A DNA stretch of 64,000 bases, taken from positions 496,001-560,000 of the forward strand of contig JAFKFH010000005.1 in NCBI GenBank assembly GCA_017307375.1, given 5' to 3'. Of the stretch, positions 1 through 64,000 are shown one piece after another. A program made the translations under genes and the position numbers. Source of the stretch: Alphaproteobacteria bacterium (GTDB lineage: Bacteria; Pseudomonadota; Alphaproteobacteria; Ferrovibrionales; Ferrovibrionaceae). The notes beneath the pieces were generated by a model. That model ran no database searches, had not been told where the DNA came from, and saw only the letters and a program-made list of their open reading frames with translations. Within the stretch, counting starts at the first letter, position 1; each line of letters starts with the position of its first letter.

Positions 1-1621
1 CGGCATCGCCATGGGCCATGACGGCATGCTCTACAGCCTGCCGTCGCGCGAGATCATCGCCGACTCGGTCGAGTACATGGTGAATGCCCATTGCGCCGAC
101 GCGATGGTCTGCATCTCCAACTGCGACAAGATCACGCCGGGCATGCTGATGGCCGCGCTGCGGCTGAACATTCCCGCCGTGTTCGTCTCGGGCGGCCCGA
201 TGGAGGCCGGCAAGGTCAAGCTGCACGGCAAGGAATTGTCGCTCGATCTGGTCGACGCCATGGTCGCGGCGGCCGACGACACGGTCTCGGACGAAGATAC
301 CGCGGTCATCGAGCGCTCGGCTTGCCCGACCTGCGGCTCGTGCTCGGGCATGTTCACCGCAAACTCGATGAACTGCCTGACCGAGGCGCTGGGCCTGTCG
401 CTACCGGGCAATGGCACGATCGTCGCAACCCATGCCGACCGCAAGAACCTGTTCCTCGAGGCCGGGCGCCTGTCGGTCGAACTGGCGAAACGCTATTACG
501 AAGGGGACGACGCCTCGGTCCTGCCGCGCTCCATCGCCTCCTTCAAGGCATTCGAGAACGCGATCACGCTCGACATCGCGATGGGTGGGTCCACCAACAC
601 CGTGCTGCACCTGCTGGCCGCCGCCCACGAGGCGGAGGTCGATTTCACGATGCACGACATCGACCGGCTGTCGCGTCGGGTGCCGGTGCTGTGCAAGGTC
701 GCCCCGGCGGTCTCGACCGTGCATATCGAAGACGTCCACCGCGCCGGCGGCATCCTCGCGATTCTCGGCGAACTCGACCGCGCCGGGCTGCTGAACCGCG
801 ACGTCCATTCGGTTCATGCCGCCAGCCTGACCGAGGCACTCGACCGCTGGGACGTCAAGCGCAGCCAGGCCGAGGACGTCGTCACGCTGTTCCGCGCCTC
901 GCCCGGCGGCATCCCGACCCAGGTCGCCTTCAGCCAGCAGCGCCGTTATGACAGCCTCGACCTCGATCGCGAAAAGGGCGTGATCCGCGATGCCGCCCAT
1001 GCCTTCTCCAAGGACGGCGGCCTTGCGGTGCTCTACGGCAACATTGCCGAACGCGGCTGCATCGTGAAGACCGCGGGCGTCGACGAGAGCATCCTGAAGT
1101 TCTCGGGTCCTGCCCGCGTCTATGAAAGCCAGGATGCCGCGGTCGCGGGCATCCTCGGCAACGAGGTGAAGGCCGGCGATGTCGTGGTGATCCGCTACGA
1201 AGGACCGCGCGGCGGGCCGGGCATGCAGGAAATGCTCTACCCCACCAGCTATCTGAAGTCGAAGGGGCTGGGCAAAGCCTGCGCCCTGATCACCGACGGG
1301 CGCTTCTCCGGCGGAACGTCCGGCCTGTCGATCGGCCATGTCTCGCCGGAAGCGGCCGAAGGCGGGCTGATCGCGCTGGTGCAGGATGGCGACACGGTCG
1401 AGATCGACATCCCGAACCGCAAGATCAATCTGGCGGTGGAACCGGAGGAACTGACCCGGCGCATGGTCGCCGAGGACAAGAAGGGGGCATCTGGCTGGAT
1501 GCCGGCGACGGCACGCCAGCGCAAGGTTTCGCCGGCCCTGCAAGCCTATGCGCTGATGGCCACCTCGGCCGACAAGGGCGCCGTGCGCGACGTCAGCCAG
1601 GTCGTGCGCAAGCCGCGCTGA
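1..1621 (+). CDS. ilvD: Dihydroxy-acid dehydratase, 5'-truncated by the window
   Basis: This enzyme dehydrates 2,3-dihydroxy-3-methyl acids to 2-oxo acids in valine, isoleucine and leucine synthesis, in the cytoplasm. The reading frame is open from base 2, and the first visible residues ([17 protein letters not shown]) are internal to the family, so the start lies upstream; about 540 of the usual ~610 residues are present. The Fe-S cluster and metal site motifs are visible: NCDKITPGM early, then [11 protein letters not shown] and NSMNCL. The C-terminal half has [11 protein letters not shown] and the conserved GRFSGGTSG active-site loop. The stop is TGA at 1619-1621. A strong hairpin follows directly, and the next gene is convergent, so this gene is not part of the secretion locus. 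Identification is from conserved motifs and is very secure. Confidence 0.97.
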
Positions 1622-1631
1622 CCACAAGCCG

Positions 1632-1655
1632 GGCGGGGGCGCGTGCGCCCCCGCC
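1632..1655. terminator. Bidirectional hairpin between ilvD and the convergent membrane-protein gene
   Basis: A perfect 11-bp inverted repeat (GGCGGGGGCGC at 1632-1642 and GCGCCCCCGCC at 1645-1655) has a two-base loop. It sits in the 51-bp gap between the ilvD stop and the stop of the convergent gene at 1673. There is no long T run, which is common in GC-rich genomes, so termination is inferred from position and stem strength. Confidence 0.65.
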
Positions 1656-1672
1656 TTGCGACATCCCGCCGC

Positions 1673-3142
1673 CTACTGGCCGGTCGTGCCGGCGATACGG
1701 CGCAATCTCGACAACTGTTCGTAAAGTCGTGGCGCCACGTCGCCGACCGGTGCGGCCTCGGCCGCCGAGGGCGGCGGCGGCGGTGCCGGCCGCGCCGGCG
1801 GCACGCCATAGGAGGGAGCGCCGAACGGACCCGAAGGCGCGGCCGGCGCCGCGGGCGGCGGGCTGACCGGCGGTGGCACCGGAGCCGCCGCGGGCGCCGC
1901 AGACGCCGGCGGCGGAGCGCTCGGCGCGCTGAGCCAATCGAAATTCGACGCCGGCTTGGCCCTCGGCTTGGGCGGCGGGGGTGGCGGCGGTATGGGCGGG
2001 GCGGCCGCCACTGCAGGCGCAGTTGCCGGGGGCGGGGTAAGCGGCGGGGGCGTCACCGGCGGTGGCGTGGCCGCGGCAAAGGTTGGCGGCGGGACGGAGC
2101 CGCCCCCCGGGGCCGACGAAGCAGGCGCCGGATCGGCAAAGAAGGGATCGCTTGTCGGCGAGACCGCGGCGGCAGCGGCGAACAGGTCATCCCCGAACGG
2201 GTCATAGCGGCCGCCGGCCGGCGCGGCCGCCGGACGCACGGGCGGCGGCTCGACGCGTCCGGCCGGCGTCGCATCATCGAACACCGGATCGAACGACGGA
2301 GCCACCGGCGGCGGCTCGTTGGCCTCCGCGGCAGGCGGCGCGGCGGACTTTTCGGGCGCAGTCTTGGCGGGATCGTCCTGCTTCTTGAGCAGCGCCTCGA
2401 ACGGATCGCGCGCCTTGTCGCGGCGGATGATCGGCTGGGCCAGCGGCGGAATGTCGAAATCGATATCCTGGGCCGCGGGCCGCACCGGCGGCTTCGGCGC
2501 CGCGCTCGCCTTGGGTTCGGGACTGATCCTGGGTTCGGGGGCGGGAGGCGGTTCGGCAGCGGGTTCCGGCCGCAAAGCGGCCGCGGCAGCGGCCGGCTCC
2601 ATCGGCGGCGCCGGTTCGAAAACGGCCGGCGCGACCTCGTTTGCCGGTTCGAGCGCGGGTGCCATGCCCGGCGGGCGCCAGTCGCCGACATCGCGGCGAT
2701 AGGTGACGGCAACCCGGCGCGACAGCACCACGTAAGGCAGCAGAATCCCGAGCAGGCAGGCCGTCACCTGGAACAGCCCCGGGCTGCGCGCCGAAAGCCC
2801 CATCTCGACCACGGCGATCGAATAGCCGGCCAGCAGCAGGGTCGCCGCGGTCAGGCCGGAGAACAGCCAGGGAAACAGCGCCGAGCGGGCCAGCGCGCAG
2901 TACCCGGTGACGTAGGCAAGGATCGCCAGCGCGACCTCGCCATGCAGCATCAGGCGGGTTTCACGCGGCAGGTCGGGCCGCAGCAGGTCCCAGGACATCA
3001 CGGTATCGACAAAGAACGCCACCAGCATCGCGACCAGCCCGGCAATCACGAGCAGCATGCCGCCGCCCAGGCCGTAGGCCGGGTGCTGACGGGCAATGCG
3101 GCGCGGAACGATCGGTCCGGCGATGACTTCGTCTTGGCTCAC
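1673..3142 (-). CDS. Membrane protein with four N-terminal helices and a long Pro/Ala-rich tail
   Basis: The function is not recognised. The 489-residue product has about four hydrophobic segments in its first ~165 residues (roughly 25-48, 68-90, 93-115 and 122-142), then a positively charged boundary (SRRVAVTYRRD). The remaining ~320 residues are proline- and alanine-rich low complexity with many short PPP and PPPP runs, ending in a short charged helix (LYEQLSRLRRIAG). The GTG/ATG start region overlaps the stop of the upstream gene by four bases (3139-3142), so translation is probably coupled. It is the last of four minus-strand genes divergent from the type VI operon. The opposite strand is also open here but encodes an arginine-rich shadow. 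A role in envelope scaffolding with the SPOR protein is only inferred. Confidence 0.75.
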   Translation of the reverse strand: MSQDEVIAGPIVPRRIARQHPAYGLGGGMLLVIAGLVAMLVAFFVDTVMSWDLLRPDLPRETRLMLHGEVALAILAYVTGYCALARSALFPWLFSGLTAATLLLAGYSIAVVEMGLSARSPGLFQVTACLLGILLPYVVLSRRVAVTYRRDVGDWRPPGMAPALEPANEVAPAVFEPAPPMEPAAAAAALRPEPAAEPPPAPEPRISPEPKASAAPKPPVRPAAQDIDFDIPPLAQPIIRRDKARDPFEALLKKQDDPAKTAPEKSAAPPAAEANEPPPVAPSFDPVFDDATPAGRVEPPPVRPAAAPAGGRYDPFGDDLFAAAAAVSPTSDPFFADPAPASSAPGGGSVPPPTFAAATPPPVTPPPLTPPPATAPAVAAAPPIPPPPPPPKPRAKPASNFDWLSAPSAPPPASAAPAAAPVPPPVSPPPAAPAAPSGPFGAPSYGVPPARPAPPPPPSAAEAAPVGDVAPRLYEQLSRLRRIAGTTGQ

Positions 3143-3738
3143 GGCTGCGCCTTGATCGTGATGCTACAGGCGACGGGTGCGCCGCTCGACTGAGCCTGGG
3201 TGCGGCAGGCCTCGATCGCGGAGCCGTTCTCCTCCATCAGCTTCCAGCCCGCATAGACCTGCGCAAAGCTGCGCGGGTCGCTGCGGGAAAGCATTTCGTT
3301 GCCGACCGCCCAGGAATCGGCGGGGCCGAGGATCGCCATCGCGATCGCGGTCTTCATCGTGTCGGGCAGGCGCGGCACCAGCGCCATGACCAGCACCGGG
3401 ACCAGGATCAGCACGAAGCCCCAGCCGACGAAGTGCCAGCGTGCCAGCGAGCGCGTGGCCGCCAGTTCCTCGACGCTGTCGGTGAGTTCGCGGGCAGCCT
3501 TGACCAGCACCTGCGTGGTTTCATTGAGCCGAAGGACGTCGCGGCCCTCGACCGATGGCGGCGGTCCGGGCAACGGCACCGGCACGGCCTCCTCGGGCGC
3601 CCGCCGGGGCGGGGCGGCAACAACCAGCCGATGAACCTCGGCCCCCCGTCGCCGCGGCGCGTCGTCGGCCACCGTCCCGTCGGCGAAGATCTTGTCAGCT
3701 CGGACGCCCTCGCGCCCCGTCTCGACTGCCGTCTCCAT
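3139..3738 (-). CDS. Single-pass membrane protein of unknown function
   Basis: The 199-residue product is not a family I recognise. The N-terminal ~90 residues are Pro- and Arg-rich and probably cytoplasmic. A short helical segment (residues ~70-95, with LVKAARELTDSVEEL) precedes one transmembrane helix at about residues 107-125 (FVGWGFVLILVPVLVMALV). A ~70-residue C-terminal domain with two cysteines follows, one near the NGSAIEACRTQ segment and one in PVACSITI; these could form a disulphide if exported. A good ribosome-binding site (GGAGG, about 9 bases upstream) supports the ATG at 3736-3738. It lies 14 bases after the upstream coiled-coil gene and overlaps the downstream gene by four bases. 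Confidence 0.75.
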   Translation of the reverse strand: METAVETGREGVRADKIFADGTVADDAPRRRGAEVHRLVVAAPPRRAPEEAVPVPLPGPPPSVEGRDVLRLNETTQVLVKAARELTDSVEELAATRSLARWHFVGWGFVLILVPVLVMALVPRLPDTMKTAIAMAILGPADSWAVGNEMLSRSDPRSFAQVYAGWKLMEENGSAIEACRTQAQSSGAPVACSITIKAQP

Positions 3739-3752
3739 GGTCCGGACCTCCG

Positions 3753-4196
3753 TCAGCTTGGGTGCTGCCCGCCCTTCATCAGAGCCGCTATGGTTTCGTT
3801 GACCTTAAGCCGGGCGAGGTTCTGCGTCACCACCTCGTCTTGCACCTGGCCCAATTCGCGGCGGAACCGGCCGATTTCGCCCTGGATCCGTTCGCCCCGC
3901 TCGGCCAGTTCCTGCCGCATGACGGCCAGCGTCTCGACCAGGGTCGACATCCGTGCCTCCGCCCGCCGGCTTTCCTCTGCGAACTGGGCGGCAACCCGGC
4001 CTGCCAGCGCTTCGCGCTCGGCCCGGGCGACCGCCTCGTTGGCAGCCACCGCATCGATGCGCCGATCCAGAGCCGTCTGCCGGATCAGGATGACGACGAG
4101 CATGACGAGCACAGCGAGTACGAGGACGCCGATCCCGACCAGGAGATGATCGCGGAACGGCCCGACCAGCATGACAAGGGGATCGCTGTTGTTCAT
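3753..4196 (-). CDS. Single-pass membrane protein with coiled coil
   Basis: This is a 147-residue protein of unknown function. One transmembrane helix lies at about residues 18-38 (LLVGIGVLVLAVLVMLVVIL), followed by an uninterrupted ~95-residue charged helix (residues ~42-135) with a coiled-coil pattern (repeats such as RAEREALAGRV and RQELAERGERIQGEIGRFR). It ends with a short non-helical tail. The start ATG at 4194-4196 overlaps the TGA of the SPOR gene by four bases, so the two are translationally coupled. A much longer in-frame opening extends upstream, but that part is only the shadow of the SPOR gene. The layout resembles small envelope-spanning scaffolds, but this is inference. Confidence 0.8.
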   Translation of the reverse strand: MNNSDPLVMLVGPFRDHLLVGIGVLVLAVLVMLVVILIRQTALDRRIDAVAANEAVARAEREALAGRVAAQFAEESRRAEARMSTLVETLAVMRQELAERGERIQGEIGRFRRELGQVQDEVVTQNLARLKVNETIAALMKGGQHPS

Positions 4197-5167
4197 TTTG
4201 CGGCCTTCGGGGCGGCGGCTGGGGCGGCAGCGGCAGACGCGGCGGGCGCTGCGGCGGCAGCGGCAGCAGCGGCTGGTACCGCCGGTGCCACGGGCGTCGG
4301 GGGCACGGGCGTCGGTGGCACGGGCGGCTTGGTGGACGCTTCGCGCACGACGATCGGATCGTAGCCGCGGATGCTGCCGAGGCTCGCGGCCGCGGTCTCG
4401 GCATCGCGCAGCGAGGTGAACGGGCCGAGCCGCACGCGATAGGTCGGCTGCAAGCCCCAGGGGACGGTCACCACATAGGGCGGCGCGGCCGCGCCGGCAA
4501 AGCTCGCCGCCAGCGCGTCGGCGGCCTCCTTGGTCGGCAGGGCGGCAATGTCCACCGCATAAAGGGGCGCGGCCGCCGGCATGCCCATGCCGGGCAGTGT
4601 CGCCGTCGGTCCCGGCGTGCCCGGCTGCTGCAGCGGATAACCGGTCGGACCACCGGCAACGGTCGGGTCGGCGCGGAACAGGTCGCCGATGCGGGCAGGC
4701 AGCGGCAAGGCGGCATAGAGCGAGGCTGCAGGTGTCGGTGCGGCGGCGCCACCGGCGGCGGCCGGAGCGGCACCCGCGGCAGCAGCCGGTGCCGCCGGCG
4801 CCGCGCCGGAAGCGGGAGCAGCGGCGGCTGCAGCCGCGCCGGCCGGGGCGGCTGCCGCAGGGGCAGCGCCGTTCGGCGCAGCGGCGGCGCCGCCCGCCCC
4901 GCCGGCCGCCGCGGTCACGGCCGGGGTCGCTGCGGCGACGACGGGCTGGGCGGCGCCGGGAATCGCGCCCTTCGCCGCCGCCTCGGCAGCGGTCTCGGCC
5001 TTTGTTGCCGCGGCGGCGACGGCCGGCGGCGTGCCCTGATGCCCGGCAGGCGCGGCGGCAGTCGCGACGGATGGCGCACCGCCGGCCAGATAGCCGGCGA
5101 TGAACGACAGCGCGGCCAGGAAGAACACCCCGACGATCACCGCGATGAGCTGCCAACGGCTGAGCAT
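4193..5167 (-). CDS. SPOR-domain membrane protein
   Basis: SPOR domains bind denuded glycan strands of septal or remodelled peptidoglycan. The 324-residue product has a short cytoplasmic N-terminus and one transmembrane helix (about residues 6-27, IAVIVGVFFLAALSFIAGYL). A ~130-residue Ala/Pro linker follows, then a SPOR-like fold at about residues 200-276, with the typical LYAVDIAAL start, a TYRVRLGPF strand and alternating helix pattern. An Ala-rich tail of about 48 residues follows the domain; this is unusual because SPOR domains normally end the protein. The ATG at 5165-5167 has AAGGGG six bases upstream, so an in-frame upstream ATG is disfavoured. It is the first gene of the four-gene minus operon. 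TssL in this locus has no peptidoglycan-binding domain, so a wall-anchoring role is possible but unproven. Confidence 0.85.
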   Translation of the reverse strand: MLSRWQLIAVIVGVFFLAALSFIAGYLAGGAPSVATAAAPAGHQGTPPAVAAAATKAETAAEAAAKGAIPGAAQPVVAAATPAVTAAAGGAGGAAAAPNGAAPAAAAPAGAAAAAAAPASGAAPAAPAAAAGAAPAAAGGAAAPTPAASLYAALPLPARIGDLFRADPTVAGGPTGYPLQQPGTPGPTATLPGMGMPAAAPLYAVDIAALPTKEAADALAASFAGAAAPPYVVTVPWGLQPTYRVRLGPFTSLRDAETAAASLGSIRGYDPIVVREASTKPPVPPTPVPPTPVAPAVPAAAAAAAAAPAASAAAAPAAAPKAAK

Positions 5168-5452
5168 GCCAAGCCCCTTGGAAGTCCGGTCAAACGCCGA
5201 CGGATACCCGCCGTCGGCCCTTATCGGATAGCACAACAGGGCCGGCGGCGAGAGTAAAGATCGCAACGGCGCGCGTGACTCCGATCACCATTGACGTAAT
5301 CTAATCTAAAACCGGTTGCCGGCATGACGCTGGCGATGATAGTCAAAGCTTCATCGGCACTTAATGCACATGTTCTAAGGTCGATGCGCGTTGATTACAG
5401 ATGGGGTCGAGGCCCGATCTGTAAGGGGGTAGTGGGGGGTGATCCGGTGGTA
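5168..5452. promoter_or_regulatory. Divergent intergenic region between the SPOR operon and the T6SS operon
   Basis: This 285-bp gap must hold promoters for both divergent operons. It is AT-richer than its surroundings. It contains TTGACG at 5291-5296 followed directly by a TAATC direct repeat (5297-5306), and a TTGATTACAG element at 5391-5400. No convincing -10 box or sigma-54 signature (GG-N10-GC) was found by eye. I therefore mark the region and not an exact promoter. Confidence 0.4.
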
Positions 5453-5971
5453 ATGCTGCGTCAGCAGTCGAGACCTGATCCTGATAGCAGGCGGTCGATT
5501 TCGGGCCGCTCCGCCACCCGTCGCCTATTGCTGCTTTCCCTACCGCTGCTGGTGGGCGGCTGCGGGATGATGCCCAAGATGTCGCCTGACGCCAATGTCT
5601 CGACGGTGACCCTGAGCGCCTCGCCCGACGCCAATGACGGCTTCCCGGTGCCGGTCGACATCGTCGTGGTCCGGACCGACGGCCTGGTCGGTACGGTCGG
5701 TGCGCTTGCCGCCCGCGACTGGTTCGCCAAGCGTGACCAGATGCGCAAGGACGCGGCCGACCGCATGTCGGTCTGGTCGTTCGAGATCGTTGCCGGCCGC
5801 ACCCAGGCCCCGTTCTCGATCAGCCGGTCCGACCGCTGGGATGCCAAGGGCATCTTCGTATTCGCCAACTATATCGCCCCGGGCGACCATCGCCTGCGCA
5901 TCGACACGCTCGATCGCGCCGACGTGGTGCTCGGCCCCCGCGATCTTTCGGCCGCCCCGTCGGCCAAGTAG
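5453..5971 (+). CDS. tssJ: T6SS outer-membrane lipoprotein, TssJ-like
   Basis: TssJ anchors the T6SS membrane complex to the outer membrane and binds the periplasmic end of TssM. The 172-residue product has a basic N-region, a hydrophobic core (LLLLSLPLLVGG) and a lipobox cysteine at residue 37 (LVGGC), so it is exported as a lipoprotein. The mature part has the layout of the TssJ beta sandwich: a strand with SPDANDGFPVPVDIVVV, then an aromatic-rich LAARDWFAKRD helix and a final GDHRLRID strand. The match is divergent and the identity leans on its position directly before tssK. An in-frame ATG exists at 5324, but the ATG at 5453 follows a GGTGG element and gives a normal signal-peptide length. 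Confidence 0.7.
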   Translation: MLRQQSRPDPDSRRSISGRSATRRLLLLSLPLLVGGCGMMPKMSPDANVSTVTLSASPDANDGFPVPVDIVVVRTDGLVGTVGALAARDWFAKRDQMRKDAADRMSVWSFEIVAGRTQAPFSISRSDRWDAKGIFVFANYIAPGDHRLRIDTLDRADVVLGPRDLSAAPSAK

Positions 5972-5989
5972 CGACGGCAGGAGCGCCCT

Positions 5990-7384
5990 TTGGCCACCGA
6001 TCCGACATCCGCCGCCACCCGCTGGGTTCTGCCCGATCCGGTGCTCTGGCACGACGGCATGCTGCTCCTGCCGCAGCATTTCCAGCAGCAGGCGCTGCGC
6101 CAGGAAGGCCTGATCGACTACCGCATGCGCCGGATGCACCCGTTCTCGTACGGTATCGTCCAGCTCGCGGTCGACCAGAGCGCCCTGCTGGGCGGGCTGT
6201 TTCGCGTCCAGCAGCTCGAAGCGGTGATGCCTGACGGCATGCCGATCCGCTATGTCGCCGGCGAAGGCGACAGCGACCTGACCCTGGACCTGTCGCCCTA
6301 TGCCGAAACCATGCGGCGCGACCCGTTGCGCATCTATGCCGCGGTGCCGAGCCACGAGGACATCAACCTGCAGGGCGGCGACCCGGATGCCCGGCGCTAC
6401 CGGTCCAACGACGGCGAGCCGGTGCTAGACATCGTCACCGGCGAGGGGCGGGAGCGGATCCCGCGGCTGATCCCCAACCTGCGGCTGGTCGCGGCGCGCC
6501 AGCCTTCGGCCAAGCTGGTCACCTTGCCGCTGGCCGAGGTGAGCCTGCGCGACGAGAATGTCGAGCTGACGAGCTACGTGCCGCCGATGATGCTGCTGTC
6601 GGCGCGCTTCGCCCTGTGGCGCGAGCTGACCCTGCTGGGCCGGCGCCTGCGCGAGAAGATTTCCTTCATCAGCGAGCGGATCGACGCCGCCGGCACGCGC
6701 GAGGGCGAGCAGGTGCTCTATCGCCTGACACTGTCGGCCATGTCGACCTTCCTGCCCCAGCTCGAGACCCAGCTGCTGGCCGAGGCGACGCCGCCCTACG
6801 ACGTCTACCAGACCCTGGCCGCGATCATCGGCGCAGTCTCGCCGATCGGCCGCAACCGGGTGCCTCCCACCCTGCGCGGCTATCACCACGAGGAGCCGCG
6901 CGCGGCCTTCGACGAGGCGGTGCGGCTGATCTCGACCGCGCTGGACGAAATCCAGGAAGACTATCTGTCGATCCCCTTCGTGCCGACCGCCCAGGGCTTC
7001 TCGCTGCGGCTGCGCCGCGAATGGATGACGCGCAACCTGATCCTGCGCGCCCGCATTCCGCCGGGCGGGCGCGAGGAGGACACGGTATCCTGGATCAATT
7101 CGTCGGTCATCGCCTCCAACCGCATGATCGGCTCGCTGCGCGAGCGCCGCGTGCTGGGCGCCGCCCGCATCAAGGTCGGCCCCGAACACGGCCTGGACCT
7201 GCCGGTCGGGCCGCGCACGCTGCTGTTTGCCGTGCGCAACGATGCCGAACTGATCGTCGAGGACGAAGAACTCGTCGTCGCGAACTTCCTCGACCGCCAG
7301 CAATCCTCGCGGCCGGCGGAGTTGATCCTGCATGTCAAGCAAGGCTCGGGAGACGCCCATGCCGCCCGCGGAGCGACGCGCTGA
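5990..7384 (+). CDS. tssK: T6SS baseplate subunit TssK
   Basis: TssK is the cytoplasmic baseplate component that links the TssE/F/G wedge to the TssL/M membrane complex. The 464-residue product starts with the family hallmark: VLWHDGMLLLPQHFQQQ near residue 18-33, where family members read W..GMLL.PQHFQ. Length is normal (about 440-460). Translation begins at a TTG codon (5990-5992), preceded by GGCAGGAG; the frame has no upstream alternative because the TssJ gene ends 18 bases before. It overlaps the start of tssL by 26 bases, in line with translational coupling. Confidence 0.95.
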   Translation: MATDPTSAATRWVLPDPVLWHDGMLLLPQHFQQQALRQEGLIDYRMRRMHPFSYGIVQLAVDQSALLGGLFRVQQLEAVMPDGMPIRYVAGEGDSDLTLDLSPYAETMRRDPLRIYAAVPSHEDINLQGGDPDARRYRSNDGEPVLDIVTGEGRERIPRLIPNLRLVAARQPSAKLVTLPLAEVSLRDENVELTSYVPPMMLLSARFALWRELTLLGRRLREKISFISERIDAAGTREGEQVLYRLTLSAMSTFLPQLETQLLAEATPPYDVYQTLAAIIGAVSPIGRNRVPPTLRGYHHEEPRAAFDEAVRLISTALDEIQEDYLSIPFVPTAQGFSLRLRREWMTRNLILRARIPPGGREEDTVSWINSSVIASNRMIGSLRERRVLGAARIKVGPEHGLDLPVGPRTLLFAVRNDAELIVEDEELVVANFLDRQQSSRPAELILHVKQGSGDAHAARGATR

Positions 7385-8192
7385 ACCGACGGCCCCCGCG
7401 GTGAACCCGCCCGCGCGCCGGGGCCGCGCCGGAGGGGGCGGCGGACGACGGCAGGCGACGGAGAGTTTCGACTTCACCGACCGCTTCGCCGCGTTCTACC
7501 GCGACGTGCTGGTGGCGAAGGCGATGGCGGCGGAACCGCTGGCCGAGGTCAGCCAAGCCTATCGGCACAGCCGCTACAACGTGATCTTCTCGCACCTGAT
7601 CGCCGCACTCGAGGAGCGGATGGGCGAGATTTCCGAGTTCGGCGGCGAGTATGCCCGCCGGCTCTATGCCCGGTTCCTCTTCATCCTCGTCGCTTTCGCC
7701 GACGACGTGCTGCTGTCGATCCCCTGGTGGGGGCGCGAGCAATGGGTGTCGGCACCGCTGGAGGCGCACATCTTCGGCACGCGCGTGGCCGGCGACACCT
7801 TCTTCGACGACATCGACGGCGACCTGGCCGGCTACGGCATCGGCCGCGCCGAACTGGCGCGCGTCTACCTCGCGGCGCTCGCCCTCGGCTTCCAGGGCAA
7901 GTACCGCGGCCGCGATGCCGCCCCGCTGATGGACGACTATCGCCGCCGGCTCTACGGCATCGCCTACGGCGTGGCCGCCGAACGCGCGACCGCCGGCGAC
8001 CAACTGGTCGGCCAGGCGCTCGACCACACCCGCCGAGGCGGCGTGCCCCGGCGCCTGCCGTCGCTGAAGCCGTGGATTCTCGCCTGCCTCGGCGTGCTGC
8101 TGCTCTACATGGCGATCGGCCATGCGATCTGGATCTACGAGGTCGGCGATCTGCCCGACCGGGTGCAGGCCCTGCGCCTGCGGCTGAACTAG
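7359..8192 (+). CDS. tssL: T6SS inner-membrane protein TssL (DotU family)
   Basis: TssL is the tail-anchored inner-membrane partner of TssM and contacts TssK. The 277-residue product has a disordered Pro/Arg/Gly-rich N-terminus (~35 residues), then the helical cytoplasmic DotU domain (residues ~40-220) with RYNVIFSHLIAALEERM and the conserved FVAFADDVLLSIPWWG region. It ends with one C-terminal transmembrane helix (PWILACLGVLLLYMAIGHAIW). No OmpA or other peptidoglycan-binding extension follows, so this is the short form. The ATG at 7359 follows CGGGAG at good spacing; an upstream ATG at 7332 lies deeper in tssK and is less likely. Confidence 0.95.
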   Translation: MPPAERRAEPTAPAVNPPARRGRAGGGGGRRQATESFDFTDRFAAFYRDVLVAKAMAAEPLAEVSQAYRHSRYNVIFSHLIAALEERMGEISEFGGEYARRLYARFLFILVAFADDVLLSIPWWGREQWVSAPLEAHIFGTRVAGDTFFDDIDGDLAGYGIGRAELARVYLAALALGFQGKYRGRDAAPLMDDYRRRLYGIAYGVAAERATAGDQLVGQALDHTRRGGVPRRLPSLKPWILACLGVLLLYMAIGHAIWIYEVGDLPDRVQALRLRLN

Positions 8193-8205
8193 GGGCGGGT
8201 CCGCG

Positions 8206-11200
8206 ATGACCGAACTTTCCGCCCTGCTGCAGCATTGGTCGCCATGGCCCGAGGTCGTGCTGGGCCTGCTTGCGGTCATCCTGCTGATCGCGATCGTCAT
8301 CGTGCTGGCCAGGGCGCGGCGTCCACTGCCCGGCGCCAAGGCCGAGCCGCCGAAACCGTCGAACAACGAACTGGTTCACCAGGCGCTGCGCCGTTCGTTC
8401 CGGGCCGCGCGCGAAACGCTGCGCGATCTCTACGGCGGCCGCGACTTCCGCTATGCCAGCCCGCTGGTCGCCGTGGTCGGCGCGCCGGATTCGGGCAAGT
8501 CGTCCCTCATCGCCGGGGCCGGGCTGACGCCGGTCACCGCCGGCGGCGACGGCCCGGCCGCGTTCTCGTTCTTTGCCGACGGCGCACTGCTCGATCTCCG
8601 CGGCGATCTCCTGGGCCTCGACCGGCCCGCCGGCCTCTACCGGCCGTGGGAAGAGGTGCTGTCGCAGCTCGACCTGCTGAAGCCGGAGCGGCCGCTGGAT
8701 GGCATCGTCCTGACGATCTCGGTCGCCGACCTGTCGGGCCCGACCAAGCTTCGCCCCGAGGCGCTGGCCGAACGCGGCGAGGTGTTCAACCGCCGCCTCG
8801 GCCGAATGCAGCGCCAGCTGGGCATGCAGCTGCCGATCTACATCGTGCTGACCCAGGCCGACCTGCTCGACGGGTTCACCGAGCTGGTGCAGTTGACGCG
8901 GACTGCCGATCCCGACGAGATCCTCGGCTGGTCGTCGCCCTATTCGTCCGACGCGGCCTTCACCCCCGACTGGGTCGCGGAAGGCATCGCCCAGCTGCAG
9001 ACCAATGCGCGCGAGGCCGCGATTGCCGGGCTCGCCACCGTGCCGAACGCCGAACGCTTCGGCCCGGCGGTGCTGCTGCCCGGCGGCATCGGGGAACTGG
9101 CCGAGCCACTCGGCATCTTGCTGGCGACGACGCTGCGCCAGTCTACCTTCAACGAACTGTCGATGCTGCGCGGCATCTACATGGTCGGCGGCTCCGGCAC
9201 CAGTGCGGCCGAGGGGGGCCAGGCCCCGGCGCGGCTGCCCGCGACGATCGAGGCGGAAGGCCCGGCCAGCCGGGGCGGCCGCCGCCCGGCAATCGCCTTC
9301 GCCCGCGATCTGATCGCTGAAAAGATTCTCGCCGAACGTGCGGTGGCCCAGCCGCAGGCACGCGGCCTGCTGATGCGCCGGCGGCGGCTCGTCATCGCCC
9401 AGGCCGCGGTCGTCTTGCTGATCGTCGCGGCCATGCTGGCCTTCGTCTACGTCGACCGGACGATCGCGCAACGCTCGTTCGAGGTGCACCGTCTGCTGCT
9501 GGCGATCGACGAGCAGGTCGAGCGCGAGAACCGCCCGGGCGAGCAGCGTGCGGCGATGCGGGCCTCGTCGGTCGATCTGATCCAGCAGTTGAACCAGGTG
9601 CCCAACGACGTGCTGTCGCTGTGGGTCCTGCCGTCGAGCTGGGCGACCACGGCGACGCGCAATATTGCCGGGCTGAAGATCGACGTCGTCCGCGGGCTTC
9701 TGTTCCGCAACCTGCACGACCAGCTGGCCGCCAAGCTGTCGACGCTGCCGGGCGATGCGCGCCGCCAGGTCGTGGCCGTCACCGGCGGCACGACCAACGG
9801 CGATTCGCTGATCACCAACTACCTCGCCCAGGTGAATTCGTACGAGCAGCTGATCAACCTCTACAACGGTCTCGGCCTGCCGGCGAGCCGACGCCCCGCC
9901 AACCAGCCGCCGCCGCGCGCCGCCCTGCACGAGATCGTCTCGCGGCTCGACGGCACCAACCTGCCCGATCGCTTCTTCGACATCGCCGCTCAGGCCGTGC
10001 GCGAATATCCCGGCCAGCTGCCGACGATCAACGTCGACCTCTACCGCAATGGCGCACGCGAAGGGCTGAACGCGATCTTCCGCGCCTATGTCGCCCAGCT
10101 GTCCGAACACAACAAGCTCGAGTACCTGGTGCCGCAGCTGATCACCACGCTCGACGAATCGGTCGACGTCGGCACCGCCGGTTATGTCGACCTCGTCCGC
10201 CTGCCGCGGCTGCAGGGCCTGCTCGACCAGATCGACGAGATCATCCGGACCGGAACCTATGACTGGGTGCTGCGCGACGATCTCGACCAGGATGCCGAAT
10301 GGCGCGGCTGGCTCGACGCGATCCGGGCGTCCACGCTGCTCGGCTCGGACCTCGCCGACCAGATCGAGGCGCAGGGGCTGTCGGCGCGCAGCGACTTCAT
10401 GGATACCGTGGTCGGCGCCCGGTCGGTGACGATGGGTCCGATCTTCACGACCTCGGGCAACTCGCTGGCACTCAGCCCGCAGTTGCAGGCGCTGCGCCAG
10501 ACGGTGGCGGCGGTGCCGACGGCCCAGGGCAACGACAATGCCGGGCAACCGCTGCTGACCCAGATGCGGCCGCTGCCGCGCAGCGTCGGCCCCGGATCCT
10601 ACGTGCAGTGGGATGCCGGCTGGCTCGGCCGCGCAGTGGCCGAGATCGCGAACTATCAGGGCGCGCTGGGGGCAACGGCCGCCGGCCGGTCGAATGTCGG
10701 CATCAAGGACCTGGTCGAGCGCGACCTCGACCAGCGCCTGGCGGTCTATCTCGGCCGCGCCATCGTCGTCAGGCCGATCCCCAACACGGCCAACGGTCTG
10801 GACGACGAGGTCTTCCTGCAGCAGCGCGTCGACAATTTCGTCAGCGTGATCCCGACGCTGAACTCGATCCTGCTGACCCTGCGCCAGATCGGCTCGAACC
10901 AGAACCGCGCGACCGTCGCACGGCTGGCCGCGGGCGAAGCCTACGGTATCCTCGACGCGTCGCGCCGGCTGGTCGATACCGCCCGCCCCTATCAGCCGCG
11001 CGGCGGCGACTTCTCATGGTGGGACGGCTCGGCCAAGGCGGCCTATGGCGCCTTCGGCGTGGCCACCGATGCCGATCTCAAGCTCTACCTGAAGTATCAG
11101 CGCGAGCGGATGGCCCATTGGGCCCGCGATTTCGCCAAGCCGGCATTGGACTTCCTGATGCAACAGAGCGTGGCGGGCGAGCCCGTCGGCCTCGACGCGC

Positions 11201-12291
11201 TCAACTTCTGGCGCCAGGTGCTGGACCAGCTCCAATCCTTCGACCAGCAGGATCAGTCCAGCGCGGTGCTGCAGCTCGAAACCTGGGTCACCGGCGTGCT
11301 GAACACCGCAACGATCGACGATTGCGGCACCCTGGCCCTCGGCAACATGCCGGCCCAGCCCGGCGGCTTCTTCCTGACCCGCCTGGCCGACCTGTCGCGC
11401 GCGGCGCAAAGCCGCTGCGACACGCTGGCGATGCAGCGGATCGACAAGAACTACGGCGATCTCGCCAACTACTTCAATTCGCGGCTCTCGGGCAGTTATC
11501 CGTTCGCCACCAGCCAGAACCGTCAGGCAGCGATCCCGGCGATCTTCCAGTTCCTCGACCGGTTCGACGCGTTCATGAATGCCGGCAACGGCGATCCGGC
11601 CCGCTGGACCGACCAGAGTGCCGCGGCACAGGCGGCGCTGAAGTTCCTGAACCAGATGGACGTGGTCGACGCCTTCTTCCGGGAATCGCGGGTCGCGATC
11701 GGCAAGCAGCCCTCGATCGCGATGTCGGTTACCGCCTCGTTCCGCGTCAATCGCGCCAAGGAGCGGGCCGCCGACGAGGTGGCGATGTGGTCGATCAAGA
11801 TCGGCGATACGACGCTGACCCAGTATGATCCGGAGAAGGCGATCACCTGGACACCCGGCCAGCCGATCTCCGTCGGGTTCCGCTGGGCGATCGATGCGCC
11901 GACGCGTCCCCGGGTCCGCACCGGCTCGCCACCCAATCTGTCGACCGACAACGGCGAGGCGCGCTACAGCTATACCGGGCCCTGGTCGATCTTCGGTCTG
12001 GTCGCCGACCACGCCGCGCCGGCCGCCGAAATCCCGATCGACGAGGTCCAGGACGGCTCGCGACTGCTGATGTTCGACGTGCCGCTGGTCGATTCCGACG
12101 AGAACGCCAAGACCGCGCGACTGTTCGTCCGCCTGACCTTCCGTGGTCCGAACGAACTGGGCGCACCGCTCCTGGAATTCCCCGACTTCCCCGTGGTGGC
12201 GCCGCCGGCACGTTCGCAACCCGCAGCCTCAGCCCAGCCGGCCGCCCCCGGCCGGCCGGTCCGCCCCCGTATCGGAGCCAACACCCAATGA
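8206..12291 (+). CDS. tssM: T6SS inner-membrane protein TssM (IcmF family)
   Basis: TssM spans the inner membrane and joins TssL to outer-membrane TssJ. The 1361-residue product has a hydrophobic segment at about residues 14-36, then a cytoplasmic NTPase-like domain with an intact Walker A motif at residues 92-99 (GAPDSGKS). A second transmembrane helix follows at about 396-416 (LVIAQAAVVLLIVAAMLAFV). The long periplasmic part (420-1361) includes IcmF-related and C-terminal beta domains and ends with an Ala/Pro-rich tail. Only one hydrophobic segment is evident before the NTPase domain, whereas well-studied TssM proteins have two. The gene overlaps tssA by four bases (ATGA at 12288). Confidence 0.95.
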   Translation: MTELSALLQHWSPWPEVVLGLLAVILLIAIVIVLARARRPLPGAKAEPPKPSNNELVHQALRRSFRAARETLRDLYGGRDFRYASPLVAVVGAPDSGKSSLIAGAGLTPVTAGGDGPAAFSFFADGALLDLRGDLLGLDRPAGLYRPWEEVLSQLDLLKPERPLDGIVLTISVADLSGPTKLRPEALAERGEVFNRRLGRMQRQLGMQLPIYIVLTQADLLDGFTELVQLTRTADPDEILGWSSPYSSDAAFTPDWVAEGIAQLQTNAREAAIAGLATVPNAERFGPAVLLPGGIGELAEPLGILLATTLRQSTFNELSMLRGIYMVGGSGTSAAEGGQAPARLPATIEAEGPASRGGRRPAIAFARDLIAEKILAERAVAQPQARGLLMRRRRLVIAQAAVVLLIVAAMLAFVYVDRTIAQRSFEVHRLLLAIDEQVERENRPGEQRAAMRASSVDLIQQLNQVPNDVLSLWVLPSSWATTATRNIAGLKIDVVRGLLFRNLHDQLAAKLSTLPGDARRQVVAVTGGTTNGDSLITNYLAQVNSYEQLINLYNGLGLPASRRPANQPPPRAALHEIVSRLDGTNLPDRFFDIAAQAVREYPGQLPTINVDLYRNGAREGLNAIFRAYVAQLSEHNKLEYLVPQLITTLDESVDVGTAGYVDLVRLPRLQGLLDQIDEIIRTGTYDWVLRDDLDQDAEWRGWLDAIRASTLLGSDLADQIEAQGLSARSDFMDTVVGARSVTMGPIFTTSGNSLALSPQLQALRQTVAAVPTAQGNDNAGQPLLTQMRPLPRSVGPGSYVQWDAGWLGRAVAEIANYQGALGATAAGRSNVGIKDLVERDLDQRLAVYLGRAIVVRPIPNTANGLDDEVFLQQRVDNFVSVIPTLNSILLTLRQIGSNQNRATVARLAAGEAYGILDASRRLVDTARPYQPRGGDFSWWDGSAKAAYGAFGVATDADLKLYLKYQRERMAHWARDFAKPALDFLMQQSVAGEPVGLDALNFWRQVLDQLQSFDQQDQSSAVLQLETWVTGVLNTATIDDCGTLALGNMPAQPGGFFLTRLADLSRAAQSRCDTLAMQRIDKNYGDLANYFNSRLSGSYPFATSQNRQAAIPAIFQFLDRFDAFMNAGNGDPARWTDQSAAAQAALKFLNQMDVVDAFFRESRVAIGKQPSIAMSVTASFRVNRAKERAADEVAMWSIKIGDTTLTQYDPEKAITWTPGQPISVGFRWAIDAPTRPRVRTGSPPNLSTDNGEARYSYTGPWSIFGLVADHAAPAAEIPIDEVQDGSRLLMFDVPLVDSDENAKTARLFVRLTFRGPNELGAPLLEFPDFPVVAPPARSQPAASAQPAAPGRPVRPRIGANTQ

Positions 12292-13388
12292 GCATCGATC
12301 GCGACAGCCTGCTGCAACCGATCAAGCCGGATGCGCCAAGCGGCCCGTCGCTGCACTACGAGCCGCTTTACGACCAGATCAAGGAAGCCCGGCGCGAGGA
12401 CGACGCGATCGCGCCGCAGGGCATCTGGCAGACCACGCTGAAGACCGCCAACTGGCGCAAGGTCGCCGATCTCTGCTCGGATGGCCTGAAGAAGTCGAAG
12501 GACATCCAGCTGGTCGCCTGGCTGACCGAAGCCCTGGTCCAGACCGATGGCTATGACGGCCTTGCCACGGGCCTCGACCTGCTGAACGGCCTCAGCCAGG
12601 GTTTTTGGGAAACGCTGTGGCCCGAGCCCGACGACGTCGAATCCGGCGACTACGAATCGCGCGTCATCGTCTACGAATGGCTGCAGCGCCAGTTGATGCG
12701 GCGCCTGCCCTTCGTCGCGCTGACCGATCCGTCCAGCCGGACGGAGGATCCCTATGACCTGCTGGTCTGGCGCAAGGTCGGGGACCTGCCGGTCGATCCG
12801 AACGCCAAGGAAGACGAAAGCGGCGCCCCGACGCCGAAGCGCTTTCAGGCCAGCCTTGCCGCCACCCCGACCGACGTGCTGGCCGATACCCGCCGGGCTG
12901 CCCAGGCGGCGGCCACGTCGCTGTCCGAACTCGAAGGCTTCCTCGACCAGCACTGCCGCACGCAGAGCCCGAGCTTCCGCGAGTTGAACAACCTGTTGGC
13001 CGAGGTGCTGCGCCGGCTGGATGCGGTGCTGACCGAACGCGCCCCGGCCCCGGCCCCCGAGCCGGAACCCGAGCCCGAGCCGGAGGATTCCCCGGCGCCC
13101 GCCGCATCGACCTGGGAACCGGTGTCGCCGTCGGCGCCGCCGGCGCCGGCGCCGACGGCCGCAGCGCCGTCCCTGACCCCTAAATCGCGCGACCATGCCT
13201 ACGCCATGCTCGCCGCGGTGGCCGACTATCTCGGCCGGACCGACCCTCACAGCCCGGTACCGTATCTTTTAAAGCGGGCGGTGAGCTTCCGTGAGATGAC
13301 TTTTGCCGATCTCCTCGGCCATCTCGTAGACGACGAACGGCAGCGCAGCCATCTGCTGAAGCTGATGGGTCTGCCGCAACAAGGATAG
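12288..13388 (+). CDS. tssA: T6SS assembly protein TssA (ImpA family)
   Basis: TssA coordinates baseplate assembly and tail polymerisation. The 366-residue product carries the ImpA N-terminal domain in residues ~1-150, with PSGPSLHYEPLYDQIKEARR and the WRKVADLCSDGL and DLQLVAWL-type helices followed by GLDLLNGLSQGFWETLWP. A Pro/Glu linker (residues ~245-300, with PEPEPEPEPE) precedes a C-terminal ~60-residue helical domain (MLAAVADYLGRTDPHSPV). That last segment resembles the C-terminal domain of short TssA proteins. The start ATG overlaps the tssM stop. After this gene there is a 131-bp gap before tssB, the first real break in the operon. Confidence 0.92.
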   Translation: MSIDRDSLLQPIKPDAPSGPSLHYEPLYDQIKEARREDDAIAPQGIWQTTLKTANWRKVADLCSDGLKKSKDIQLVAWLTEALVQTDGYDGLATGLDLLNGLSQGFWETLWPEPDDVESGDYESRVIVYEWLQRQLMRRLPFVALTDPSSRTEDPYDLLVWRKVGDLPVDPNAKEDESGAPTPKRFQASLAATPTDVLADTRRAAQAAATSLSELEGFLDQHCRTQSPSFRELNNLLAEVLRRLDAVLTERAPAPAPEPEPEPEPEDSPAPAASTWEPVSPSAPPAPAPTAAAPSLTPKSRDHAYAMLAAVADYLGRTDPHSPVPYLLKRAVSFREMTFADLLGHLVDDERQRSHLLKLMGLPQQG

Positions 13389-13519
13389 GGCCGACGGATG
13401 CCGCGTGACCGCCATCACTGCCCAGAAGAAGCTGAATTTTATTTGAGATTTCCGTCACAGTCCTGTCACGTGCCAGAAGCTAGAACGGACGTATCGAGAT
13501 CAAGTCAAGGAGCGGACCA
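13389..13519 (+). promoter_or_regulatory. Intergenic region upstream of tssB with possible internal promoter
   Basis: This 131-bp gap separates tssA from the sheath genes. It contains an AT-rich stretch (GAATTTTATTTGAGATTT around 13433-13450) and a GTCAC direct repeat around the palindrome CACGTG (about 13456-13472). The AT content stands out against the GC-rich coding sequence, and a separate promoter for the highly expressed sheath and tube genes would be expected here. I see no strong -10 hexamer. The tssB ribosome-binding site AAGGAG lies about 8 bases before its ATG. Confidence 0.35.
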
Positions 13520-14053
13520 ATGAGCGAGAGCCTGCAGAAGAAACTGAACCGGGTGCGCCCACCGCGCGTCCAGATCACCTACGACGTCGAGACCGGCGGC
13601 GCGATCGAGAAGAAGGAGCTGCCCTTCGTGGTCGGCGTCATGGCGGATCTGGCCGGCAAGAACGCCGGCGCCATGGCCCCGCTCAAGAACCGGAAGTTCG
13701 TCGAAATCGATCGCGACAACTTCAACAACGTCATGGGTGGCCTGAAGCCGAAGCTGGCCTTCCGGGTGCCCAACAAGCTTGCCGACGACGGCACCGAGAT
13801 GAGCGTCGCGCTCGAATTCCGCGACATGAACGACTTCGACCCGGCCAGCGTGATCAAGCAGATCGAGCCGCTGCGCAAGCTGTACGAAGCCCGCCAGCGC
13901 CTCAACGACCTGCTGGCCAAGCTCGACGGCAACGACGAACTCGGCGAACTGCTGAGCGATATCGCCAGCAACACCGAGAAGCTGAGCGCGCTGCGCTCCG
14001 CCGTCGGCGGCGACAAGGATGAGACCGCAGCGCCCGAGGCGCCGAAGGAGTGA
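13520..14053 (+). CDS. tssB: T6SS sheath small subunit TssB (VipA)
   Basis: TssB heterodimerises with TssC to form the contractile sheath. The 177-residue product matches the family in length and motifs: MSESLQKKLNRVRPPRVQI at the start, ELPFVVGVMADLAGK, then LKNRKFVEIDRDNFNNVM and the helical KQIEPLRKLYEARQRLNDLL segment. The last ~45 residues are a charged helix and acidic tail, where ClpV/TssC contacts occur in the family. AAGGAG precedes the ATG. The stop lies just upstream of tssC. Confidence 0.97.
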   Translation: MSESLQKKLNRVRPPRVQITYDVETGGAIEKKELPFVVGVMADLAGKNAGAMAPLKNRKFVEIDRDNFNNVMGGLKPKLAFRVPNKLADDGTEMSVALEFRDMNDFDPASVIKQIEPLRKLYEARQRLNDLLAKLDGNDELGELLSDIASNTEKLSALRSAVGGDKDETAAPEAPKE

Positions 14054-14115
14054 GGCTCGCCGAAGACGGCGAAGCCATCGGTGCCACAGGGATAGGGATT
14101 TCAGGAGGAATTCGA

Positions 14116-15573
14116 ATGGAAGCGCAGGCACAAGGATCGGTCAGCCTCCTCGACGAGATCGTCGAGCAGGGCCACATGGCCCGGACCGAGGAACAGAAGT
14201 CTTACGCACAGGATCTGATCGGCGAATTCGTCCGTCAGGTCACTGACGGCGAACACATGGTCGGCCGCGACGCGGTCGCCCTGATCAACGAGAAGATCGC
14301 GGCGCTCGACGCGCTGATCTCGGCCCAGATGAACGAAGTCCTGCATCACCAGGATTTCCAGAAGCTGGAAGCGAGCTGGCGCGGCCTTGCCTATTTCGTC
14401 AACAACACCGAGACCTCGTCGCGGCTCAAGATCCGTGTGCTGCCCGCCACCCGGGACGAGTTGCAGAAGGATCTGGAGAAGGCGGTCGAGTTCGACCAGT
14501 CCGCCCTGTTCAAGAAGATCTACGAATCCGAATACGGCACCTTCGGCGGCACGCCGTTCTCGATGCTGGTCGCCGATCTCGAATTCGGCCGCACCCCGCG
14601 CGACCTGAGCCTACTGGAGAAGCTCGCCGGCGTCGCCGCGACCGCGCATACCCCGCTGATCTCCTCGGCCTCGTCGAACCTGTTCGACCTGTCGAGCTTC
14701 ACCGATCTCGATGCGCCGCGCGATCTCGCCAAGATCTTCGAGAGCTCGGAACTGGCGCGCTGGCGCTCGTTCCGTGAATCGGACGACAGCCGCTACGTCT
14801 CGCTGGCCCTGCCGCATATCCTGATGCGCGACCCCTACGGCCCGGACACCAAGCCGGTCGAAGGCCTGAACTTCGTCGAGGACGTCGACGGCAAGGACCA
14901 CAAGAAGTACCTGTGGGGCAATGCCGCCTATGCGCTCGGCACCCGCATCACCTCGGCCTTCGCCACCTATGGCTGGACCGCGGCGATCCGCGGCGTCGAA
15001 GGCGGCGGCCTGGTCGAGAACCTGCCGGTCCACACCTTCCGCACCGAAGACGGCGACGTCGCCATCAAGTGCCCGACCGAAGTGGCGATCACCGATCGTC
15101 GCGAGAAGGAGTTGTCGGACCTGGGCTTCATCAGCCTCGTCCACCAGAAGGGTACCGACAAGGCGGCGTTCTTCGGCGGCCAGACCGTCAACAAGGCCAA
15201 GACCTACAATACGCCGGCAGCCAACGCGAATGCCCGCATCTCGGCGATGCTGCCCTATGTCCTGGCCGCGTCGCGCTTCGCCCACTACTTCAAGGTGATG
15301 ATGCGCGACAAGATCGGTTCGTTCCAGACCGCCGACCAGGTGCGCGACTACCTGCAGACCTGGCTGTCGGGCTACATCCTGCTCGACGACAACGCCAGCC
15401 AGCAGGCCAAGTCGTCGTTCCCGCTGCGCGAGGGCCGGGTCGACGTCTACGAGGTGCCGGGCCAGCCGGGCGTCTACAAGGCGACCGCGTTCCTGCGTCC
15501 GCATTTCCAGCTCGAGGAACTCTCGGCCTCGATCCGGCTGGTCGCCGACCTGCCGGCGCCGGCCGGCGGTTGA
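14116..15573 (+). CDS. tssC: T6SS sheath large subunit TssC (VipB)
   Basis: TssC is the main sheath protein; contraction of TssB/C drives the Hcp tube outwards. The 485-residue product has the family landmarks: EVLHHQDFQKLEASWRGL, then GTPFSMLVADLEFGR, YVSLALPHILMRDPYG and the LPVHTFRTEDGDVAIKCPTE region. It ends with the conserved SIRLVADLPAP motif. I chose the ATG at 14116 because a perfect AGGAGG lies seven bases upstream. A GTG at 14050 opens the frame earlier and overlaps tssB, but the added residues are not family-like. Confidence 0.97.
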   Translation: MEAQAQGSVSLLDEIVEQGHMARTEEQKSYAQDLIGEFVRQVTDGEHMVGRDAVALINEKIAALDALISAQMNEVLHHQDFQKLEASWRGLAYFVNNTETSSRLKIRVLPATRDELQKDLEKAVEFDQSALFKKIYESEYGTFGGTPFSMLVADLEFGRTPRDLSLLEKLAGVAATAHTPLISSASSNLFDLSSFTDLDAPRDLAKIFESSELARWRSFRESDDSRYVSLALPHILMRDPYGPDTKPVEGLNFVEDVDGKDHKKYLWGNAAYALGTRITSAFATYGWTAAIRGVEGGGLVENLPVHTFRTEDGDVAIKCPTEVAITDRREKELSDLGFISLVHQKGTDKAAFFGGQTVNKAKTYNTPAANANARISAMLPYVLAASRFAHYFKVMMRDKIGSFQTADQVRDYLQTWLSGYILLDDNASQQAKSSFPLREGRVDVYEVPGQPGVYKATAFLRPHFQLEELSASIRLVADLPAPAGG

Positions 15574-15637
15574 TCCCAGTCACAGACGACAGACTTTTCC
15601 GGGGACAGAGTAACGACGTCTGAAGAACCGAAGGTCC

Positions 15638-15655
15638 GAAGAACCGACGTTCTTC
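15638..15655 (+). promoter_or_regulatory. Small hairpin and direct repeat in the hcp leader
   Basis: The 119-bp gap before hcp holds a direct repeat GAAGAACCGA (15622-15631 and 15638-15647). The second copy pairs with GTTCTTC to form a 7-bp stem with a CGAC loop (15638-15655), followed by TTTC. This could be a weak attenuator or an mRNA-stabilising structure. The hcp ribosome-binding site (AAGGAA at about 15679) is outside the hairpin. Confidence 0.35.
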
Positions 15656-15692
15656 TTTCAACTCAAACGACCCAAACGAAGGAACTCGTATC

Positions 15693-16202
15693 ATGGCCGA
15701 CCTCATCATCATGGACTGCAAGCACGAAGGCGAAGCCACCGAGACCGGCTTCGAGAACAAGATCGCGTGCATCGCCGCCCAGTACTGCGCGGAAGTGCCG
15801 ATCACCTATGACCGCACCAAGGGCGGCCGTACCGCCGGCGTCGCCGTCCACAAGCCGGTGACCGTGATCAAGGCCGTCGACAAGTCGACCCCGAAGCTGT
15901 TCGAGAGCCTGTGCAAGGCCGACTCGAGCCTGGGCGACGTCAAGCTGCACTTCCTGCGCCAGTCGGGCGGCAAGCCCGAGAAGTACATGACGATCGAACT
16001 GGGCGAGGCGATGGTCGCCAAGCTGAAGACCTACGTCCCCGGCGACGAGCAGGAGGACCCCTCGAAGAACAACGTTCCGCTCGAGCAGGTCGAGATCAGC
16101 TACAAGACCATCAAGTTCACCTACGTGCCGCAGAAGACCGACGGCTCGATGGGCGGCAACGTCCAGGCGGGCTGGGACGTCATCGCCAACAAGTCGGCGT
16201 AA
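15693..16202 (+). CDS. hcp: T6SS tube protein Hcp (TssD)
   Basis: Hcp hexamers stack into the inner tube and can carry small effectors in the lumen. The 169-residue product fits the family size. It has an N-terminal strand ADLIIMDCKHEGEATETG, a central KLFESLCKADSSLGDVKLHF segment and the C-terminal EQVEISYKTIKFTYVPQ strand typical of Hcp. AAGGAA stands about 9 bases before the ATG. It has its own leader (119 bp) and a very strong hairpin downstream, which suggests separate abundance control relative to its neighbours. Confidence 0.96.
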   Translation: MADLIIMDCKHEGEATETGFENKIACIAAQYCAEVPITYDRTKGGRTAGVAVHKPVTVIKAVDKSTPKLFESLCKADSSLGDVKLHFLRQSGGKPEKYMTIELGEAMVAKLKTYVPGDEQEDPSKNNVPLEQVEISYKTIKFTYVPQKTDGSMGGNVQAGWDVIANKSA

Positions 16203-16218
16203 CGACCGCCGGTCACGC

Positions 16219-16251
16219 GCGCCGGCAGCGAGGTTCCCTCGCTGCCGGCGC
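16219..16251 (+). terminator. Strong hairpin after hcp
   Basis: A perfect 15-bp inverted repeat (16219-16233 with 16237-16251) with a TTC loop lies 17 bases after the hcp stop. It is the strongest hairpin in the secretion locus. It has no T run. It could be a partial terminator or a 3' stabiliser, either of which would make hcp transcripts more abundant than those of tssE onwards. The alternatives cannot be separated from sequence. Confidence 0.6.
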
Positions 16252-16320
16252 CGTGCCGCCGGATCACAAGAAAGACGGCTTCGGAGCGACGACAGGCCCA
16301 GGTCACCAGAAGGGGGAGGC

Positions 16321-16785
16321 ATGCGGGGAAATCAGGACGAAAGCAAACAAGGCGCCCGTGCCCTGTTGTTCGATCGCCTGATCGACGAGGCGCCGGACCA
16401 ACCCTTCGAAGTGACGCCGTTCCGGCACTACACGCTGCCCAACCTGCGGGCCTCGGTCGTCAATGAAGTCGCCCGCCTGCTGAACAGCCGCGCCCCGGTT
16501 TCGGAAGGCGAGCGCGGCCCGTTGTTCGGCACGACCCTGACCTTCGGCATCGCCGACTATGCGGTTGCCACCATCGCCTCGACCGACGAGCGCAATGCCT
16601 TGTGCCGCGAGATCGCGGCGGTGATCGAGGCGTTCGAGCCGCGGCTGAAGAACGTGCGCGTCCAGTTCGTCAAGGTCGATTCCAGCCGGCAGGCGCTGAG
16701 CTTCATGGTCGACGCGACCTTGAGCGCGCTGCCGATCGTCGAGCAGTTCAGTTTTCCCGTCCAGGTCGGCGGCGAAGGGGAGTAG
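16321..16785 (+). CDS. tssE: T6SS baseplate protein TssE (gp25-like)
   Basis: TssE is the gp25-like baseplate wedge protein that starts sheath polymerisation. The 154-residue product shows the gp25 core: LRASVVNEVARLLNSR, then GIADY and a helix ending with the hallmark FEPRLKNVRV (residues ~103-112). Start choice is supported by AGGGGGAGG directly before the ATG. It is followed by tssF after nine bases. Confidence 0.93.
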   Translation: MRGNQDESKQGARALLFDRLIDEAPDQPFEVTPFRHYTLPNLRASVVNEVARLLNSRAPVSEGERGPLFGTTLTFGIADYAVATIASTDERNALCREIAAVIEAFEPRLKNVRVQFVKVDSSRQALSFMVDATLSALPIVEQFSFPVQVGGEGE

Positions 16786-16794
16786 TCCGGCAAC

Positions 16795-18588
16795 ATGCGC
16801 GGCAGTTTCGACGAGCGGCTGGTCGAGGGGTTCCGCCAGGAACTCGACTATCTGCGCCGCGCCGGCGCGGATTTTGCCCGCCGCTATCCCAAGATCGCTT
16901 CGCGCCTGGAACTCTCGGAAGGGGAAAGCGCCGATCCGCAGATCGAGCGCCTGCTCGAGTCCTTCGCCTTCCTCACCGCGCGCATCCACAATCGCCTCGA
17001 CGCCGACTTCCCCGACATCCCGAAGGCGCTGCTCGATTCGCTTTATCCCTATCTGAGCCAGGGGATTCCGCCGCTGGCGATCGCGCGCTTCGACGTGGGC
17101 CGGGATCCGCTGCCGCCGCCCGAGGGGCGTGTCATCGCGCGCGGCACGCCGCTCTATGCGCAGGGGGCCGGCGCAACCTGCCGGTTCCGCACGACGGCCG
17201 AACTCAATCTCGCCCCGATCCAGCTGATCGACGTCCGGCTGGAGCCCGTCTCGCTGCACGATGTCTTCTCGAACGGCCGGATCGCCGCGGTCATCCGCCT
17301 GCGGCTCAGGAGCCTCGGCGTACCGCTCAATGAAATCCGGCTGGAAAAGCTGCGCCTCTATCTCGGCGGCAACCGCAAGCTCGGACCCGAACTGCACGAA
17401 CTGCTGGTTTCGGCGGTCGGCGCCATTGCCTGGGAGACTCAAGGCGGCAGCGGGTCGCCGCGGCCCTTCGCCCGGGTGTCTGAGGTGGGCTTCGCGCCCA
17501 ACGAGGCAGCCCTGCCCGAGCGGGACAATGCGCTGTCGGGCTATCGGCTGCTGGCCGAATATTTCGCCTTCCAGGAAAAATTCCTGTTCGTCGACATCGA
17601 CAAGCTGGGGCCCCTGCCAGCCGCCAGCGAAGCCGACCTGCTGATCGGCCTGTCGCGACCGCCGGCCGGCCGCTTCGACCTCGACGCCGACAGCGTGCTG
17701 CTGAACTGCGTGCCGATCATCAACCTGTTCGTCAAGACGGCCGAGCCGATCCGGCTGACGCATACGCAGTCGGAGTATCTGGTCCGGCCCGAGCTGAATG
17801 CCGAGGCGCAGTACGAGATCCACTCGATCACCGACGTTCTGCTCTCGGCCGCCTCGCAGCCCGAACCGACCCGGGTCGCACCCTATTTCGGCTTCGGCCA
17901 CGCGGCGGTCGGCGACGACGCGGTCTTCTGGCACGGCCGGCGGGTCGCCGCCCGCGCCGGCATGCCGGGCACCGAGCTCTTCATCGGCTTCAAGGAACAG
18001 CGCTTCCGGGCGCGCCGCCCCCCCGGCGAGACGGTCACGGTGCGCACGCTGTGCACCAATCGCGCCCTGACCGAGCAGTTGCCGACCAATGCGATGCTGC
18101 AGGCCGATGTCGAACTGCCCGCCGTCGTCTCGCTGCAGATGCGCCCGACGACCTGCGTCCATCCGCCGGCCGACGGCGCCACGCTGTGGCAGTTGGTATC
18201 GCAGTTGTCGCTGAGCCACATTCCCTATGAAAGCGGCAAGGAAGGGCTGGCGGCGCTGCAGGAAGTGCTACGCCTCTATTGCCCGCCGCATCGCGTCGCG
18301 GCACTGGAGGAAATCGCCGGCCTGCGATCGCTGCAGGCCGAACCGGTGGTGCGCCGCGTCGGCATGGAAAGCTGGCGCGGATTCTGCCGCGGCGTGCGCC
18401 TCGAACTCGAGGTCGACGAACGCGCCTTCGTCGGCGGCTCGGCCCATCTGCTCGGCGCGGTACTGAGCCGCTTCTTCTCGCAGACCGCGAGCATCAACAG
18501 CTTCACCGAACTGGCGCTGCGCAGCGCCCAACGCGAGGGGATCTGGCAACAATGGCCGGCGACGATCGGGTCGCGCAACACGATCTGA
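16795..18588 (+). CDS. tssF: T6SS baseplate protein TssF
   Basis: TssF is the large wedge protein of the T6SS baseplate (gp6-like). The 597-residue product begins with the family hallmark FRQELDYLRRAGADFARRYP and continues with SGES-like DPQIERLLESFAFLTARI and LLDSLYPYLSQGIPPLAIA. Further landmarks are LYAQGAGATCRFRTTAEL and, near the C-terminus, FVGGSAHLLGAVLSRFF. Length is normal for TssF. The last 37 bases overlap the start of tssG in another frame. Confidence 0.96.
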   Translation: MRGSFDERLVEGFRQELDYLRRAGADFARRYPKIASRLELSEGESADPQIERLLESFAFLTARIHNRLDADFPDIPKALLDSLYPYLSQGIPPLAIARFDVGRDPLPPPEGRVIARGTPLYAQGAGATCRFRTTAELNLAPIQLIDVRLEPVSLHDVFSNGRIAAVIRLRLRSLGVPLNEIRLEKLRLYLGGNRKLGPELHELLVSAVGAIAWETQGGSGSPRPFARVSEVGFAPNEAALPERDNALSGYRLLAEYFAFQEKFLFVDIDKLGPLPAASEADLLIGLSRPPAGRFDLDADSVLLNCVPIINLFVKTAEPIRLTHTQSEYLVRPELNAEAQYEIHSITDVLLSAASQPEPTRVAPYFGFGHAAVGDDAVFWHGRRVAARAGMPGTELFIGFKEQRFRARRPPGETVTVRTLCTNRALTEQLPTNAMLQADVELPAVVSLQMRPTTCVHPPADGATLWQLVSQLSLSHIPYESGKEGLAALQEVLRLYCPPHRVAALEEIAGLRSLQAEPVVRRVGMESWRGFCRGVRLELEVDERAFVGGSAHLLGAVLSRFFSQTASINSFTELALRSAQREGIWQQWPATIGSRNTI

Positions 18589-19589
18589 GGGCGGCGCTCT
18601 ACGCCGAGCCGGAACGCTTCGCCTTCGTGCAGGCGGTCCGGCTGCTGGAGCAGCTGAGCGCCAACGGCGCCGAGGTCGGTTCGTCGACGTCGATGCGGAA
18701 CGAACCCGTGCGCTTCACCGCGCGCAATGCCCTGTCGTTCCCGGCCTCCGAAATCGACGGGCTGAAGCCCGGCGAAGGCATGCTGCCGCCGACGCTGATC
18801 GTCGCCATCCTCGGGCTGGCCGGCATCCAGGGCCCCCTGCCCCGCTCGATCACCGAGATGATGCTCGGCCGCATCAAGGCGGGCGACCGGGCGATGGCCG
18901 ATTTCCTCGACCTGTTCAACCACCGCCTGATCGCGCTCTACTATCAGGCGATCAAGGCCCATCGGCCGCTGCTGGAATCGTCCCGGCCCGAGATGACGCG
19001 CATCGGCCGCGCGCTGCGGGCGATTGCGGGGCTGGGCCGGGGCGACGCCGCCGGCGATGCGACGCTTCTGCGTTTTGCCGGCATCCTCAGCGAGCAGCGG
19101 CGCCCGGCCGAAGGGCTGCGCCGGCTGGTCCAGGGCATGCTGCAGGTGCCGGTCGCCGTCACCGAATTCGTCGGCGAGTGGCGCAACATCCCGCCCGAGC
19201 AGCAGACCAGGCTCGGAGCCTCGGGCGGCGGCGCCCAGCGGCTGGGCCAGGGTGCCGTGCTTGGCCACCGCGCCTACGACCAGCAGGGTACGGTCGAGCT
19301 GGTGCTCGGCCCGCTGACCTTGGAACGCTATCTCGACTGCCTGCCGGGCGGGCCGGATTTCGCCCGCCTGGAACGTCTCGTGCCGCTTTATTGCGGGCCG
19401 GCGCTGGAAGTCCGCCTCAGGCTGCTGCTGAACCAGGATTCCCAGCCTTCGGTCAAGCTGTGCTGCGGCACTGCCGGCCGCCTGGGCCGCACCACCTGGC
19501 TGGGCAACGGCCCGCGCCGGGGCAATGCCTCTTCGCCTTCGTTTCTCCTCAACCCCTTGCTGAAGCCGAGCACGCGCCATGTCCTTTGA
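18552..19589 (+). CDS. tssG: T6SS baseplate protein TssG
   Basis: TssG forms the TssF2G wedge core of the baseplate. The 345-residue product has the conserved FAFVQAVRLLEQL motif near residues 20-32, then VRFTARNALSFPASEI and a central FLDLFNHRLIALYYQAIK segment that is diagnostic for the family. The ATG at 18552 gives the standard length and overlaps the tssF end by 37 bases. The open frame runs further upstream, but that part is a shadow inside tssF. It overlaps clpV by 11 bases. Confidence 0.95.
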   Translation: MAGDDRVAQHDLRAALYAEPERFAFVQAVRLLEQLSANGAEVGSSTSMRNEPVRFTARNALSFPASEIDGLKPGEGMLPPTLIVAILGLAGIQGPLPRSITEMMLGRIKAGDRAMADFLDLFNHRLIALYYQAIKAHRPLLESSRPEMTRIGRALRAIAGLGRGDAAGDATLLRFAGILSEQRRPAEGLRRLVQGMLQVPVAVTEFVGEWRNIPPEQQTRLGASGGGAQRLGQGAVLGHRAYDQQGTVELVLGPLTLERYLDCLPGGPDFARLERLVPLYCGPALEVRLRLLLNQDSQPSVKLCCGTAGRLGRTTWLGNGPRRGNASSPSFLLNPLLKPSTRHVL

Positions 19590-22272
19590 TCTGAAGACGC
19601 TGATCGAAAAACTCAACCCGCTGTGCCGCAAGGCGCTCGAGGATGCGGCCCATCTCTGCGTGTCGCAAACCAACTTCTATGTCGAGATCGAGCATCTGCT
19701 GTCGAAGCTGGTCGCCGCCCAGCAATCCGACATCTATGAGATCCTCTGGCAGCTCAACGTCGACCGCGGCGACCTCAACCGCCAGCTGACTGCCGCGATC
19801 GAAACCTTCAAGCGCGGTGCCGGCCGCACCCCGGCCTTCTCGCCGCAGGTCGCCCGGCTGCTGAAGGAGGCCTGGATGATCGCCTCGCTGGAAAGCGGCG
19901 AGCCGATGACCCGTTCGGGCGCCATCCTGATCGCCCTGGTCTCGATTCCGGAACTCCGCGAAAGCATCGCCGAGACCGTGCCGCTGCTGGCGGCGCTGAG
20001 CCCCGAAGCCGTCAAGGCCAAGTTGAAGGAAGTCGGCCCGACGACGGCCGAGAAGGTCGATGCCGCGGCCCGTACCGAGGCGGCGCGCCGCGCGCTGCAG
20101 CCCTCGGCTCCCGGGGCGGCAACGGCCGCGACCGGCGGGGGCGCTCGCCCGGCCACGGCGCAAGGCGGCGAAAGCGCGCTGGACAAGTTCACCATCGACG
20201 TCACCGCCCAGGCGCGCGCCGGCAAGATCGACCCGATCCTCGGCCGTGATGCGGAAATCCGCCAGATGGTCGACATCCTGATGCGTCGCCGGCAGAACAA
20301 CCCGATCCTGGTCGGCGAGGCCGGGGTCGGCAAGACCGCGCTGGTCGAGGGCCTTGCCCTGCGGATCGTCGCCGGGGAGGTGCCGCCGCCGCTGCGCAAG
20401 GTATCGATCCGCAGCCTCGACCTCGGCCAATTGCAGGCCGGTGCCGGCGTGCGCGGCGAATTCGAGAAGCGGCTGAAGGACGTGATCACCGAGGTGACCT
20501 CGGCGGTCGATCCGGTCATCCTGTTCATCGACGAGACCCACACGATCATCGGTGCCGGGGGCCAGGCCGGCGGCGGCGATGCCGCCAACCTGCTGAAGCC
20601 GGCCCTGGCGCGCGGCGAGCTGCGCACCATCGGCGCGACGACCTGGTCCGAATACAAGCGCCACATCGAGAAGGACCCGGCGCTGACCCGCCGCTTCCAG
20701 GTGGTCAAGGTGCCCGAGCCCGACGAGGCGACCGCGATCGCGATGCTGCGCGGCATCACCCCGTCGCTGGAAAAGCATCATGGCGTCGCCATCCGCGAAA
20801 GCGGCATTGCCGCCGCCGTCCGCCTGTCGATGCGCTACATCGAGGGCCGGCAACTGCCGGACAAGGCGGTCGCCGTGCTCGATACCGCCTGCGCCCGCGT
20901 GGCACTGGGCCAGTCGGCGGCACCGCCGACGCTGGAAAGCGTGCTGCAGGACCTGCGCATCGTCGGCGACGAGCGGCGCGCGGTGACGCGCCAGATCGAA
21001 CTCGGCCTCGGCGACGACGATACCCAGGCACTGGCCGCCAAGCTCGACGCCGAACTGGCCGATCTCGAAGTCCAGCGCGCTGCGCTGGCCAAGCGGCATG
21101 AGGAAGAGGCCGGCATCGTCAAGAGCATCCTGGAGGAGGAAGCCAAGCTGAAGCCGCCGGCGGAGGGTGAGCAGGCAGCGGCACCCGACATGGCGGCGCT
21201 GACCGACCTGCGGGCCCGGCTCGCCGCGATGCAGGGCGAACAGCCGCTGGTTCCGGTCGCGGTCGACGAGGCGGTCGTCTCCGAGGTGATCGCCGGCTGG
21301 ACCGGCATCCCAATGGGCAAGCTGCGCTCGGGCGAAGTCTCGACGCTGATGCAGCTCGAAGAGAAGCTGGCCGAACGGGTGATCGGCCAGCGCGACGGCA
21401 TCGACGCGATCAGCCGCGCGATCCGCATCTCGGCGGCCAAGCTCGCCGCCCCCGAGAAGCCGATCGGCGTGTTCCTGCTGGTCGGCCCCTCGGGCGTCGG
21501 CAAGACCGAGACGGCGCTGGCGCTGGCCGACCTGCTCTACGGCGGCGAGAACCGCATCGTCACCATCAACATGTCGGAATACCAGGAAGGCCATTCGGTC
21601 TCGAAGCTGAAGGGCGCGCCTGCCGGCTATGTCGGCTACGGCCAGGGCGGCATCCTTACCGAGGCCGTGCGCCACAACCCCTACACCGTCGTCCTGCTCG
21701 ACGAGTTCGAGAAGGCGCATCCGGAGGTGTGGGAGCTGTTCTACCAGGTGTTCGACAAGGGCTCGCTGGAGGATTCGGAAGGCACGACCGTCTCGTTCCG
21801 CAACGCCCTTATCCTGCTGACCTCGAACCTGGCCCAGGACGTCATCACCGATGCCTGCGTCGAGGGGGCGGAAAAGCAGCCGAGCCTCGAAGAGCTGAAC
21901 GAGATGATGCGCCCGCATCTGGTCCAGCACTTCAAGCCGGCGCTGGTCGGCCGCATGACGGTCATCCCCTATCGCCCGCTGTCGGAGGCCGAGACCCGTT
22001 CGATCGCCGCGCTGAAGCTGAAGAAGATCCAGCGACGGATGGGCGAGCAGCATCGCGCCGAACTGCAGCTGACCCCGGCCGTGCTGGACAATATCGTCGC
22101 GCGGTGTGACGACGCCTACAGCGGTGCCCGCACCATCGATCGCATCATCAATCAGATCCTGTTGCCGGACTTGTCAGCGGGCATCCTGGACCGCATCGCC
22201 AATGCCGAGGCGTTCAAGGAAGTCGTCGTGGACGTCGATCAGGATGGGCACTTCACCTACCGCTTCTCCTGA
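19579..22272 (+). CDS. clpV: T6SS sheath-recycling AAA+ ATPase ClpV (TssH)
   Basis: ClpV disassembles contracted TssB/C sheaths. The 897-residue product has an N-terminal Clp-type domain (~1-150), an Ala-rich linker, and two AAA+ modules. The first Walker A is GEAGVGKT at about residues 246-253 with Walker B ILFIDE; the second is GPSGVGKT at about 636-643 with VVLLDEFEKAHPEVWE. A charged coiled-coil middle region (residues ~470-560) lies between them. The TssH subtype is indicated by location between tssG and vgrG and by its N-terminal LIEKLNPLCRKALEDAA motif. Both ATP sites look intact. Confidence 0.96.
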   Translation: MSFDLKTLIEKLNPLCRKALEDAAHLCVSQTNFYVEIEHLLSKLVAAQQSDIYEILWQLNVDRGDLNRQLTAAIETFKRGAGRTPAFSPQVARLLKEAWMIASLESGEPMTRSGAILIALVSIPELRESIAETVPLLAALSPEAVKAKLKEVGPTTAEKVDAAARTEAARRALQPSAPGAATAATGGGARPATAQGGESALDKFTIDVTAQARAGKIDPILGRDAEIRQMVDILMRRRQNNPILVGEAGVGKTALVEGLALRIVAGEVPPPLRKVSIRSLDLGQLQAGAGVRGEFEKRLKDVITEVTSAVDPVILFIDETHTIIGAGGQAGGGDAANLLKPALARGELRTIGATTWSEYKRHIEKDPALTRRFQVVKVPEPDEATAIAMLRGITPSLEKHHGVAIRESGIAAAVRLSMRYIEGRQLPDKAVAVLDTACARVALGQSAAPPTLESVLQDLRIVGDERRAVTRQIELGLGDDDTQALAAKLDAELADLEVQRAALAKRHEEEAGIVKSILEEEAKLKPPAEGEQAAAPDMAALTDLRARLAAMQGEQPLVPVAVDEAVVSEVIAGWTGIPMGKLRSGEVSTLMQLEEKLAERVIGQRDGIDAISRAIRISAAKLAAPEKPIGVFLLVGPSGVGKTETALALADLLYGGENRIVTINMSEYQEGHSVSKLKGAPAGYVGYGQGGILTEAVRHNPYTVVLLDEFEKAHPEVWELFYQVFDKGSLEDSEGTTVSFRNALILLTSNLAQDVITDACVEGAEKQPSLEELNEMMRPHLVQHFKPALVGRMTVIPYRPLSEAETRSIAALKLKKIQRRMGEQHRAELQLTPAVLDNIVARCDDAYSGARTIDRIINQILLPDLSAGILDRIANAEAFKEVVVDVDQDGHFTYRFS

Positions 22273-22291
22273 AGCGACATAGGAGCAGAAC

Positions 22292-24208
22292 ATGGCGACC
22301 GATGAACGCTTCCAGCTGATCATCAAGGATGTCGGGTCCAAGGACCTGTCGTTCGGCGAGCCCGACATCATTGCGCTGCGCCTGGACGAGACGCTGACCG
22401 GCCTGCCGGACAGCGACTGGGCGGGCACGCCCGCCTTCGGCATGCGCGAGCCGCTGGGCAAGGAGGGGCTGAAGACCCCGTTCAGCGACATGGGCGCGAC
22501 CCCGGTCGGCCGGGCCCTGGGCCTGGTCACCACCGAGGCCGCCCTGCCCTTCCGCCTGCGCGCCCGGCTGCGCCTGCCGGTCGATCCGGTCGAGGTCAAG
22601 AAGCTCCTGAACCGGCCGGCCATCCTGCGCATCGGCGACGTGAAGGAAGCGCGCTACCTGCACGGCCAGGTGATCCAGGCGCGCAACCTCGGCGCCGGCT
22701 CGACCGCCGAGCGCGCGATCGACGTGCTGGTCCTGCCCTGGCTCGCCTATCTCGGCCTGACCAAGCGGGCACAGGTCTGGCAGGGCAAGACGGTCGACAT
22801 CGTCCGCCAGGTGCTGCAGCAGTACCCGGCCGACCTGACCGGCCCGATCGAGATCGAGACCTCCGGCGTCGACCCGTCGCTGCCGTCGCGCAATTTCGTG
22901 CTGCAGTACCAGGAATCGGACCTCGACTTCGTCTATCGCATCCTCGAGCGCGACGGCATCTATTGCTATGTCCGTCACCAGGCCGACAACGCGAAGCTGA
23001 TCCTCTCGTCCAGCAACGGCGGGCTGACCGATGCGCAGCTCAACAAGCGCAAGCTGACCGTCGAGCAGCAGCCCGGGGCCGGCGAACAGCTGTTCGGCGA
23101 CCTGATCTCGAACCTGGCGATCCAGACCGAGACGGTGCCGCAGAAGGTCATCGCCCGCGACTTCAACCCGAAGAACGCCTCGGCGACACTGCAGGCGATG
23201 AATCCTTCCGAGGACAAACCGCTGACCGTGCTGGCCTATCCCGGCGGCTTCGACCAGCTCGACCAGGGCCTCGACCGCGTCGCCAAGCAGCTGGCCCGCG
23301 CCTTCGCCAGCTACGAGGTGCTGGCCGTGGGCGAAAGCCGCTGCCAGTTCATGGCGCCGGGCGAGATGGTGCAGCTGCCGAACGACAAGCGGCTGGGCCT
23401 GCCGGCAGAACTCGACAACGGCCAGTTCTTCATCCGCCGCACCCGGCACGACCTGATCCGCATGAACGACCAGGAAGAGCCGACCTACGTCAACCGCTTC
23501 GAGGCGATGGCGCTTGACCGCGAATACCGCCCGGCGCGGCTCACGCCGGTGCCGCGTGCCTACGGGGCGACGCTTGCCAATGTCGTCGTCGCCAGCGAGG
23601 GCGCCGCGGCCGACGTCGAGGGTGTCGACGGCGTGCTGATCCAGTTCCTGTGGGACGATGCCAAGGTCAAGCTGCGCGCTCGTCTCGGCCAGGGCTGGGC
23701 CGGCCAGAAGCGTGGCGCCTTCATGATGCCGCGCCCCGGCGACGAGGTCATCGTCTCGTTCGTCGAGGGCGAGATCGACCGGCCGGTGGTGATCGGATCG
23801 CTGCACAACTCGGACGCGGCGATGGCCTTCGATCCGCATGCCTCGGGCGGCGCCCTGTCGTCGGTGGCGGCGCCGGCGGCTGCCGCGCTCGGCATGGCGC
23901 TGGTCGGCGCCGGGCTCTCAGGTGCTTCGGACTCGTCGAGCGAACTCGGCCGCATGGCCGGCATGCGGGACGAGGGCGGCAACGCGCTGTCGCTCTACGA
24001 CAAGCCGGGATCCGAACGGGTGATGATCGCGGCAGCCAAGGACCGCAACGACCTGACCGCGGGGACCTGGGCCCTGGCCTCATCGACGAAGAACGAACTG
24101 GTCGTCGGCGACTTCACGCTGAAGATCGGCGGCAACTTCAACCTCGAGGTCGCCGGCAACACCTTCGTCACGCTGCTGGGCAACCACACCATGAAGATCG
24201 GGTCGTGA
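22292..24208 (+). CDS. vgrG: T6SS spike protein VgrG (TssI)
   Basis: VgrG trimers form the spike on which adaptors, PAAR tips and effectors are mounted. The 638-residue product has a gp27-like region (residues ~1-400) with ARYLHGQV-type and FVLQYQESDLDFVYRILER motifs. A gp5-like OB fold follows at about 440-505 (QFLWDDAKVKLRARLGQGWAG, EVIVSFVEGEIDRPVVIGS). A short beta-helix tail closes the protein (GDFTLKIGGNFNLEVAGN). Between OB fold and tail is an unusual Ala/Gly-rich hydrophobic segment (~residues 525-550). There is no effector extension, so cargo must be bound non-covalently. The A1 gene begins one base after the stop. Confidence 0.95.
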   Translation: MATDERFQLIIKDVGSKDLSFGEPDIIALRLDETLTGLPDSDWAGTPAFGMREPLGKEGLKTPFSDMGATPVGRALGLVTTEAALPFRLRARLRLPVDPVEVKKLLNRPAILRIGDVKEARYLHGQVIQARNLGAGSTAERAIDVLVLPWLAYLGLTKRAQVWQGKTVDIVRQVLQQYPADLTGPIEIETSGVDPSLPSRNFVLQYQESDLDFVYRILERDGIYCYVRHQADNAKLILSSSNGGLTDAQLNKRKLTVEQQPGAGEQLFGDLISNLAIQTETVPQKVIARDFNPKNASATLQAMNPSEDKPLTVLAYPGGFDQLDQGLDRVAKQLARAFASYEVLAVGESRCQFMAPGEMVQLPNDKRLGLPAELDNGQFFIRRTRHDLIRMNDQEEPTYVNRFEAMALDREYRPARLTPVPRAYGATLANVVVASEGAAADVEGVDGVLIQFLWDDAKVKLRARLGQGWAGQKRGAFMMPRPGDEVIVSFVEGEIDRPVVIGSLHNSDAAMAFDPHASGGALSSVAAPAAAALGMALVGAGLSGASDSSSELGRMAGMRDEGGNALSLYDKPGSERVMIAAAKDRNDLTAGTWALASSTKNELVVGDFTLKIGGNFNLEVAGNTFVTLLGNHTMKIGS

Positions 24209-24209
24209 C

Positions 24210-24725
24210 ATGGCCGAGGAAACCGAAAGCACCGACACGTCCCAATGGGGCAATGTCGACGATGCCTATACCGGGAACAACGACGTCGGCAAGGCGCGTC
24301 AACTCGGCGACGACTTCTGGCAGATCCAGACCGCGCAGGCCAAGTACTGGGACTCGCCCTATACGATGTCGAATCTGCATGCCGAAGAGAGCATGCTGAT
24401 CCAGGCGGGCGCGCTGGCTACCGGCTATGTCGAGAACTCGTCGCTGGCCGCCGCGCTGATCGGCATCAGCTTCGAGTTCAAGACGCCCGCCGTCATCACG
24501 GTCGACATGATTCCGGGCTCGAAGATCGAGGTCGACATCATGAAGGCCGAGGCCACGACCAACAAGGCATGGCTGAAACTCGGCCATATCAAAGCCAACG
24601 ATGCTCTGGAAGCCGAGGAACTGCTGTCGGAGTGCAAGGCCGCGGTCTCGGAAATGCAGACCAAGCTGGCCGGGCTGAAGAGCGGCGCGGCGGAATCGAC
24701 GATCGCCGAGGCCATTCGGATCTGA
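24210..24725 (+). CDS. Cassette 1 small protein A1 (family A, unknown)
   Basis: This 171-residue protein belongs to no family I recognise. It has a short polar N-terminus with GNVDDAYTGNNDVG, a W-containing strand (DDFWQIQTAQ), then alternating beta-like sequence around GYVENSSLAAALIGISFEF. The conserved block PGSKIEVD...TNKAWLKLG is shared with the other four A proteins. The last ~45 residues are a helix (ELLSECKAAVSEMQTKLAGL). It starts one base after the vgrG stop. It is closest to A2 at 29498, which shares WGNVDDAYTGN-type and AFL/AWL motifs. Spacing to B1 is 13 bases, as in cassette 2. Confidence 0.85.
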   Translation: MAEETESTDTSQWGNVDDAYTGNNDVGKARQLGDDFWQIQTAQAKYWDSPYTMSNLHAEESMLIQAGALATGYVENSSLAAALIGISFEFKTPAVITVDMIPGSKIEVDIMKAEATTNKAWLKLGHIKANDALEAEELLSECKAAVSEMQTKLAGLKSGAAESTIAEAIRI

Positions 24726-24738
24726 GGAGACTGGTGTC

Positions 24739-25164
24739 ATGAGCGATGGCGGTACGGAAGTCGAAATCGATCGCGAAGACAATTTTCGGGCATTATGGGC
24801 CAATGCCTATGCCGAGTACGGCCCGGCCAACACGACGATGGATTTCCTCGCCTCGCTCGAGGGCCAGATCGTCGGCAGCCTGGCGTTCTCGACCTCGGCG
24901 ATCGGGGTGCAGATCGATACCTGCCTCGGCGCGATGGGCGTCGAGGTCGACGCGGGCAACAGCTTTGCCATGCACGGCCTGCATCTGCAGAACACCGAGG
25001 CGGAACTGGAGGCGGTCTGCAACGAGGCCGAGGCTGCCTTGTCCAAGGCGTCCGCCAGCGTGATTTCCACGCATTCCGATGTCAGCCAGCTCAAGAGCAC
25101 CGTCGATTATCTCGAAAGCGGCGGCGCGTGGCTCAACGGCATGGCGATGATCGCCAATCTCTGA
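24739..25164 (+). CDS. Cassette 1 small protein B1 (family B, unknown)
   Basis: This is a 141-residue protein of unknown function. The start carries the family B signature (EVEIDREDNFRALW; other members have ITINRE or DISRDD at this place). The middle is strand-rich with short glycine turns (LEGQIVGSLAFSTSAIGVQID). A ~50-residue helix follows (TEAELEAVCNEAEAALSKAS), and it closes with DYLESGGAWLNGMAMIANL, nearly identical to the end of B2. GAGGAG-type ribosome-binding signal precedes the ATG. It lies 18 bases before C1. Confidence 0.85.
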   Translation: MSDGGTEVEIDREDNFRALWANAYAEYGPANTTMDFLASLEGQIVGSLAFSTSAIGVQIDTCLGAMGVEVDAGNSFAMHGLHLQNTEAELEAVCNEAEAALSKASASVISTHSDVSQLKSTVDYLESGGAWLNGMAMIANL

Positions 25165-25182
25165 CGGGCAGGAGGACGCATC

Positions 25183-25602
25183 ATGACCAATACCTACACA
25201 CTCGGTGCCCCGCTGTTCGGCATGACCGCCTACAATGCCGACTCGTTCATGCTGAAGGCCGATGCCACGGCGTCGAGCTATGCGGCCAACACCACCGGCA
25301 AGCTCTACTTCGCCGCCGAGTTCGCCGCGACGCTGGCGGGGGTGACGGTCAACCTGAACGCCCCGCCGGTCATCGCCATCGAAGCGAAGCTGAATTTCAA
25401 GGCCGAATGGAAGGATGGCGAGTTCCAGTTCTCCGAGACGGTCGCCAACAATGAAGCCGCGAAAGCGACGGCAACGCTGCAGAAGACCAGAAGCATGTTG
25501 AGCGACATGAAGGCCAAGATGACCGACATCGAGGACAACGTCACCGAGTTGAACAACCACGCCGATACGGTTCGCCTCTACGGCGCCCTGATGGAAGCCT
25601 GA
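25183..25602 (+). CDS. Cassette 1 small protein C1 (family C, unknown)
   Basis: This 139-residue protein shows the family C signature near the N-terminus (YTLGAPLFGMTAYNADSF; others read GMTFYTK or SMTFYTK). It continues with alternating polar/hydrophobic strands (SSYAANTTGKLYFAAEFAATLAG) and a C-terminal helix (TATLQKTRSMLSDMKAKMTDI). AGGAGG lies directly upstream at a good distance from the ATG. It is seven bases upstream of D1, the same spacing as C2 to D2. No signal peptide or catalytic motif is visible. Confidence 0.85.
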   Translation: MTNTYTLGAPLFGMTAYNADSFMLKADATASSYAANTTGKLYFAAEFAATLAGVTVNLNAPPVIAIEAKLNFKAEWKDGEFQFSETVANNEAAKATATLQKTRSMLSDMKAKMTDIEDNVTELNNHADTVRLYGALMEA

Positions 25603-25609
25603 GCACCGC

Positions 25610-28309
25610 ATGCGTCTGGTCAAGCCGCTCCGCCTCGGCCTCGTCAAGCGCTCGCTGCTGTGGGGCGGACGTACGCTGCTGTCGTTCGGCCTGATCACCG
25701 CGTTTCCGCTGGCCAGCCCGCGCCGGATCATGAAGGAAGGCGAGATGTGGGAGGCCATCGCCCCCGCGCTCGGCGACCAGGTGCTCGACTCCGGCGAACC
25801 GAAGCGGCGCGGCGAGGTCGTGGTGTTCGGTCACTACTTCGCGCCCGGCGACAAGCCGGTGCTGCAGCATGGCGTGCGCGTCGCCCTGGGGCCGGTCGAC
25901 AAGTCGATCCGCGTCACCGGCCACCGCGAATGGGCAACCGATGAGCAGGGCCGCGTCGTCCCGACCTCGCCCGAGCCGTTCACCAGCCTGCCGATCGACT
26001 GGAAATATGCGTTCGGCGGACCGGGCTTTCCCGCCAACCCGGGCGGACGGGGCTACTGGCCGGAAGATACGCGCAGCGCCGATGCGCGCTACCCGCTGCC
26101 GTTGCTGGAATATCCGGCCGACGTATTGACCAGCCCCGACGCCGTGATCGCGCCGGCGGGGCTGGGCCCGCGCGATATCATGCTGCCTGCGCGCCAGCAA
26201 TATGCCGGCACCTACGACCGCTACTGGGCCGACAACCATGCGCCGGGCCTGGCGCAGGATGCGACGCTCGATCTGTTCCAGGTTGCCGCGACCGACCAGC
26301 AGTTCCAGGGCTTCATCGGCGGACGCGAGCCGTTCACCGTCGAGAACATGCACCCCGAGCAGCCGATCCAAAGCGGCCAATTGCCCGGCGTGCGCGCCCG
26401 GGCCTTCGTCCGCCGCACCGAAGCGCCCGAAAAGCTCGAGGAGTTGCCGCTCGCCACCGACAGCGCGATCCTGTTTCCCGGTATCGGCCTCGGCCTGCTG
26501 ATCCACCGCGGCAGTCTCTGGGTTTCGGCCTTCGATCATCCTGAGATCGACCTGTTCATGGCCGGATTCGAGTGGCAGGAACATGCGCCCCGGCCGCAGA
26601 GCTATTACGAGGCCGATCTCGTCCGCCGGCTCGACCCGGTCGAAGGCCTGCCGCTCGGCCTCGACTATCTCTCGCTCAGCCCGGAAGGCTGGGTCGAACC
26701 GCCGTCGGAAAAGGCGACGTGGTTCAAGGTGATGCAGCCGCGTTCGTTCGTCGTGCCGCCATCGCTGCAGGCCAAGATCGACGAAGGCAAGGCCATGCTG
26801 GCCAAGATGATCCCGCCCGACAAGGTCGAGGCCTTCGCCAAGGCTCACGTCCCGAAGGATGACGGACCGACGCTTGCGGCTCTCCGGGCCGAGCTGGCCG
26901 CGTTCGACGCGTCCAAGCAGGCTGGGCTGAAGAACCCGCTGCTGGTCAAGCCGCAGATGGACCGCATCAAGGCGCTGACCCGTCAGGTCGTCGACGAACG
27001 TGTCGGCGCCACCGAGGATCGCATCCGTACCGTCATGGCCCGAAAGGGCATGGACTACGATGCGTTGAAGGCCGCCGCCGCCGCCAAGCCGGTAATGACG
27101 CCGCAGCAGGTGATGGCGCAATCCGATGCGGCGCTCGACCGCGCGGCCGCGGGCGCGCCGCCGGCAGCGCGCGAGAAGATCCTGGCGGCCAAGGTCGGCC
27201 AGCATGCCGGGCTGGTCACCCAGGCCATGAGCGATCTGGCCGCGCTGACGGCCAGGGGCAAGGCCGCGATCGGCCATGCGATGCCGGCGCCGCCGCCGGT
27301 GGCCCCGGCCGAGGCGGCACGGCGTGCGGCCGGCGCCCAGGCGCTGCTCGCTCAGGGCGGCGATGCGACCCGCGGCGAATTCGCGGGCCTCGACCTCTCC
27401 GGATTCAATTTTGCCGGTCGCGATCTCACCGAGGCCGACTTCGCCGCCAGCATCCTGGTGGGGGCCGACTTCTCGGGCGCGGACCTGACACGCGTGAACT
27501 TCGCCGGGGCGGACCTTACGGACGCGCGGATGACCGGGGCGAAACTGCAGGAAACCAACCTCGGCAAGACCCGGCTGGATCGCACGGATTTCGGCAATGC
27601 CGGGATCTTCAAGGCCACGTTCTCGGAGGCCGAGGGAAGCGACACCGTCTTTGCCGGCGCCGGGATCGAGGGGGTGACGGCGATAAAGCCGCGCCTGTTC
27701 AGGCCTTCGTTCATGGGCGCGAAGCTCAAGGAAGTGAACTTCCTCGACGCCGAACTCGACGAAGCCAACTTCGATCAGGCCAATCTGGAAAAGCTGGTGT
27801 TGCTGAACAGCCGGGCCGATCGTGCCAGCTTTCGCGGCGCCCTCCTGGTTCGGCCGACGATGGTCAAGAGCACGTTGCAGGGGGCCGATTTCTCCCGCGC
27901 CTCGATCGAGCGCCTGTCGACCGCGGGCGGCGTCGACCTGCGCGACAGCCGCTTCGACCACGCCCGCATGCCGGCCGCAAGCCTGATCGGAGTCGTGCTT
28001 ACCGGCACCAGCTGGACGGCGACGAACGCCGCCGGCGCCCTGTTCAACAATGCCGACCTGCGCATGGCCAATTTCCATTGCGCGTTGCTGCGCGGCGCCC
28101 TGCTGATGCGCGCCAATCTGGTCGAGGCACGGTTCGACGGTAGCGACTGTGCCGATGCCTCGTTCATTCGCGCAGACATGCGCTGGGCCTCGCTGCGGCA
28201 GACCAGCCTCTATGGCGCCGACCTCACCGATGCCCGCCTCGACGACGCCGTCATCGACGGCGGCATGATCGACAACACCCTGCTGGCCGGACGGAACTTC
28301 CCATCATGA
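25610..28309 (+). CDS. Cassette 1 DUF2169 adaptor with pentapeptide-repeat C-terminus (D1)
   Basis: DUF2169 proteins act as T6SS adaptors; in Agrobacterium tumefaciens one (Atu3641) is needed to load effector Tde2 on its VgrG. The 899-residue product has the DUF2169 domain at about residues 15-320, with EGEMWEAIAPALGD, PVLQHGVRVALGPVDKSIRV, AGTYDRYWADNHAPG and WVSAFDHPEIDLF. A helical, Ala-rich middle region follows (~380-580), then a pentapeptide-repeat beta helix from about 590 to the end (AxLxx units such as ADFSGADLTRVNFAGADLT). It shares this order with D2-D5. The stop overlaps the next gene by four bases. Cargo is not known; A1, B1 and C1 are the obvious candidates. Confidence 0.93.
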   Translation: MRLVKPLRLGLVKRSLLWGGRTLLSFGLITAFPLASPRRIMKEGEMWEAIAPALGDQVLDSGEPKRRGEVVVFGHYFAPGDKPVLQHGVRVALGPVDKSIRVTGHREWATDEQGRVVPTSPEPFTSLPIDWKYAFGGPGFPANPGGRGYWPEDTRSADARYPLPLLEYPADVLTSPDAVIAPAGLGPRDIMLPARQQYAGTYDRYWADNHAPGLAQDATLDLFQVAATDQQFQGFIGGREPFTVENMHPEQPIQSGQLPGVRARAFVRRTEAPEKLEELPLATDSAILFPGIGLGLLIHRGSLWVSAFDHPEIDLFMAGFEWQEHAPRPQSYYEADLVRRLDPVEGLPLGLDYLSLSPEGWVEPPSEKATWFKVMQPRSFVVPPSLQAKIDEGKAMLAKMIPPDKVEAFAKAHVPKDDGPTLAALRAELAAFDASKQAGLKNPLLVKPQMDRIKALTRQVVDERVGATEDRIRTVMARKGMDYDALKAAAAAKPVMTPQQVMAQSDAALDRAAAGAPPAAREKILAAKVGQHAGLVTQAMSDLAALTARGKAAIGHAMPAPPPVAPAEAARRAAGAQALLAQGGDATRGEFAGLDLSGFNFAGRDLTEADFAASILVGADFSGADLTRVNFAGADLTDARMTGAKLQETNLGKTRLDRTDFGNAGIFKATFSEAEGSDTVFAGAGIEGVTAIKPRLFRPSFMGAKLKEVNFLDAELDEANFDQANLEKLVLLNSRADRASFRGALLVRPTMVKSTLQGADFSRASIERLSTAGGVDLRDSRFDHARMPAASLIGVVLTGTSWTATNAAGALFNNADLRMANFHCALLRGALLMRANLVEARFDGSDCADASFIRADMRWASLRQTSLYGADLTDARLDDAVIDGGMIDNTLLAGRNFPS

Positions 28310-29457
28310 CCACGCGAATGAACCGCGAAGAGTTGCTCGGCGAACTCAAGGCCATGCAGATGCTGGAAGGCGTCGACATGTCCGGCATGGACCTGCGGGG
28401 TCTGCCGCTGGCCGAGCATATCCTGATGAACTGCGACTTCACCGGCGCCAATCTCGCCGGTGTCGACCTGTCGGCGTGCCACCTGCACAACGGCAAGTTC
28501 GGCGATGCCGAGATGAGCGGCGTCGACCTCACCTGTGCGATGGCCATCGACGCCGATTTCGCCGGCGCCAGGATGGCGGGTGTCGTGCTGCGCGGCTTCC
28601 AGGGCATCAAGTGCCGCTTCCCCGGGGTCGATCTGTCCGACGCCTTCTTCGAGGACAACCAGCTTTCCGATGCCGACATGACCGGCGTGCGCTGGCCGGC
28701 GAACGTCAAGCGATTCCTCAGCGCCGGGTTGCTGATGGACGGCGGCAGCGCCCGGGGCACGATGTTCGAGCGGTCGCTGTTCACCAAGCCGGTGCTGGGC
28801 AGTTTCGACCTGTCGGACGCGACGCTGTCGCAGTCGGGCATGATGGAGGCCGACTTCACCGGCGTGAACCTCGACGGCACGCGCTTCGACCGGGCGCTGA
28901 TGCTGAATGCCGACCTGTCGAACCGCGATTTTTCGGGCCGCGATTTCACGATGACCCAGTTCATCGGCGCCAAGCTCGCCAATACCCGGTTTACCGGCAC
29001 CAAGCTCGACAAGTGCAATTTCACCAAGGCCGATCTGACCGGCGCCGACATGAGCCGCGCCCAGGCACCGATGTCGAGCTTCGTCGAGGCCATCCTCGTC
29101 GGGACGCGGCTCGACGGCGCCCTGCTCGACTACGCCAACTTCGGCCAGGCGCAACTGACCCAGGCGAGCCTCGCCACCACCAGCATGGTCGGGGCGGGCC
29201 TCGTCGCCGCCAAGCTCGACGGGACGCGCATCTCGAACGCGGCGATGTCCTATGCGGATCTCAGCCATGCCGACATGACCGCCTCGACCCTGTCGGGCTG
29301 CGACCTGCGCTATTCGATCTGGCATCGGGTCAAACGCGACGACACTACCCGGATCTCGGATTGCGACATGGGCGGCGCCCGGGGTGACGATGAGCGACGT
29401 GCGATGGCCGAGGATTGGCTGATCAACCAGAAGCTGGGACAGGAAGTACCGCGCTAG
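28306..29457 (+). CDS. Stand-alone pentapeptide-repeat protein
   Basis: This 383-residue protein is almost wholly built of pentapeptide repeats (for example CDFTGANLAGVDLSACHL and FTKADLTGADMSRAQ), with a short N-terminal helix (EELLGELKAMQMLEG) and a charged C-terminal helix (DDERRAMAEDWLINQKLG). A non-repeat interruption lies near residues 130-155. It overlaps D1 by four bases, so it is coupled to cassette 1 only; no other cassette has it. Pentapeptide proteins fold as right-handed quadrilateral beta helices and often act as binding surfaces. DUF2169 and pentapeptide genes are often adjacent in T6SS loci. A gyrase-protection role would be unexpected here. Confidence 0.9.
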   Translation: MTTRMNREELLGELKAMQMLEGVDMSGMDLRGLPLAEHILMNCDFTGANLAGVDLSACHLHNGKFGDAEMSGVDLTCAMAIDADFAGARMAGVVLRGFQGIKCRFPGVDLSDAFFEDNQLSDADMTGVRWPANVKRFLSAGLLMDGGSARGTMFERSLFTKPVLGSFDLSDATLSQSGMMEADFTGVNLDGTRFDRALMLNADLSNRDFSGRDFTMTQFIGAKLANTRFTGTKLDKCNFTKADLTGADMSRAQAPMSSFVEAILVGTRLDGALLDYANFGQAQLTQASLATTSMVGAGLVAAKLDGTRISNAAMSYADLSHADMTASTLSGCDLRYSIWHRVKRDDTTRISDCDMGGARGDDERRAMAEDWLINQKLGQEVPR

Positions 29458-29497
29458 CGCACGATCCCGCCGGGGGGCGGTTGCAGGGAGGGAGACG

Positions 29498-29983
29498 ATG
29501 GGCAACGTGGACGACGCCTATACGGGCAACGACGATGTCGGCGGCGCGCAGCAGAGCGGCATCGGCGAATTCTGGGCCATCGCCACGGCCCAGACGAAGT
29601 TCTGGAAAGCACCGCGGACCACAACCGCCTTCTATGCCGCGGCGACCCAGTTGATCCAGGCTGGCGTCTCGACCACGGGATACATCGAGAACACGTCCGT
29701 TACCGTCGGCCTCAGCGGCATACAGTGCAAGCTGAAGACGCCGGAAGTCGTCACCTTCGACCTGATCCCGGGCAGCGCCGTAACGCTCAATCATGGCGCA
29801 AAGTGGCAGATGACCGCGAACAAGGCCTTCCTGGTCGGCACGCATGTACAGGCGAACAGCGCGCTTAAGGTCAAGGAACTGATCAGCCAGTGCCACGCGG
29901 CCATGTCCAAGGCCAAGGACACCGTGACCGCCATCGACGACGGTTCGGTTTCCGCCGTCATCGGCGAAGCGTTGCGCGCCTGA
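29498..29983 (+). CDS. Cassette 2 small protein A2 (family A, unknown)
   Basis: This 161-residue protein is the nearest relative of A1. Shared blocks include GNVDDAYTGNDDVG at the start, EFWAIATAQTKFW, TGYIENTSVTVGLSGI and a PGSAVTL...TANKAFLVG segment. The C-terminal helix (KELISQCHAAMSKAKDTV) matches the A1 helix. It lacks the 12-residue polar extension of A1. A strong purine-rich ribosome-binding site (AGGGAGGGAG) precedes the ATG after a 40-bp gap from the pentapeptide gene. It has no signal peptide. Confidence 0.85.
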   Translation: MGNVDDAYTGNDDVGGAQQSGIGEFWAIATAQTKFWKAPRTTTAFYAAATQLIQAGVSTTGYIENTSVTVGLSGIQCKLKTPEVVTFDLIPGSAVTLNHGAKWQMTANKAFLVGTHVQANSALKVKELISQCHAAMSKAKDTVTAIDDGSVSAVIGEALRA

Positions 29984-29996
29984 AGGACGTACTGCG

Positions 29997-30434
29997 ATGA
30001 GCGATGCTGGCGGAACCGACACGACGACCATCGATATCAGCCGCGACGACAGTTTCGAGGCCTTCTGGGACAGCGCCTATGCCGAATTCGGCTACGCCTA
30101 TACCCGGGTCGATCTGATGACCGGATATGAGGGCCAGGTGCTGCTGGCCGCCGCCTTCTCGACATCGGCCGTCGGCCTGCAGGTCGAAAGCGCCGTCGGG
30201 GCGGTCGAAATCACCGCCGACGCAGGTAGCAGCCTGACCTTCAACGGCCAGACATGCCGGTTCGAGGCAGCGACGCTGTTGGCCGACTGCAATGATGCGC
30301 ATGCCGCGTTGCAGCTGGTGGAGGCGGAAGTCACCACGATGAAAAACCAGCTCACCAGCCTCGAATCTACCGTCGATCATCTCGAAAGCGGCGGCTTCTG
30401 GCTGAACGGCATGGCGATGATGGCAAGGCTATGA
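29997..30434 (+). CDS. Cassette 2 small protein B2 (family B, unknown)
   Basis: This 145-residue protein aligns along its length with B1: DISRDDSFEAFWDSAYAEFG at the start, GYEGQVLLAAAFSTSAVGLQ in the strand-rich middle, and the end STVDHLESGGFWLNGMAMM. The helical part (AHAALQLVEAEVTTMKNQL) occupies about residues 95-125. It follows A2 by 13 bases and precedes C2 by 16 bases. Function unknown. Confidence 0.85.
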   Translation: MSDAGGTDTTTIDISRDDSFEAFWDSAYAEFGYAYTRVDLMTGYEGQVLLAAAFSTSAVGLQVESAVGAVEITADAGSSLTFNGQTCRFEAATLLADCNDAHAALQLVEAEVTTMKNQLTSLESTVDHLESGGFWLNGMAMMARL

Positions 30435-30450
30435 GGCGGAGCGTCGCGTC

Positions 30451-30870
30451 ATGACCGTCACCTACACGCTCGAGAAGCCGACCACCGGCATGACGTTCTT
30501 CACCGATACCTCGTTCCTGGTGAAACTGGATGCGACCGCATCGAGCTTTCTGGCCCGGACGACGGGAAAGCTTGAATTTGCCGGGGAATTGAACGCGACG
30601 CTCGCCGGCGCCACGCTCAATCTGAATGCGCCGGCCGTGGTCGCGATCAAGGCGGTCGTCGCCGCCGAGTTCAAATGGCACAATAACCACTTCGTCAGCG
30701 GCCATACCCTGGCCGCGGCCGAGGCCGCGACGCTGGCCAGCGCAATGCAGCAGACCCAAACCTGCTTGGACAATATCGAGACGGGCCTGACGTCGATCGC
30801 CAGCAAGGTGTCGAACCTTGCCAATCACGAAGCCACGCTCTCGGCGTATACCGTAATGATGGAGGATTGA
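30451..30870 (+). CDS. Cassette 2 small protein C2 (family C, unknown)
   Basis: This 139-residue protein has the family C signature TYTLEKPTTGMTFFTDTSFL at its start, then TASSFLARTTGKLEFAGELN, which matches C1 almost position by position. It has a helical C-terminal third (ATLASAMQQTQTCLDNIETGL) and ends LANHEATLSAYTVMMED, like C1 (LNNHADTVRLYGALMEA). It lies seven bases upstream of D2. Function unknown. Confidence 0.85.
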   Translation: MTVTYTLEKPTTGMTFFTDTSFLVKLDATASSFLARTTGKLEFAGELNATLAGATLNLNAPAVVAIKAVVAAEFKWHNNHFVSGHTLAAAEAATLASAMQQTQTCLDNIETGLTSIASKVSNLANHEATLSAYTVMMED

Positions 30871-30877
30871 TCCCTCC

Positions 30878-33571
30878 ATGAAGCTGGTCAAGCCACAACG
30901 CCTCGGCGTCCTCAAGCGCTCGCTCCTGTGGGGCGGTCGCACGCTGTTGTCGATCGGCGTCGTGACGGCCTTCCCCCTCGCAGAACCCCGCCGGATCATG
31001 AAGGAAGGCGAGATGTGGGAGGCCATTGCCCCCGCCCTGGGCGATCAGGTTCTCGATACCGGCGAACCGAAGGCCCGCGGCGAGGTTCTGGCCTTCGGTC
31101 ATTATTTCGCCCCCGGCGGCAAGCCCGTGCTGCAGCATGGGGTGCGGCTGGCCCTGGGACCGGTTGACAAGTCGATCAGGGTCACCGGGCGTCGCGAATG
31201 GGCGACCGATGCCGGCGGGCGCGTCGTTCCGACTGCCCCGGAACCACTGACCAGCCTGCCGATCGAGTGGAAATATGCCTTCGGCGGCAAGGACTTCGTT
31301 CCGAACCCGGCAGGAATCGGCTACTGGCCCGTGGATACGCGCAGCACCGATGCACGCTATCCGCTGCCGTTCCTGGAATATCCCGACAATGTCGTCGCCC
31401 ACCCCGACGACATCGTGCCCCCGGCGGGCTTCGGACCCCGCGATCTCATGACGCCGGCGCGCCAGCAGCATGCGGGCACCTATGATCGGTTCTGGGCCGA
31501 CAACCATGCGCCGGGCCTGCCGCAGGACGCCACGCTCGACCTGTTCCAGGCCGCGGCGATCGACCAGCATCTGCCGGGATTCATCGATGGCCGCGAAGCC
31601 TTCGCCGTCGAGAACATGCATCCCGATCTGCCGATACAGGCGGGCACTCTGCCGGGCGTGCGGGCGCGCGCCTTCGTGCGTCGCGTGGGGGCACCGGGCA
31701 CGCTCGAGGAAGTCGCGCTGGCAACGGATACCTGCATCTTCTTTCCTGCCATCGGTCTTGGGGTCCTTATCCATCGCGGCAGCCTGTGGGTCTCGGCCTT
31801 CGACCATCCGGAAATCGACCTGCTGCTCACCGCCTTCGAGTGGCAGGAGCACGAACCGCGTACGCTCGGCTACTACGAGAAGGACCTGGCGCTCCGGCTG
31901 GCGCCCGAAGGGGCGCATCTGGGGCTCGATTACCTGTCGCTCAGCCCGAAGGGCTGGATCGAACCACCATCGGAAAAGGCGGGTTGGTTCAAGGTTCTGA
32001 AACCACGCCCCTTTGCCGTGCCGCCATCGCTGCAGGCCAAGATCGACGAAGCCCAGGCGCAACTGGCGAAGATGGTGCCCGCCGAGCAGATGGCGAGCCT
32101 GGGACCGCCCCCAGAACCGCGGCCCGACGGCCCTGCCATCGCGGCCTTGCGCAGCGAACTCGCCAGCCTGCCGGCAGCGGCCGCCCTGGCGACCCGGGCC
32201 ACCGACATCATGCCGCAGATGGACCGGATCAAGGCGCTGGCGCAGACCGTCGCCGATCGCGCGGTGGCGTCCCTGGAGAGGTACGGCAGGTCCACGATGG
32301 CCGCAAAGGGCCTCGACTACGACCAGATCAAGGCTACGGCAGCGGCCGGTGCGCCGAAATCGCTGCAGGAGGCAATGGACCGGGTCGACGCGCAGATCGA
32401 CAAGGCCCTGGCTAACGCCCCGCCCGCGACGCGCGAGACTTTGCTTAAGGCCAAGCTCGCACCGCACAAGGCCGTCGCCGACGCCGCGACCGCCGACCTC
32501 GCAGCGCTCCAGGCGCATGCAAAATCGGCAATCGGGCATGTCATGCCCGCAGCGCCGCTGCCGTCGCCGGCCGAGGCCGCGCGTCGGACGGCCGAGGCGG
32601 CCACCCTGCTGCAGACCGGCGGGTCGGCCTTGCGCGCGAATTTCTCGGGCCTCGACCTCTCGGGCTTCGACTTCGGCGGCCGCGATCTCAGCGAAGCCGA
32701 TTTTGCCCGATGCCGCCTGATCGGTGCGAAGTTCACCGGGGCCAACCTGTATCGGACCAATTTTGCGGCGAGCGACCTGACCGAAGCCCGGTTCGACGGC
32801 GCGGCGCTGACCGAGACCAATCTCGGCTGCGCCCGCCTCGACCGCACCGACTTCACCGGAGCGGCGCTTGCCAAGGCGACACTGAGCGAGGCGGAAGGCG
32901 AGGCCACCGTGTTTGCCGCCGCGACGCTGGATGGCGTTGCGGCGATGAAGGTGAAGCTCGCGGCGCCGTCGTTTGCCGGCGCCACGCTGAACAAGGTCAA
33001 GTTCCTCGATGCCGAGCTCGATGATGCCATCTTCGACGAGGCGACGATCAATCGGGTCCTTCTGCTCAATTGCCGCGCCAACCGCGCCTCGTTTCGCGGC
33101 GCGGCCATGGTTCGCCCGACGATCGTCAAATCGGTACTGCACGGGGCTGACTTCAGCGGCGCGACGATCGAGCGGCTGTCGACCGCCAGCGGCGTCGATC
33201 TGACCCACGCCTGCTTCGATCGGACGAAGATGCCCGCCGCCAACCTGATCGGTGCCGAACTGAGCGGTTCGTCCTGGGTCGCGGCCAACGCCGCAGGGGC
33301 ACTTTTTGCCCAGGCACGGCTGCGCGACGCCGTCTTCGACTGCGCGCTGCTGCAGGGCGCCCTGCTGATGCGCAGCGACCTCGGCTGCGCCCAGTTCGAC
33401 GGCAGCGACTGTGGTGGAGCCAGCTTCATCAAGGCCGACTTGCGCAGGAGTTCGCTGCGCCGGGTCAGCCTGTATGGTGCCGACCTGACCGACGCGCTTC
33501 TGGACGAGGCGGTCATCGACGGCGCGCTGATCGACAAGACCGTGCTTGCGGGCCGGAATTTTCCGGCGTGA
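30878..33571 (+). CDS. Cassette 2 DUF2169 adaptor with pentapeptide-repeat C-terminus (D2)
   Basis: This 897-residue paralogue of D1 has the same three-part order: DUF2169 (residues ~15-320, with EGEMWEAIAPALGDQVLDTG and FDHPEIDLLL), an Ala-rich helical middle (~380-580) and a pentapeptide beta helix (~585-897; ANLYRTNFAASDLTEARFD). It is most like D1 in the N-terminal region (RRIMKEGEMWEAI) and in the final MIDNTLLAGRNFP-type ending (here LIDKTVLAGRNFP). It ends the first run of accessory genes; a 103-bp gap with a hairpin follows. Confidence 0.93.
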   Translation: MKLVKPQRLGVLKRSLLWGGRTLLSIGVVTAFPLAEPRRIMKEGEMWEAIAPALGDQVLDTGEPKARGEVLAFGHYFAPGGKPVLQHGVRLALGPVDKSIRVTGRREWATDAGGRVVPTAPEPLTSLPIEWKYAFGGKDFVPNPAGIGYWPVDTRSTDARYPLPFLEYPDNVVAHPDDIVPPAGFGPRDLMTPARQQHAGTYDRFWADNHAPGLPQDATLDLFQAAAIDQHLPGFIDGREAFAVENMHPDLPIQAGTLPGVRARAFVRRVGAPGTLEEVALATDTCIFFPAIGLGVLIHRGSLWVSAFDHPEIDLLLTAFEWQEHEPRTLGYYEKDLALRLAPEGAHLGLDYLSLSPKGWIEPPSEKAGWFKVLKPRPFAVPPSLQAKIDEAQAQLAKMVPAEQMASLGPPPEPRPDGPAIAALRSELASLPAAAALATRATDIMPQMDRIKALAQTVADRAVASLERYGRSTMAAKGLDYDQIKATAAAGAPKSLQEAMDRVDAQIDKALANAPPATRETLLKAKLAPHKAVADAATADLAALQAHAKSAIGHVMPAAPLPSPAEAARRTAEAATLLQTGGSALRANFSGLDLSGFDFGGRDLSEADFARCRLIGAKFTGANLYRTNFAASDLTEARFDGAALTETNLGCARLDRTDFTGAALAKATLSEAEGEATVFAAATLDGVAAMKVKLAAPSFAGATLNKVKFLDAELDDAIFDEATINRVLLLNCRANRASFRGAAMVRPTIVKSVLHGADFSGATIERLSTASGVDLTHACFDRTKMPAANLIGAELSGSSWVAANAAGALFAQARLRDAVFDCALLQGALLMRSDLGCAQFDGSDCGGASFIKADLRRSSLRRVSLYGADLTDALLDEAVIDGALIDKTVLAGRNFPA

Positions 33572-33674
33572 CCGTTCTGTGCGTTCCGTCGCTTTCCGGT
33601 GGCAGCGCGCGGTATAGCTTGGGGCAAAGTTCAGCGGCGGGGCGTGCCCCGCCACCGAGACAGGAGATGGCAAG
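33572..33674 (+). terminator. Hairpin-containing gap between D2 and the DUF3540 gene
   Basis: This 103-bp gap contains a perfect 8-bp inverted repeat GGCGGGGC/GCCCCGCC (33636-33643 and 33646-33653) with a GT loop. The stretch GCGCGGTATAGCTTGGGG just before it is AT-richer than its surroundings and could be part of a promoter. It marks a likely end or partial end of the vgrG-cassette 1-cassette 2 transcript. The next gene has its own AGGAG ribosome-binding site. Confidence 0.45.
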
Positions 33675-34358
33675 ATGACGACCGAGAGCCTGCAGCACGC
33701 GCCGTTTGCCCAGACCTACGCCGCATCTCCCGCGCCGGCGGCCGCCGCGCTGGTTGAAGGGGTGGTCAGAACGGTCGCCCCGGTCTGGCTGATCGATATC
33801 GGCGACGGCGACTGCTCGGCGGTACCGGCGGCATCCTGCCTGGTCCGTCCGGAACCCGGCGACAAGGTGCTGCTCTGCCGGGTCGGCGCCGACCGCGGCT
33901 ATATCCTCGCCGTGCTGGAGCGCGCCGCCGCCGCCACCCCGGTCACCGTCGCAGCGCCGGACGGGCTGACGTTCGAGGCCGATCGCGGCGACGTCTCGGT
34001 CCGTGCCGGCGGCGCCGTCACGCTGGTCGGCACCGAGGCCACGACGATAGCCACGGCGCAACTGACCGTGCGGGCCGCCACGGCCACGATGATCGCCGAG
34101 GAGGCGCTGGCCGATGCCGAGCGGCTTACCGCACGAACCGGGCGGCTGACCCTGGTGGCCGAGCGGGTCGACCAGATGGTCGACCACCTCACCGCCCGCT
34201 TCAACCACGTGCTGCGCCTGGTCACCGGCGTCGACCGCACCCAGGCCACCACGATCGCCCACGAGGCGCGCGAGGAGTTGAGCCTGCGTGGCCAGCGCGC
34301 CTTCATCAGCGCCCGCGAAGACGTTCGCGTCGACGGCGAACGCATCCATCTCGCCTGA
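33675..34358 (+). CDS. DUF3540 spike-like protein
   Basis: DUF3540 proteins are found in T6SS loci together with DUF2169 and DUF4150 genes. The 227-residue product starts with a ~25-residue leader, then a small beta barrel (residues ~27-85, ALVEGVVRTVAPVWLIDI and GDKVLLCRVGADRGYILAVL) that looks like an OB fold. A repetitive beta region follows (~90-135, GDVSVRAGGAVTLVGTEATT), then a helix (~140-185) and more strands to the end (REDVRVDGERIHLA). This order (OB fold, beta helix) is that of the VgrG tip, so it may be a short trimeric spike extension. It directly precedes the PAAR-like gene. The family assignment is from memory of its pattern. Confidence 0.85.
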   Translation: MTTESLQHAPFAQTYAASPAPAAAALVEGVVRTVAPVWLIDIGDGDCSAVPAASCLVRPEPGDKVLLCRVGADRGYILAVLERAAAATPVTVAAPDGLTFEADRGDVSVRAGGAVTLVGTEATTIATAQLTVRAATATMIAEEALADAERLTARTGRLTLVAERVDQMVDHLTARFNHVLRLVTGVDRTQATTIAHEAREELSLRGQRAFISAREDVRVDGERIHLA

Positions 34359-34375
34359 CCCAAGGGGGAACCGCC

Positions 34376-34777
34376 ATGGTCTTCTGCAACACGCAAATGA
34401 TGGGCATGAACTTCGCCTTCCCCGACGTCTGCCTGACGCCGGTCCCGCCCGTCATCGTCCCGATCCCCTACCCCAACATCTCGATGAACCCGACGGCGAT
34501 GCCGTTCGTGCCGAACGTGTTCTATTCCTGTGGCCCCGCTCAGAACATGATCCGCAACGTCGTGCCGTCGATGGGCGACAATACCGGCGTCAACCTGGGC
34601 GTCGCGTCGGGCATGGAGATGGGACCGACGCGCAACCTGATGGGCAGCTTCACCATCCTGGTCGGCGGTGCCCCGCAGACCAAGATGCTCGACGTCACCG
34701 GCCAGAACGGCATGTCGCCGAACGCCGTCGGCGCGACCCTGGTGCCAAGCCAGGTCCGCGTCCTGAATCTCGCCTGA
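34376..34777 (+). CDS. DUF4150 PAAR-like spike-tip protein
   Basis: DUF4150 is a PAAR-like family that caps VgrG-type spikes. The 133-residue product has the typical proline-rich start (DVCLTPVPPVIVPIPYPNI), then NVFYSCGPAQNM, and the SGMEMGPTRNLMGSFTILVGG block followed by AQ/PQTKMLDVTGQN. These correspond to the strands and loops of the PAAR-like cone. It has no C-terminal toxin extension, so it is a bare tip. It is the only PAAR-type gene seen in the window and serves either all five cassettes or only the downstream ones. Confidence 0.92.
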   Translation: MVFCNTQMMGMNFAFPDVCLTPVPPVIVPIPYPNISMNPTAMPFVPNVFYSCGPAQNMIRNVVPSMGDNTGVNLGVASGMEMGPTRNLMGSFTILVGGAPQTKMLDVTGQNGMSPNAVGATLVPSQVRVLNLA

Positions 34778-34790
34778 GGCAGAGGCCGCC

Positions 34791-35267
34791 ATGGACCAGC
34801 TGGTCGACAAGAAGGGCGCCAAGACCGGAGACATCAAGGATCTCGGCGGCACCTGGTGGTTCATCTCGACCGAGTCGGCGGAAGTCGACCTCGAGAACAA
34901 GGACAAGAAAAGCTTCTGCGCCTCGGGCAGCGCCAGTCTCGAACTCAGCAACGAGGCCAAGGCGGTCGGCGAAGCCACGTCGTCGGAGCTCACGCTCAAG
35001 GGGCTGGCGCTTTCGGCCAATACGCCGGCGGTAGCCGGCATCAAGATCGGGCCCGGCCCCAACATCGAATACGACCAAGTCAAGTGCAGCCTCGTCACCA
35101 ACTCGGCGATCGTCAACACGATCACGCGCATCGAGCTCACGACCGCCGAGCAGCGGGCCCTGGTGTCGCGTGCAAAGGCCGCCATCGCCCTGATCGAGAA
35201 GAGCACGGCCGTGTTCGAGAATGCGGGCGCCTACGCCGAGATCACCCAGCGCATCCAGACCAAGTGA
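34791..35267 (+). CDS. Cassette 3 small protein A3 (family A, unknown)
   Basis: This 158-residue protein is the most divergent A member. It keeps a Trp-rich strand (LGGTWWFISTES), the VGEATSSELTLKGLALSANTP block, the GPGPNIEYD...TNSAIVNTITRIEL block and a C-terminal helix (AEQRALVSRAKAAIALIEKS). The same PG-x-I-x-YD and TN-x-A landmarks are present in A4 and A5. It starts 13 bases after the DUF4150 stop, so it shares that transcript. The gap to B3 is 26 bases. Confidence 0.82.
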   Translation: MDQLVDKKGAKTGDIKDLGGTWWFISTESAEVDLENKDKKSFCASGSASLELSNEAKAVGEATSSELTLKGLALSANTPAVAGIKIGPGPNIEYDQVKCSLVTNSAIVNTITRIELTTAEQRALVSRAKAAIALIEKSTAVFENAGAYAEITQRIQTK

Positions 35268-35293
35268 CCGGCGCCTGAAGGGGAGCTGCAACC

Positions 35294-35719
35294 ATGGCCG
35301 ATCCAGCCGTCATCACCATCAACCGCAACAGCAATTTTCACAGCATCCAGCGCGACTATTCGGCATCCGTCGGCATGATGACGAATTCGATGGACGTCAA
35401 GATCGGCGGCAACCTGACGATCAAGGGTGCCAACAGCATCAGCACGACGCTGGCCGGCGTGAAGATGGAAGCCAAGCTGTTCGGAATCTCGATCGAAGCC
35501 GAGTTCGGCCATAAGCTGAAACTGCTGAACGGGGCCAACTTGCGCACCTCGACGGCCGACGGCGAAGCCTATCTGAACGAAGCGAAAGTCCATCTGGCCA
35601 AGCTTCAGGACGTCACGACCAAGGCCGAGCAGGCCGCCTCCGCGACCGAGGCCAAGGTCACCGCCGCCAAGCGCGCGGTGACCATCATCGGCAACAACGG
35701 CGTCTCCCTGAACGTCTAG
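35294..35719 (+). CDS. Cassette 3 small protein B3 (family B, unknown)
   Basis: This 141-residue protein has the B signature AVITINRNSNFHSIQRDY, then a very regular strand pattern, NSMDVKIGGNLTIKGANSIS followed by TTLAGVKMEAKLFGISIEAE. It resembles the beta-helix tail of VgrG in this locus, which has LKIGGNFNLEV. The helical part (AYLNEAKVHLAKLQDVTTKA) follows and a final strand (AVTIIGNNGVSLNV) ends it. This is the clearest hint of a spike-like fold among the small proteins. It precedes C3 by 16 bases. Confidence 0.84.
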   Translation: MADPAVITINRNSNFHSIQRDYSASVGMMTNSMDVKIGGNLTIKGANSISTTLAGVKMEAKLFGISIEAEFGHKLKLLNGANLRTSTADGEAYLNEAKVHLAKLQDVTTKAEQAASATEAKVTAAKRAVTIIGNNGVSLNV

Positions 35720-35735
35720 CGCGGAGCCTGAAGCC

Positions 35736-36158
35736 ATGGCCAAGAAGTACATGTACGCGAAGGGCGTCGACGGCATGACGTTCTACACCAAGTCGACGGC
35801 GACGCTCAGCTTCGGCGGGTCGGCCTCGGCCAATGTGGCCAAGCATGGCCTGACCATCGTGCCGGTCACCGGATCGGCCGATTTTCACGTTGCCGGCGTC
35901 AAGGCCTCGATCGGCTCGCCGCTGCTGGTCAGCATCGATTTCAGCAGCGGTCTCACCTGGAACCTGAAGAAGAACGAGGTCGAGACCACCGGCATCTATG
36001 CCGAGAAGAAGACGGCCAAGGTGGATACCGGCCTTGCCGAAACCCAGTCGGCGGTGACCGAGTTGGAGAAGACTGCGATCAAGACCGCCAACGGTGCGAT
36101 CAGGATGGCGACGCGCGCACTGACCCTGCGCAGCGCCAGCGCCGTTTCCAGCGAATAA
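35736..36158 (+). CDS. Cassette 3 small protein C3 (family C, unknown)
   Basis: This 140-residue protein carries the C signature GVDGMTFYTKSTATLSFGG, strand-rich sequence to about residue 85 (ADFHVAGVKASIGSPLLVSI), then GIYAEKKTAKVDTGLAETQ leading into the helical part. It ends with a possible strand (IRMATRALTLRSAS). The TAA stop shares one base with the D3 start (TAATG), so translation is coupled, unlike the seven-base gap in cassettes 1 and 2. Confidence 0.85.
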   Translation: MAKKYMYAKGVDGMTFYTKSTATLSFGGSASANVAKHGLTIVPVTGSADFHVAGVKASIGSPLLVSIDFSSGLTWNLKKNEVETTGIYAEKKTAKVDTGLAETQSAVTELEKTAIKTANGAIRMATRALTLRSASAVSSE

Positions 36159-38863
36159 TGGAAATCTACAAGCCTCAGCGCCTGGGTCTGCTCAAGCGAT
36201 CGGTGCTGTGGGGCGGCCGCACGCTGCTCTCGCTCGGTCTGCTGACGGCCTTCCCCTTCGCCCACCCGCGCCGCCTGATGGAAGAAGGCGAGATGTGGGA
36301 GGCAGTGGGTCCCGCCCTCGGCGACCATCCCCTCGACACCGGCGAGCCGAAGGCGCGCGGCGAGGTCGTGGTATTCGGCGACTATTTTGCGCCCGGCGGC
36401 AATCCGGTGCTGCAGCATGGCGCCCGCGTCGCCGTCGGCCCGATCGACAAGTCGATCCGCATCACCGGCGCGCGCGAGTGGACCTTCGATCGCGAGGGCC
36501 GGCTGATCGTCACCCAGCCCCAGCCGTTCACGGCGATGAAGCTGGACTGGCGCCTGGCGTTCGGCGGCCCGGATTTCGTCGACAACCCGGCGGGGCGCGG
36601 CCATGTCCTGCCGAACGTGACCAGCCCGGACGGCCGCTATCCGTTGCCCTGCCTCGAATATCCGCACGATGTCGTCAAGATGCCGGGCGACGTCGTCATG
36701 CCGGCCGGGTTCGGTCCGCGCGACATCATGCTGCCGGCCCGCCAGCGCTTCGCCGGCACCTATGATCGCTTCTGGGCGGACAATCACGCCCCAGGCCTGG
36801 CGGCCGACGCGACGATGGATCTGTTCCAGGTTGCCCCGCCCGATCAGCAGATCGATGGCTTCTTCGGCGGTGCCGAGCCGATCGTGGTCGAACACCTGCA
36901 TCCGAGCCGCGAACAGCTGAACTCGCGGCTGCCGGGGGTGCGGCCGCGGCTGTTCCTGCGCCGCCGCCAGCATCACGAGGTGGTGCTGGAGGAACAGGCG
37001 CTGCGGGCCGATACGCTGGTGCTGTTTCCCGCCCTCGAAATCGGCGTGCTGATCCACCGCGCCCATGTCTGGGTATCGGCCTTCGATCATCCGGAAATCG
37101 ACCTGCTGCTGGCCGGCTTCGAATGGCAGGAACAGGAGCCGCGCAGCCGCGCCTATTACGGCGACGACCTGATGCGCCGCCTCGATCCCGAGGACGGCTT
37201 CAGGCTCGGCCTCGACTACACCTCGCTCAGCCCCGAAGGCTGGCAGGAGCCACCGCGCGAGATGGCCAAGTGGTTCAAGGTCGCCACGCCGCGCGATCCC
37301 GTCCTGCCGCCACGGCTGCAGGCGGTGCTCGACGCCGAGAAGGCCCGCAGCGAGGCCGTGCTGCCGGCATCGGTCTTCGCCGAGATGGCGGCCCGGGCCG
37401 CGGCCAGGCCGGGCGAGACCGCCGAGTTGAAGGCCTTGCGCGCCGAGATCGACGCCTTCTCGGCCGCGGCCGCCGGCGCGACCGACGCCCGCAAACTGGA
37501 GCCGCAGATCGACCGGATCCTCGGCCTCGGCCGCGGCATGGTCGAGCAGACCGTTTCCGACGGCGAGGCCCGCGCCCGCCAACTGGCGGCACGCGGCGGC
37601 CTCGACTACGACAAGCTGCTGGCCGAGGCTGCGGCCAAGGCGCCGAAGACACCGCGCGAGATGGTCGCCGCCGCCGATGCCGAGGTCGAGCGCCTCGCCG
37701 CGCTGACGCCGCAGGGCGAGCTGCGCGACAAGGTGCTGGCACACAAGCCCGGCGATCACTTCGGTGCCCTCGACGGTGCGATGGACGACATCGCCTCGCT
37801 GCAGGCCCTGATGCAGGCCCGCGCCGGCCATCTGATGCCGCTGCCCGAGGTGCCGCCGCCGGCCGAGGCCGCGCGCCGCCTGGCCGAGACCAGGGCGATG
37901 CTGGCCGGTGGCGGCGACATGGCTCGCGGCCAGTTCGCCGGCCTCGACCTGTCGGGCCTCGACTTCTCCCGCCTCGACCTGACCGAAGCCGACTTCACCA
38001 ACTGTCGCCTGGTCGGCGCGCGCTTCCACGGCGCCAACCTGACCCGCGCGTCGTTCGCCGCCGCGGTGCTGGACGAGGCGCAGTTCAACGGCGCACAGCT
38101 GATGGAAACCAATCTCGGCAAGGCATCGATCAGCCGCGCGGTATTTTCCAGTGCCCAGTTCACCAAGGCGCTGCTGGCCGAAACAGTCGGCGAGGCGCCG
38201 GTCTTCGTCGATGCCGAATTCAGCGAGGTGACGTTCAACGGCGTCGCGCTGCAGGGGGCGAGCTTCATCGACGCCCGCTTCCTCAAGTCGAACTTCCTGG
38301 AATGCACGCTGAACGAAGCGGCGTTCGACCGGGCCCAGTTCGAAGGCGTGTCGATGATCGATTGCCGGGCCGACCTCGCCTGCTTCTTCCGCGCCCGGAT
38401 GGTGCGGCTGACGCTGGTGAACTGCCGCCTGCACGATGCCGATTTCAGCGCGACCGACGTCGAGCGGCTGGCCACGGCCGGCAAGGTCGACCTGTCGCGT
38501 GCCCGATTCGACCGCGCGAAGATGCCGGCAGCCTGCTTCATCGGCGCGGTGCTGCCCAATACCAGCTGGGTGGCGACCAACCTTGCCGCAGCCCTGTTCA
38601 ACAATGCCGATCTGCGCCAGGCGCATTTCCACGCCGCGCGCCTCGCCGGCGCCTCGTTCATGCGCGCCGATCTCGGCCACGCCGACCTGCGCGGCAGCGA
38701 TTGCGCGGGCGCGAGCTTCATCCATACCGACCTGCGTCGCGCCAGCCTCGTCGATGTCAGCCTCTACGGCGCCGACCTGACCGACACGCTGATGGAGGAT
38801 ACGGTGCTGGATGGCGCGATGATCGACTTGACCAGACTTGCCGGCCCGAATTTCCCAGGCTAG
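36158..38863 (+). CDS. Cassette 3 DUF2169 adaptor with pentapeptide-repeat C-terminus (D3)
   Basis: This 901-residue D protein has DUF2169 at about residues 15-320 (EEGEMWEAVGPALGDHPLDTG, AGTYDRFWADNHAPG, FDHPEIDLLLAGFEWQEQ), a helical middle (~380-585) and pentapeptide repeats from about 590 (LDLSGLDFSRLDLTEADFT). In its C-terminal part it shares PNTSWVATNLAAALFNNADL with D4/D5, and it keeps an LPARQ motif of D1. It thus looks intermediate between the 1/2 and 4/5 groups. It is followed after 20 bases by A4. Confidence 0.93.
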   Translation: MEIYKPQRLGLLKRSVLWGGRTLLSLGLLTAFPFAHPRRLMEEGEMWEAVGPALGDHPLDTGEPKARGEVVVFGDYFAPGGNPVLQHGARVAVGPIDKSIRITGAREWTFDREGRLIVTQPQPFTAMKLDWRLAFGGPDFVDNPAGRGHVLPNVTSPDGRYPLPCLEYPHDVVKMPGDVVMPAGFGPRDIMLPARQRFAGTYDRFWADNHAPGLAADATMDLFQVAPPDQQIDGFFGGAEPIVVEHLHPSREQLNSRLPGVRPRLFLRRRQHHEVVLEEQALRADTLVLFPALEIGVLIHRAHVWVSAFDHPEIDLLLAGFEWQEQEPRSRAYYGDDLMRRLDPEDGFRLGLDYTSLSPEGWQEPPREMAKWFKVATPRDPVLPPRLQAVLDAEKARSEAVLPASVFAEMAARAAARPGETAELKALRAEIDAFSAAAAGATDARKLEPQIDRILGLGRGMVEQTVSDGEARARQLAARGGLDYDKLLAEAAAKAPKTPREMVAAADAEVERLAALTPQGELRDKVLAHKPGDHFGALDGAMDDIASLQALMQARAGHLMPLPEVPPPAEAARRLAETRAMLAGGGDMARGQFAGLDLSGLDFSRLDLTEADFTNCRLVGARFHGANLTRASFAAAVLDEAQFNGAQLMETNLGKASISRAVFSSAQFTKALLAETVGEAPVFVDAEFSEVTFNGVALQGASFIDARFLKSNFLECTLNEAAFDRAQFEGVSMIDCRADLACFFRARMVRLTLVNCRLHDADFSATDVERLATAGKVDLSRARFDRAKMPAACFIGAVLPNTSWVATNLAAALFNNADLRQAHFHAARLAGASFMRADLGHADLRGSDCAGASFIHTDLRRASLVDVSLYGADLTDTLMEDTVLDGAMIDLTRLAGPNFPG

Positions 38864-38883
38864 CCCGACGGAAGGATGTTTCC

Positions 38884-39384
38884 ATGGCCAACACAGGCAG
38901 CGTCGTCAACAGCACGGGCGACCAGATCGGAGTCGCCGCCGATCTGGCCAACGATCGCGGGCTCGATTGGGAATGGTGGGCCGTGGCCAGCGCCACCTAT
39001 TCCGCCTCGGCCAAACCCAAACAGACGGCAAACCTGTTCGCCTCGTTCGCGACATTGTTCCAGGTTGCCGGGGCGGTGAAAGCCTATGGGGAATTGTCGA
39101 GCGCGACCTTCCTGCCGGTTGGGGTCAGCGTGACCGCGACGTCGTCGAAGGTCGCGACGATCGAAGTCATGCCCGGCCCGAAGATCACCTACGATTCAGT
39201 CAAGCTCGAAGCGACGACCAACCGGGCCTACATCAATTCCATCACCAAGATAAAGCTGAGCGATGCCGAGGCCAGGGATGCGGTCGCCAGCGCCAAGGCG
39301 GTCCTGTCGGAGGCAAAGAAGATGCGTACCTCCCTGAGCAGCAGCGTCCTCAAGGCTCAAGTCACGCAACTGGTACAGGCATAG
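38884..39384 (+). CDS. Cassette 4 small protein A4 (family A, unknown)
   Basis: This 166-residue protein is a close relative of A5: both have DWEWWAVAS / GWEWWAVAS, then KAYGELSS / KGYGELSS and a PGPKITYDSVK / PGAKIEYDSVK block with TNRAY / TNKAY. The C-terminal helix (DAVASAKAVLSEAKKM) is highly alike in both. The start ATG at 38884 has AAGGA upstream; the frame is open far upstream, but that is a shadow inside D3. GC content of a sampled line is about 58%, below that of the D genes. Confidence 0.86.
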   Translation: MANTGSVVNSTGDQIGVAADLANDRGLDWEWWAVASATYSASAKPKQTANLFASFATLFQVAGAVKAYGELSSATFLPVGVSVTATSSKVATIEVMPGPKITYDSVKLEATTNRAYINSITKIKLSDAEARDAVASAKAVLSEAKKMRTSLSSSVLKAQVTQLVQA

Positions 39385-39386
39385 TC

Positions 39387-39812
39387 ATGGCTGATACGAC
39401 GACGATCACGATCAACCGCGAAAAGGCTTATGGCGCCTTCGAAGCGGAAGCGATTGCCAAGTTCGGCACCGACCTCGAAGCCCTAGAGTTCAAGGCTTCT
39501 CTGGATCTGAATGTCACGGCGGGGACGCTGGCCCTGACCTCGTCGCTGGCGGGCGTCAAGATCGAGGGCAAGCTGGCCTTTTCCTTTGCCGCCGAGTTCG
39601 GCAAGAAATACGAGATGTTCAACGGCATCACCTATTTCGGTGCCCAGGCCAAGGCCAAGGCGATGCTGGCGCATGCCAAAGTGCTGCTGACCGAGACCAG
39701 CGACGTGCTGACCGAGGTCGAGAAGCGGGCAACCGCACTCGACCAGGGCCTGAGCAGATGCATCCACAGCAGGAGGCGCGTTGATAAGGTTTCGGTGCTG
39801 AGCATCCTATGA
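39387..39812 (+). CDS. Cassette 4 small protein B4 (family B, unknown)
   Basis: This 141-residue protein begins ADTTTITINREKAYGAFEAE, as in B5. The middle (LDLNVTAGTLALTSSLAGVK) is strand-rich with the conserved SLAGVKIEGKL motif. The helical part is AMLAHAKVLLTETSDVLTEV. The final 20 residues (SRCIHSRRRVDKVSVLSIL) look unlike B5, but overall length and the hydrophobic end are kept, so I see no frameshift. The start lies two bases after the A4 stop, and the stop overlaps C4 by four bases. Confidence 0.83.
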   Translation: MADTTTITINREKAYGAFEAEAIAKFGTDLEALEFKASLDLNVTAGTLALTSSLAGVKIEGKLAFSFAAEFGKKYEMFNGITYFGAQAKAKAMLAHAKVLLTETSDVLTEVEKRATALDQGLSRCIHSRRRVDKVSVLSIL

Positions 39813-40237
39813 CAACCGACAACACATACCAGTTCAACACGCCGACCAACTCGATGACGTTCTATACGAAGTCGTCGATGCGCTTTTACGCCGGTGCCTC
39901 GACGACGGCCAACACCAGCAGCAACACCGTGTCGGTCGGCCTGACCGGCGTGCTGGACGCCACCTTGCTCGGTGCCAAGATCACCACCTTCACCCCATTG
40001 ATGCTGACCTTGTCGGGCTCGCTTGCCTATTCGGCGGAACTGCAGAGCGGGTTCAAGTTCAAGTACACCGGCATCGGATGCGAGCAAAGCACGGCGGAAA
40101 CCGAAAGCGCCCTTGCCGAAACGAACTCAGCCCTGGCCGACGTCAAGAATACGATGGTGTCGCTGGAAACGGAGCCATTCACGCTGGCAAACCGTGCCGC
40201 TGACTTGATAATGAGCGGAATTTCGGTCGTTCCCTGA
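39809..40237 (+). CDS. Cassette 4 small protein C4 (family C, unknown)
   Basis: This 142-residue protein starts YQFNTPTNSMTFYTKSSMRF, almost the same as C5. A strand-rich middle (SVGLTGVLDATLLGAKITTF) is followed by YTGIGCEQSTAETESALAET, which leads into the helix. It ends with DLIMSGISVVP. ATGA overlap with B4 and TGATG overlap with D4 (one base) show tight translational coupling of the three genes. Confidence 0.85.
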   Translation: MTTDNTYQFNTPTNSMTFYTKSSMRFYAGASTTANTSSNTVSVGLTGVLDATLLGAKITTFTPLMLTLSGSLAYSAELQSGFKFKYTGIGCEQSTAETESALAETNSALADVKNTMVSLETEPFTLANRAADLIMSGISVVP

Positions 40238-42942
40238 TGAAGATCGTCAAGCCTCAGCGCCTCGGTCTGATCAAGCGGCCGCTGCTGTGGGGCGGTCGCA
40301 CGCTGCTGTCGCTGGGGCTGATCAGCGCCTTTCCCTTCGCCGATCCGCGCCGGCTGCTGCAGGAAGGCGAAATGTGGGAAGCGATTGCGCCGATCCTCGG
40401 CGACAAGCCGCTCGATACCGGGGAACCGAAGGCACGCGGTGAAGTCGTCGTCTTCGGCAGCTATCATGCCCCCGGCGGCGCGCCCGTCCTGCAGCATGGT
40501 GCCAGGGTCAATGTCGGCCCGATCGACAAATCGGTCCGCGTCACCGGACGCCGCGAGTGGCGCAGGGGCCCCGACAACGCTTCGTTCGCCACCTCGCCCG
40601 AACCCTTTACGACGATGCCGCTGGACGACTGGCGGCTCGCCTTCGGTGGACCGCAATTTCCCGACAACCCGACCGGCATCGGCTTCTGGCGCGAGGACAT
40701 CTTCACCGCCGACGGCCGCTACCCCCTGCCCAGCCTCGAGCCGGTGCGCGCAGCGATGGTCTCGCCCACGGACGTCATCGCGCCGGTGTGCTTCGGTCCG
40801 CGCGACATCATGCATCCGGATCGCCAGCAATATGCGGGCACCTATGATCGCTACTGGGCCGAGAACCATGCGCCGGGCCTTGCCGCCGACGCCAGGCTGG
40901 ACCTGTTCCAGGTAGCGAGCCGCGACCAGCAACTCGAAGGCTTCTTCGCCGGCACGGAAAGACTGACCGTCGAAAACATGCATCCCGCGCAGCCGGTCCA
41001 GACCGGACAGTTGCCGGGCGTGCGGCCGCGGCTGTTCATCCGGCATCATCGCCAGCATGATTGGAAGCTGGAAGAACTGGCGCTGCAGGCCGACACGCTG
41101 GTGCTGTTTCCCGAAATCGCGCTGGGCGTTCTGATCCACCGGACCAACCTCTGGGTCTCGGCCTTCGACCATCCTGAGATCGACCTGCTGCTTGCCGGCT
41201 TCGAATGGCAGGAACAGGCGTCGCGGCCGCTCGACTATTACGCTGCCGATCTCGCCCGCCGCCTCGATCCGGAGGACGGCTTCAAGCTAGGCCTCGATCA
41301 TACCTCGCTCAGCCCCGAAGGCTGGGTGGAACCGCCGAATGAGAAAGCGGCATGGTTCAAGGTGGCCAAGCCCGGCAACCCGACCTTGCCGCCCAAGCTG
41401 CAAGCCCTGATCGACGACGCGACGGCCAGGATCGAAGCCACCGTGCCGCCCGACATTCTGGCCGGCATGAAGAAAGCCGCCGACGACTACGACCCCTCCC
41501 CGGAGATCAAGACTCTGCGGGCCGAACTGGACGCCCTCAAGGCGGCGGCGCCAAAGGCCAGCGATGCCCGGCAACTGCGGCCGCAGATCGAGCGGGTGTT
41601 CACCATGGCGCGCGACATCGGTTTTCGCGCCCGGGACGAGGCGCATGGCCGGGCACGCGCCCTCGCTGCCAAGGCGGGCCTCGACTACGATGCGCTGGCC
41701 GCGCAGGCCGCGGCCAATGGCCCCAAGACGCCTCAAGCGGTGATCGCCGCCGCCGACGCCGAGGTCGAGCGCATGGCCGCCGCGGCCCCCCCCGGCATGC
41801 GTGACCAGATCCTCGCCAACAAGCCCGGTGATCATCTCGGCCCTATCGACCAGGCGGTCGCCGACATTGCCGCCTTGCAGACCCGCATGCGCAGCCAGAT
41901 CGGTCACATGATGCCGGCTTCGGCCCTGCCGCCGCGCACCGACGGCGCCCGGCGCCTGGCCGGGCTGCAGGCGGCGCTGGCAGGTAACGACACGCTGGCG
42001 GGCGGCGATTACGCCGGCCTCGACCTGTCGGGCCTCGACTTCAGCAGACGCGACCTCGCCGAAGCCGATTTCACCGATTGCCGGCTGGAGGGTACCCGTT
42101 TCGACGGCGCCCGGCTGGCGCGGGCGTGTCTCGCCGGTGCGATTCTCGACGACGCCAGCCTGACCGGGGCCGATCTCACCGAAGCCAATCTCGGCCGCAC
42201 CAGGCTAAACCGCGCACGGTTTGCCGGTGCCGTGCTCGAGCGCACCCAGCTTGGCGCGTCGAACGGCCAACGGACCGATTTCACCGGCGCCCGCATGACG
42301 GAAATGACGGTCAGCGACGCCGTCCTGACCCAGGCGGTCTTCGCCGAGGCGGAGATGGTGGACGTCACCTTCATGGAAGCCATTCTCGACCTCGCCGTCT
42401 GGGATGGTGCGGTGATGGAAAAGCTGGTGCTGATGAACTGCCGTGCCGACCAGGCGCGGTTCGTGGCGGCCGCCATGTCGCGATGCGTGCTGATCGACAC
42501 CCGGATGCACGATGCCGATTTCAGCCACGCGCGCATCGAACGGCTGTCGACTGCCGGCGATATCGACCTTGCCCGCTCGTGCTTCGACCGGGCGCGCATG
42601 CCCGGTGCCTGCCTGATCGGCGCCAGCCTGCCCAACACCACCTGGGTTGCCGCCAACCTCGCCACCGCGCTGTTCATTCGCGCCGATCTGCGCCAGGCGC
42701 ACTTCGCCTCGGCGCTGCTGGCAAACGCGTCGTTCATGCGGGCCGACCTGTTCCACGCCGATCTGGCCGGCGCTGACCTCGCCGGGGCCAGCCTGATCCG
42801 CGCCGACTGCACCTACGCCAACCTCGCCCGCACCAGTCTCTACGGCGCCGACCTCAGCGACACGATCCTCGACCACGCGGTGCTCGACGAGGCGCTGATC
42901 GATCTGACGAAGCTGTCGGGACCGAACTTCCCAGCCGCCTGA
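40237..42942 (+). CDS. Cassette 4 DUF2169 adaptor with pentapeptide-repeat C-terminus (D4)
   Basis: This 901-residue D protein has the DUF2169 domain at about 15-320 (LLQEGEMWEAIAPILGDKPL, FGSYHAPGGAPVLQHGARV, FDHPEIDLLLAGFEWQEQ), the Ala-rich helical middle (~380-585) and a pentapeptide beta helix to the end. It is most like D5 in the N-terminal half (LLQEGEMWEAI, REDxFTxDGRYPLP, QTxQLPGVRPRLF). Some pentapeptide positions are changed in the middle of the helix, where D proteins differ most. A 68-bp gap, not a coupled start, follows. Confidence 0.93.
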   Translation: MKIVKPQRLGLIKRPLLWGGRTLLSLGLISAFPFADPRRLLQEGEMWEAIAPILGDKPLDTGEPKARGEVVVFGSYHAPGGAPVLQHGARVNVGPIDKSVRVTGRREWRRGPDNASFATSPEPFTTMPLDDWRLAFGGPQFPDNPTGIGFWREDIFTADGRYPLPSLEPVRAAMVSPTDVIAPVCFGPRDIMHPDRQQYAGTYDRYWAENHAPGLAADARLDLFQVASRDQQLEGFFAGTERLTVENMHPAQPVQTGQLPGVRPRLFIRHHRQHDWKLEELALQADTLVLFPEIALGVLIHRTNLWVSAFDHPEIDLLLAGFEWQEQASRPLDYYAADLARRLDPEDGFKLGLDHTSLSPEGWVEPPNEKAAWFKVAKPGNPTLPPKLQALIDDATARIEATVPPDILAGMKKAADDYDPSPEIKTLRAELDALKAAAPKASDARQLRPQIERVFTMARDIGFRARDEAHGRARALAAKAGLDYDALAAQAAANGPKTPQAVIAAADAEVERMAAAAPPGMRDQILANKPGDHLGPIDQAVADIAALQTRMRSQIGHMMPASALPPRTDGARRLAGLQAALAGNDTLAGGDYAGLDLSGLDFSRRDLAEADFTDCRLEGTRFDGARLARACLAGAILDDASLTGADLTEANLGRTRLNRARFAGAVLERTQLGASNGQRTDFTGARMTEMTVSDAVLTQAVFAEAEMVDVTFMEAILDLAVWDGAVMEKLVLMNCRADQARFVAAAMSRCVLIDTRMHDADFSHARIERLSTAGDIDLARSCFDRARMPGACLIGASLPNTTWVAANLATALFIRADLRQAHFASALLANASFMRADLFHADLAGADLAGASLIRADCTYANLARTSLYGADLSDTILDHAVLDEALIDLTKLSGPNFPAA

Positions 42943-43010
42943 TCGATGTAAAAGATTTTTTATCGTCCGCCGCAACATTGCTGTCACCGCGGCCGGGGAT
43001 AGTAGCTTTC
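42943..43010 (+). promoter_or_regulatory. AT-rich gap between D4 and cassette 5
   Basis: This 68-bp gap is the only one between cassettes with a marked AT-rich patch: CGATGTAAAAGATTTTTTATCG at about 42943-42964, an imperfect inverted repeat. It could be a weak terminator for cassette 4, an upstream element of a promoter for cassette 5, or both. The sequence TTGCTG follows about 15 bases later. No clear -10 box is seen and the A5 ribosome-binding site is weak. Confidence 0.35.
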
Positions 43011-43505
43011 ATGGTCGAAAGCGGCGGCATCTACAAGGATGGGGCGCAGATCGGCAGTGCGGCCGACCTCGGATCAGGGCCGCTCGGCTGGGAATGGTGG
43101 GCCGTGGCCAGCGGCACGATTTCAAGTTCGCCGGCGCCGAAACTGACATCCAACTTCTTTGCCTCGGGCGCGTTGCTGGCGCAGGTCGCCGGCAGCATCA
43201 AGGGGTATGGCGAACTTTCGTCCTGCACGCTGATGCCGATCGGCCTGAATGTCACGGCAACGACGCCGCTGGTCGCTTCGGTCGAGGTCCTGCCGGGCGC
43301 CAAGATCGAGTATGACTCGGTCAAGGGACAGTTGCTGACCAACAAGGCCTATCTGAATTCGATCACCCGGGTCGCGTTGAGCGACGCGAAGGTGCATCAG
43401 GCGCTTTCCAGCGCCAAGGCGGTTCTCGCCCAGGCGAAAAGCCTCAAGACAAAACTGGATTCGGGCGTCCTGGACGCCCGGGTCGCCATGAAGGTCCAGG
43501 GGTGA
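43011..43505 (+). CDS. Cassette 5 small protein A5 (family A, unknown)
   Basis: This 164-residue protein is the sister of A4: LGWEWWAVASGTISS, then GSIKGYGELSSCTLMPIGLN, PGAKIEYDSVK and TNKAYLNSITRVALSD are shared. The C-terminal helix (ALSSAKAVLAQAKSLKTKL) is also conserved. I chose the ATG at 43011, because the A4 alignment begins near there; another start codon 33 bases upstream would add an unrelated stretch. The stop is three bases before B5. Confidence 0.85.
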   Translation: MVESGGIYKDGAQIGSAADLGSGPLGWEWWAVASGTISSSPAPKLTSNFFASGALLAQVAGSIKGYGELSSCTLMPIGLNVTATTPLVASVEVLPGAKIEYDSVKGQLLTNKAYLNSITRVALSDAKVHQALSSAKAVLAQAKSLKTKLDSGVLDARVAMKVQG

Positions 43506-43508
43506 ACG

Positions 43509-43937
43509 ATGGCCGACACGACCGTCACCACGATCACGATCAATCGCGAAAAGGACTATCATGCCTTCGAGGCCGAAGGCACGATCAAGGCCGGCACGGG
43601 CCTCGAAGCCTTCGAGACCAAACTGGCCTTCGACGTCAATCTCAGCGCCAGCCTGTCGCTGACCACCGCGCTTGCCGGGGTCAAGATCGACGCCAAGCTG
43701 ATCGCGCTGACGATAAAGGCCGAGAAAGGCACGAAATTCGAGATGTTCAACGGCCTCGCCATCTTTGGGCGGCAGGCGAAGGCGGCCGCATTCCTGGCCC
43801 GTGCCGATGTCCTGCTGACGGAGGCCAAGTCGGTGCTGGCCGAGGTCGATAGTGGCCTGACGGCGCTGGAAGCGAGGGTCACCAGCGCCGAGCAATCGGA
43901 CGTCGAGGTGAAGACCGACCTGCAGGTCGTGATGTGA
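43509..43937 (+). CDS. Cassette 5 small protein B5 (family B, unknown)
   Basis: This 142-residue protein starts with VTTITINREKDYHAFEAEG and has LSLTTALAGVKIDAKLIALT in its strand-rich middle. It is the sister of B4. The helical part (ADVLLTEAKSVLAEVDSGL) leads to the end DVEVKTDLQVVM. The stop overlaps the C5 start by four bases, as in cassette 4. Function unknown. Confidence 0.85.
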   Translation: MADTTVTTITINREKDYHAFEAEGTIKAGTGLEAFETKLAFDVNLSASLSLTTALAGVKIDAKLIALTIKAEKGTKFEMFNGLAIFGRQAKAAAFLARADVLLTEAKSVLAEVDSGLTALEARVTSAEQSDVEVKTDLQVVM

Positions 43938-44359
43938 TGACGACCGAGTACAAGTTCAACACCCCGACCAACTCGACGACCTTCTACACGAAGGGGTCGA
44001 CGCGGTTCTATGCCGCCGGAACGATCTCGGCCAATACCGACGCGAATACCCTTTCGCTCGGCATGGCCGGTCTCCTCGACGTAACGCTCGCCGGTGCCAA
44101 GATCGCGGTCAATACACCGCTGATGCTGGCGCTGTCCGCCTCGCTCGCCCTCACCTGGGAATGGCAGGGCGGCACCAACTTCAAATACACCGGCATCGGC
44201 GCGGAACAGAGCACTGCCGAGATGGACAATGCGCTGGCCAAGACGGCCACGGCGCTGTCGAGCGCCGAAAGCGGCCTGGCCAGGCTGGAGGAACGGGCAG
44301 CCACCCTCGCCAACTCGGCCGTCGATGTGTCGCAGAACGCCATATCCGTCTCGGCGTGA
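43934..44359 (+). CDS. Cassette 5 small protein C5 (family C, unknown)
   Basis: This 141-residue protein starts YKFNTPTNSTTFYTKGSTRF and is the sister of C4. It has a strand-rich middle (LSLGMAGLLDVTLAGAKIAV) and the YTGIGAEQSTAEMDNALAKT block leading to the helix. The TGA stop shares one base with the ATG of D5 (TGATG at 44357-44361). Confidence 0.85.
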   Translation: MMTTEYKFNTPTNSTTFYTKGSTRFYAAGTISANTDANTLSLGMAGLLDVTLAGAKIAVNTPLMLALSASLALTWEWQGGTNFKYTGIGAEQSTAEMDNALAKTATALSSAESGLARLEERAATLANSAVDVSQNAISVSA

Positions 44360-47073
44360 TGCGGATCGTCAAGCCATTGCGGCTGGGCCTGCTCAAACGG
44401 TCGCTGCTATGGGGCGGTCGCACGCTGCTCTCGTTCGGGGTGGTCACCGCATTTCCGTTCGGCGCGCCGCGCGCGCTGCTGCAGGAAGGCGAGATGTGGG
44501 AGGCGATCACCCCCATCCTCGGCGACCGGCCGCTCGATACCGGAGAACCGAAGGCCCGCGGCGAAGTGGTCGTGTTCGGCAGCTACCATGCACCGGGGGG
44601 TACGCCCGTCCTGCAACATGGCGCGCGGATCCGTGTCGGTCCGATCGACAAGTCGATCCGCCTTACCGGCCGGCGCGAATGGCGCCGAAGCCCGGATCGG
44701 CAATCCTTTGCAACGTCGCCCGCCCCATTCACCTCGATGCCGCTCGACGACTGGCGCCTCGCCTTCGGCGGCCCGCAATTTCCCGGCAATCCGTGCGGCA
44801 TCGGCTTCTGGCGCGAGGATACGTTCACCGACGACGGGCGCTACCCGCTGCCCTGCCTGGAATATCCGGGTTCCGTGATGAACGCGCCGACCGACGTCAT
44901 TGCGCCGGCCTGCTTCGGTCCCCGTGACGTCACGATACCGGATCGCCAGCAATTTGCCGGCACCTACGACCGCCACTGGGCGGAGAACCACGCGCCAGGC
45001 CTCGCCGCCGATGCCACGCTCGACCTGTTCCAGGTTGCGCCACCAGACCAGCAGATCGCCGGATTCTTTGCCGGAACCGAGAGCGTGCTGGTCGAAAACA
45101 TGCACCCCGCCACGGCACTGCAGACCGCGCAGTTGCCCGGCGTAAGGCCGCGGCTGTTCGCCCGGCGTCGCAACGACGGCGGCCAGCGGCTCGACGAGTT
45201 GGCATTGCAGGCCGACACGCTGGTCCTGTTTCCCGAGATCTCGCTGGCCGTTCTGATCCATCGGACAGATCTATGGGTTACGGCGTTCGATCACCCGGAG
45301 ATCGACCTTGTTGTCGCCGGCTTCGAATGGCAGGAACAACCGGTGCGGCCGATCGGTCATTATGCGGCCGACCTCGCACGGCGGCTCGATCCCGACGACG
45401 GTTTCAAGCTCGGCCTCGATCACGGGTCGCTATGTCCCGACGGCTGGCAGGAACCAAGCCACGAGAAAGCCAGCTGGTTCAAGGTGGCGAGGCCGGCAGA
45501 TCCGACACTGCCCCCGGGCCTGCAGGCGATGATCGACGCAGCGACCGCGCGGCTCGAGGCAGCGGTGCCGCCGGAAGTCCTGGCCGGCATGACCGCCGCG
45601 GCCGCAGCCTATGAGCCGCCGGGGCTGATCAAGTCCTTGCATGCCGAACTCGACGCCTTCAAGGCCGCCGCGAAGACGGCCAGGGATCCTCGGTCGCTGA
45701 AACCGCAACTGGACCGGATCGAGACCCTGACGCGGCAGGTCGTCGACCAGGCCGCCGGTGAGTTGCAGGGCCGCGCCCGTGCGATGGCGGCCAAAGCCGG
45801 CCTCGACTACGATGTCCTGGCAGCCCGGGCGGCGGCCGATACACCCAGCACCCCGCGGGCCATGATCGCCCGCGCCGATGCCGAGATCGACCGTGTCGCC
45901 GCCGCGGCGCCGCCGGCGATGCGGGAACGGATCCTCGCCAGCAAGCCCGGGGCCCATCTCGAATTCGTCGATCAGGCGATGGCCGACATCGCGTCGCTGC
46001 AGGCGCGGATGCGGGCGCAGATCGGGCATCTGATGCCGGCAGTGACCGCGGGCGAACCCGGCGACGCCGCACGGCGCCTTGCCGCCCTGACCTCGGCCTT
46101 GCAGTCCGGCGGTCCGCTCGACACGCGAGACTTCGCGGGCCTTGATCTTTCCGGCCTCGACTTCCGCCACCGCGACCTGTCGGAGGCTGATCTTGCCGGC
46201 TGCCGCCTGGCTGGCGCCCGCTTCGACGGCGCCATATTGGTACGGAGCAACCTAGCCGGCGCCGTCCTTGACGGCGCCAGCTTCGCGAACGCCAACCTCA
46301 CCGAAACCAATCTCGGACGTACCAGCCTCAATCGGACCCGGTTTGCCGGCGCGCTGATCGAGCGAAGCCAGTTTGGCGCCGCGCGGGGCGAGTGCACCGA
46401 CTTCAGCGGCGCACGCCTCGTCCGGATCGCGGCGATGGACGGTGTCGCGCTGCCGTCCGCGAACTTCGACAGTGCGGAAATGACCGACGTCACGTTCATG
46501 GCCTCGACGCTCGACGACGCGGCCTTCGGCCGAGCGCGGCTGGAGAAGGTCTCGCTGATCGGATGCCGCGCGGACCGCGCGCGATTCGAGGCCGCGACGC
46601 TGACGCGCTGCACGCTGGTCAATTGCCGCCTCCACAACGCCGATTTCGGCCACGCCGTGTTCGACCGGCTGTCCACCGCGGGGACAAGCGATTTCACTGG
46701 ATCACGTTTCGATCGTGCCAGAATGCCGGCAGCCTGCCTGATCGGTGCCAGCCTGCCCAATACCAGTTGGGTGGCAACCAACCTGTCCTCGGCCCTGTTC
46801 AACCAATGCGATCTGCGCGCCGCCCGCTTCCGCTCGGCGCTGTTGGCAAATGGCTCGTTCATGCGCGCCGATCTCCGGCACGCCGACCTGCGCGGCGCCG
46901 ATCTGGCGGGGGCAAGCCTGATCAGGGCCGATCTTTCCCGTGCCGACCTCGCCTGCGCCAGCCTCTACGGCGCCGATCTGACCGGAACCGTCCTCGACGA
47001 GGCCCAGCTGGAGGACGCCTTGCTGGATCTGACCCGGCTCGCCGGTCCGAATTTTCCGGCCGATGCCGACTGA
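44359..47073 (+). CDS. Cassette 5 DUF2169 adaptor with pentapeptide-repeat C-terminus (D5)
   Basis: This 904-residue D protein ends the accessory block. DUF2169 spans about residues 15-320 (LLQEGEMWEAITPILGDRPL, FGSYHAPGGTPVLQHGARI, AGTYDRHWAENHAPG), then the helical middle and pentapeptide repeats from about 590 (LDLSGLDFRHRDLSEADLA). It lacks the conserved FDHPEIDLLL in exact form (FDHPEIDLVV). The ATG at 44359 is coupled to C5; an earlier in-frame start at 44161 is only a shadow within C5. The stop codon is part of a hairpin shared with the convergent sigma factor gene. Confidence 0.93.
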   Translation: MRIVKPLRLGLLKRSLLWGGRTLLSFGVVTAFPFGAPRALLQEGEMWEAITPILGDRPLDTGEPKARGEVVVFGSYHAPGGTPVLQHGARIRVGPIDKSIRLTGRREWRRSPDRQSFATSPAPFTSMPLDDWRLAFGGPQFPGNPCGIGFWREDTFTDDGRYPLPCLEYPGSVMNAPTDVIAPACFGPRDVTIPDRQQFAGTYDRHWAENHAPGLAADATLDLFQVAPPDQQIAGFFAGTESVLVENMHPATALQTAQLPGVRPRLFARRRNDGGQRLDELALQADTLVLFPEISLAVLIHRTDLWVTAFDHPEIDLVVAGFEWQEQPVRPIGHYAADLARRLDPDDGFKLGLDHGSLCPDGWQEPSHEKASWFKVARPADPTLPPGLQAMIDAATARLEAAVPPEVLAGMTAAAAAYEPPGLIKSLHAELDAFKAAAKTARDPRSLKPQLDRIETLTRQVVDQAAGELQGRARAMAAKAGLDYDVLAARAAADTPSTPRAMIARADAEIDRVAAAAPPAMRERILASKPGAHLEFVDQAMADIASLQARMRAQIGHLMPAVTAGEPGDAARRLAALTSALQSGGPLDTRDFAGLDLSGLDFRHRDLSEADLAGCRLAGARFDGAILVRSNLAGAVLDGASFANANLTETNLGRTSLNRTRFAGALIERSQFGAARGECTDFSGARLVRIAAMDGVALPSANFDSAEMTDVTFMASTLDDAAFGRARLEKVSLIGCRADRARFEAATLTRCTLVNCRLHNADFGHAVFDRLSTAGTSDFTGSRFDRARMPAACLIGASLPNTSWVATNLSSALFNQCDLRAARFRSALLANGSFMRADLRHADLRGADLAGASLIRADLSRADLACASLYGADLTGTVLDEAQLEDALLDLTRLAGPNFPADAD

Positions 47074-47093
47074 CGCGCGCCGCCGCGCCGTCA
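47071..47093. terminator. Hairpin overlapping both convergent stop codons
   Basis: TGACGCGCG (47071-47079, beginning with the D5 stop) pairs with CGCGCCGTCA (47084-47093, containing the stop of the convergent sigma gene) with one bulged C and a CCGC loop. It is in the only place where a bidirectional terminator between the two transcription units could be, because the gap is 17 bases. Confidence 0.5.
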
Positions 47094-47615
47094 GCGCGCC
47101 AGATATTCCCGCATCAGTCCCCGCGCCCGGTGCAGCCGCGCCTTGACTGCCTGGCGGGTGGATCCGGTCGCTACGGCGATCTCGTCGATCGTCATTTCCT
47201 TGACGTCGCGCATCAGCGCGACTTCGCGATAATGCGCGGGCAACGCCTCGATCGCGGCGGCGAGATCGAGGCGCAGTTCAAGGTCGGGCCGGTCGAGCAC
47301 GAGATCGTTCCCATCGTCAGGCAAAGGCAAGCCGGTCCGGCGGGCCAGCCGCAGGCATTCGCGCCGCACCACGGTGAACAACCACCCAGAGATCGCCGCC
47401 AGCGATCGGATCGTCCCCACCCGACGGAACAACAGCCACAAGGCCTCCTGTGCCGCATCCTCGGCGTCGGCGGTGCTGCCGCACGTGGCGCGGGCATAGC
47501 GCCGGATATCGGGCTGGGCAATTTCGATCAGCCGTACCAGCGCCGCCTGGTCGCCCCTGCAGGCAGAGTCGAACATACCTTCCGGAATCCGGGCAGCCCG
47601 CATCAGTTCCTCCAT
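47091..47615 (-). CDS. ECF-type RNA polymerase sigma factor
   Basis: ECF sigma factors redirect RNA polymerase to small regulons. The 174-residue product has region 2 (about residues 30-85; DIRRYARATCGSTADAEDAA, then ALWLLFRRV and SGWLFTVVRRECLRLARR) and region 4 (about 115-170; LPAHYREVALMRDVKEMTID, then STRQAVKARLHRARGLM), the expected helix-turn-helix. No anti-sigma factor gene is beside it. The start at 47613-47615 has GGTAGGG upstream. An in-frame start exists at 47747 but would run into the promoter region of the divergent hydrolase. Group assignment within ECFs is not possible by eye. Confidence 0.9.
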   Translation of the reverse strand: MEELMRAARIPEGMFDSACRGDQAALVRLIEIAQPDIRRYARATCGSTADAEDAAQEALWLLFRRVGTIRSLAAISGWLFTVVRRECLRLARRTGLPLPDDGNDLVLDRPDLELRLDLAAAIEALPAHYREVALMRDVKEMTIDEIAVATGSTRQAVKARLHRARGLMREYLAR

Positions 47616-47745
47616 ATCCCTACCTATCCAAGGAGGCGCGGAATCGGGCAAGGGATTCGCGCGGTCGCGGAAAAAATTCGCGAATCCTGATGCGGTCCGG
47701 CTGCCTCTTCCGTCGGTGACGCCATTGATGGAAAAGAGGAAAGCC
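47616..47745. promoter_or_regulatory. Divergent promoter region with inverted repeat
   Basis: This 130-bp gap separates the sigma factor and hydrolase genes. It contains GGATTCGCG (47653-47661) and its reverse complement CGCGAATCC (47679-47687) with a 17-bp spacer; the right arm is part of a 10-bp palindrome ATTCGCGAAT (47676-47685). An A run (47671-47676) lies between the arms. It could be an operator for a dimeric regulator controlling both genes, or include sigma-dependent promoter parts. Neither is proven. Confidence 0.45.
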
Positions 47746-48459
47746 ATGGCAATTTTCGTTGCCGTTCACGGCGCGTTTTTCGGCGGCTGGGTGTGGAAGA
47801 CGGTGGCCGACAGGCTCGCCGCCCGCGGACACACCGTCCATCGCCCGTCCTTGTCCGGTTGCGCGGACCGCGAGCATGTCGGCGGGCCGGACGTCACGCT
47901 TTCGACCCATATCGCCGATATCGTCAATCTGATCGTTGCGGAGGATCTGACCGATGTAATCCTGATCGGCCACAGCTATGGCGGCATGGTCACCACCGGC
48001 GTCGCTCATGCAATCCCCGACCGAATCAGGGCCATGATCCATCTCGACGCCCTGCTGCCCGTCGACGGCGAATGTGCCTTGGATCTGGCCGGCTGGGGCC
48101 TGCAGGCCCCGGCCGAGCGGTTGGCCAACGAGCAGGGCCGGGGCTGGCTGGTCCCGTTCTTCCTGCCGATGGCCAAGTTCTGCGGCGACGACGATCCGGC
48201 CAGGGCCGTACTGGAACGCAAGCTCGGCGGCGTGCCGCTCGGCCCGTTCACCGAGCGGCTGACGGCCTGCGCCGATCTCGACCACCTGCCGCTGCTTTAT
48301 GTCTACTGCACCGACGAACCGCTCGGCATGTTCGAAGTCTCGCGCGACCGGGCGGCGCGGCTGCCGCGCGGCCGGGTCGTCGCGATCGACAGCCGCCATG
48401 CCGTGATGCTGACCCGCCCCGATGACATCGCCCGGTTGTGCGACGAGTTCGCGGCCTGA
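47746..48459 (+). CDS. Alpha/beta hydrolase
   Basis: This 237-residue esterase/lipase-like hydrolase has the oxyanion-hole HGAFFGGWVW motif near the start, nucleophile elbow GHSYGG (residues ~75-80) and the catalytic His in SRHAVML near the C-terminus. The type resembles small cytoplasmic salicylate-esterase-like enzymes (about 230-250 residues). No signal peptide is present, so a secreted effector role is unlikely on this evidence. AGAGGAAA precedes the ATG at 47746. It is divergent from the ECF sigma factor, which may control it. Substrate is unknown. Confidence 0.88.
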   Translation: MAIFVAVHGAFFGGWVWKTVADRLAARGHTVHRPSLSGCADREHVGGPDVTLSTHIADIVNLIVAEDLTDVILIGHSYGGMVTTGVAHAIPDRIRAMIHLDALLPVDGECALDLAGWGLQAPAERLANEQGRGWLVPFFLPMAKFCGDDDPARAVLERKLGGVPLGPFTERLTACADLDHLPLLYVYCTDEPLGMFEVSRDRAARLPRGRVVAIDSRHAVMLTRPDDIARLCDEFAA

Positions 48460-48480
48460 CCGGGGGTACGGCCGCGGTCG

Positions 48481-50301
48481 TCACCCCAGGCCGTAGCGTC
48501 GCGACAATTCCTCGGTCACGAACTGCACGGCGCCGGTCCAGTCGGTCGAGCGTTCCTGGCGGAACAGGCGGAAGCTCGGATAGAGCGTGGTGTCCTGGCC
48601 CTGACGCCCCCAGCGCCAATGCGGCGTGGTCGGCAGCAGCATCCAGACCTCGCGCCCCATCGCGCCGGCGACGTGGGCGGTGACGTTGTCGGCGGCGATC
48701 AGCAGGTCGAGTTCGTTGAGTGCCGCGGCGAGATCTTCAGGGTCGCGCGCCACCTGGGCCAGATCGACGGCACCGATATCGCCGAGGCGCCGGCGATCGA
48801 CCATCTCGGGCGGCCCGCCGAACGAATAGAGCTTGAGGCCGGTCAGACGCAGGATCGGGGCGAGATCGTCCAGCAGCAGCGCCTGGCCCGGCCCGCTGGC
48901 CAGCGGCGTGCGCTGCCAGGCCAGGCCGATCTTGGGCTGGTTGCCGGCAAACATCTCCGGCCCCCACGGCCGCTTGCGCGCCGGATCGGGGGTCAGATAG
49001 GGAAAGCGTGCCGGCAGGTCGTAGCCTTCCGCCGCCGCGGCCTGGGGCAGCGCCTGGACCGGTAGCGCGGTGAACGGGCCGAGCCGCTCGACCGCCGCGG
49101 CATCGGATGCCTCGATCACACCGGAGACGCCGTCGATGCGGCTGACCAGATGCACCAGCGGGGCGACGGTACGGACCGTGACGCGCCCATGCCGCTCGGC
49201 CAGCTGGCGGGCGAGGCGCAGATAGACCAGCACGTCGGCCATGTCGCCGCGCACCGCGTCGACCAGCAGGTCGCTGCCTTCGCGGGGCAGGGCAAGGCCG
49301 GCAGCCAGTGTCCGCCACGGCGCCTCGTCGCTGCGCTCGATCAGGCCGAGTTCGCGGCGCAGCCCAGCGGCGTTGGGATTGTCGCCCAGTTCGTCAAGCA
49401 GCATGCCGGCGCGGGCGAATTCGCCATCCTGGTACAGCACCTCGGCCAGGCCGAGCTTGATGTCGGGATCGTCGGGGCTGGCGCCGAGCGCCTCGAAGAA
49501 GCCGAGCGTCGCGGCCTTCAGCGCGCCGCGGCTGGCATGCAGGCGGGCCAGCGGCAGCAGGGCCGCGGCATTGCCGGCACGCTTGGCTGCCTCGAAGGCG
49601 GCCATCGCCTGCTCGGTCCGCCCAGCCTGCAGCAGCAGGATCGCGCGCATCTGCTCGAACGTGCCGTCGCCCGGATGCTGCAGCAACGCGCGCTCGATCG
49701 CCGCCATCGCCGCCTCGACCTGCCCGGTGGCGTGCAAGACCGAGATCAGCCCCTGGGCCGCCTCACGCATCGCCGGGTCGGCCTTCAGCGCACGGCGATA
49801 GCAGGCCTCGGCCCTGGCCGGATCCTTGGCCATCTGCGCCAGATCGCCCAGCCCGGCGTGGCCGCGGGCGTCTTCGGGCGCGATCGCGACCACCCGGTGG
49901 TAGAGCGCCGCGGTCTCGTCGACGCGGCCCTGCGCCAGCACGCAGCGGGCGAGGTTGTAGGCGGCATCGGCATGGTCGGGCTTGCGGTTGAGCACCCGCC
50001 GGAAACCCAGCTCCGCCGCCGCGGGATCGCCCGACTGGAAATAGACGACGGCACGGTTGCTCTCGGCCTCGTCGTTGGTCGGGTCGATGCCGAGGATCTT
50101 GGCATAGATCGGCAGGGCCGCACCGCCCTGCCCGCCCACCAGCATCAGCGTGGCGATGCCGCCCAGCGCCCCCACATGGTTGGGCACGGCCTCCAGCACC
50201 TTGCCGAACACGGCGCGGGCGGCGTCGAAACGCCTGGCACGCACATGCGCGGTGGCGATCTCCATCGCCTCGGCGACCTCGGGTCCGTTCTCGTCGATCA
50301 T
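48481..50301 (-). CDS. TPR protein with glycosyltransferase-like C-terminal domain
   Basis: The 606-residue product has tetratricopeptide repeats over about residues 10-330 (for example KPDHADAAYNLARCVLAQGR and AMREAAQGLISVLHATGQVE), then a C-terminal domain (~420-606). That part has KIGLAWQRTPLASG, KLYSFGG and DLLIAADNVTAHVAGAMGRE, a layout seen in GT9- and GT41-like glycosyltransferases (TPR/ADP-heptose or O-GlcNAc type). A role in glycosylating a surface or flagellar protein is only an inference. The start at 50299-50301 is preferred over an upstream GTG because of a GAGG element. It follows the racemase gene by 69 bases. Confidence 0.8.
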   Translation of the reverse strand: MIDENGPEVAEAMEIATAHVRARRFDAARAVFGKVLEAVPNHVGALGGIATLMLVGGQGGAALPIYAKILGIDPTNDEAESNRAVVYFQSGDPAAAELGFRRVLNRKPDHADAAYNLARCVLAQGRVDETAALYHRVVAIAPEDARGHAGLGDLAQMAKDPARAEACYRRALKADPAMREAAQGLISVLHATGQVEAAMAAIERALLQHPGDGTFEQMRAILLLQAGRTEQAMAAFEAAKRAGNAAALLPLARLHASRGALKAATLGFFEALGASPDDPDIKLGLAEVLYQDGEFARAGMLLDELGDNPNAAGLRRELGLIERSDEAPWRTLAAGLALPREGSDLLVDAVRGDMADVLVYLRLARQLAERHGRVTVRTVAPLVHLVSRIDGVSGVIEASDAAAVERLGPFTALPVQALPQAAAAEGYDLPARFPYLTPDPARKRPWGPEMFAGNQPKIGLAWQRTPLASGPGQALLLDDLAPILRLTGLKLYSFGGPPEMVDRRRLGDIGAVDLAQVARDPEDLAAALNELDLLIAADNVTAHVAGAMGREVWMLLPTTPHWRWGRQGQDTTLYPSFRLFRQERSTDWTGAVQFVTEELSRRYGLG

Positions 50302-50370
50302 GGCAAGGGGCCTCACGCTGATTGCGCGGGCACCCTGCGATGCCCCGGCCCGGGGGTCAAGCGGCGGCCG

Positions 50371-51087
50371 TCACACCAGCGCCAGACGCGCCGCCAGCGG
50401 CGCGGCGAGACCGGTCGAATCGAGGCCGAGCCGGGCGCCGGCATGGCCGCCCGCAGTCGCCTCGGCCAGGCGAACAGCCACCTCGACGCTGTCCAGCACG
50501 GGGGCATCGAGCCCCGCGCCCACGGGGGGGGCGAGGCCGGCAAGGCCCGCCCCGCCCAGAATGACCACGTCGGCGCCATCCTCGTCGATCGCGGCCTCGC
50601 AGGCCTGCCGCAGCACCGCGATGCTGCCGGCGGGATCGCTGGCGATCGCGGCGCCGTCGGGGGCCACGGTGCGGATGCCGGCCAGGCGCGCCCCCAGGCC
50701 GCGAACGGCGACGAATTCCTCCAGCATCGGCCCCCAGCGCTCGCCCCCGGTCACGATGGCGAAGCGTTCGCCCAGGCTGCAGGCATGGCGAATCGAGGCG
50801 TCGGCCAGGCCAAGCACCGGCCGGTCGGACAGTTCGCGCAGGCCGTCGAGCCCCGGATCGCCGAAACAGGCCAGCACCGCCACGTCATGCGCCGGTGCTG
50901 CCGCCCAGGCGTCGAGTGCGGCATGGGCGGCGATCGCATAGGCCGCGCGGCTGGCGATATAGCGCCCGCCGAATCGCCCGCCGACCGCGACGATCTCGGT
51001 ATCCGGCCGGGCAACGGCGCGGGCCGCGGCCGCCACCTTGGCCGTGATCGCCGCGCTGGTATTGGGGTTGATCAGCAGCAGGCGCAT
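50371..51087 (-). CDS. Asp/Glu/hydantoin racemase-family protein with one catalytic Cys missing
   Basis: Family members (HyuE-like) racemise hydantoins or amino acids using two cysteines. The 238-residue product starts with the hallmark LLLINPNTS and has the first catalytic Cys at residue 74 (LACFGDPG). The second family motif, normally LGCAG, reads LGGAG around residue 179, so the second Cys is Gly. The later PVLDSVEVAVRLAE helix is conserved. The protein may have altered chemistry, bind ligand only, or follow a different mechanism. Its start abuts the ABC permease stop with no gap, so substrate and transport are probably related. Confidence 0.85.
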   Translation of the reverse strand: MRLLLINPNTSAAITAKVAAAARAVARPDTEIVAVGGRFGGRYIASRAAYAIAAHAALDAWAAAPAHDVAVLACFGDPGLDGLRELSDRPVLGLADASIRHACSLGERFAIVTGGERWGPMLEEFVAVRGLGARLAGIRTVAPDGAAIASDPAGSIAVLRQACEAAIDEDGADVVILGGAGLAGLAPPVGAGLDAPVLDSVEVAVRLAEATAGGHAGARLGLDSTGLAAPLAARLALV

Positions 51088-51906
51088 TCAGCGCCGGGCC
51101 CGCCGCCGCTGCAGCATCAGGACGGTGCCCAGCGCCGCCACGATCACGGTGAACGACAGGCCGGTCGTGGTCGTGCCCAGCGCGTAGAGAACCGGTGTGG
51201 TGACGTTGGTCGTCATCCCGTAGATCTCGAGCGGCAGCGTGTTGAAAGATCCTGCAGTCATCAGCGTGCGGGCGAACTCGTCATAGGACAGCGTGAAGCC
51301 GAACAGCCCGACGCCGATCAGCGACGGCAGGATGATCGGCAGCACGACATGGCGCACCGATTGCCACGGCGTGGCGCCGAGGTCGCGGGCAGCCTCCTCA
51401 TAGGCCGGGCTGAAGCGATTGAACACCGCGAACATGATCAAGAGGCCGAACGGCAGGGTCCAGGTCAGATGGGCACCGAGGGCCGACGAATACCACGTCG
51501 GCTCCAGCCCGAGAATGTTGAACATCAGCCCGATGCCGAGCGAGACCAGGATCGACGGCACGATCAGGCTGGCGATCGCGAGATAGAAGATGGCGCCGGC
51601 CCCCCGGAACCGGTTGCGGAAGGCCAGTCCCGCGGCAAAGGAAAAGACAACGGTGATCGCCATGACGATCAGGCCCAGGATCGCCGAGCGCGAGAACGAG
51701 CCGCCGAAATCGCCGACCGCCTGCTGCTCGGTCAGGTTCCTGAACCAGTGCAGCGACGAGCCGTTCATCGGAAAGGTCAGCCCGCCGTCGGGGCCCTGGA
51801 ACGACAGGATCAGGATGGTCGAGATCGGGCCGTAGAGGAACAGCACGAACAGCACGAAGAAGGCGGCGAGGCACCAGAAGGCGAGACCGCGCTTGGCCTG
51901 ATGCAT
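51088..51906 (-). CDS. ABC transporter permease, PotC-like
   Basis: This 272-residue inner-membrane permease belongs to the spermidine/putrescine/thiamine-type importers. Six hydrophobic segments are seen, the first at residues ~10-32. The ATPase-coupling EAA motif reads EEAARDLGATPWQSVRHVVLP at about 178-198. It follows the other permease by one base and is probably coupled to it. The N-terminus is ordinary for the family. Substrate cannot be derived from the permease. Confidence 0.92.
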   Translation of the reverse strand: MHQAKRGLAFWCLAAFFVLFVLFLYGPISTILILSFQGPDGGLTFPMNGSSLHWFRNLTEQQAVGDFGGSFSRSAILGLIVMAITVVFSFAAGLAFRNRFRGAGAIFYLAIASLIVPSILVSLGIGLMFNILGLEPTWYSSALGAHLTWTLPFGLLIMFAVFNRFSPAYEEAARDLGATPWQSVRHVVLPIILPSLIGVGLFGFTLSYDEFARTLMTAGSFNTLPLEIYGMTTNVTTPVLYALGTTTTGLSFTVIVAALGTVLMLQRRRARR

Positions 51907-51907
51907 G

Positions 51908-52816
51908 TCACAGCTCCTTGCGGATATCGACGATGCGCAGCATGGCCGCGACCATCAGCAGGACGATGACCAGCAGCACGACGGCGTTGGCCGCGGCGGC
52001 CGGGTATTGCAGCAGCGAGATCTGGTTGGCGATCATCAGCCCGACCGAGGCGCTCTGCCCGCCGCTCATCAGCCGGACGGTGATGAAATCGCCCATCACC
52101 AGCGTGACGATGAAGATCGAGCCGATGGCAATGCCGGATTTCGACAGCGGCACGATCACGTTGGTCAGGATCTGCCAGCCGCTGGCACCGGCATCGCGCG
52201 CCGCCTCGATCAGGCTGCGGTCGATGCGCATCATCGAGTTGAAGATCGGCACGACCATGAACAGCGTGTAGAGATGGACAAAGGCCAGGACGACGCTGAA
52301 ATCGGAGAACAGCAGGAATTCGAGCGGGTGGTCGACGATGCCGAGGTTGATCAGCGTCTGGTTGATCAGCCCGTTGCGGCCCAGGAACGGGATCCAGGAA
52401 ATCATCCGGATGATGTTCGATGTCCAGAACGGGATCGTGCAGACCAGGAACAGCGCGGTCTGCCACACCACCGACTGGACGTGGAAGGCCAGGAAATAGG
52501 CGACGATGAAGCCGATCAGCAAGGTCAGCGCCCAGACCAGGACGGTGAACTTCACCGTGTTCAGGTAGATCTTCCAGGTGACCGGCGACCCCAGCAATTC
52601 CTGGTAGTTGGTCAGCACGAAGTCGGGAATGACCTGGACGCTGTCGTAGTCCCAGAACGAGACGATGACGATCGTCAGGATCGGAATCACCAGGAACAGC
52701 ACGAAGACGGCGGTCAGCGGCGCGACCTGCAGATAGGGTCGCCAGGCGGTGGGGATTCCGAGACCACGGGCCGGCGGGGCCTCGTCGGCGGCTTCGGTCG
52801 TGACGGTCGTGGTCAT
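51908..52816 (-). CDS. ABC transporter permease, PotB-like
   Basis: This 302-residue permease is the partner of the PotC-like protein. It has a ~25-residue hydrophilic N-terminus, six hydrophobic segments and the EAA motif (EAARDAGASGWQILTNVIVP) at about 210-230. The ATG at 52814-52816 has GGGGA five bases upstream; another ATG five codons earlier is possible. It lies 44 bases after the substrate-binding protein gene. Confidence 0.92.
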   Translation of the reverse strand: MTTTVTTEAADEAPPARGLGIPTAWRPYLQVAPLTAVFVLFLVIPILTIVIVSFWDYDSVQVIPDFVLTNYQELLGSPVTWKIYLNTVKFTVLVWALTLLIGFIVAYFLAFHVQSVVWQTALFLVCTIPFWTSNIIRMISWIPFLGRNGLINQTLINLGIVDHPLEFLLFSDFSVVLAFVHLYTLFMVVPIFNSMMRIDRSLIEAARDAGASGWQILTNVIVPLSKSGIAIGSIFIVTLVMGDFITVRLMSGGQSASVGLMIANQISLLQYPAAAANAVVLLVIVLLMVAAMLRIVDIRKEL

Positions 52817-52860
52817 CGGAATCCCCAGCATCAGGTGGCCTGGACGGTTCTGTCAGGGCC

Positions 52861-54150
52861 TTAGGCGGCGATGAACTCGTTCCACTTCGAGACCATGTAG
52901 CGGTCCTCGTCCATCACCGAGTTCCAGCAGGCGACGGCGCCCATACGGGCCGAGAACGACCCGCCGTCGCGCACCGCGCCGACCTTCTCCATCACCTTGC
53001 CCTCGGGGCTCAGGATGTCGGCGGTGGCGGGCTTGCCCTCCATCCAGTAGCCCCATTCGTTCGGGCTCATGAATTCCTTGGCGGTGTCGAGCACGGCCGA
53101 ATAGTAGCCCTGGCGGTTCAGATACGCGCCGACCCAGCCCGACAGGTACCAGTTGATGTATTCGTAGGCAGCCGCGAGTTCGAGGCCCGAGAGATGCTTG
53201 GCGATGCCCAGCCCGCCGCCCCAGGCGCGGTAGCCTTCCTTGAGCGGCTGGTAAATGCAGGCGATGCCCTTCGACCGGACGGCGGCGACGGCCGGCGACC
53301 ACATCGACTGGATCACCACCTCGCCCGAAGCCATCAGGTTGACGCTTTCGTCGAAGCTTTTCCAGAAGGCGCGGAACTGGCCGGCCTTCTTGGCATCGGT
53401 CATCACCTTCAGGGTCTGATCGATCTCGGCCTTCGTCATGTTGCCCTTGTCGCCGTACTTCACGACGCCCATGGCCTCGCAGATCATCGCCGCGTCCATG
53501 ATGCCGATCGACGGGATGTTCAGGATCGACGTCTTGCCCTTGAAGGCCGGATCCATGATGTCCTTCCAGCTCGAGATCTCGCGGCCGACGAGGTCGGGGC
53601 GAATGCCCAGCGTGTCGGCGTTGTAGATCGTCGGGATCAGCGTCATCCACTGGGTCGGCGCCTTGGCGAACTTCTTGGAATCCTTGCCTTCGACGAAGCC
53701 GACCGTGTGCGGCGCGGTGCCCTGCGCGATCTTGGATTCGGGCGTCAGCTTGCCGTTGATGAAGATCGGCACGATCTTGTCGAAGTTCTTGATCTTCTTC
53801 ACGTCCATCGGCTGCATCACGCCGGTCGGGAAGACCTTCTTGCAGATCCAGTATTCGATGTCGGCGATATCGTAGGATTTCGGCTGGGTGACAGCGCGCT
53901 GGGCGACCGCGTCGGAATCGAGCGCGGTCATCTGCAGGGTGAAGCCCAGGTCCTGCTTCACCTTCTCGGCCACCGCATTGAGGTTTGAGACGCCGGTGCC
54001 GAACTGGCGCAGCGTCACGTTCTTGATGTTCTGGGCCCAGATCGTCGGAAAGCCGGTGATCAGGCCCGAGCCGGCGGCGGCACCGGCCGTGGCGGCCGCG
54101 CCCTTCAGCAGGGCACGGCGGGACGGCATCGAGGGGGTCTTGGACGTCAT
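52861..54150 (-). CDS. Tat-exported ABC substrate-binding protein, PotD-like
   Basis: The 429-residue product carries a twin-arginine signal (SRRALLKG at residues ~10-17, then an Ala/Gly-rich hydrophobic segment), so it folds before export to the periplasm. The mature part has features of class-1 polyamine-type binding proteins, with LFINGKLTPES-like loops, TLIPTIYNADTLGIR and SSWKDIMDPAFKGKTSILN. Family members bind small organic cations, carbohydrates or amino acids. Ligand is not predictable here; the adjacent racemase points to an amino-acid-like or hydantoin-like ligand. Confidence 0.9.
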   Translation of the reverse strand: MTSKTPSMPSRRALLKGAAATAGAAAGSGLITGFPTIWAQNIKNVTLRQFGTGVSNLNAVAEKVKQDLGFTLQMTALDSDAVAQRAVTQPKSYDIADIEYWICKKVFPTGVMQPMDVKKIKNFDKIVPIFINGKLTPESKIAQGTAPHTVGFVEGKDSKKFAKAPTQWMTLIPTIYNADTLGIRPDLVGREISSWKDIMDPAFKGKTSILNIPSIGIMDAAMICEAMGVVKYGDKGNMTKAEIDQTLKVMTDAKKAGQFRAFWKSFDESVNLMASGEVVIQSMWSPAVAAVRSKGIACIYQPLKEGYRAWGGGLGIAKHLSGLELAAAYEYINWYLSGWVGAYLNRQGYYSAVLDTAKEFMSPNEWGYWMEGKPATADILSPEGKVMEKVGAVRDGGSFSARMGAVACWNSVMDEDRYMVSKWNEFIAA

Positions 54151-54193
54151 GTTCTTACGCGCTCCCGGATATTTTCAAGGGTTGAGGCTCAAC

Positions 54194-55198
54194 TCAGGGA
54201 CCAAGCGGGTGAAGGTCTTCGGCCGCCCAACTGGCGCGCACGACGGCACCGACCGTCAGCGGCTGGGCAGCAAAGGCGGTCTCGGACAAGACGACGCCGA
54301 AATCCTCGGCATCGGCGGCGTCGAGCCGCAGATGCACGGAGGCGCCGTGGTATTCGAGGGACTGGACCGTGCCGACGAGGCTGAGCGGGCCGGGTACTTC
54401 GGTCGCGGCCGCCGGCGCCAGGGCGATGCGGTCGGCGCGGATCGTCATCGCCGGGCCGCGGGTCAGCACGTTGTGACCGCCGATGAAGCGCGCGACGAAC
54501 GCGGTCGCCGGGCGGTTGAAGATTTCCTGCGGCGGACCGGCCTGTTCGATCCTGCCCTCGTTCATGACGACGACGAGATCGGCCAGCGCCATCGCCTCGG
54601 TCTGGCTGTGGGTCACGTGGATGAAGGTGATGCCGAGCTCGGTCTGCAGCCGCTTCAGTTCGGCCCGCATGCGATCGCGCAGGAACGGATCGAGGGCCGA
54701 CAGCGGCTCGTCGAGCAGCAGGACGGACGGGTTGGTGATCAGCGCGCGCGCCAGGGCGACGCGCTGCTGCTGGCCGCCCGACAGCTGCGCCGGCAGGCGG
54801 TCGGCATAGCGGTCCATCTGCACCAGCGCGAGCAGTTCGCGCGCCCTGGCCCGGCGCTCCGCCTTGGCCACCCCCTTCATCTTCAGCGAGAAGGCGACAT
54901 TGTCGGTGCAGTCGAGATGGGGAAACAGCGCATAGCTCTGGAACATCATCGCCGTGCCGCGCCGGGCGGGCGGCACGCCGTTGACCTGGCGATTGCCGAT
55001 CAGGAGGTCGCCGTCGCTGATGTCCTCGTGACCGGCGATCATCCGGAGCGTCGAGGTCTTGCCGCAGCCGGAGGGGCCGAGCAGGCAGCAATAGCTGCCC
55101 GGCGGGATCTTGAGGGATACGTGGTCGACCGCGACGGTCCGGCCATAGGCCTTGACCAGACCGATCAGTTCGACGCCGCTTGCACTCGACACGGACAT
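54194..55198 (-). CDS. ABC transporter ATP-binding protein, PotA-like
   Basis: This 334-residue ATPase has Walker A GPSGCGKT at residues 41-48, the signature LSGGQQQR, Walker B VLLLDEPLSALD and the switch His in THSQTEAMAL. A C-terminal TOBE-type region (~265-334) fits the spermidine/putrescine subfamily. It is the first gene of its operon, followed by binding protein, two permeases, racemase and TPR gene. The ATG at 55196-55198 follows AGGGGGAT; an upstream ATG 45 bases earlier has no such site. Confidence 0.94.
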   Translation of the reverse strand: MSVSSASGVELIGLVKAYGRTVAVDHVSLKIPPGSYCCLLGPSGCGKTSTLRMIAGHEDISDGDLLIGNRQVNGVPPARRGTAMMFQSYALFPHLDCTDNVAFSLKMKGVAKAERRARARELLALVQMDRYADRLPAQLSGGQQQRVALARALITNPSVLLLDEPLSALDPFLRDRMRAELKRLQTELGITFIHVTHSQTEAMALADLVVVMNEGRIEQAGPPQEIFNRPATAFVARFIGGHNVLTRGPAMTIRADRIALAPAAATEVPGPLSLVGTVQSLEYHGASVHLRLDAADAEDFGVVLSETAFAAQPLTVGAVVRASWAAEDLHPLGP

Positions 55199-55216
55199 CC
55201 GATCCCCCTGACTGGG

Positions 55217-55238
55217 TTCCGACTGTTCACAATCGGAA
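55217..55238. promoter_or_regulatory. Inverted repeat upstream of the ABC operon
   Basis: TTCCGA (55217-55222) and TCGGAA (55233-55238) are separated by ten bases and lie 19-40 bases before the ATPase start codon, in the 5' leader. A second repeat AACAT/ATGTT lies at about 55250-55266. These may be operator sites for a local regulator, but no regulator gene is adjacent. Confidence 0.35.
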
Positions 55239-55321
55239 TCCATTCAGCAAACATCGTGCCAATGTTTTGCGTACAGTTTTGTCTGCACATTTGCCGATGA
55301 TTCGACAAATGGGCCGCCCAA

Positions 55322-55350
55322 ATTTTAAGCCTTAGGGCGAAGATTGCTAA
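55322..55350 (-). promoter_or_regulatory. Candidate sigma-70 promoter of the ABC operon
   Basis: On the minus strand TTAGCA (-35, 55345-55350) and TAAAAT (-10, 55322-55327) are separated by exactly 17 bases. They lie in an AT-rich stretch that stands out in this GC-rich DNA. The predicted start near 55315 gives a leader of about 115 bases to the ATPase ATG. Confidence 0.45.
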
Positions 55351-55422
55351 AATAAAAAGCAGAAATGCCGCGGAGCGCGCGGCAGAGACGCGGATACTGT
55401 GGCGCACGCCCGCACCGCGAAA

Positions 55423-55440
55423 TTCCGGATCAGACCGGAA
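55423..55440 (-). terminator. Hairpin after the PHB depolymerase gene
   Basis: TTCCGG (55423-55428) and CCGGAA (55435-55440) form a 6-bp stem with a six-base loop, 23 bases downstream of the phaZ stop on the minus strand and followed by TTT. It is short, so termination is only probable. Confidence 0.4.
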
Positions 55441-55462
55441 ATGTCGTCAGAATTGTATACGA

Positions 55463-56674
55463 TCAATCCGTCGAGAGGATGACGTTACGGACCAGCGGGT
55501 AGATCTGGTTGTTCCAGCGCGAGCCGGAAAACACGCCGTAATGCCCGACGCCCGGCTGCAGGTGATGGCGCTTCAGCGCCGGCCGCAGCGAGGTACAGAG
55601 GTCGTGGGCGGCAAGCGTCTGACCGACCGAGCAGATATCGTCGCGCTCGCCCTCGACGGTGAGCAGCGCGGTGCGGCGGATCGCCTTCGGGTTGACGGTG
55701 CGGCCGCGCCAGCGCAACCGCCCCTGCGCCAAGTGGTACTCCTGAAACACGGTCTGGACCGTTTCCAGGTAGAATTCGGCCGGCAGGTCGAGCACGGCGA
55801 AATACTCGTCGTAGAAGACCTTGGTCACCTCGGCCTTTTCGCGTTCCCCGCGGACCAGGTTGTCGTAGAGGTCGAGATGGGCGCGGACATGGCGCTCGGG
55901 ATTGAGGCTCATGAACGCGGTGAGCTGCATGAAACCCGGATAGACCCGCCGCATCGCCCCTTCGAACTGAAACGGCACGGTCGAGATCAGCATCTTCTCG
56001 AACCACTCGATCGGCCGGGTGGTGGCGAGTTCGTTGACCTTGGTCGGATTGAGCCGGCAGTCGATCGGCCCGGCCATCAGCGTCAGCGAGCGCGGCAGGG
56101 CCGGGTTGTTGTCCTCGGCCATGATCGCCGTGGCGGCGAGCGCCTGGACGCAGGGCTGGCACACGGCGACGACATGCGCGCCCGGCCCCAGCGTCTCCAG
56201 GAACTTGATCAGATAGTCGACATAATCGTCGAAACCGAAGCGACCGTGCCTCAGGCTGACGTCGCGGGCATTGTGCCAGTCGGTGATGTAGACGTCATGC
56301 TCGGACAGCAGGGTCTTGACCGTACCGCGCAGCAGCGTGGCGAAATGGCCCGACATCGGCGCGACCACCAGCACCCGCGGCTGGGTGGTCGTGACGCCTT
56401 CCTTCTTGAAATTGAGCAGCGTGCCGAACGGCAGGGTCAGCGTCGCTTCCTCGACCACGCGAACTTCGCGGCCGTCGACCGTGACCGTATCGATCTCGTA
56501 GGACGGCCGGGTGTGGGTCAGCCCCGCCCGCTCGATCATCTCGCAGGCCGCCGCCATCCGGCGCAGGAAGGGCGTGCCGCCCCAGCCGTGATCGATCATC
56601 GGCCGGGTCATCCGAGCCATGGCCCGGAGCGGTGCCATCAGGTCGGCCTGGGTCTGGTAGGAGAAGTACATCAT
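55463..56674 (-). CDS. phaZ: Intracellular polyhydroxybutyrate depolymerase
   Basis: This enzyme mobilises stored PHB granules. The 403-residue product matches the intracellular PhaZ family (about 400 residues): MMYFSYQTQADLMAPLRAMA at the start, then LLNFKKEGV, VYITDWHNARDV and VAVCQPCVQA. The lipase-box-like site holds cysteine and not serine (Cys172 or Cys175); the family uses a Cys-Asp-His triad. The C-terminal TVEGERDDIC and LQPGVGHYGVFSGSRW give the Asp and His. The start at 56674 (adjacent ATG at 56671) fits the family; the open frame runs to 56824 but adds unrelated residues. The gene is divergent from a GST-like gene. Confidence 0.93.
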   Translation of the reverse strand: MMYFSYQTQADLMAPLRAMARMTRPMIDHGWGGTPFLRRMAAACEMIERAGLTHTRPSYEIDTVTVDGREVRVVEEATLTLPFGTLLNFKKEGVTTTQPRVLVVAPMSGHFATLLRGTVKTLLSEHDVYITDWHNARDVSLRHGRFGFDDYVDYLIKFLETLGPGAHVVAVCQPCVQALAATAIMAEDNNPALPRSLTLMAGPIDCRLNPTKVNELATTRPIEWFEKMLISTVPFQFEGAMRRVYPGFMQLTAFMSLNPERHVRAHLDLYDNLVRGEREKAEVTKVFYDEYFAVLDLPAEFYLETVQTVFQEYHLAQGRLRWRGRTVNPKAIRRTALLTVEGERDDICSVGQTLAAHDLCTSLRPALKRHHLQPGVGHYGVFSGSRWNNQIYPLVRNVILSTD

Positions 56675-56841
56675 TCGTTGCGTATGGCGGCCGACCGGGT
56701 TGATGCGACAACACGTTTTGCGAAAAACCGACGCTAGTCTGAAAAGGCTAGTGCATTTTCTGCTGCAGTGCGAGAAACTTGTTGCGACGCACGCGTCACG
56801 TTTCGTCACCGAATGCTGCAGCACCCGATGGGACCATCAGG
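56675..56841. promoter_or_regulatory. Divergent region between phaZ and GST-like gene
   Basis: This 167-bp gap holds two copies of TGCTGCAG (56761-56768 and 56814-56821; the second is part of the palindrome TGCTGCAGCA), spaced 53 bases apart, about five helical turns. PhaR regulators of PHB genes in related bacteria bind TGC-rich sites of the form CTGC-N3/4-GCAG; here the arms overlap, so a match is only suggestive. A CTAG repeat (around 56734-56751) lies upstream. Confidence 0.4.
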
Positions 56842-57612
56842 ATGAAAAGCAATCTCCGGGCGAAGACGGCCAAGGCCGCGCCGGTGAAAACGCCAGCCGT
56901 CAAGGCCGCGGCAAAAAAGAAGGTGGCCGCCGCAGCCGCACCCGCCACTGCGGTGGCGCCGAAGGCGACGCTGTCGATCTCGTCGAAGAACTATTCTTCC
57001 TGGTCGCTGCGCGGCTGGCTGATCTGCCGGATGGCCGGGCTTGACTTCGAGGAAGTGGTGCTGCCGTCGGACGATCCGTCGACGCGTGCCGAACTGCTGC
57101 TGCTGTCGCCGTCGTTCCTGGTGCCCAAGCTGACGCATAACGGCATCGCGGTTTGGGACACGCTGGCGATCGCCGACTATCTGAACGAGATCTTCCCCGA
57201 GGCCGGGCTGTTCCCCGCCGACCTCGCCGCCCGCGCCCATTGCCGGTCGATCGCCGGCGAGATGCATTCGGGCTTTGCCAATCTGCGCGCCGCGCTGCCG
57301 ATGAACCTGAAGGCGCACCATCCGAATTTCAAGGTGTGGGCCGGCGCCCAGGCCGATATCGACCGGATCACCACGATCTGGCGCGGCTGCTTTGCCGCCT
57401 ACAAGGGCAGCCATCTGTTCGGAGACAAGCCGACCGTCGCCGATGCGATGTATGCCCCGGTCTGCACCCGCCTCCTCACCTACGACGTCAAGCTCGATCC
57501 GGAAAGTGCCGCCTATTGCCGGCGCGTGATGGCTTGGCCGGACATGGTCGAGTGGGTCGAGGCCGCCCGCAGCGAGCCGGACGAGGTCGAGGAACTCGAC
57601 GTCGAGTTCTGA
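56842..57612 (+). CDS. Glutathione S-transferase-like protein with Lys/Ala-rich N-terminal tail
   Basis: The 256-residue product has a ~42-residue low-complexity tail of alternating Lys, Ala and Pro (AAPVKTPAVKAAAKKK), then a thioredoxin-like GST N-domain (residues ~45-120; SISSKNYSSWSLRGWLICRM) and an all-helical C-domain (~130-245; ending GDKPTVADAMYAPVCTRLL). The tail is like those of histone-like or granule-associated proteins and is not normal for GSTs. No later start codon with a good ribosome-binding site was seen, so I keep the tail. Its divergence from phaZ suggests a link to PHB metabolism, but that is inferred only. Confidence 0.85.
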   Translation: MKSNLRAKTAKAAPVKTPAVKAAAKKKVAAAAAPATAVAPKATLSISSKNYSSWSLRGWLICRMAGLDFEEVVLPSDDPSTRAELLLLSPSFLVPKLTHNGIAVWDTLAIADYLNEIFPEAGLFPADLAARAHCRSIAGEMHSGFANLRAALPMNLKAHHPNFKVWAGAQADIDRITTIWRGCFAAYKGSHLFGDKPTVADAMYAPVCTRLLTYDVKLDPESAAYCRRVMAWPDMVEWVEAARSEPDEVEELDVEF

Positions 57613-57648
57613 TAGACTGGCCCCATCGCCGCGTCAGGGAGCTTTGCC

Positions 57649-58206
57649 GTGGAATGGGTCGTCCTGGGGCTGGTCGCAGTCCTCGTCCTCTATGCCATCA
57701 TGGTCTACAACCGTCTGGTCGCGCTGCGGCAGGGCACCGGCCAGGCCTGGGCCGACATCGACGTCCAGATGAAGCAGCGGCTGGACCTGATCCCGAATCT
57801 GGTCGAGACGGTCAAGGGCTATGCCGCCCATGAGCGCCAGACGCTCGATGCCGTGGTCGCGGCCCGCAATGCCGCGGCCCAGGCTGCGGGGCCGCAAGCC
57901 TCGGCGGCGGCCGATACCCTGCTGACCGGCGCGCTGCGCCAGCTTTTCGCGCTGGCCGAAGCCTATCCCGACCTCAAGGCCAACCAGAACTTCCTGGAAC
58001 TGCAGCGCGAACTTTCCGACATCGAGAACAAGATCGCCGCCGCGCGCCGCTTCTTCAACAATGCGGTCGGCGAGTTCAACGCCGCGATCGAGCAGTTCCC
58101 CGCCGTGCTATTCGCCCGCACGCTTGGCTTTGCGCCCCGGGATTTCTTCGAGGTGCCGCCCGAACAGCGCGCCGCCGTCGAAGCCGCGCCACAGGTGAAG
58201 TTCTAG
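57649..58206 (+). CDS. lemA: LemA family protein
   Basis: LemA proteins are small membrane-anchored helical proteins of uncertain function. The 185-residue product has an N-terminal membrane segment (WVVLGLVAVLVLYAIMVYN), then the family hallmark QRLDLIPNLVETVKGYAAHE and a long helix with FLELQRELSDIENKIAAARRF near residues 110-135. It ends with LGFAPRDFFEVPPEQRAAVE. The start is GTG at 57649 with AGGGAG upstream. It is 12 bases before an M48 protease gene, a common pairing. Confidence 0.95.
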   Translation: MEWVVLGLVAVLVLYAIMVYNRLVALRQGTGQAWADIDVQMKQRLDLIPNLVETVKGYAAHERQTLDAVVAARNAAAQAAGPQASAAADTLLTGALRQLFALAEAYPDLKANQNFLELQRELSDIENKIAAARRFFNNAVGEFNAAIEQFPAVLFARTLGFAPRDFFEVPPEQRAAVEAAPQVKF

Positions 58207-58218
58207 GCCCGATCGGCC

Positions 58219-59241
58219 ATGCGCACGCTGGGTCTGCGCACCCAGATCTGGAACAACGCGCTGAAATCCATCCTGCTGATGGCCGGCTTTCCCGTGCTGC
58301 TGCTGCTGATCGTCTACGGCGTCTCGGTGCTGGGGGTGGCGCTCGAGGACCAGGAGGTGATCCCCGGGCTGGTCGAGGCAGGCAGGCGCCTGCCGCGCTA
58401 CGTGCCGATCGCCGTTGTCGGCGCGCTGGCGTGGTTTGCCGTGGCCTATCTGATCAACACCCGCGTCGTGCGGGTGATGACGGGCGCCACGCCGGTGACG
58501 CGCGAGCAGGAGCCGCGGCTGCATAACCTGCTGGAAAACCTCTGCATCAGCCGAGGTCTCGCCATGCCCCGCCTTTGCGTCATCGAGACCGATGCCCTCA
58601 ACGCCTTCGCCGCCGGGGTCAGCCGGCCGCAATACATGATCGCGGTGACCCGCGGCCTGATCGACACGCTCGACGATGCCGAACTCGAGGCGGTGCTGGG
58701 GCACGAACTCAGCCATATCCGCAACGGCGATGCCCGGCTGATGATGGTGGCCGCGGTCTTCGTCGGCATCATCTCGCTGGTCTCCGACCAGTTCGGTCGC
58801 CTGATGCGGCTGTTCGGCAACGGCATCGGCCGCCCGTCGTCCTCGTCGAGCGGCGGCAGGGAAAAGGGATCGGGCGGCGGTGCGCTGCTCCTGATCCTGG
58901 TCGCGATCGCCTGTTTCCTGCTGGCCCGCCTGCTGGCGGTCGCGATCCGGCTGGCGATATCGCGCCGGCGCGAATTCATGGCCGATGCCGGCGCGGTCGA
59001 GCTGACGCGCAATCCGGACGCGATGATCGCGGCGCTGCGCAAGATCGAGGGCCGCTCGACCATCGCCGACGCCCCGACGCAATTGCGGCCGATGTATATC
59101 GATGTCGGCGGCCGATCGGGCTTTTCCGGGCTGTTCGCCACCCATCCGCCGATCGCCGACCGTATCGACGCCCTGGTGCGCTATGCCGGCGGCCGCGAAC
59201 CGCAGCCGGCCGCGGGACCCTGGGGGCCGGTGCCGCGTTGA
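58219..59241 (+). CDS. M48 family zinc metalloprotease, HtpX-like
   Basis: This 340-residue membrane protease has the zinc motif HELSH at residues 162-166 and the third ligand Glu252 in EFMAD. Hydrophobic segments are at about 13-35, 55-75, 175-190 and 220-240. Family members degrade damaged membrane proteins. A Ser/Gly/Lys linker (around 205-220) is specific to this protein. The LemA/M48 pair is widespread and may act as one unit, but its substrate is unknown. Confidence 0.93.
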   Translation: MRTLGLRTQIWNNALKSILLMAGFPVLLLLIVYGVSVLGVALEDQEVIPGLVEAGRRLPRYVPIAVVGALAWFAVAYLINTRVVRVMTGATPVTREQEPRLHNLLENLCISRGLAMPRLCVIETDALNAFAAGVSRPQYMIAVTRGLIDTLDDAELEAVLGHELSHIRNGDARLMMVAAVFVGIISLVSDQFGRLMRLFGNGIGRPSSSSSGGREKGSGGGALLLILVAIACFLLARLLAVAIRLAISRRREFMADAGAVELTRNPDAMIAALRKIEGRSTIADAPTQLRPMYIDVGGRSGFSGLFATHPPIADRIDALVRYAGGREPQPAAGPWGPVPR

Positions 59242-59274
59242 TCAATCACCAGAAGCCACAGGGAGTACCAGACG

Positions 59275-60567
59275 ATGGCCGAAAGCGACTACCACAAGGA
59301 CCGGATCTCGAACCGCAAGCTGCATCCCGAGACCCTGATGCTCGGCTACGGCTATGACCCGAAGCTGTCCGAAGGCGCAGTGAAGCCGCCGGTCTTCCTG
59401 ACCTCGACCTTCGTCTTCACCTCGGCCGAGCATGGCAAGGAATTCTTCGACTATGTCGCCGGCCGTCGCGAGCCGCCGCAGGGCGAGGCGGCGGGCCTCG
59501 TCTATTCCCGCTTCAACCATCCGAACTCGGAAATCGTCGAGGATCGCCTGGCGATCTTCGAGGAGGCCGAGGCGGCGGTGCTGTTCTCGTCGGGCATGTC
59601 GGCGATCGCCACCACGATCCTGACCTTCGCGCGGCCCGGCGACGTGATCCTGCACAGCCAGCCGCTCTACGGCGGCACCGAGACGCTGATCGCCAAGACG
59701 CTGGCCAATCTCGGCATGAAGGCGGTCGGCTTCGCCGACGGCGTCGACCCGGCGTCGGTGCGCGCGGCCGCGGCCGAGGCGCAGGCGCTCGGCCCGGTCT
59801 CGGTCATCATGATCGAGACGCCGTCGAATCCGCTGAACACGCTGGTCGACATCAGGCTGGTCTCGACCGTCGCCGACGAGATTGCCGCCGGCCAGGGCGG
59901 GCGACGGCCGATGGTGATCGTCGACAACACGCTGCTCGGCCCGGTCTACCAGAAGCCGATCCAGCACGGCGCCGACGTCTCGGTCTACTCGCTGACCAAA
60001 TATGTCGGCGGCCATTCGGACCTGATCGCCGGCGCGGCCTTGGGCACGAAGGCGACGATGCGGCAGATCCGCCTGCTGCGCTCGGCCATCGGCACCCAGC
60101 TCGACCCGCATTCCTGCTGGATGCTGGGCCGGTCGCTGGAAACGCTGGCGCTGCGCATGTCGGCCGCCAACCGCAACGCCGAGACGGTGGCCGCCTTCCT
60201 CGCCGGCCATCCGCATGTCGCGCGCGTCCATCACCTGTCCTACCTGCCGGCAGGATCGGCGGCCGCGCGGGTCTTCCAGACCCAGTCGACGGCGCCGGGA
60301 TCGACCTTCTCGTTCGACGTGCGCGGCGGCGAGGCCGAAGCCTTCAAGGTCCTGAACGCGCTCAAGGTGTTCAAGCTGGCCGTCTCGCTGGGCGGCACCG
60401 AATCACTGATCTGCCATCCCGCCTCGACCACCCATTCGGGCGTGCCCAAGGCGACGCGCGACCGGCTGGGGGTATCGGATGCGACGATCCGCGTCTCGAT
60501 CGGCATCGAGCATGCCGACGACCTGGTCGCCGACCTCACCTACGCGCTGGCGCAGCTCGATCGCTGA
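59275..60567 (+). CDS. Cystathionine gamma-synthase/methionine gamma-lyase family PLP enzyme
   Basis: This 430-residue PLP enzyme of the Cys/Met metabolism family acts on homoserine derivatives or methionine. The PLP Schiff-base lysine is K242 ([11 protein letters not shown]); the ring-stacking Tyr is in SQPLYGGT, and [15 protein letters not shown] near residue 365-380 is the family phosphate/substrate loop. Length is longer than common family members (~400) because of an N-terminal extension (residues 1-30). Which reaction it carries out cannot be settled from sequence alone; synthase or lyase are both possible. A terminator-like hairpin follows. Confidence 0.93.
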
Positions 60568-60573
60568 CCGGGT

Positions 60574-60604
60574 GGCTCTCGCGGTCGAAAACGCCGCGAG
60601 AGCC
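60574..60604 (+). terminator. Hairpin after the PLP enzyme gene
   Basis: A perfect 11-bp inverted repeat GGCTCTCGCGG/CCGCGAGAGCC (60574-60584 and 60594-60604) with a nine-base A-rich loop begins 7 bases after the stop. It is the likely terminator of the PLP gene and upstream genes. Confidence 0.65.
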
Positions 60605-60676
60605 CTTGGCATACCACCCTGCGTTCCTCTAGCCTGTCAGTCTCAAAATCAGGGAAGACAGTCAGGAACGGCCGCC

Positions 60677-61285
60677 ATGCAGCTCTACTATTCGCCGACC
60701 TCGCCTTACGTGCGCAAAGTCATGGTCCTGCTTCACGAGACCGGCCTGCTGGACCGCGTCGCGCTGACGCCGGCGACCGTCACCCCGATCACCAACGATC
60801 CGGCCGTCGCCGCCCACAATCCGCTGACCAAGGTGCCGACGCTGACGCTCGACGACGGCAGCGATCTCTACGACAGCCGCGTCATCTGCGAATATCTCGA
60901 TACGCTGCATCACGGCACGCCGATGATCCCCGATGGCGGCGAGGCGCGCTGGCGGGTGCTGCGCGTGCAGGCGACCGCCGACGGCCTGCTCGATGCCGCG
61001 CTGCTCACCCGCTACGAGACTTTCATGCGGCCGGAGGAAAAGCGCTGGCCCGAGTGGATCGAGGGCCAGACCGGCAAGTTCCTGCGCGCGGTCGACAAGC
61101 TGGAGGCCGAGGCCAAGTCGTTCAGCCAGGCGATCACCCTGGCAGAAATTTCGACGGCCTGCGCGCTGGGCTATCTCGATTTCCGCTTCGGCCATCTGCC
61201 GTGGCGCGACAGCCACCCGAAGCTCGCCGAATTCATGGCCGCGTTCTCGCAACGGCCCTCGATGGAAGCGACCAAGCCGGCTTGA
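60677..61285 (+). CDS. Glutathione S-transferase
   Basis: This 202-residue cytoplasmic GST has the thioredoxin-like N-domain with MQLYYSPTSPYVRKVMVLLHE, cis-Pro in KVPTL and the SNAIL-like motif as DSRVICEYLD, followed by a helical C-domain (LAEISTACALGYLDFRF). It resembles the small GSTs of Proteobacteria with broad conjugation or isomerase roles. The ATG at 60677 follows AGGAAC; the reading frame runs on upstream without meaning. Its operon partners are not evident. Confidence 0.92.
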   Translation: MQLYYSPTSPYVRKVMVLLHETGLLDRVALTPATVTPITNDPAVAAHNPLTKVPTLTLDDGSDLYDSRVICEYLDTLHHGTPMIPDGGEARWRVLRVQATADGLLDAALLTRYETFMRPEEKRWPEWIEGQTGKFLRAVDKLEAEAKSFSQAITLAEISTACALGYLDFRFGHLPWRDSHPKLAEFMAAFSQRPSMEATKPA

Positions 61286-61292
61286 TCGCGGT

Positions 61293-61314
61293 GGGGCGGC
61301 CCGACGGCCGCCCC
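61293..61314. terminator. Bidirectional hairpin between GST and outer-membrane protein genes
   Basis: GGGGCGGCC (61293-61301) and GGCCGCCCC (61306-61314) form a perfect 9-bp stem with a CGAC loop in the 39-bp gap between two convergent stops. Confidence 0.65.
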
Positions 61315-61324
61315 TGTTGCCTGC

Positions 61325-62137
61325 TCAGAATTTCCAGCTCAGCGCGACGGTCGGACCGTGCATCGTGGTCTTGTACCGGAACGTGCCGGTGGCATTGCCC
61401 GAATCCTCGTAGTTCTCGTAGAGATAACGATAGCCGAGCGAGGTCGACAGGCTGGGCGTCCAGCTATAGCCGATGCCGGCATAGCCCGAGCTCGAGATCT
61501 TCGATCCGACGTCGAAGCCGCCGATATCGGCAACGGCATCGGCAAACCATTTCTCGCTGATCGTGAAATGGCCGGCGAAGCCGACCGTCGGATCGATCCA
61601 GGTCTTGCGCTGATCGCCCGATACCGACTTGAGCGGACCGTTCGGATCGAAGGTCATCGAGCTCTTGATGTTGGTGTAGCGGGCACCCGCGGTGAGGGCG
61701 AGATCCAGGTTCTGCAGACCGGTGGGCAGCAGGTAGCCGACGGCACCGGAAGCGATCGTCTGGGTGATGGTCGCGTCGAGGCGGCTGCCGCCAAAGGTGC
61801 CGACCGACTGGGTGTCCGAGAGCTTGGCATAGACGAGGTCGGCCAGCAGCAGCCACTTGCCGTTCCTGGCGACAAACGCCCCCATCAGCGCGCCGTCGGC
61901 GTTGCGCAGTACGTCGGAGAACGGCACGTCGACCGAGGCGGTCGGCAGGTTGCGGACGCCGACATCGCCGGTCAGCGACGTCGCCCAGACATAGAGCGTC
62001 GTCTGGAATTTCCAGTCGCTGCCCGGGGTCGCGTCGGCCGCCAGGGCCGGGGTGGCCGCCGCAGCCGCCGTCAGCAGCGCAACGGCGGCGCCGGTGGCGC
62101 ACAGGACGCTTCGGTGAATGACCTTCATACTGCGCAT
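61325..62137 (-). CDS. Outer-membrane beta-barrel protein
   Basis: The 270-residue product has an N-terminal Sec signal (basic start, then ALLTAAAAATPALAADA with a likely cleavage after ALA). The mature part is rich in alternating strands (for example TTLYVWATSLTGDVGVR and LSTSLGYRYLYENYED) and ends with the outer-membrane sorting signal, C-terminal Phe (VALSWKF). About eight to ten strands can be counted by eye. Two starts three codons apart exist (62137 and 62128); the first has GGAAA eight bases upstream. Its substrate or role is unknown. Confidence 0.85.
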   Translation of the reverse strand: MRSMKVIHRSVLCATGAAVALLTAAAAATPALAADATPGSDWKFQTTLYVWATSLTGDVGVRNLPTASVDVPFSDVLRNADGALMGAFVARNGKWLLLADLVYAKLSDTQSVGTFGGSRLDATITQTIASGAVGYLLPTGLQNLDLALTAGARYTNIKSSMTFDPNGPLKSVSGDQRKTWIDPTVGFAGHFTISEKWFADAVADIGGFDVGSKISSSGYAGIGYSWTPSLSTSLGYRYLYENYEDSGNATGTFRYKTTMHGPTVALSWKF

Positions 62138-62221
62138 ACCGCGTTTCCAGCGTGTTTGTCGATAACACAGCCCATGCCGGTAACCGGAAACCAATGCAAT
62201 TGAATTCACCTTGCGTAAGCC

Positions 62222-62243
62222 GACAGGCGCCTGCGCGCCTGTC
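62222..62243 (-). terminator. Hairpin after the TRAP transporter gene
   Basis: GACAGGCGC (62222-62230) and GCGCCTGTC (62235-62243) form a perfect 9-bp stem with a CTGC loop, directly downstream of the TRAP permease stop on the minus strand and upstream of the outer-membrane protein gene. Confidence 0.6.
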
Positions 62244-62246
62244 ACC

Positions 62247-64000
62247 TCAATGCAGGAAACCGGTGGAGATCCAGGGCACGGCCGCCACCACCAGCAGGCC
62301 GACGAACAGCGCGAGCAGATAGGGCAGGATCGGCTTCAGCGCCTCGGTCGGGTCGAGCCGGCCGATCGCGCAGGCGGTGTAGTAGCCGACGCCGAACGGC
62401 GGCGCGAACAGGCCGATGCCCATCGCCAGGATGACGACCATCGCATAGTGCACCTCATGGATGCCGACCGCGCGGGCAACGGGGAAAAGAAGTGGCCCGA
62501 ACAGCACGATCGCGGGAATGCCCTCCAGCACCGAGCCGAGGATGATGAAGGCCAGGATCGAGGCGGCCATGAAGGTGAAAGCGCCGCCCGGCAGAGCCGT
62601 GATGGTCGCGGCAAGCTGGCGCGAGAAACCGGACTGGGTCAGGGCCCAGGCCATGCCGGTGGCGGTACCGATGATCAGCAGGATCGCGCCGGACAGCGCC
62701 GCCGTGTCGATCAAGGCCGGCCACAGCCGGGCCCACGGAATCTGCTGGCGGAACAGCGCGGCCGCCAGCACGCCATAGGCAAGGCTGTAGGCCAGCCCGA
62801 TGGTCGAGACCTCGGTGGCGGTCGCGACACCCTCGACGACGGCGGCCCGGATCAGGAATGGCAGGATCAGCGCCGGCAGCGCGATCAGCAGGGTGCGGCC
62901 GATCTCGGCCCCGCTGGCCCGGCGCACATGGCTCAGATCCTCGTGGCGATACTGGAACCAGACCACGGCGCAGAGCATCACGGCGAGCACCACGCCCGGC
63001 AGCAGGCCGCCGGTGAACAGGGCGGCGATCGACACGCCGGTGACCGAGCCGATGGTGATCAGCACCAGGCTGGGCGGGATCGTCTCGGTCTGGGCGCCGG
63101 TCGCCGACAGCAGCGCGACGAGGTCGCCGGGGCGGGCGCCGCGCGCCTTCATTTCCGGAAACAGCACCGGCGCCACCGCCGCCATGTCGGCTGCCTTCGA
63201 GCCGGAAATGCCCGAGACGAGATACATCGCCGCCACCAGCACGTATTGCAGCCCGCCGCGGGCATGGCCGATCAGGCTGGCCAGGAAGCCGACCATGGCC
63301 CGCGCCATCCCGGTGATCTCGATGACGAGGCCCAGGAAGACGAACAGCGGCACCGACAGCAGGATGATATGCGACATGCCCTCGTCCATCCGGCCGATCA
63401 CCACGGTCATCGGCGTGCGGGTGGTGATGGCAAGATGGGCGAAGGTGCCCAGGCCGAAGGCGAAGGCGATCGGAATGCCCGACAGCACCGCCATGCCGAC
63501 CAGCAGCACGAAGAAGACGATCAGCTTGTAGTTGCCCATCGCCATCAGCAGCGGCTTGGCGCCGACGAGGATTCCGGCAATCACGCCGAGCAGCACCAGC
63601 GCCAGCAGGAATTCCTTCAGCGGCGCCAGACGGCCCAGCCGCAGCAGCCCCAGGAACAGCATCAGGCCGAGGCCGACCGGCACCGCCATCGCCCGCCAGA
63701 TATTGGGAATTTCGAGCGCCGGGGTGACGATCGCGGCTTCGTCCAGCGCATATTCGATGGCCGGGTGCAGCACCAGCGCCAGGAACAGCATGCCGGCGGC
63801 CAGCGCCAGCGCGTCGAAGAACACGCGCCAGCCCGAGGTGGCCCGGGCGACCAGGGCGCCCATGCGCATGTGGTCGAGCCGGCGATAGGCGACGACGGCG
63901 CCGAGCATGGCAAGCCACAGGAACAGGATCGACGCCAGTTCGTCCGACCAGGTCAGCGGCCGATGAAAGACATAGCGGCTGACCACGCCGGAAAACAGGA
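62247..64000 (-). CDS. Fused TRAP transporter permease (DctQ-DctM), 5'-truncated by the window
   Basis: TRAP transporters import organic acids by a sodium-driven mechanism with a periplasmic binding protein. The visible ~584 residues start inside a DctQ domain (FSGVVSRYVFHRPLTWSDELA, then the LFLWLAMLGAVVAYRRLDHMRM motif). This continues without a stop into a DctM domain (from about residue 150 on) with many transmembrane helices, SGSKAADMAAVAPVLFPEMK and the GAQTETIPPS motif. The frame is open to base 64000, so the true start lies outside the window. The two permease subunits are thus fused; no binding-protein gene is visible here. The substrate is unknown. Confidence 0.93.
   Translation of the reverse strand, partial: LFSGVVSRYVFHRPLTWSDELASILFLWLAMLGAVVAYRRLDHMRMGALVARATSGWRVFFDALALAAGMLFLALVLHPAIEYALDEAAIVTPALEIPNIWRAMAVPVGLGLMLFLGLLRLGRLAPLKEFLLALVLLGVIAGILVGAKPLLMAMGNYKLIVFFVLLVGMAVLSGIPIAFAFGLGTFAHLAITTRTPMTVVIGRMDEGMSHIILLSVPLFVFLGLVIEITGMARAMVGFLASLIGHARGGLQYVLVAAMYLVSGISGSKAADMAAVAPVLFPEMKARGARPGDLVALLSATGAQTETIPPSLVLITIGSVTGVSIAALFTGGLLPGVVLAVMLCAVVWFQYRHEDLSHVRRASGAEIGRTLLIALPALILPFLIRAAVVEGVATATEVSTIGLAYSLAYGVLAAALFRQQIPWARLWPALIDTAALSGAILLIIGTATGMAWALTQSGFSRQLAATITALPGGAFTFMAASILAFIILGSVLEGIPAIVLFGPLLFPVARAVGIHEVHYAMVVILAMGIGLFAPPFGVGYYTACAIGRLDPTEALKPILPYLLALFVGLLVVAAVPWISTGFLH

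What the first reader, a model, noticed from the sequence alone, without database searches (positions are those of the whole stretch)
1673..5452. Four divergent membrane proteins including a SPOR protein next to the T6SS
Four minus-strand genes, tightly coupled (two ATGA overlaps), encode a SPOR protein, a coiled-coil single-pass protein, another single-pass protein and a four-helix protein with a 320-residue Pro-rich tail. They share a divergent control region with tssJ. TssL lacks a peptidoglycan-binding domain, so the SPOR protein could anchor or position the T6SS at the cell wall or septum. They may also be an unrelated envelope module.
Basis: inference. Interest (0 to 1): 0.5.

Follow-up and report, generated by a model that had tools for sequence, protein, structure and literature searches.

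The report
SPOR cell-wall protein beside a T6SS
One of the four genes encodes a cell-wall-binding type of protein that also sits next to the same type VI secretion gene in a range of related bacteria, so it is probably part of how that weapon holds on to the cell wall; its three companions, one of which has its known relatives on conjugative plasmids, were not seen beside the other secretion systems examined.

Summary
The four minus-strand genes are real: A (SPOR, 4193-5167), B (3753-4196), C (3139-3738), D (1673-3142). Where tssJ lies beside tssK with readable DNA upstream, a SPOR gene precedes tssJ in 16 of 17 genome-contig loci (13 of them Azospirillum-like) and 16 of 24 loci of a class-wide sample. 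A further 35 of the 60 class-sample loci show no tssJ beside tssK and no SPOR gene. In this lineage TssL is short: 0 of 25 scanned carry OmpA, against 11 of 11 of another type; the window's contig has no OmpA domain. TssL-SPOR fusions are published (PMC3326028), so A is a stand-alone variant of a known kind of T6SS wall anchor. Its SPOR domain folds like RlpA's but has Asp where RlpA has a glycan-contacting Gln. B, C and D gave no hit at 140 other T6SS loci. C carries DUF6118, which in five of six plasmid records read lies downstream of the relaxase gene traA. What B, C and D do is open. No function was tested.

The parts
4193..5167 (-). Gene A: SPOR protein with one N-terminal hydrophobic segment (324 aa), proposed T6SS peptidoglycan anchor
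   Evidence: PF05036 43.6 bits, cut-off 21; hydropathy; AF2 model of the SPOR domain matches RlpA SPOR 6i05; SPOR gene next to tssJ in related loci
4343..4564 (-). SPOR domain of gene A
   Evidence: search of the own genome with PF05036, E 1.3e-11
3753..4196 (-). Gene B: one hydrophobic segment, then a charged, probably helical region (147 aa); ATGA overlap with A
   Evidence: no family over a cut-off, only weak PHROG matches
3139..3738 (-). Gene C: single-pass protein with DUF6118 (residues 71-198) and a Cys pair C178/C191
   Evidence: PF19613 E 7.5e-14, 52.2 bits, cut-off 27; alignment with six plasmid homologues
1673..3142 (-). Gene D: multi-helix membrane domain plus about 340-residue Pro/Ala-rich tail; GTG start, GTGA overlap with C
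   Evidence: DUF2569 only below its cut-off, 19.4 against 26.5 bits
5168..5452 (.). Divergent intergenic region between A and tssJ
   Evidence: no sigma-70-like site in 1600-5600
5453..5971 (+). tssJ (lipoprotein), start taken at the ATG before a lipobox (by eye)
   Evidence: no Pfam or NCBIfam match; homologous to the gene just before tssK in L028-L044, E 1e-17 to 4e-26, L031 8e-10
5990..7384 (+). tssK
   Evidence: PF05936 E 1.6e-45; TIGR03353 230.7 bits, cut-off 100
7332..8192 (+). tssL, short form without OmpA or SPOR
   Evidence: PF09850 only
8206..12291 (+). tssM
   Evidence: PF14331 E 2.5e-41; TIGR03348 below its cut-off

Best explanation
Gene A is the stand-alone peptidoglycan-binding accessory protein of this T6SS. 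It sits in the inner membrane by one N-terminal helix, crosses the periplasm with an Ala/Pro-rich linker and holds the glycan with its C-terminal SPOR domain, doing for the TssJLM complex what an OmpA extension of TssL or the TagL protein does elsewhere. Shown: the domain, its predicted fold, the recurring position next to tssJ, and the lack of OmpA in TssL and on the contig. Inferred: contact with TssJLM, binding to peptidoglycan, and the effect on assembly or placement. B, C and D are a local addition, probably cotranscribed with A (inferred from two 4-base overlaps and a 14-base gap); they may form a membrane complex with A, but their link to T6SS is weak.
For: On the same strand and within 2 kb upstream of tssJ, nearly always abutting it, a SPOR match was found in 16 of 17 genome-contig loci and 16 of 24 class-sample loci that have tssJ beside tssK and at least 400 bp upstream (distances are between matched stretches, -3 to 163 bp for the nearest). 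The class-sample 16 counts L188, weak in the profile (E 0.2) and below Pfam's cut-off; L184, missed by the profile, passes that cut-off (24.0 bits), so the Pfam-supported count is also 16 of 24. The 14 strong ones fall in 11 genera. 33 of 36 proteins of alignment A2 match PF05036 at E 0.001, two of the 36 being non-SPOR neighbours put in as controls; A2 covers 9 of the 16 genome-contig loci, the other 7 rest on the session's own profile. One further SPOR-like place appeared in the 2.27 Mb of the 140 loci, and it is a TssL with a C-terminal SPOR stretch (L106, 20.6 bits, cut-off 21). OmpA: 11 of 36 TssL, 0 of the 25 lineage members at E 0.01. No OmpA match on contig C3. AF2 model pLDDT 78.4, order beta-alpha-beta-beta-alpha-beta; best Foldseek hit RlpA SPOR 6i05, E 3.2e-5, TM 0.83 by target length. 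Published: 14 DotU/TssL proteins fused to SPOR (PMC3326028, passages); a SPOR-bearing secretin in the Legionella T2SS (PMC9239104, passages). The T6SS of A. brasilense Sp7 inhibits bacteria (PMC11837500, passages); that Sp7 itself has the SPOR genes was not checked.
Against: In 35 of the 60 class-sample loci no tssJ was recognised beside tssK and no SPOR place was found; 22 of these are among L140-L182, whose TssK is closest to the window's, though several are cut by contig ends. Of the 24 readable pairs, L141, L153, L162, L165, L176, L182 and L196 have no recognised SPOR gene and L188 only a weak one; the TssLs of L141, L153, L162 and L182 also lack OmpA, so neither anchor type is seen there. 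L031, the one genome contigs exception, also has a TssL in the OmpA-free set. In the window the gene runs opposite to tssJ, unlike the other loci where it was found. The residue matching RlpA Q270 is Asp here. Twelve of the 16 genome-contig loci are named Azospirillum, so they are not independent. No binding or secretion data.
Confidence: 0.6

Rival explanations
1. A is a T6SS accessory, but its SPOR domain no longer reads denuded glycan. With Asp or Glu in place of the Gln it acts as a protein-protein module, for instance holding TssJ, or binds another form of peptidoglycan.
For: RlpA Q270 contacts NAM and NAG and is highly conserved among SPOR domains of known structure (PMC6895207, passages). 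It aligns with Glu in the T6SS profile, Asp in the window, Glu in the Azospirillum, bin21, BRH_c57, L148 and L168 proteins and in one of the two L147 proteins (read by eye). Four of the five other SPOR domains of this genome have Gln there (by eye).
Against: R309 and R311 of the RlpA basic patch have Arg counterparts in the window (RVRLGP in both). Ten other T6SS-linked SPOR proteins keep Gln (L029, L140, L142, L143, L145, L146, L149, L154, L157, L167).
Confidence: 0.2
2. The four genes are an unrelated envelope module (cell division or envelope maintenance) that happens to lie beside the T6SS.
For: Known SPOR proteins act in cell division or morphogenesis (PMC6895207, passages). B, C and D have no hit at other T6SS loci. 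A is transcribed away from tssJ. Many loci of the lineage lack the SPOR gene.
Against: The position of a SPOR gene next to tssJ recurs in 11 genera of the class sample, including genomes of 1-2 Mb, with one other SPOR-like place in 2.27 Mb.
Confidence: 0.15
3. Split origin, compatible with the best explanation for A: A belongs to the T6SS, while B, C and D are a separate module, C at least derived from a conjugative element, that joined A's operon without a T6SS role.
For: In five of six plasmid records read, the DUF6118 gene follows traA at once or after two genes; a published table lists it next to TraA (PMC10413263, passage). DUF6118 is in 6 of 385 class genomes, the window included, 5 over the cut-off.
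Against: Four-base overlaps A/B and C/D and a 14-base gap B/C suggest one coupled unit.
Confidence: 0.45

Closest known systems
TssL-SPOR fusions (DotU proteins with a C-terminal SPOR domain, PMC3326028, passages)
   Same: a SPOR domain supplied to the TssL-containing membrane complex
   Different: here the SPOR domain is on a separate protein encoded beside tssJ
TagL (SciZ) of enteroaggregative E. coli
   Same: T6SS-encoded accessory with a C-terminal periplasmic peptidoglycan-binding domain, used where TssL has none
   Different: TagL has three TM segments and an OmpA/Pal/MotB domain (PMC8253398, passages); A has one hydrophobic segment and SPOR
FtsN, DedD, DamX (divisome SPOR proteins)
   Same: N-terminal TM segment, linker, C-terminal SPOR (their architecture recalled, not tested)
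   Different: genomic context is T6SS; Gln of the glycan site replaced by Asp
DUF6118 proteins near TraA on MOBQ plasmids (for gene C)
   Same: membrane segment and C-terminal domain; W143, G146, P155, N171, C178, C191 among the 14 positions invariant in seven sequences
   Different: the N-terminal 70 residues are outside the Pfam match; no relaxase nearby; beside a T6SS on a large contig

Membership tests
SPOR domain (PF05036) | sequence match over the curated cut-off | tested here: met
   43.6 bits, cut-off 21
SPOR domain (PF05036) | RNP-like beta-alpha-beta-beta-alpha-beta fold | tested here: met
   AF2 model; Foldseek hits to RlpA, CwlC and DedD
SPOR domain (PF05036) | glycan-contacting Gln in strand 1 (highly conserved, not universal) | tested here: not met
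   Asp in the window
SPOR domain (PF05036) | binding to denuded glycan | not testable with these tools
   needs a binding assay
TagL-type T6SS peptidoglycan anchor | encoded at a T6SS cluster whose TssL has no peptidoglycan-binding domain | tested here: met
   window TssL is DotU only; position next to tssJ with parallels
TagL-type T6SS peptidoglycan anchor | OmpA/Pal/MotB domain (PF00691) | tested here: not met
   only PF05036 in A; no OmpA match on contig C3
TagL-type T6SS peptidoglycan anchor | three TM segments with a cytoplasmic domain | tested here: not met
   one hydrophobic segment
TagL-type T6SS peptidoglycan anchor | contact with TssL and need in secretion | not testable with these tools
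   needs interaction and deletion tests
DUF6118 (PF19613), gene C | sequence match over the curated cut-off | tested here: met
   52.2 bits, cut-off 27, profile 117-243 of 245
DUF6118 (PF19613), gene C | linkage to a relaxase gene (seen in plasmid members read here; not part of the Pfam definition) | tested here: not met
   window neighbours are B, D, a dihydroxy-acid-dehydratase-like ORF (by eye) and T6SS genes; plasmid members

The most novel reading that the evidence does not exclude
Alphaproteobacterial T6SSs carry their own SPOR branch, split off from divisome SPOR proteins, in which the glycan-reading Gln turned acidic in some lineages so that the protein clamps the TssJLM complex or intact wall at chosen sites rather than binding denuded septal glycan; in this genome that protein gained a partner taken from the gene set around a conjugative plasmid's relaxase (DUF6118), making a hybrid T6SS membrane module.
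Probability: 0.15. Interest if true: 0.7.

Novelty: new variant of a known kind. Interest (0 to 1): 0.5.

Why it matters
How a T6SS membrane complex attaches to the wall is worked out for OmpA-type anchors. The review and the structure paper whose passages I saw name TagL, TagP, TagN and TagW and mention no SPOR domain (PMC10433429, PMC8253398). A recurring SPOR gene next to tssJ would give part of an alphaproteobacterial T6SS lineage, small-genome members included, a candidate anchor that can be deleted and tested. If its SPOR domain reads denuded glycan, it would tie T6SS placement to wall remodelling or division.

Tried and rejected
Quartet as a conserved T6SS unit: rejected; with the four proteins and two domain pieces as phmmer queries, only A's SPOR piece had hits at E 0.01 in 140 other T6SS loci (80 loci and the 60; some hold little DNA upstream of tssK, and the two sets may share organisms). 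B: one weak match of 41 residues in 60 other genomes, inside a 600-residue frame of another kind; no plasmid hit. D: weak matches in 2 of 288 other genomes, in surroundings that look unrelated; no plasmid hit. A on plasmids: no hit. Genome-contig scan with C: 232 pattern matches, none confirmed. C as single query: 3 of 384 other class genomes at E 0.001. AF2 of C alone: pLDDT 56, not used. Promoter scan: no sigma-70-like site; two terminator-like sites against 1.6 expected. PHROGs: only weak matches. Another OmpA anchor: no match on contig C3. An SLT-type lytic transglycosylase beside tssJ, as in Azospirillum: no match on contig C3. Only two of the 18 family genomes have TssK, the window's and G005's, and G005's is of the other type.

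Rows dropped. Of the 70 match rows one is the window; 59 were fetched and 10 left out (weakest, partial or second places). Of the 60 fetched loci (59 plus G005), 25 have tssJ beside tssK and 24 of these at least 400 bp upstream (L174 dropped). In alignment A2 the SPOR genes of L037-L043 were left out as near copies. Of six long ORFs of 897-970 residues between 25 and 52 kb, four were scanned with Pfam and two (30878, 40237) were not.

Papers: seen as passages only: PMC3326028, PMC12494544 (the term was in its reference list), PMC9239104, PMC10433429, PMC8253398, PMC11837500, PMC8163844, PMC11909080, PMC6895207, PMC10413263, PMC13375697 (the term was in references); all others as search listings.
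Full report
What is there. The window's first 1.6 kb hold an ORF that looks like dihydroxy-acid dehydratase (by eye, not scanned). Then come four minus-strand genes, and from about 5.45 kb a plus-strand T6SS cluster: tssJ, tssK, tssL, tssM, tssA, tssB, tssC, hcp, tssE, tssF, tssG, a clpV-like AAA protein and vgrG (tssJ by homology). The four genes are A 4193-5167, B 3753-4196, C 3139-3738 and D 1673-3142. A and B overlap by ATGA, C and D by GTGA, and B and C lie 14 bases apart.

Gene A. Pfam finds one SPOR domain at residues 202-275 (E 3.9e-11); the genome has six SPOR places including this one. The domain modelled with 13 relatives gives pLDDT 78.4 and the order beta-alpha-beta-beta-alpha-beta. 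Foldseek's best solved match is the RlpA SPOR domain 6i05 (E 3.2e-5).

Is it tied to T6SS? A scan of genome contigs with TssK kept the best 80 of 169 loci. In 17 of them tssJ was recognised beside tssK with at least 400 bp upstream, and in 16 of these a SPOR match precedes tssJ on the same strand, the nearest stretch -3 to 163 bp away. Thirteen of the 16 carry a second SPOR gene about 1 kb further up. The exception, L031, is an Acidobacteriales MAG. The 16 are 12 named Azospirillum, one Roseomonas-named record and three MAGs, so they count as few independent cases. I fetched 59 of the 69 places other than the window, plus one from the family search. Of 24 readable tssJ-tssK pairs, 16 have a SPOR match by the profile, L188 only weakly. 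By Pfam's cut-off L188 drops out and L184 comes in, so the count is again 16. The 14 strong cases fall in 11 genera, and several genomes are 1-2 Mb. At the thresholds only one further SPOR-like place appeared in the 140 loci, 2.27 Mb. It lies in Thalassomonas L106 in the tssL position and reads as DotU plus a SPOR stretch (20.6 bits against a cut-off of 21).

Limits of that link. In 35 of the 60 class-sample loci no tssJ was recognised beside tssK, and no SPOR place was found in them. Twenty-two of these are among L140-L182, with TssK closest to the window's; some are cut by contig ends. Among the 24 readable pairs, seven have no recognised SPOR gene: L141, L153, L162, L165, L176, L182 and L196. 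So the SPOR gene is common but not universal in the lineage.

TssL. In alignment A1, 11 of 36 TssL carry OmpA. Rescanning the 25 lineage members alone gives DotU in all and neither OmpA nor SPOR, so the 11 are the remaining, longer ones, of another T6SS type with more distant TssK. The window's contig has no OmpA match. The TssLs of L141, L153, L162 and L182 are in the OmpA-free set although no SPOR gene was seen beside their tssJ; those of L165 and L176 were not scanned; L196 is of the long-TssL type.

The binding site. In RlpA, Q270 with R302, R309 and R311 make the polar contacts to the glycan, and Q270 is highly conserved (PMC6895207, passages). The HMMER alignment sets Q270 against Glu in the T6SS profile. 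In the window it is Asp; Azospirillum, bin21, BRH_c57 and a few others have Glu; ten others keep Gln (read by eye). R309 and R311 have Arg counterparts in the window, R302 does not by eye. So peptidoglycan binding is likely but not secured.

Genes B, C and D. phmmer against all frames of the 140 loci found only hits of A's SPOR piece at E 0.01. C matches DUF6118. In plasmids 59 records match C. I read six: in five the DUF6118 gene follows traA at once or after two genes, and the sixth record (L021) begins with it. A published plasmid table also lists DUF6118 beside TraA (PMC10413263, passage). DUF6118 is in 1 of 143 relatives, this genome itself, and in 6 of 385 class genomes, this one included, 5 of them over the cut-off. 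Its membrane segment and C-terminal domain, with a conserved Cys pair, are what C shares. By the positive-inside rule (recalled, not computed) B's helical part and D's tail would be cytoplasmic and C's Cys pair periplasmic.

Literature. SPOR fused to TssL was reported for 14 proteins in 2012 (PMC3326028, passages). A review and a structure paper on T6SS anchors name TagL, TagP, TagN and TagW and mention no SPOR domain (PMC10433429, PMC8253398, passages). Searches for SPOR with T6SS terms showed, in the listings and passages I saw, no paper on a stand-alone SPOR gene beside tssJ; these cover open-licence papers only. The 2010 paper on T6SS anchoring to peptidoglycan by Aschtgen and others and the Azospirillum T6SS paper by Cassan and others, known from reference lists, are not held and may bear on this.

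Verdict. The SPOR gene is probably a T6SS accessory of a known kind in a new form. The quartet is not a conserved unit in what was searched. The best reading is a TagL-like role for A, with B-D a local addition of unknown purpose.

Noticed in passing
L106:11362-12663: Thalassomonas ORF right after tssK reads as DotU plus a SPOR stretch just under the Pfam cut-off: a TssL-SPOR fusion.
   Followed up: partly
L028:50-1024, L141:8331-8879, L153:6740-7348: A helix-turn-helix (HTH_23) protein lies upstream of the SPOR gene (L028) or directly before tssJ where no SPOR gene was found (L141, L153).
   Followed up: partly
L140, L146, L149, L151, L157, L167, L168: Genomes of 1-2 Mb carry a tssJ homologue next to a SPOR gene and upstream of tssK; a review of Holosporales says TssJ seems to be missing there (PMC11909080, passage). 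The taxa are unnamed here, so whether they are Holosporales is not known.
   Followed up: no
window 25610-28309, 36158-38863, 44161-47073: Repeated DUF2169 plus pentapeptide-repeat proteins of about 900 residues downstream of vgrG; similar-sized ORFs at 30878 and 40237 were not scanned.
   Followed up: partly
window 49150-51969: 939-residue ORF with no Pfam family at E 0.001.
   Followed up: no
L035:7101-7904 and like ORFs in L030, L032-L034 and L036-L043: A lytic-transglycosylase gene (SLT domain by Pfam in L035; the others by similarity) precedes the two SPOR genes and tssJ.
   Followed up: partly
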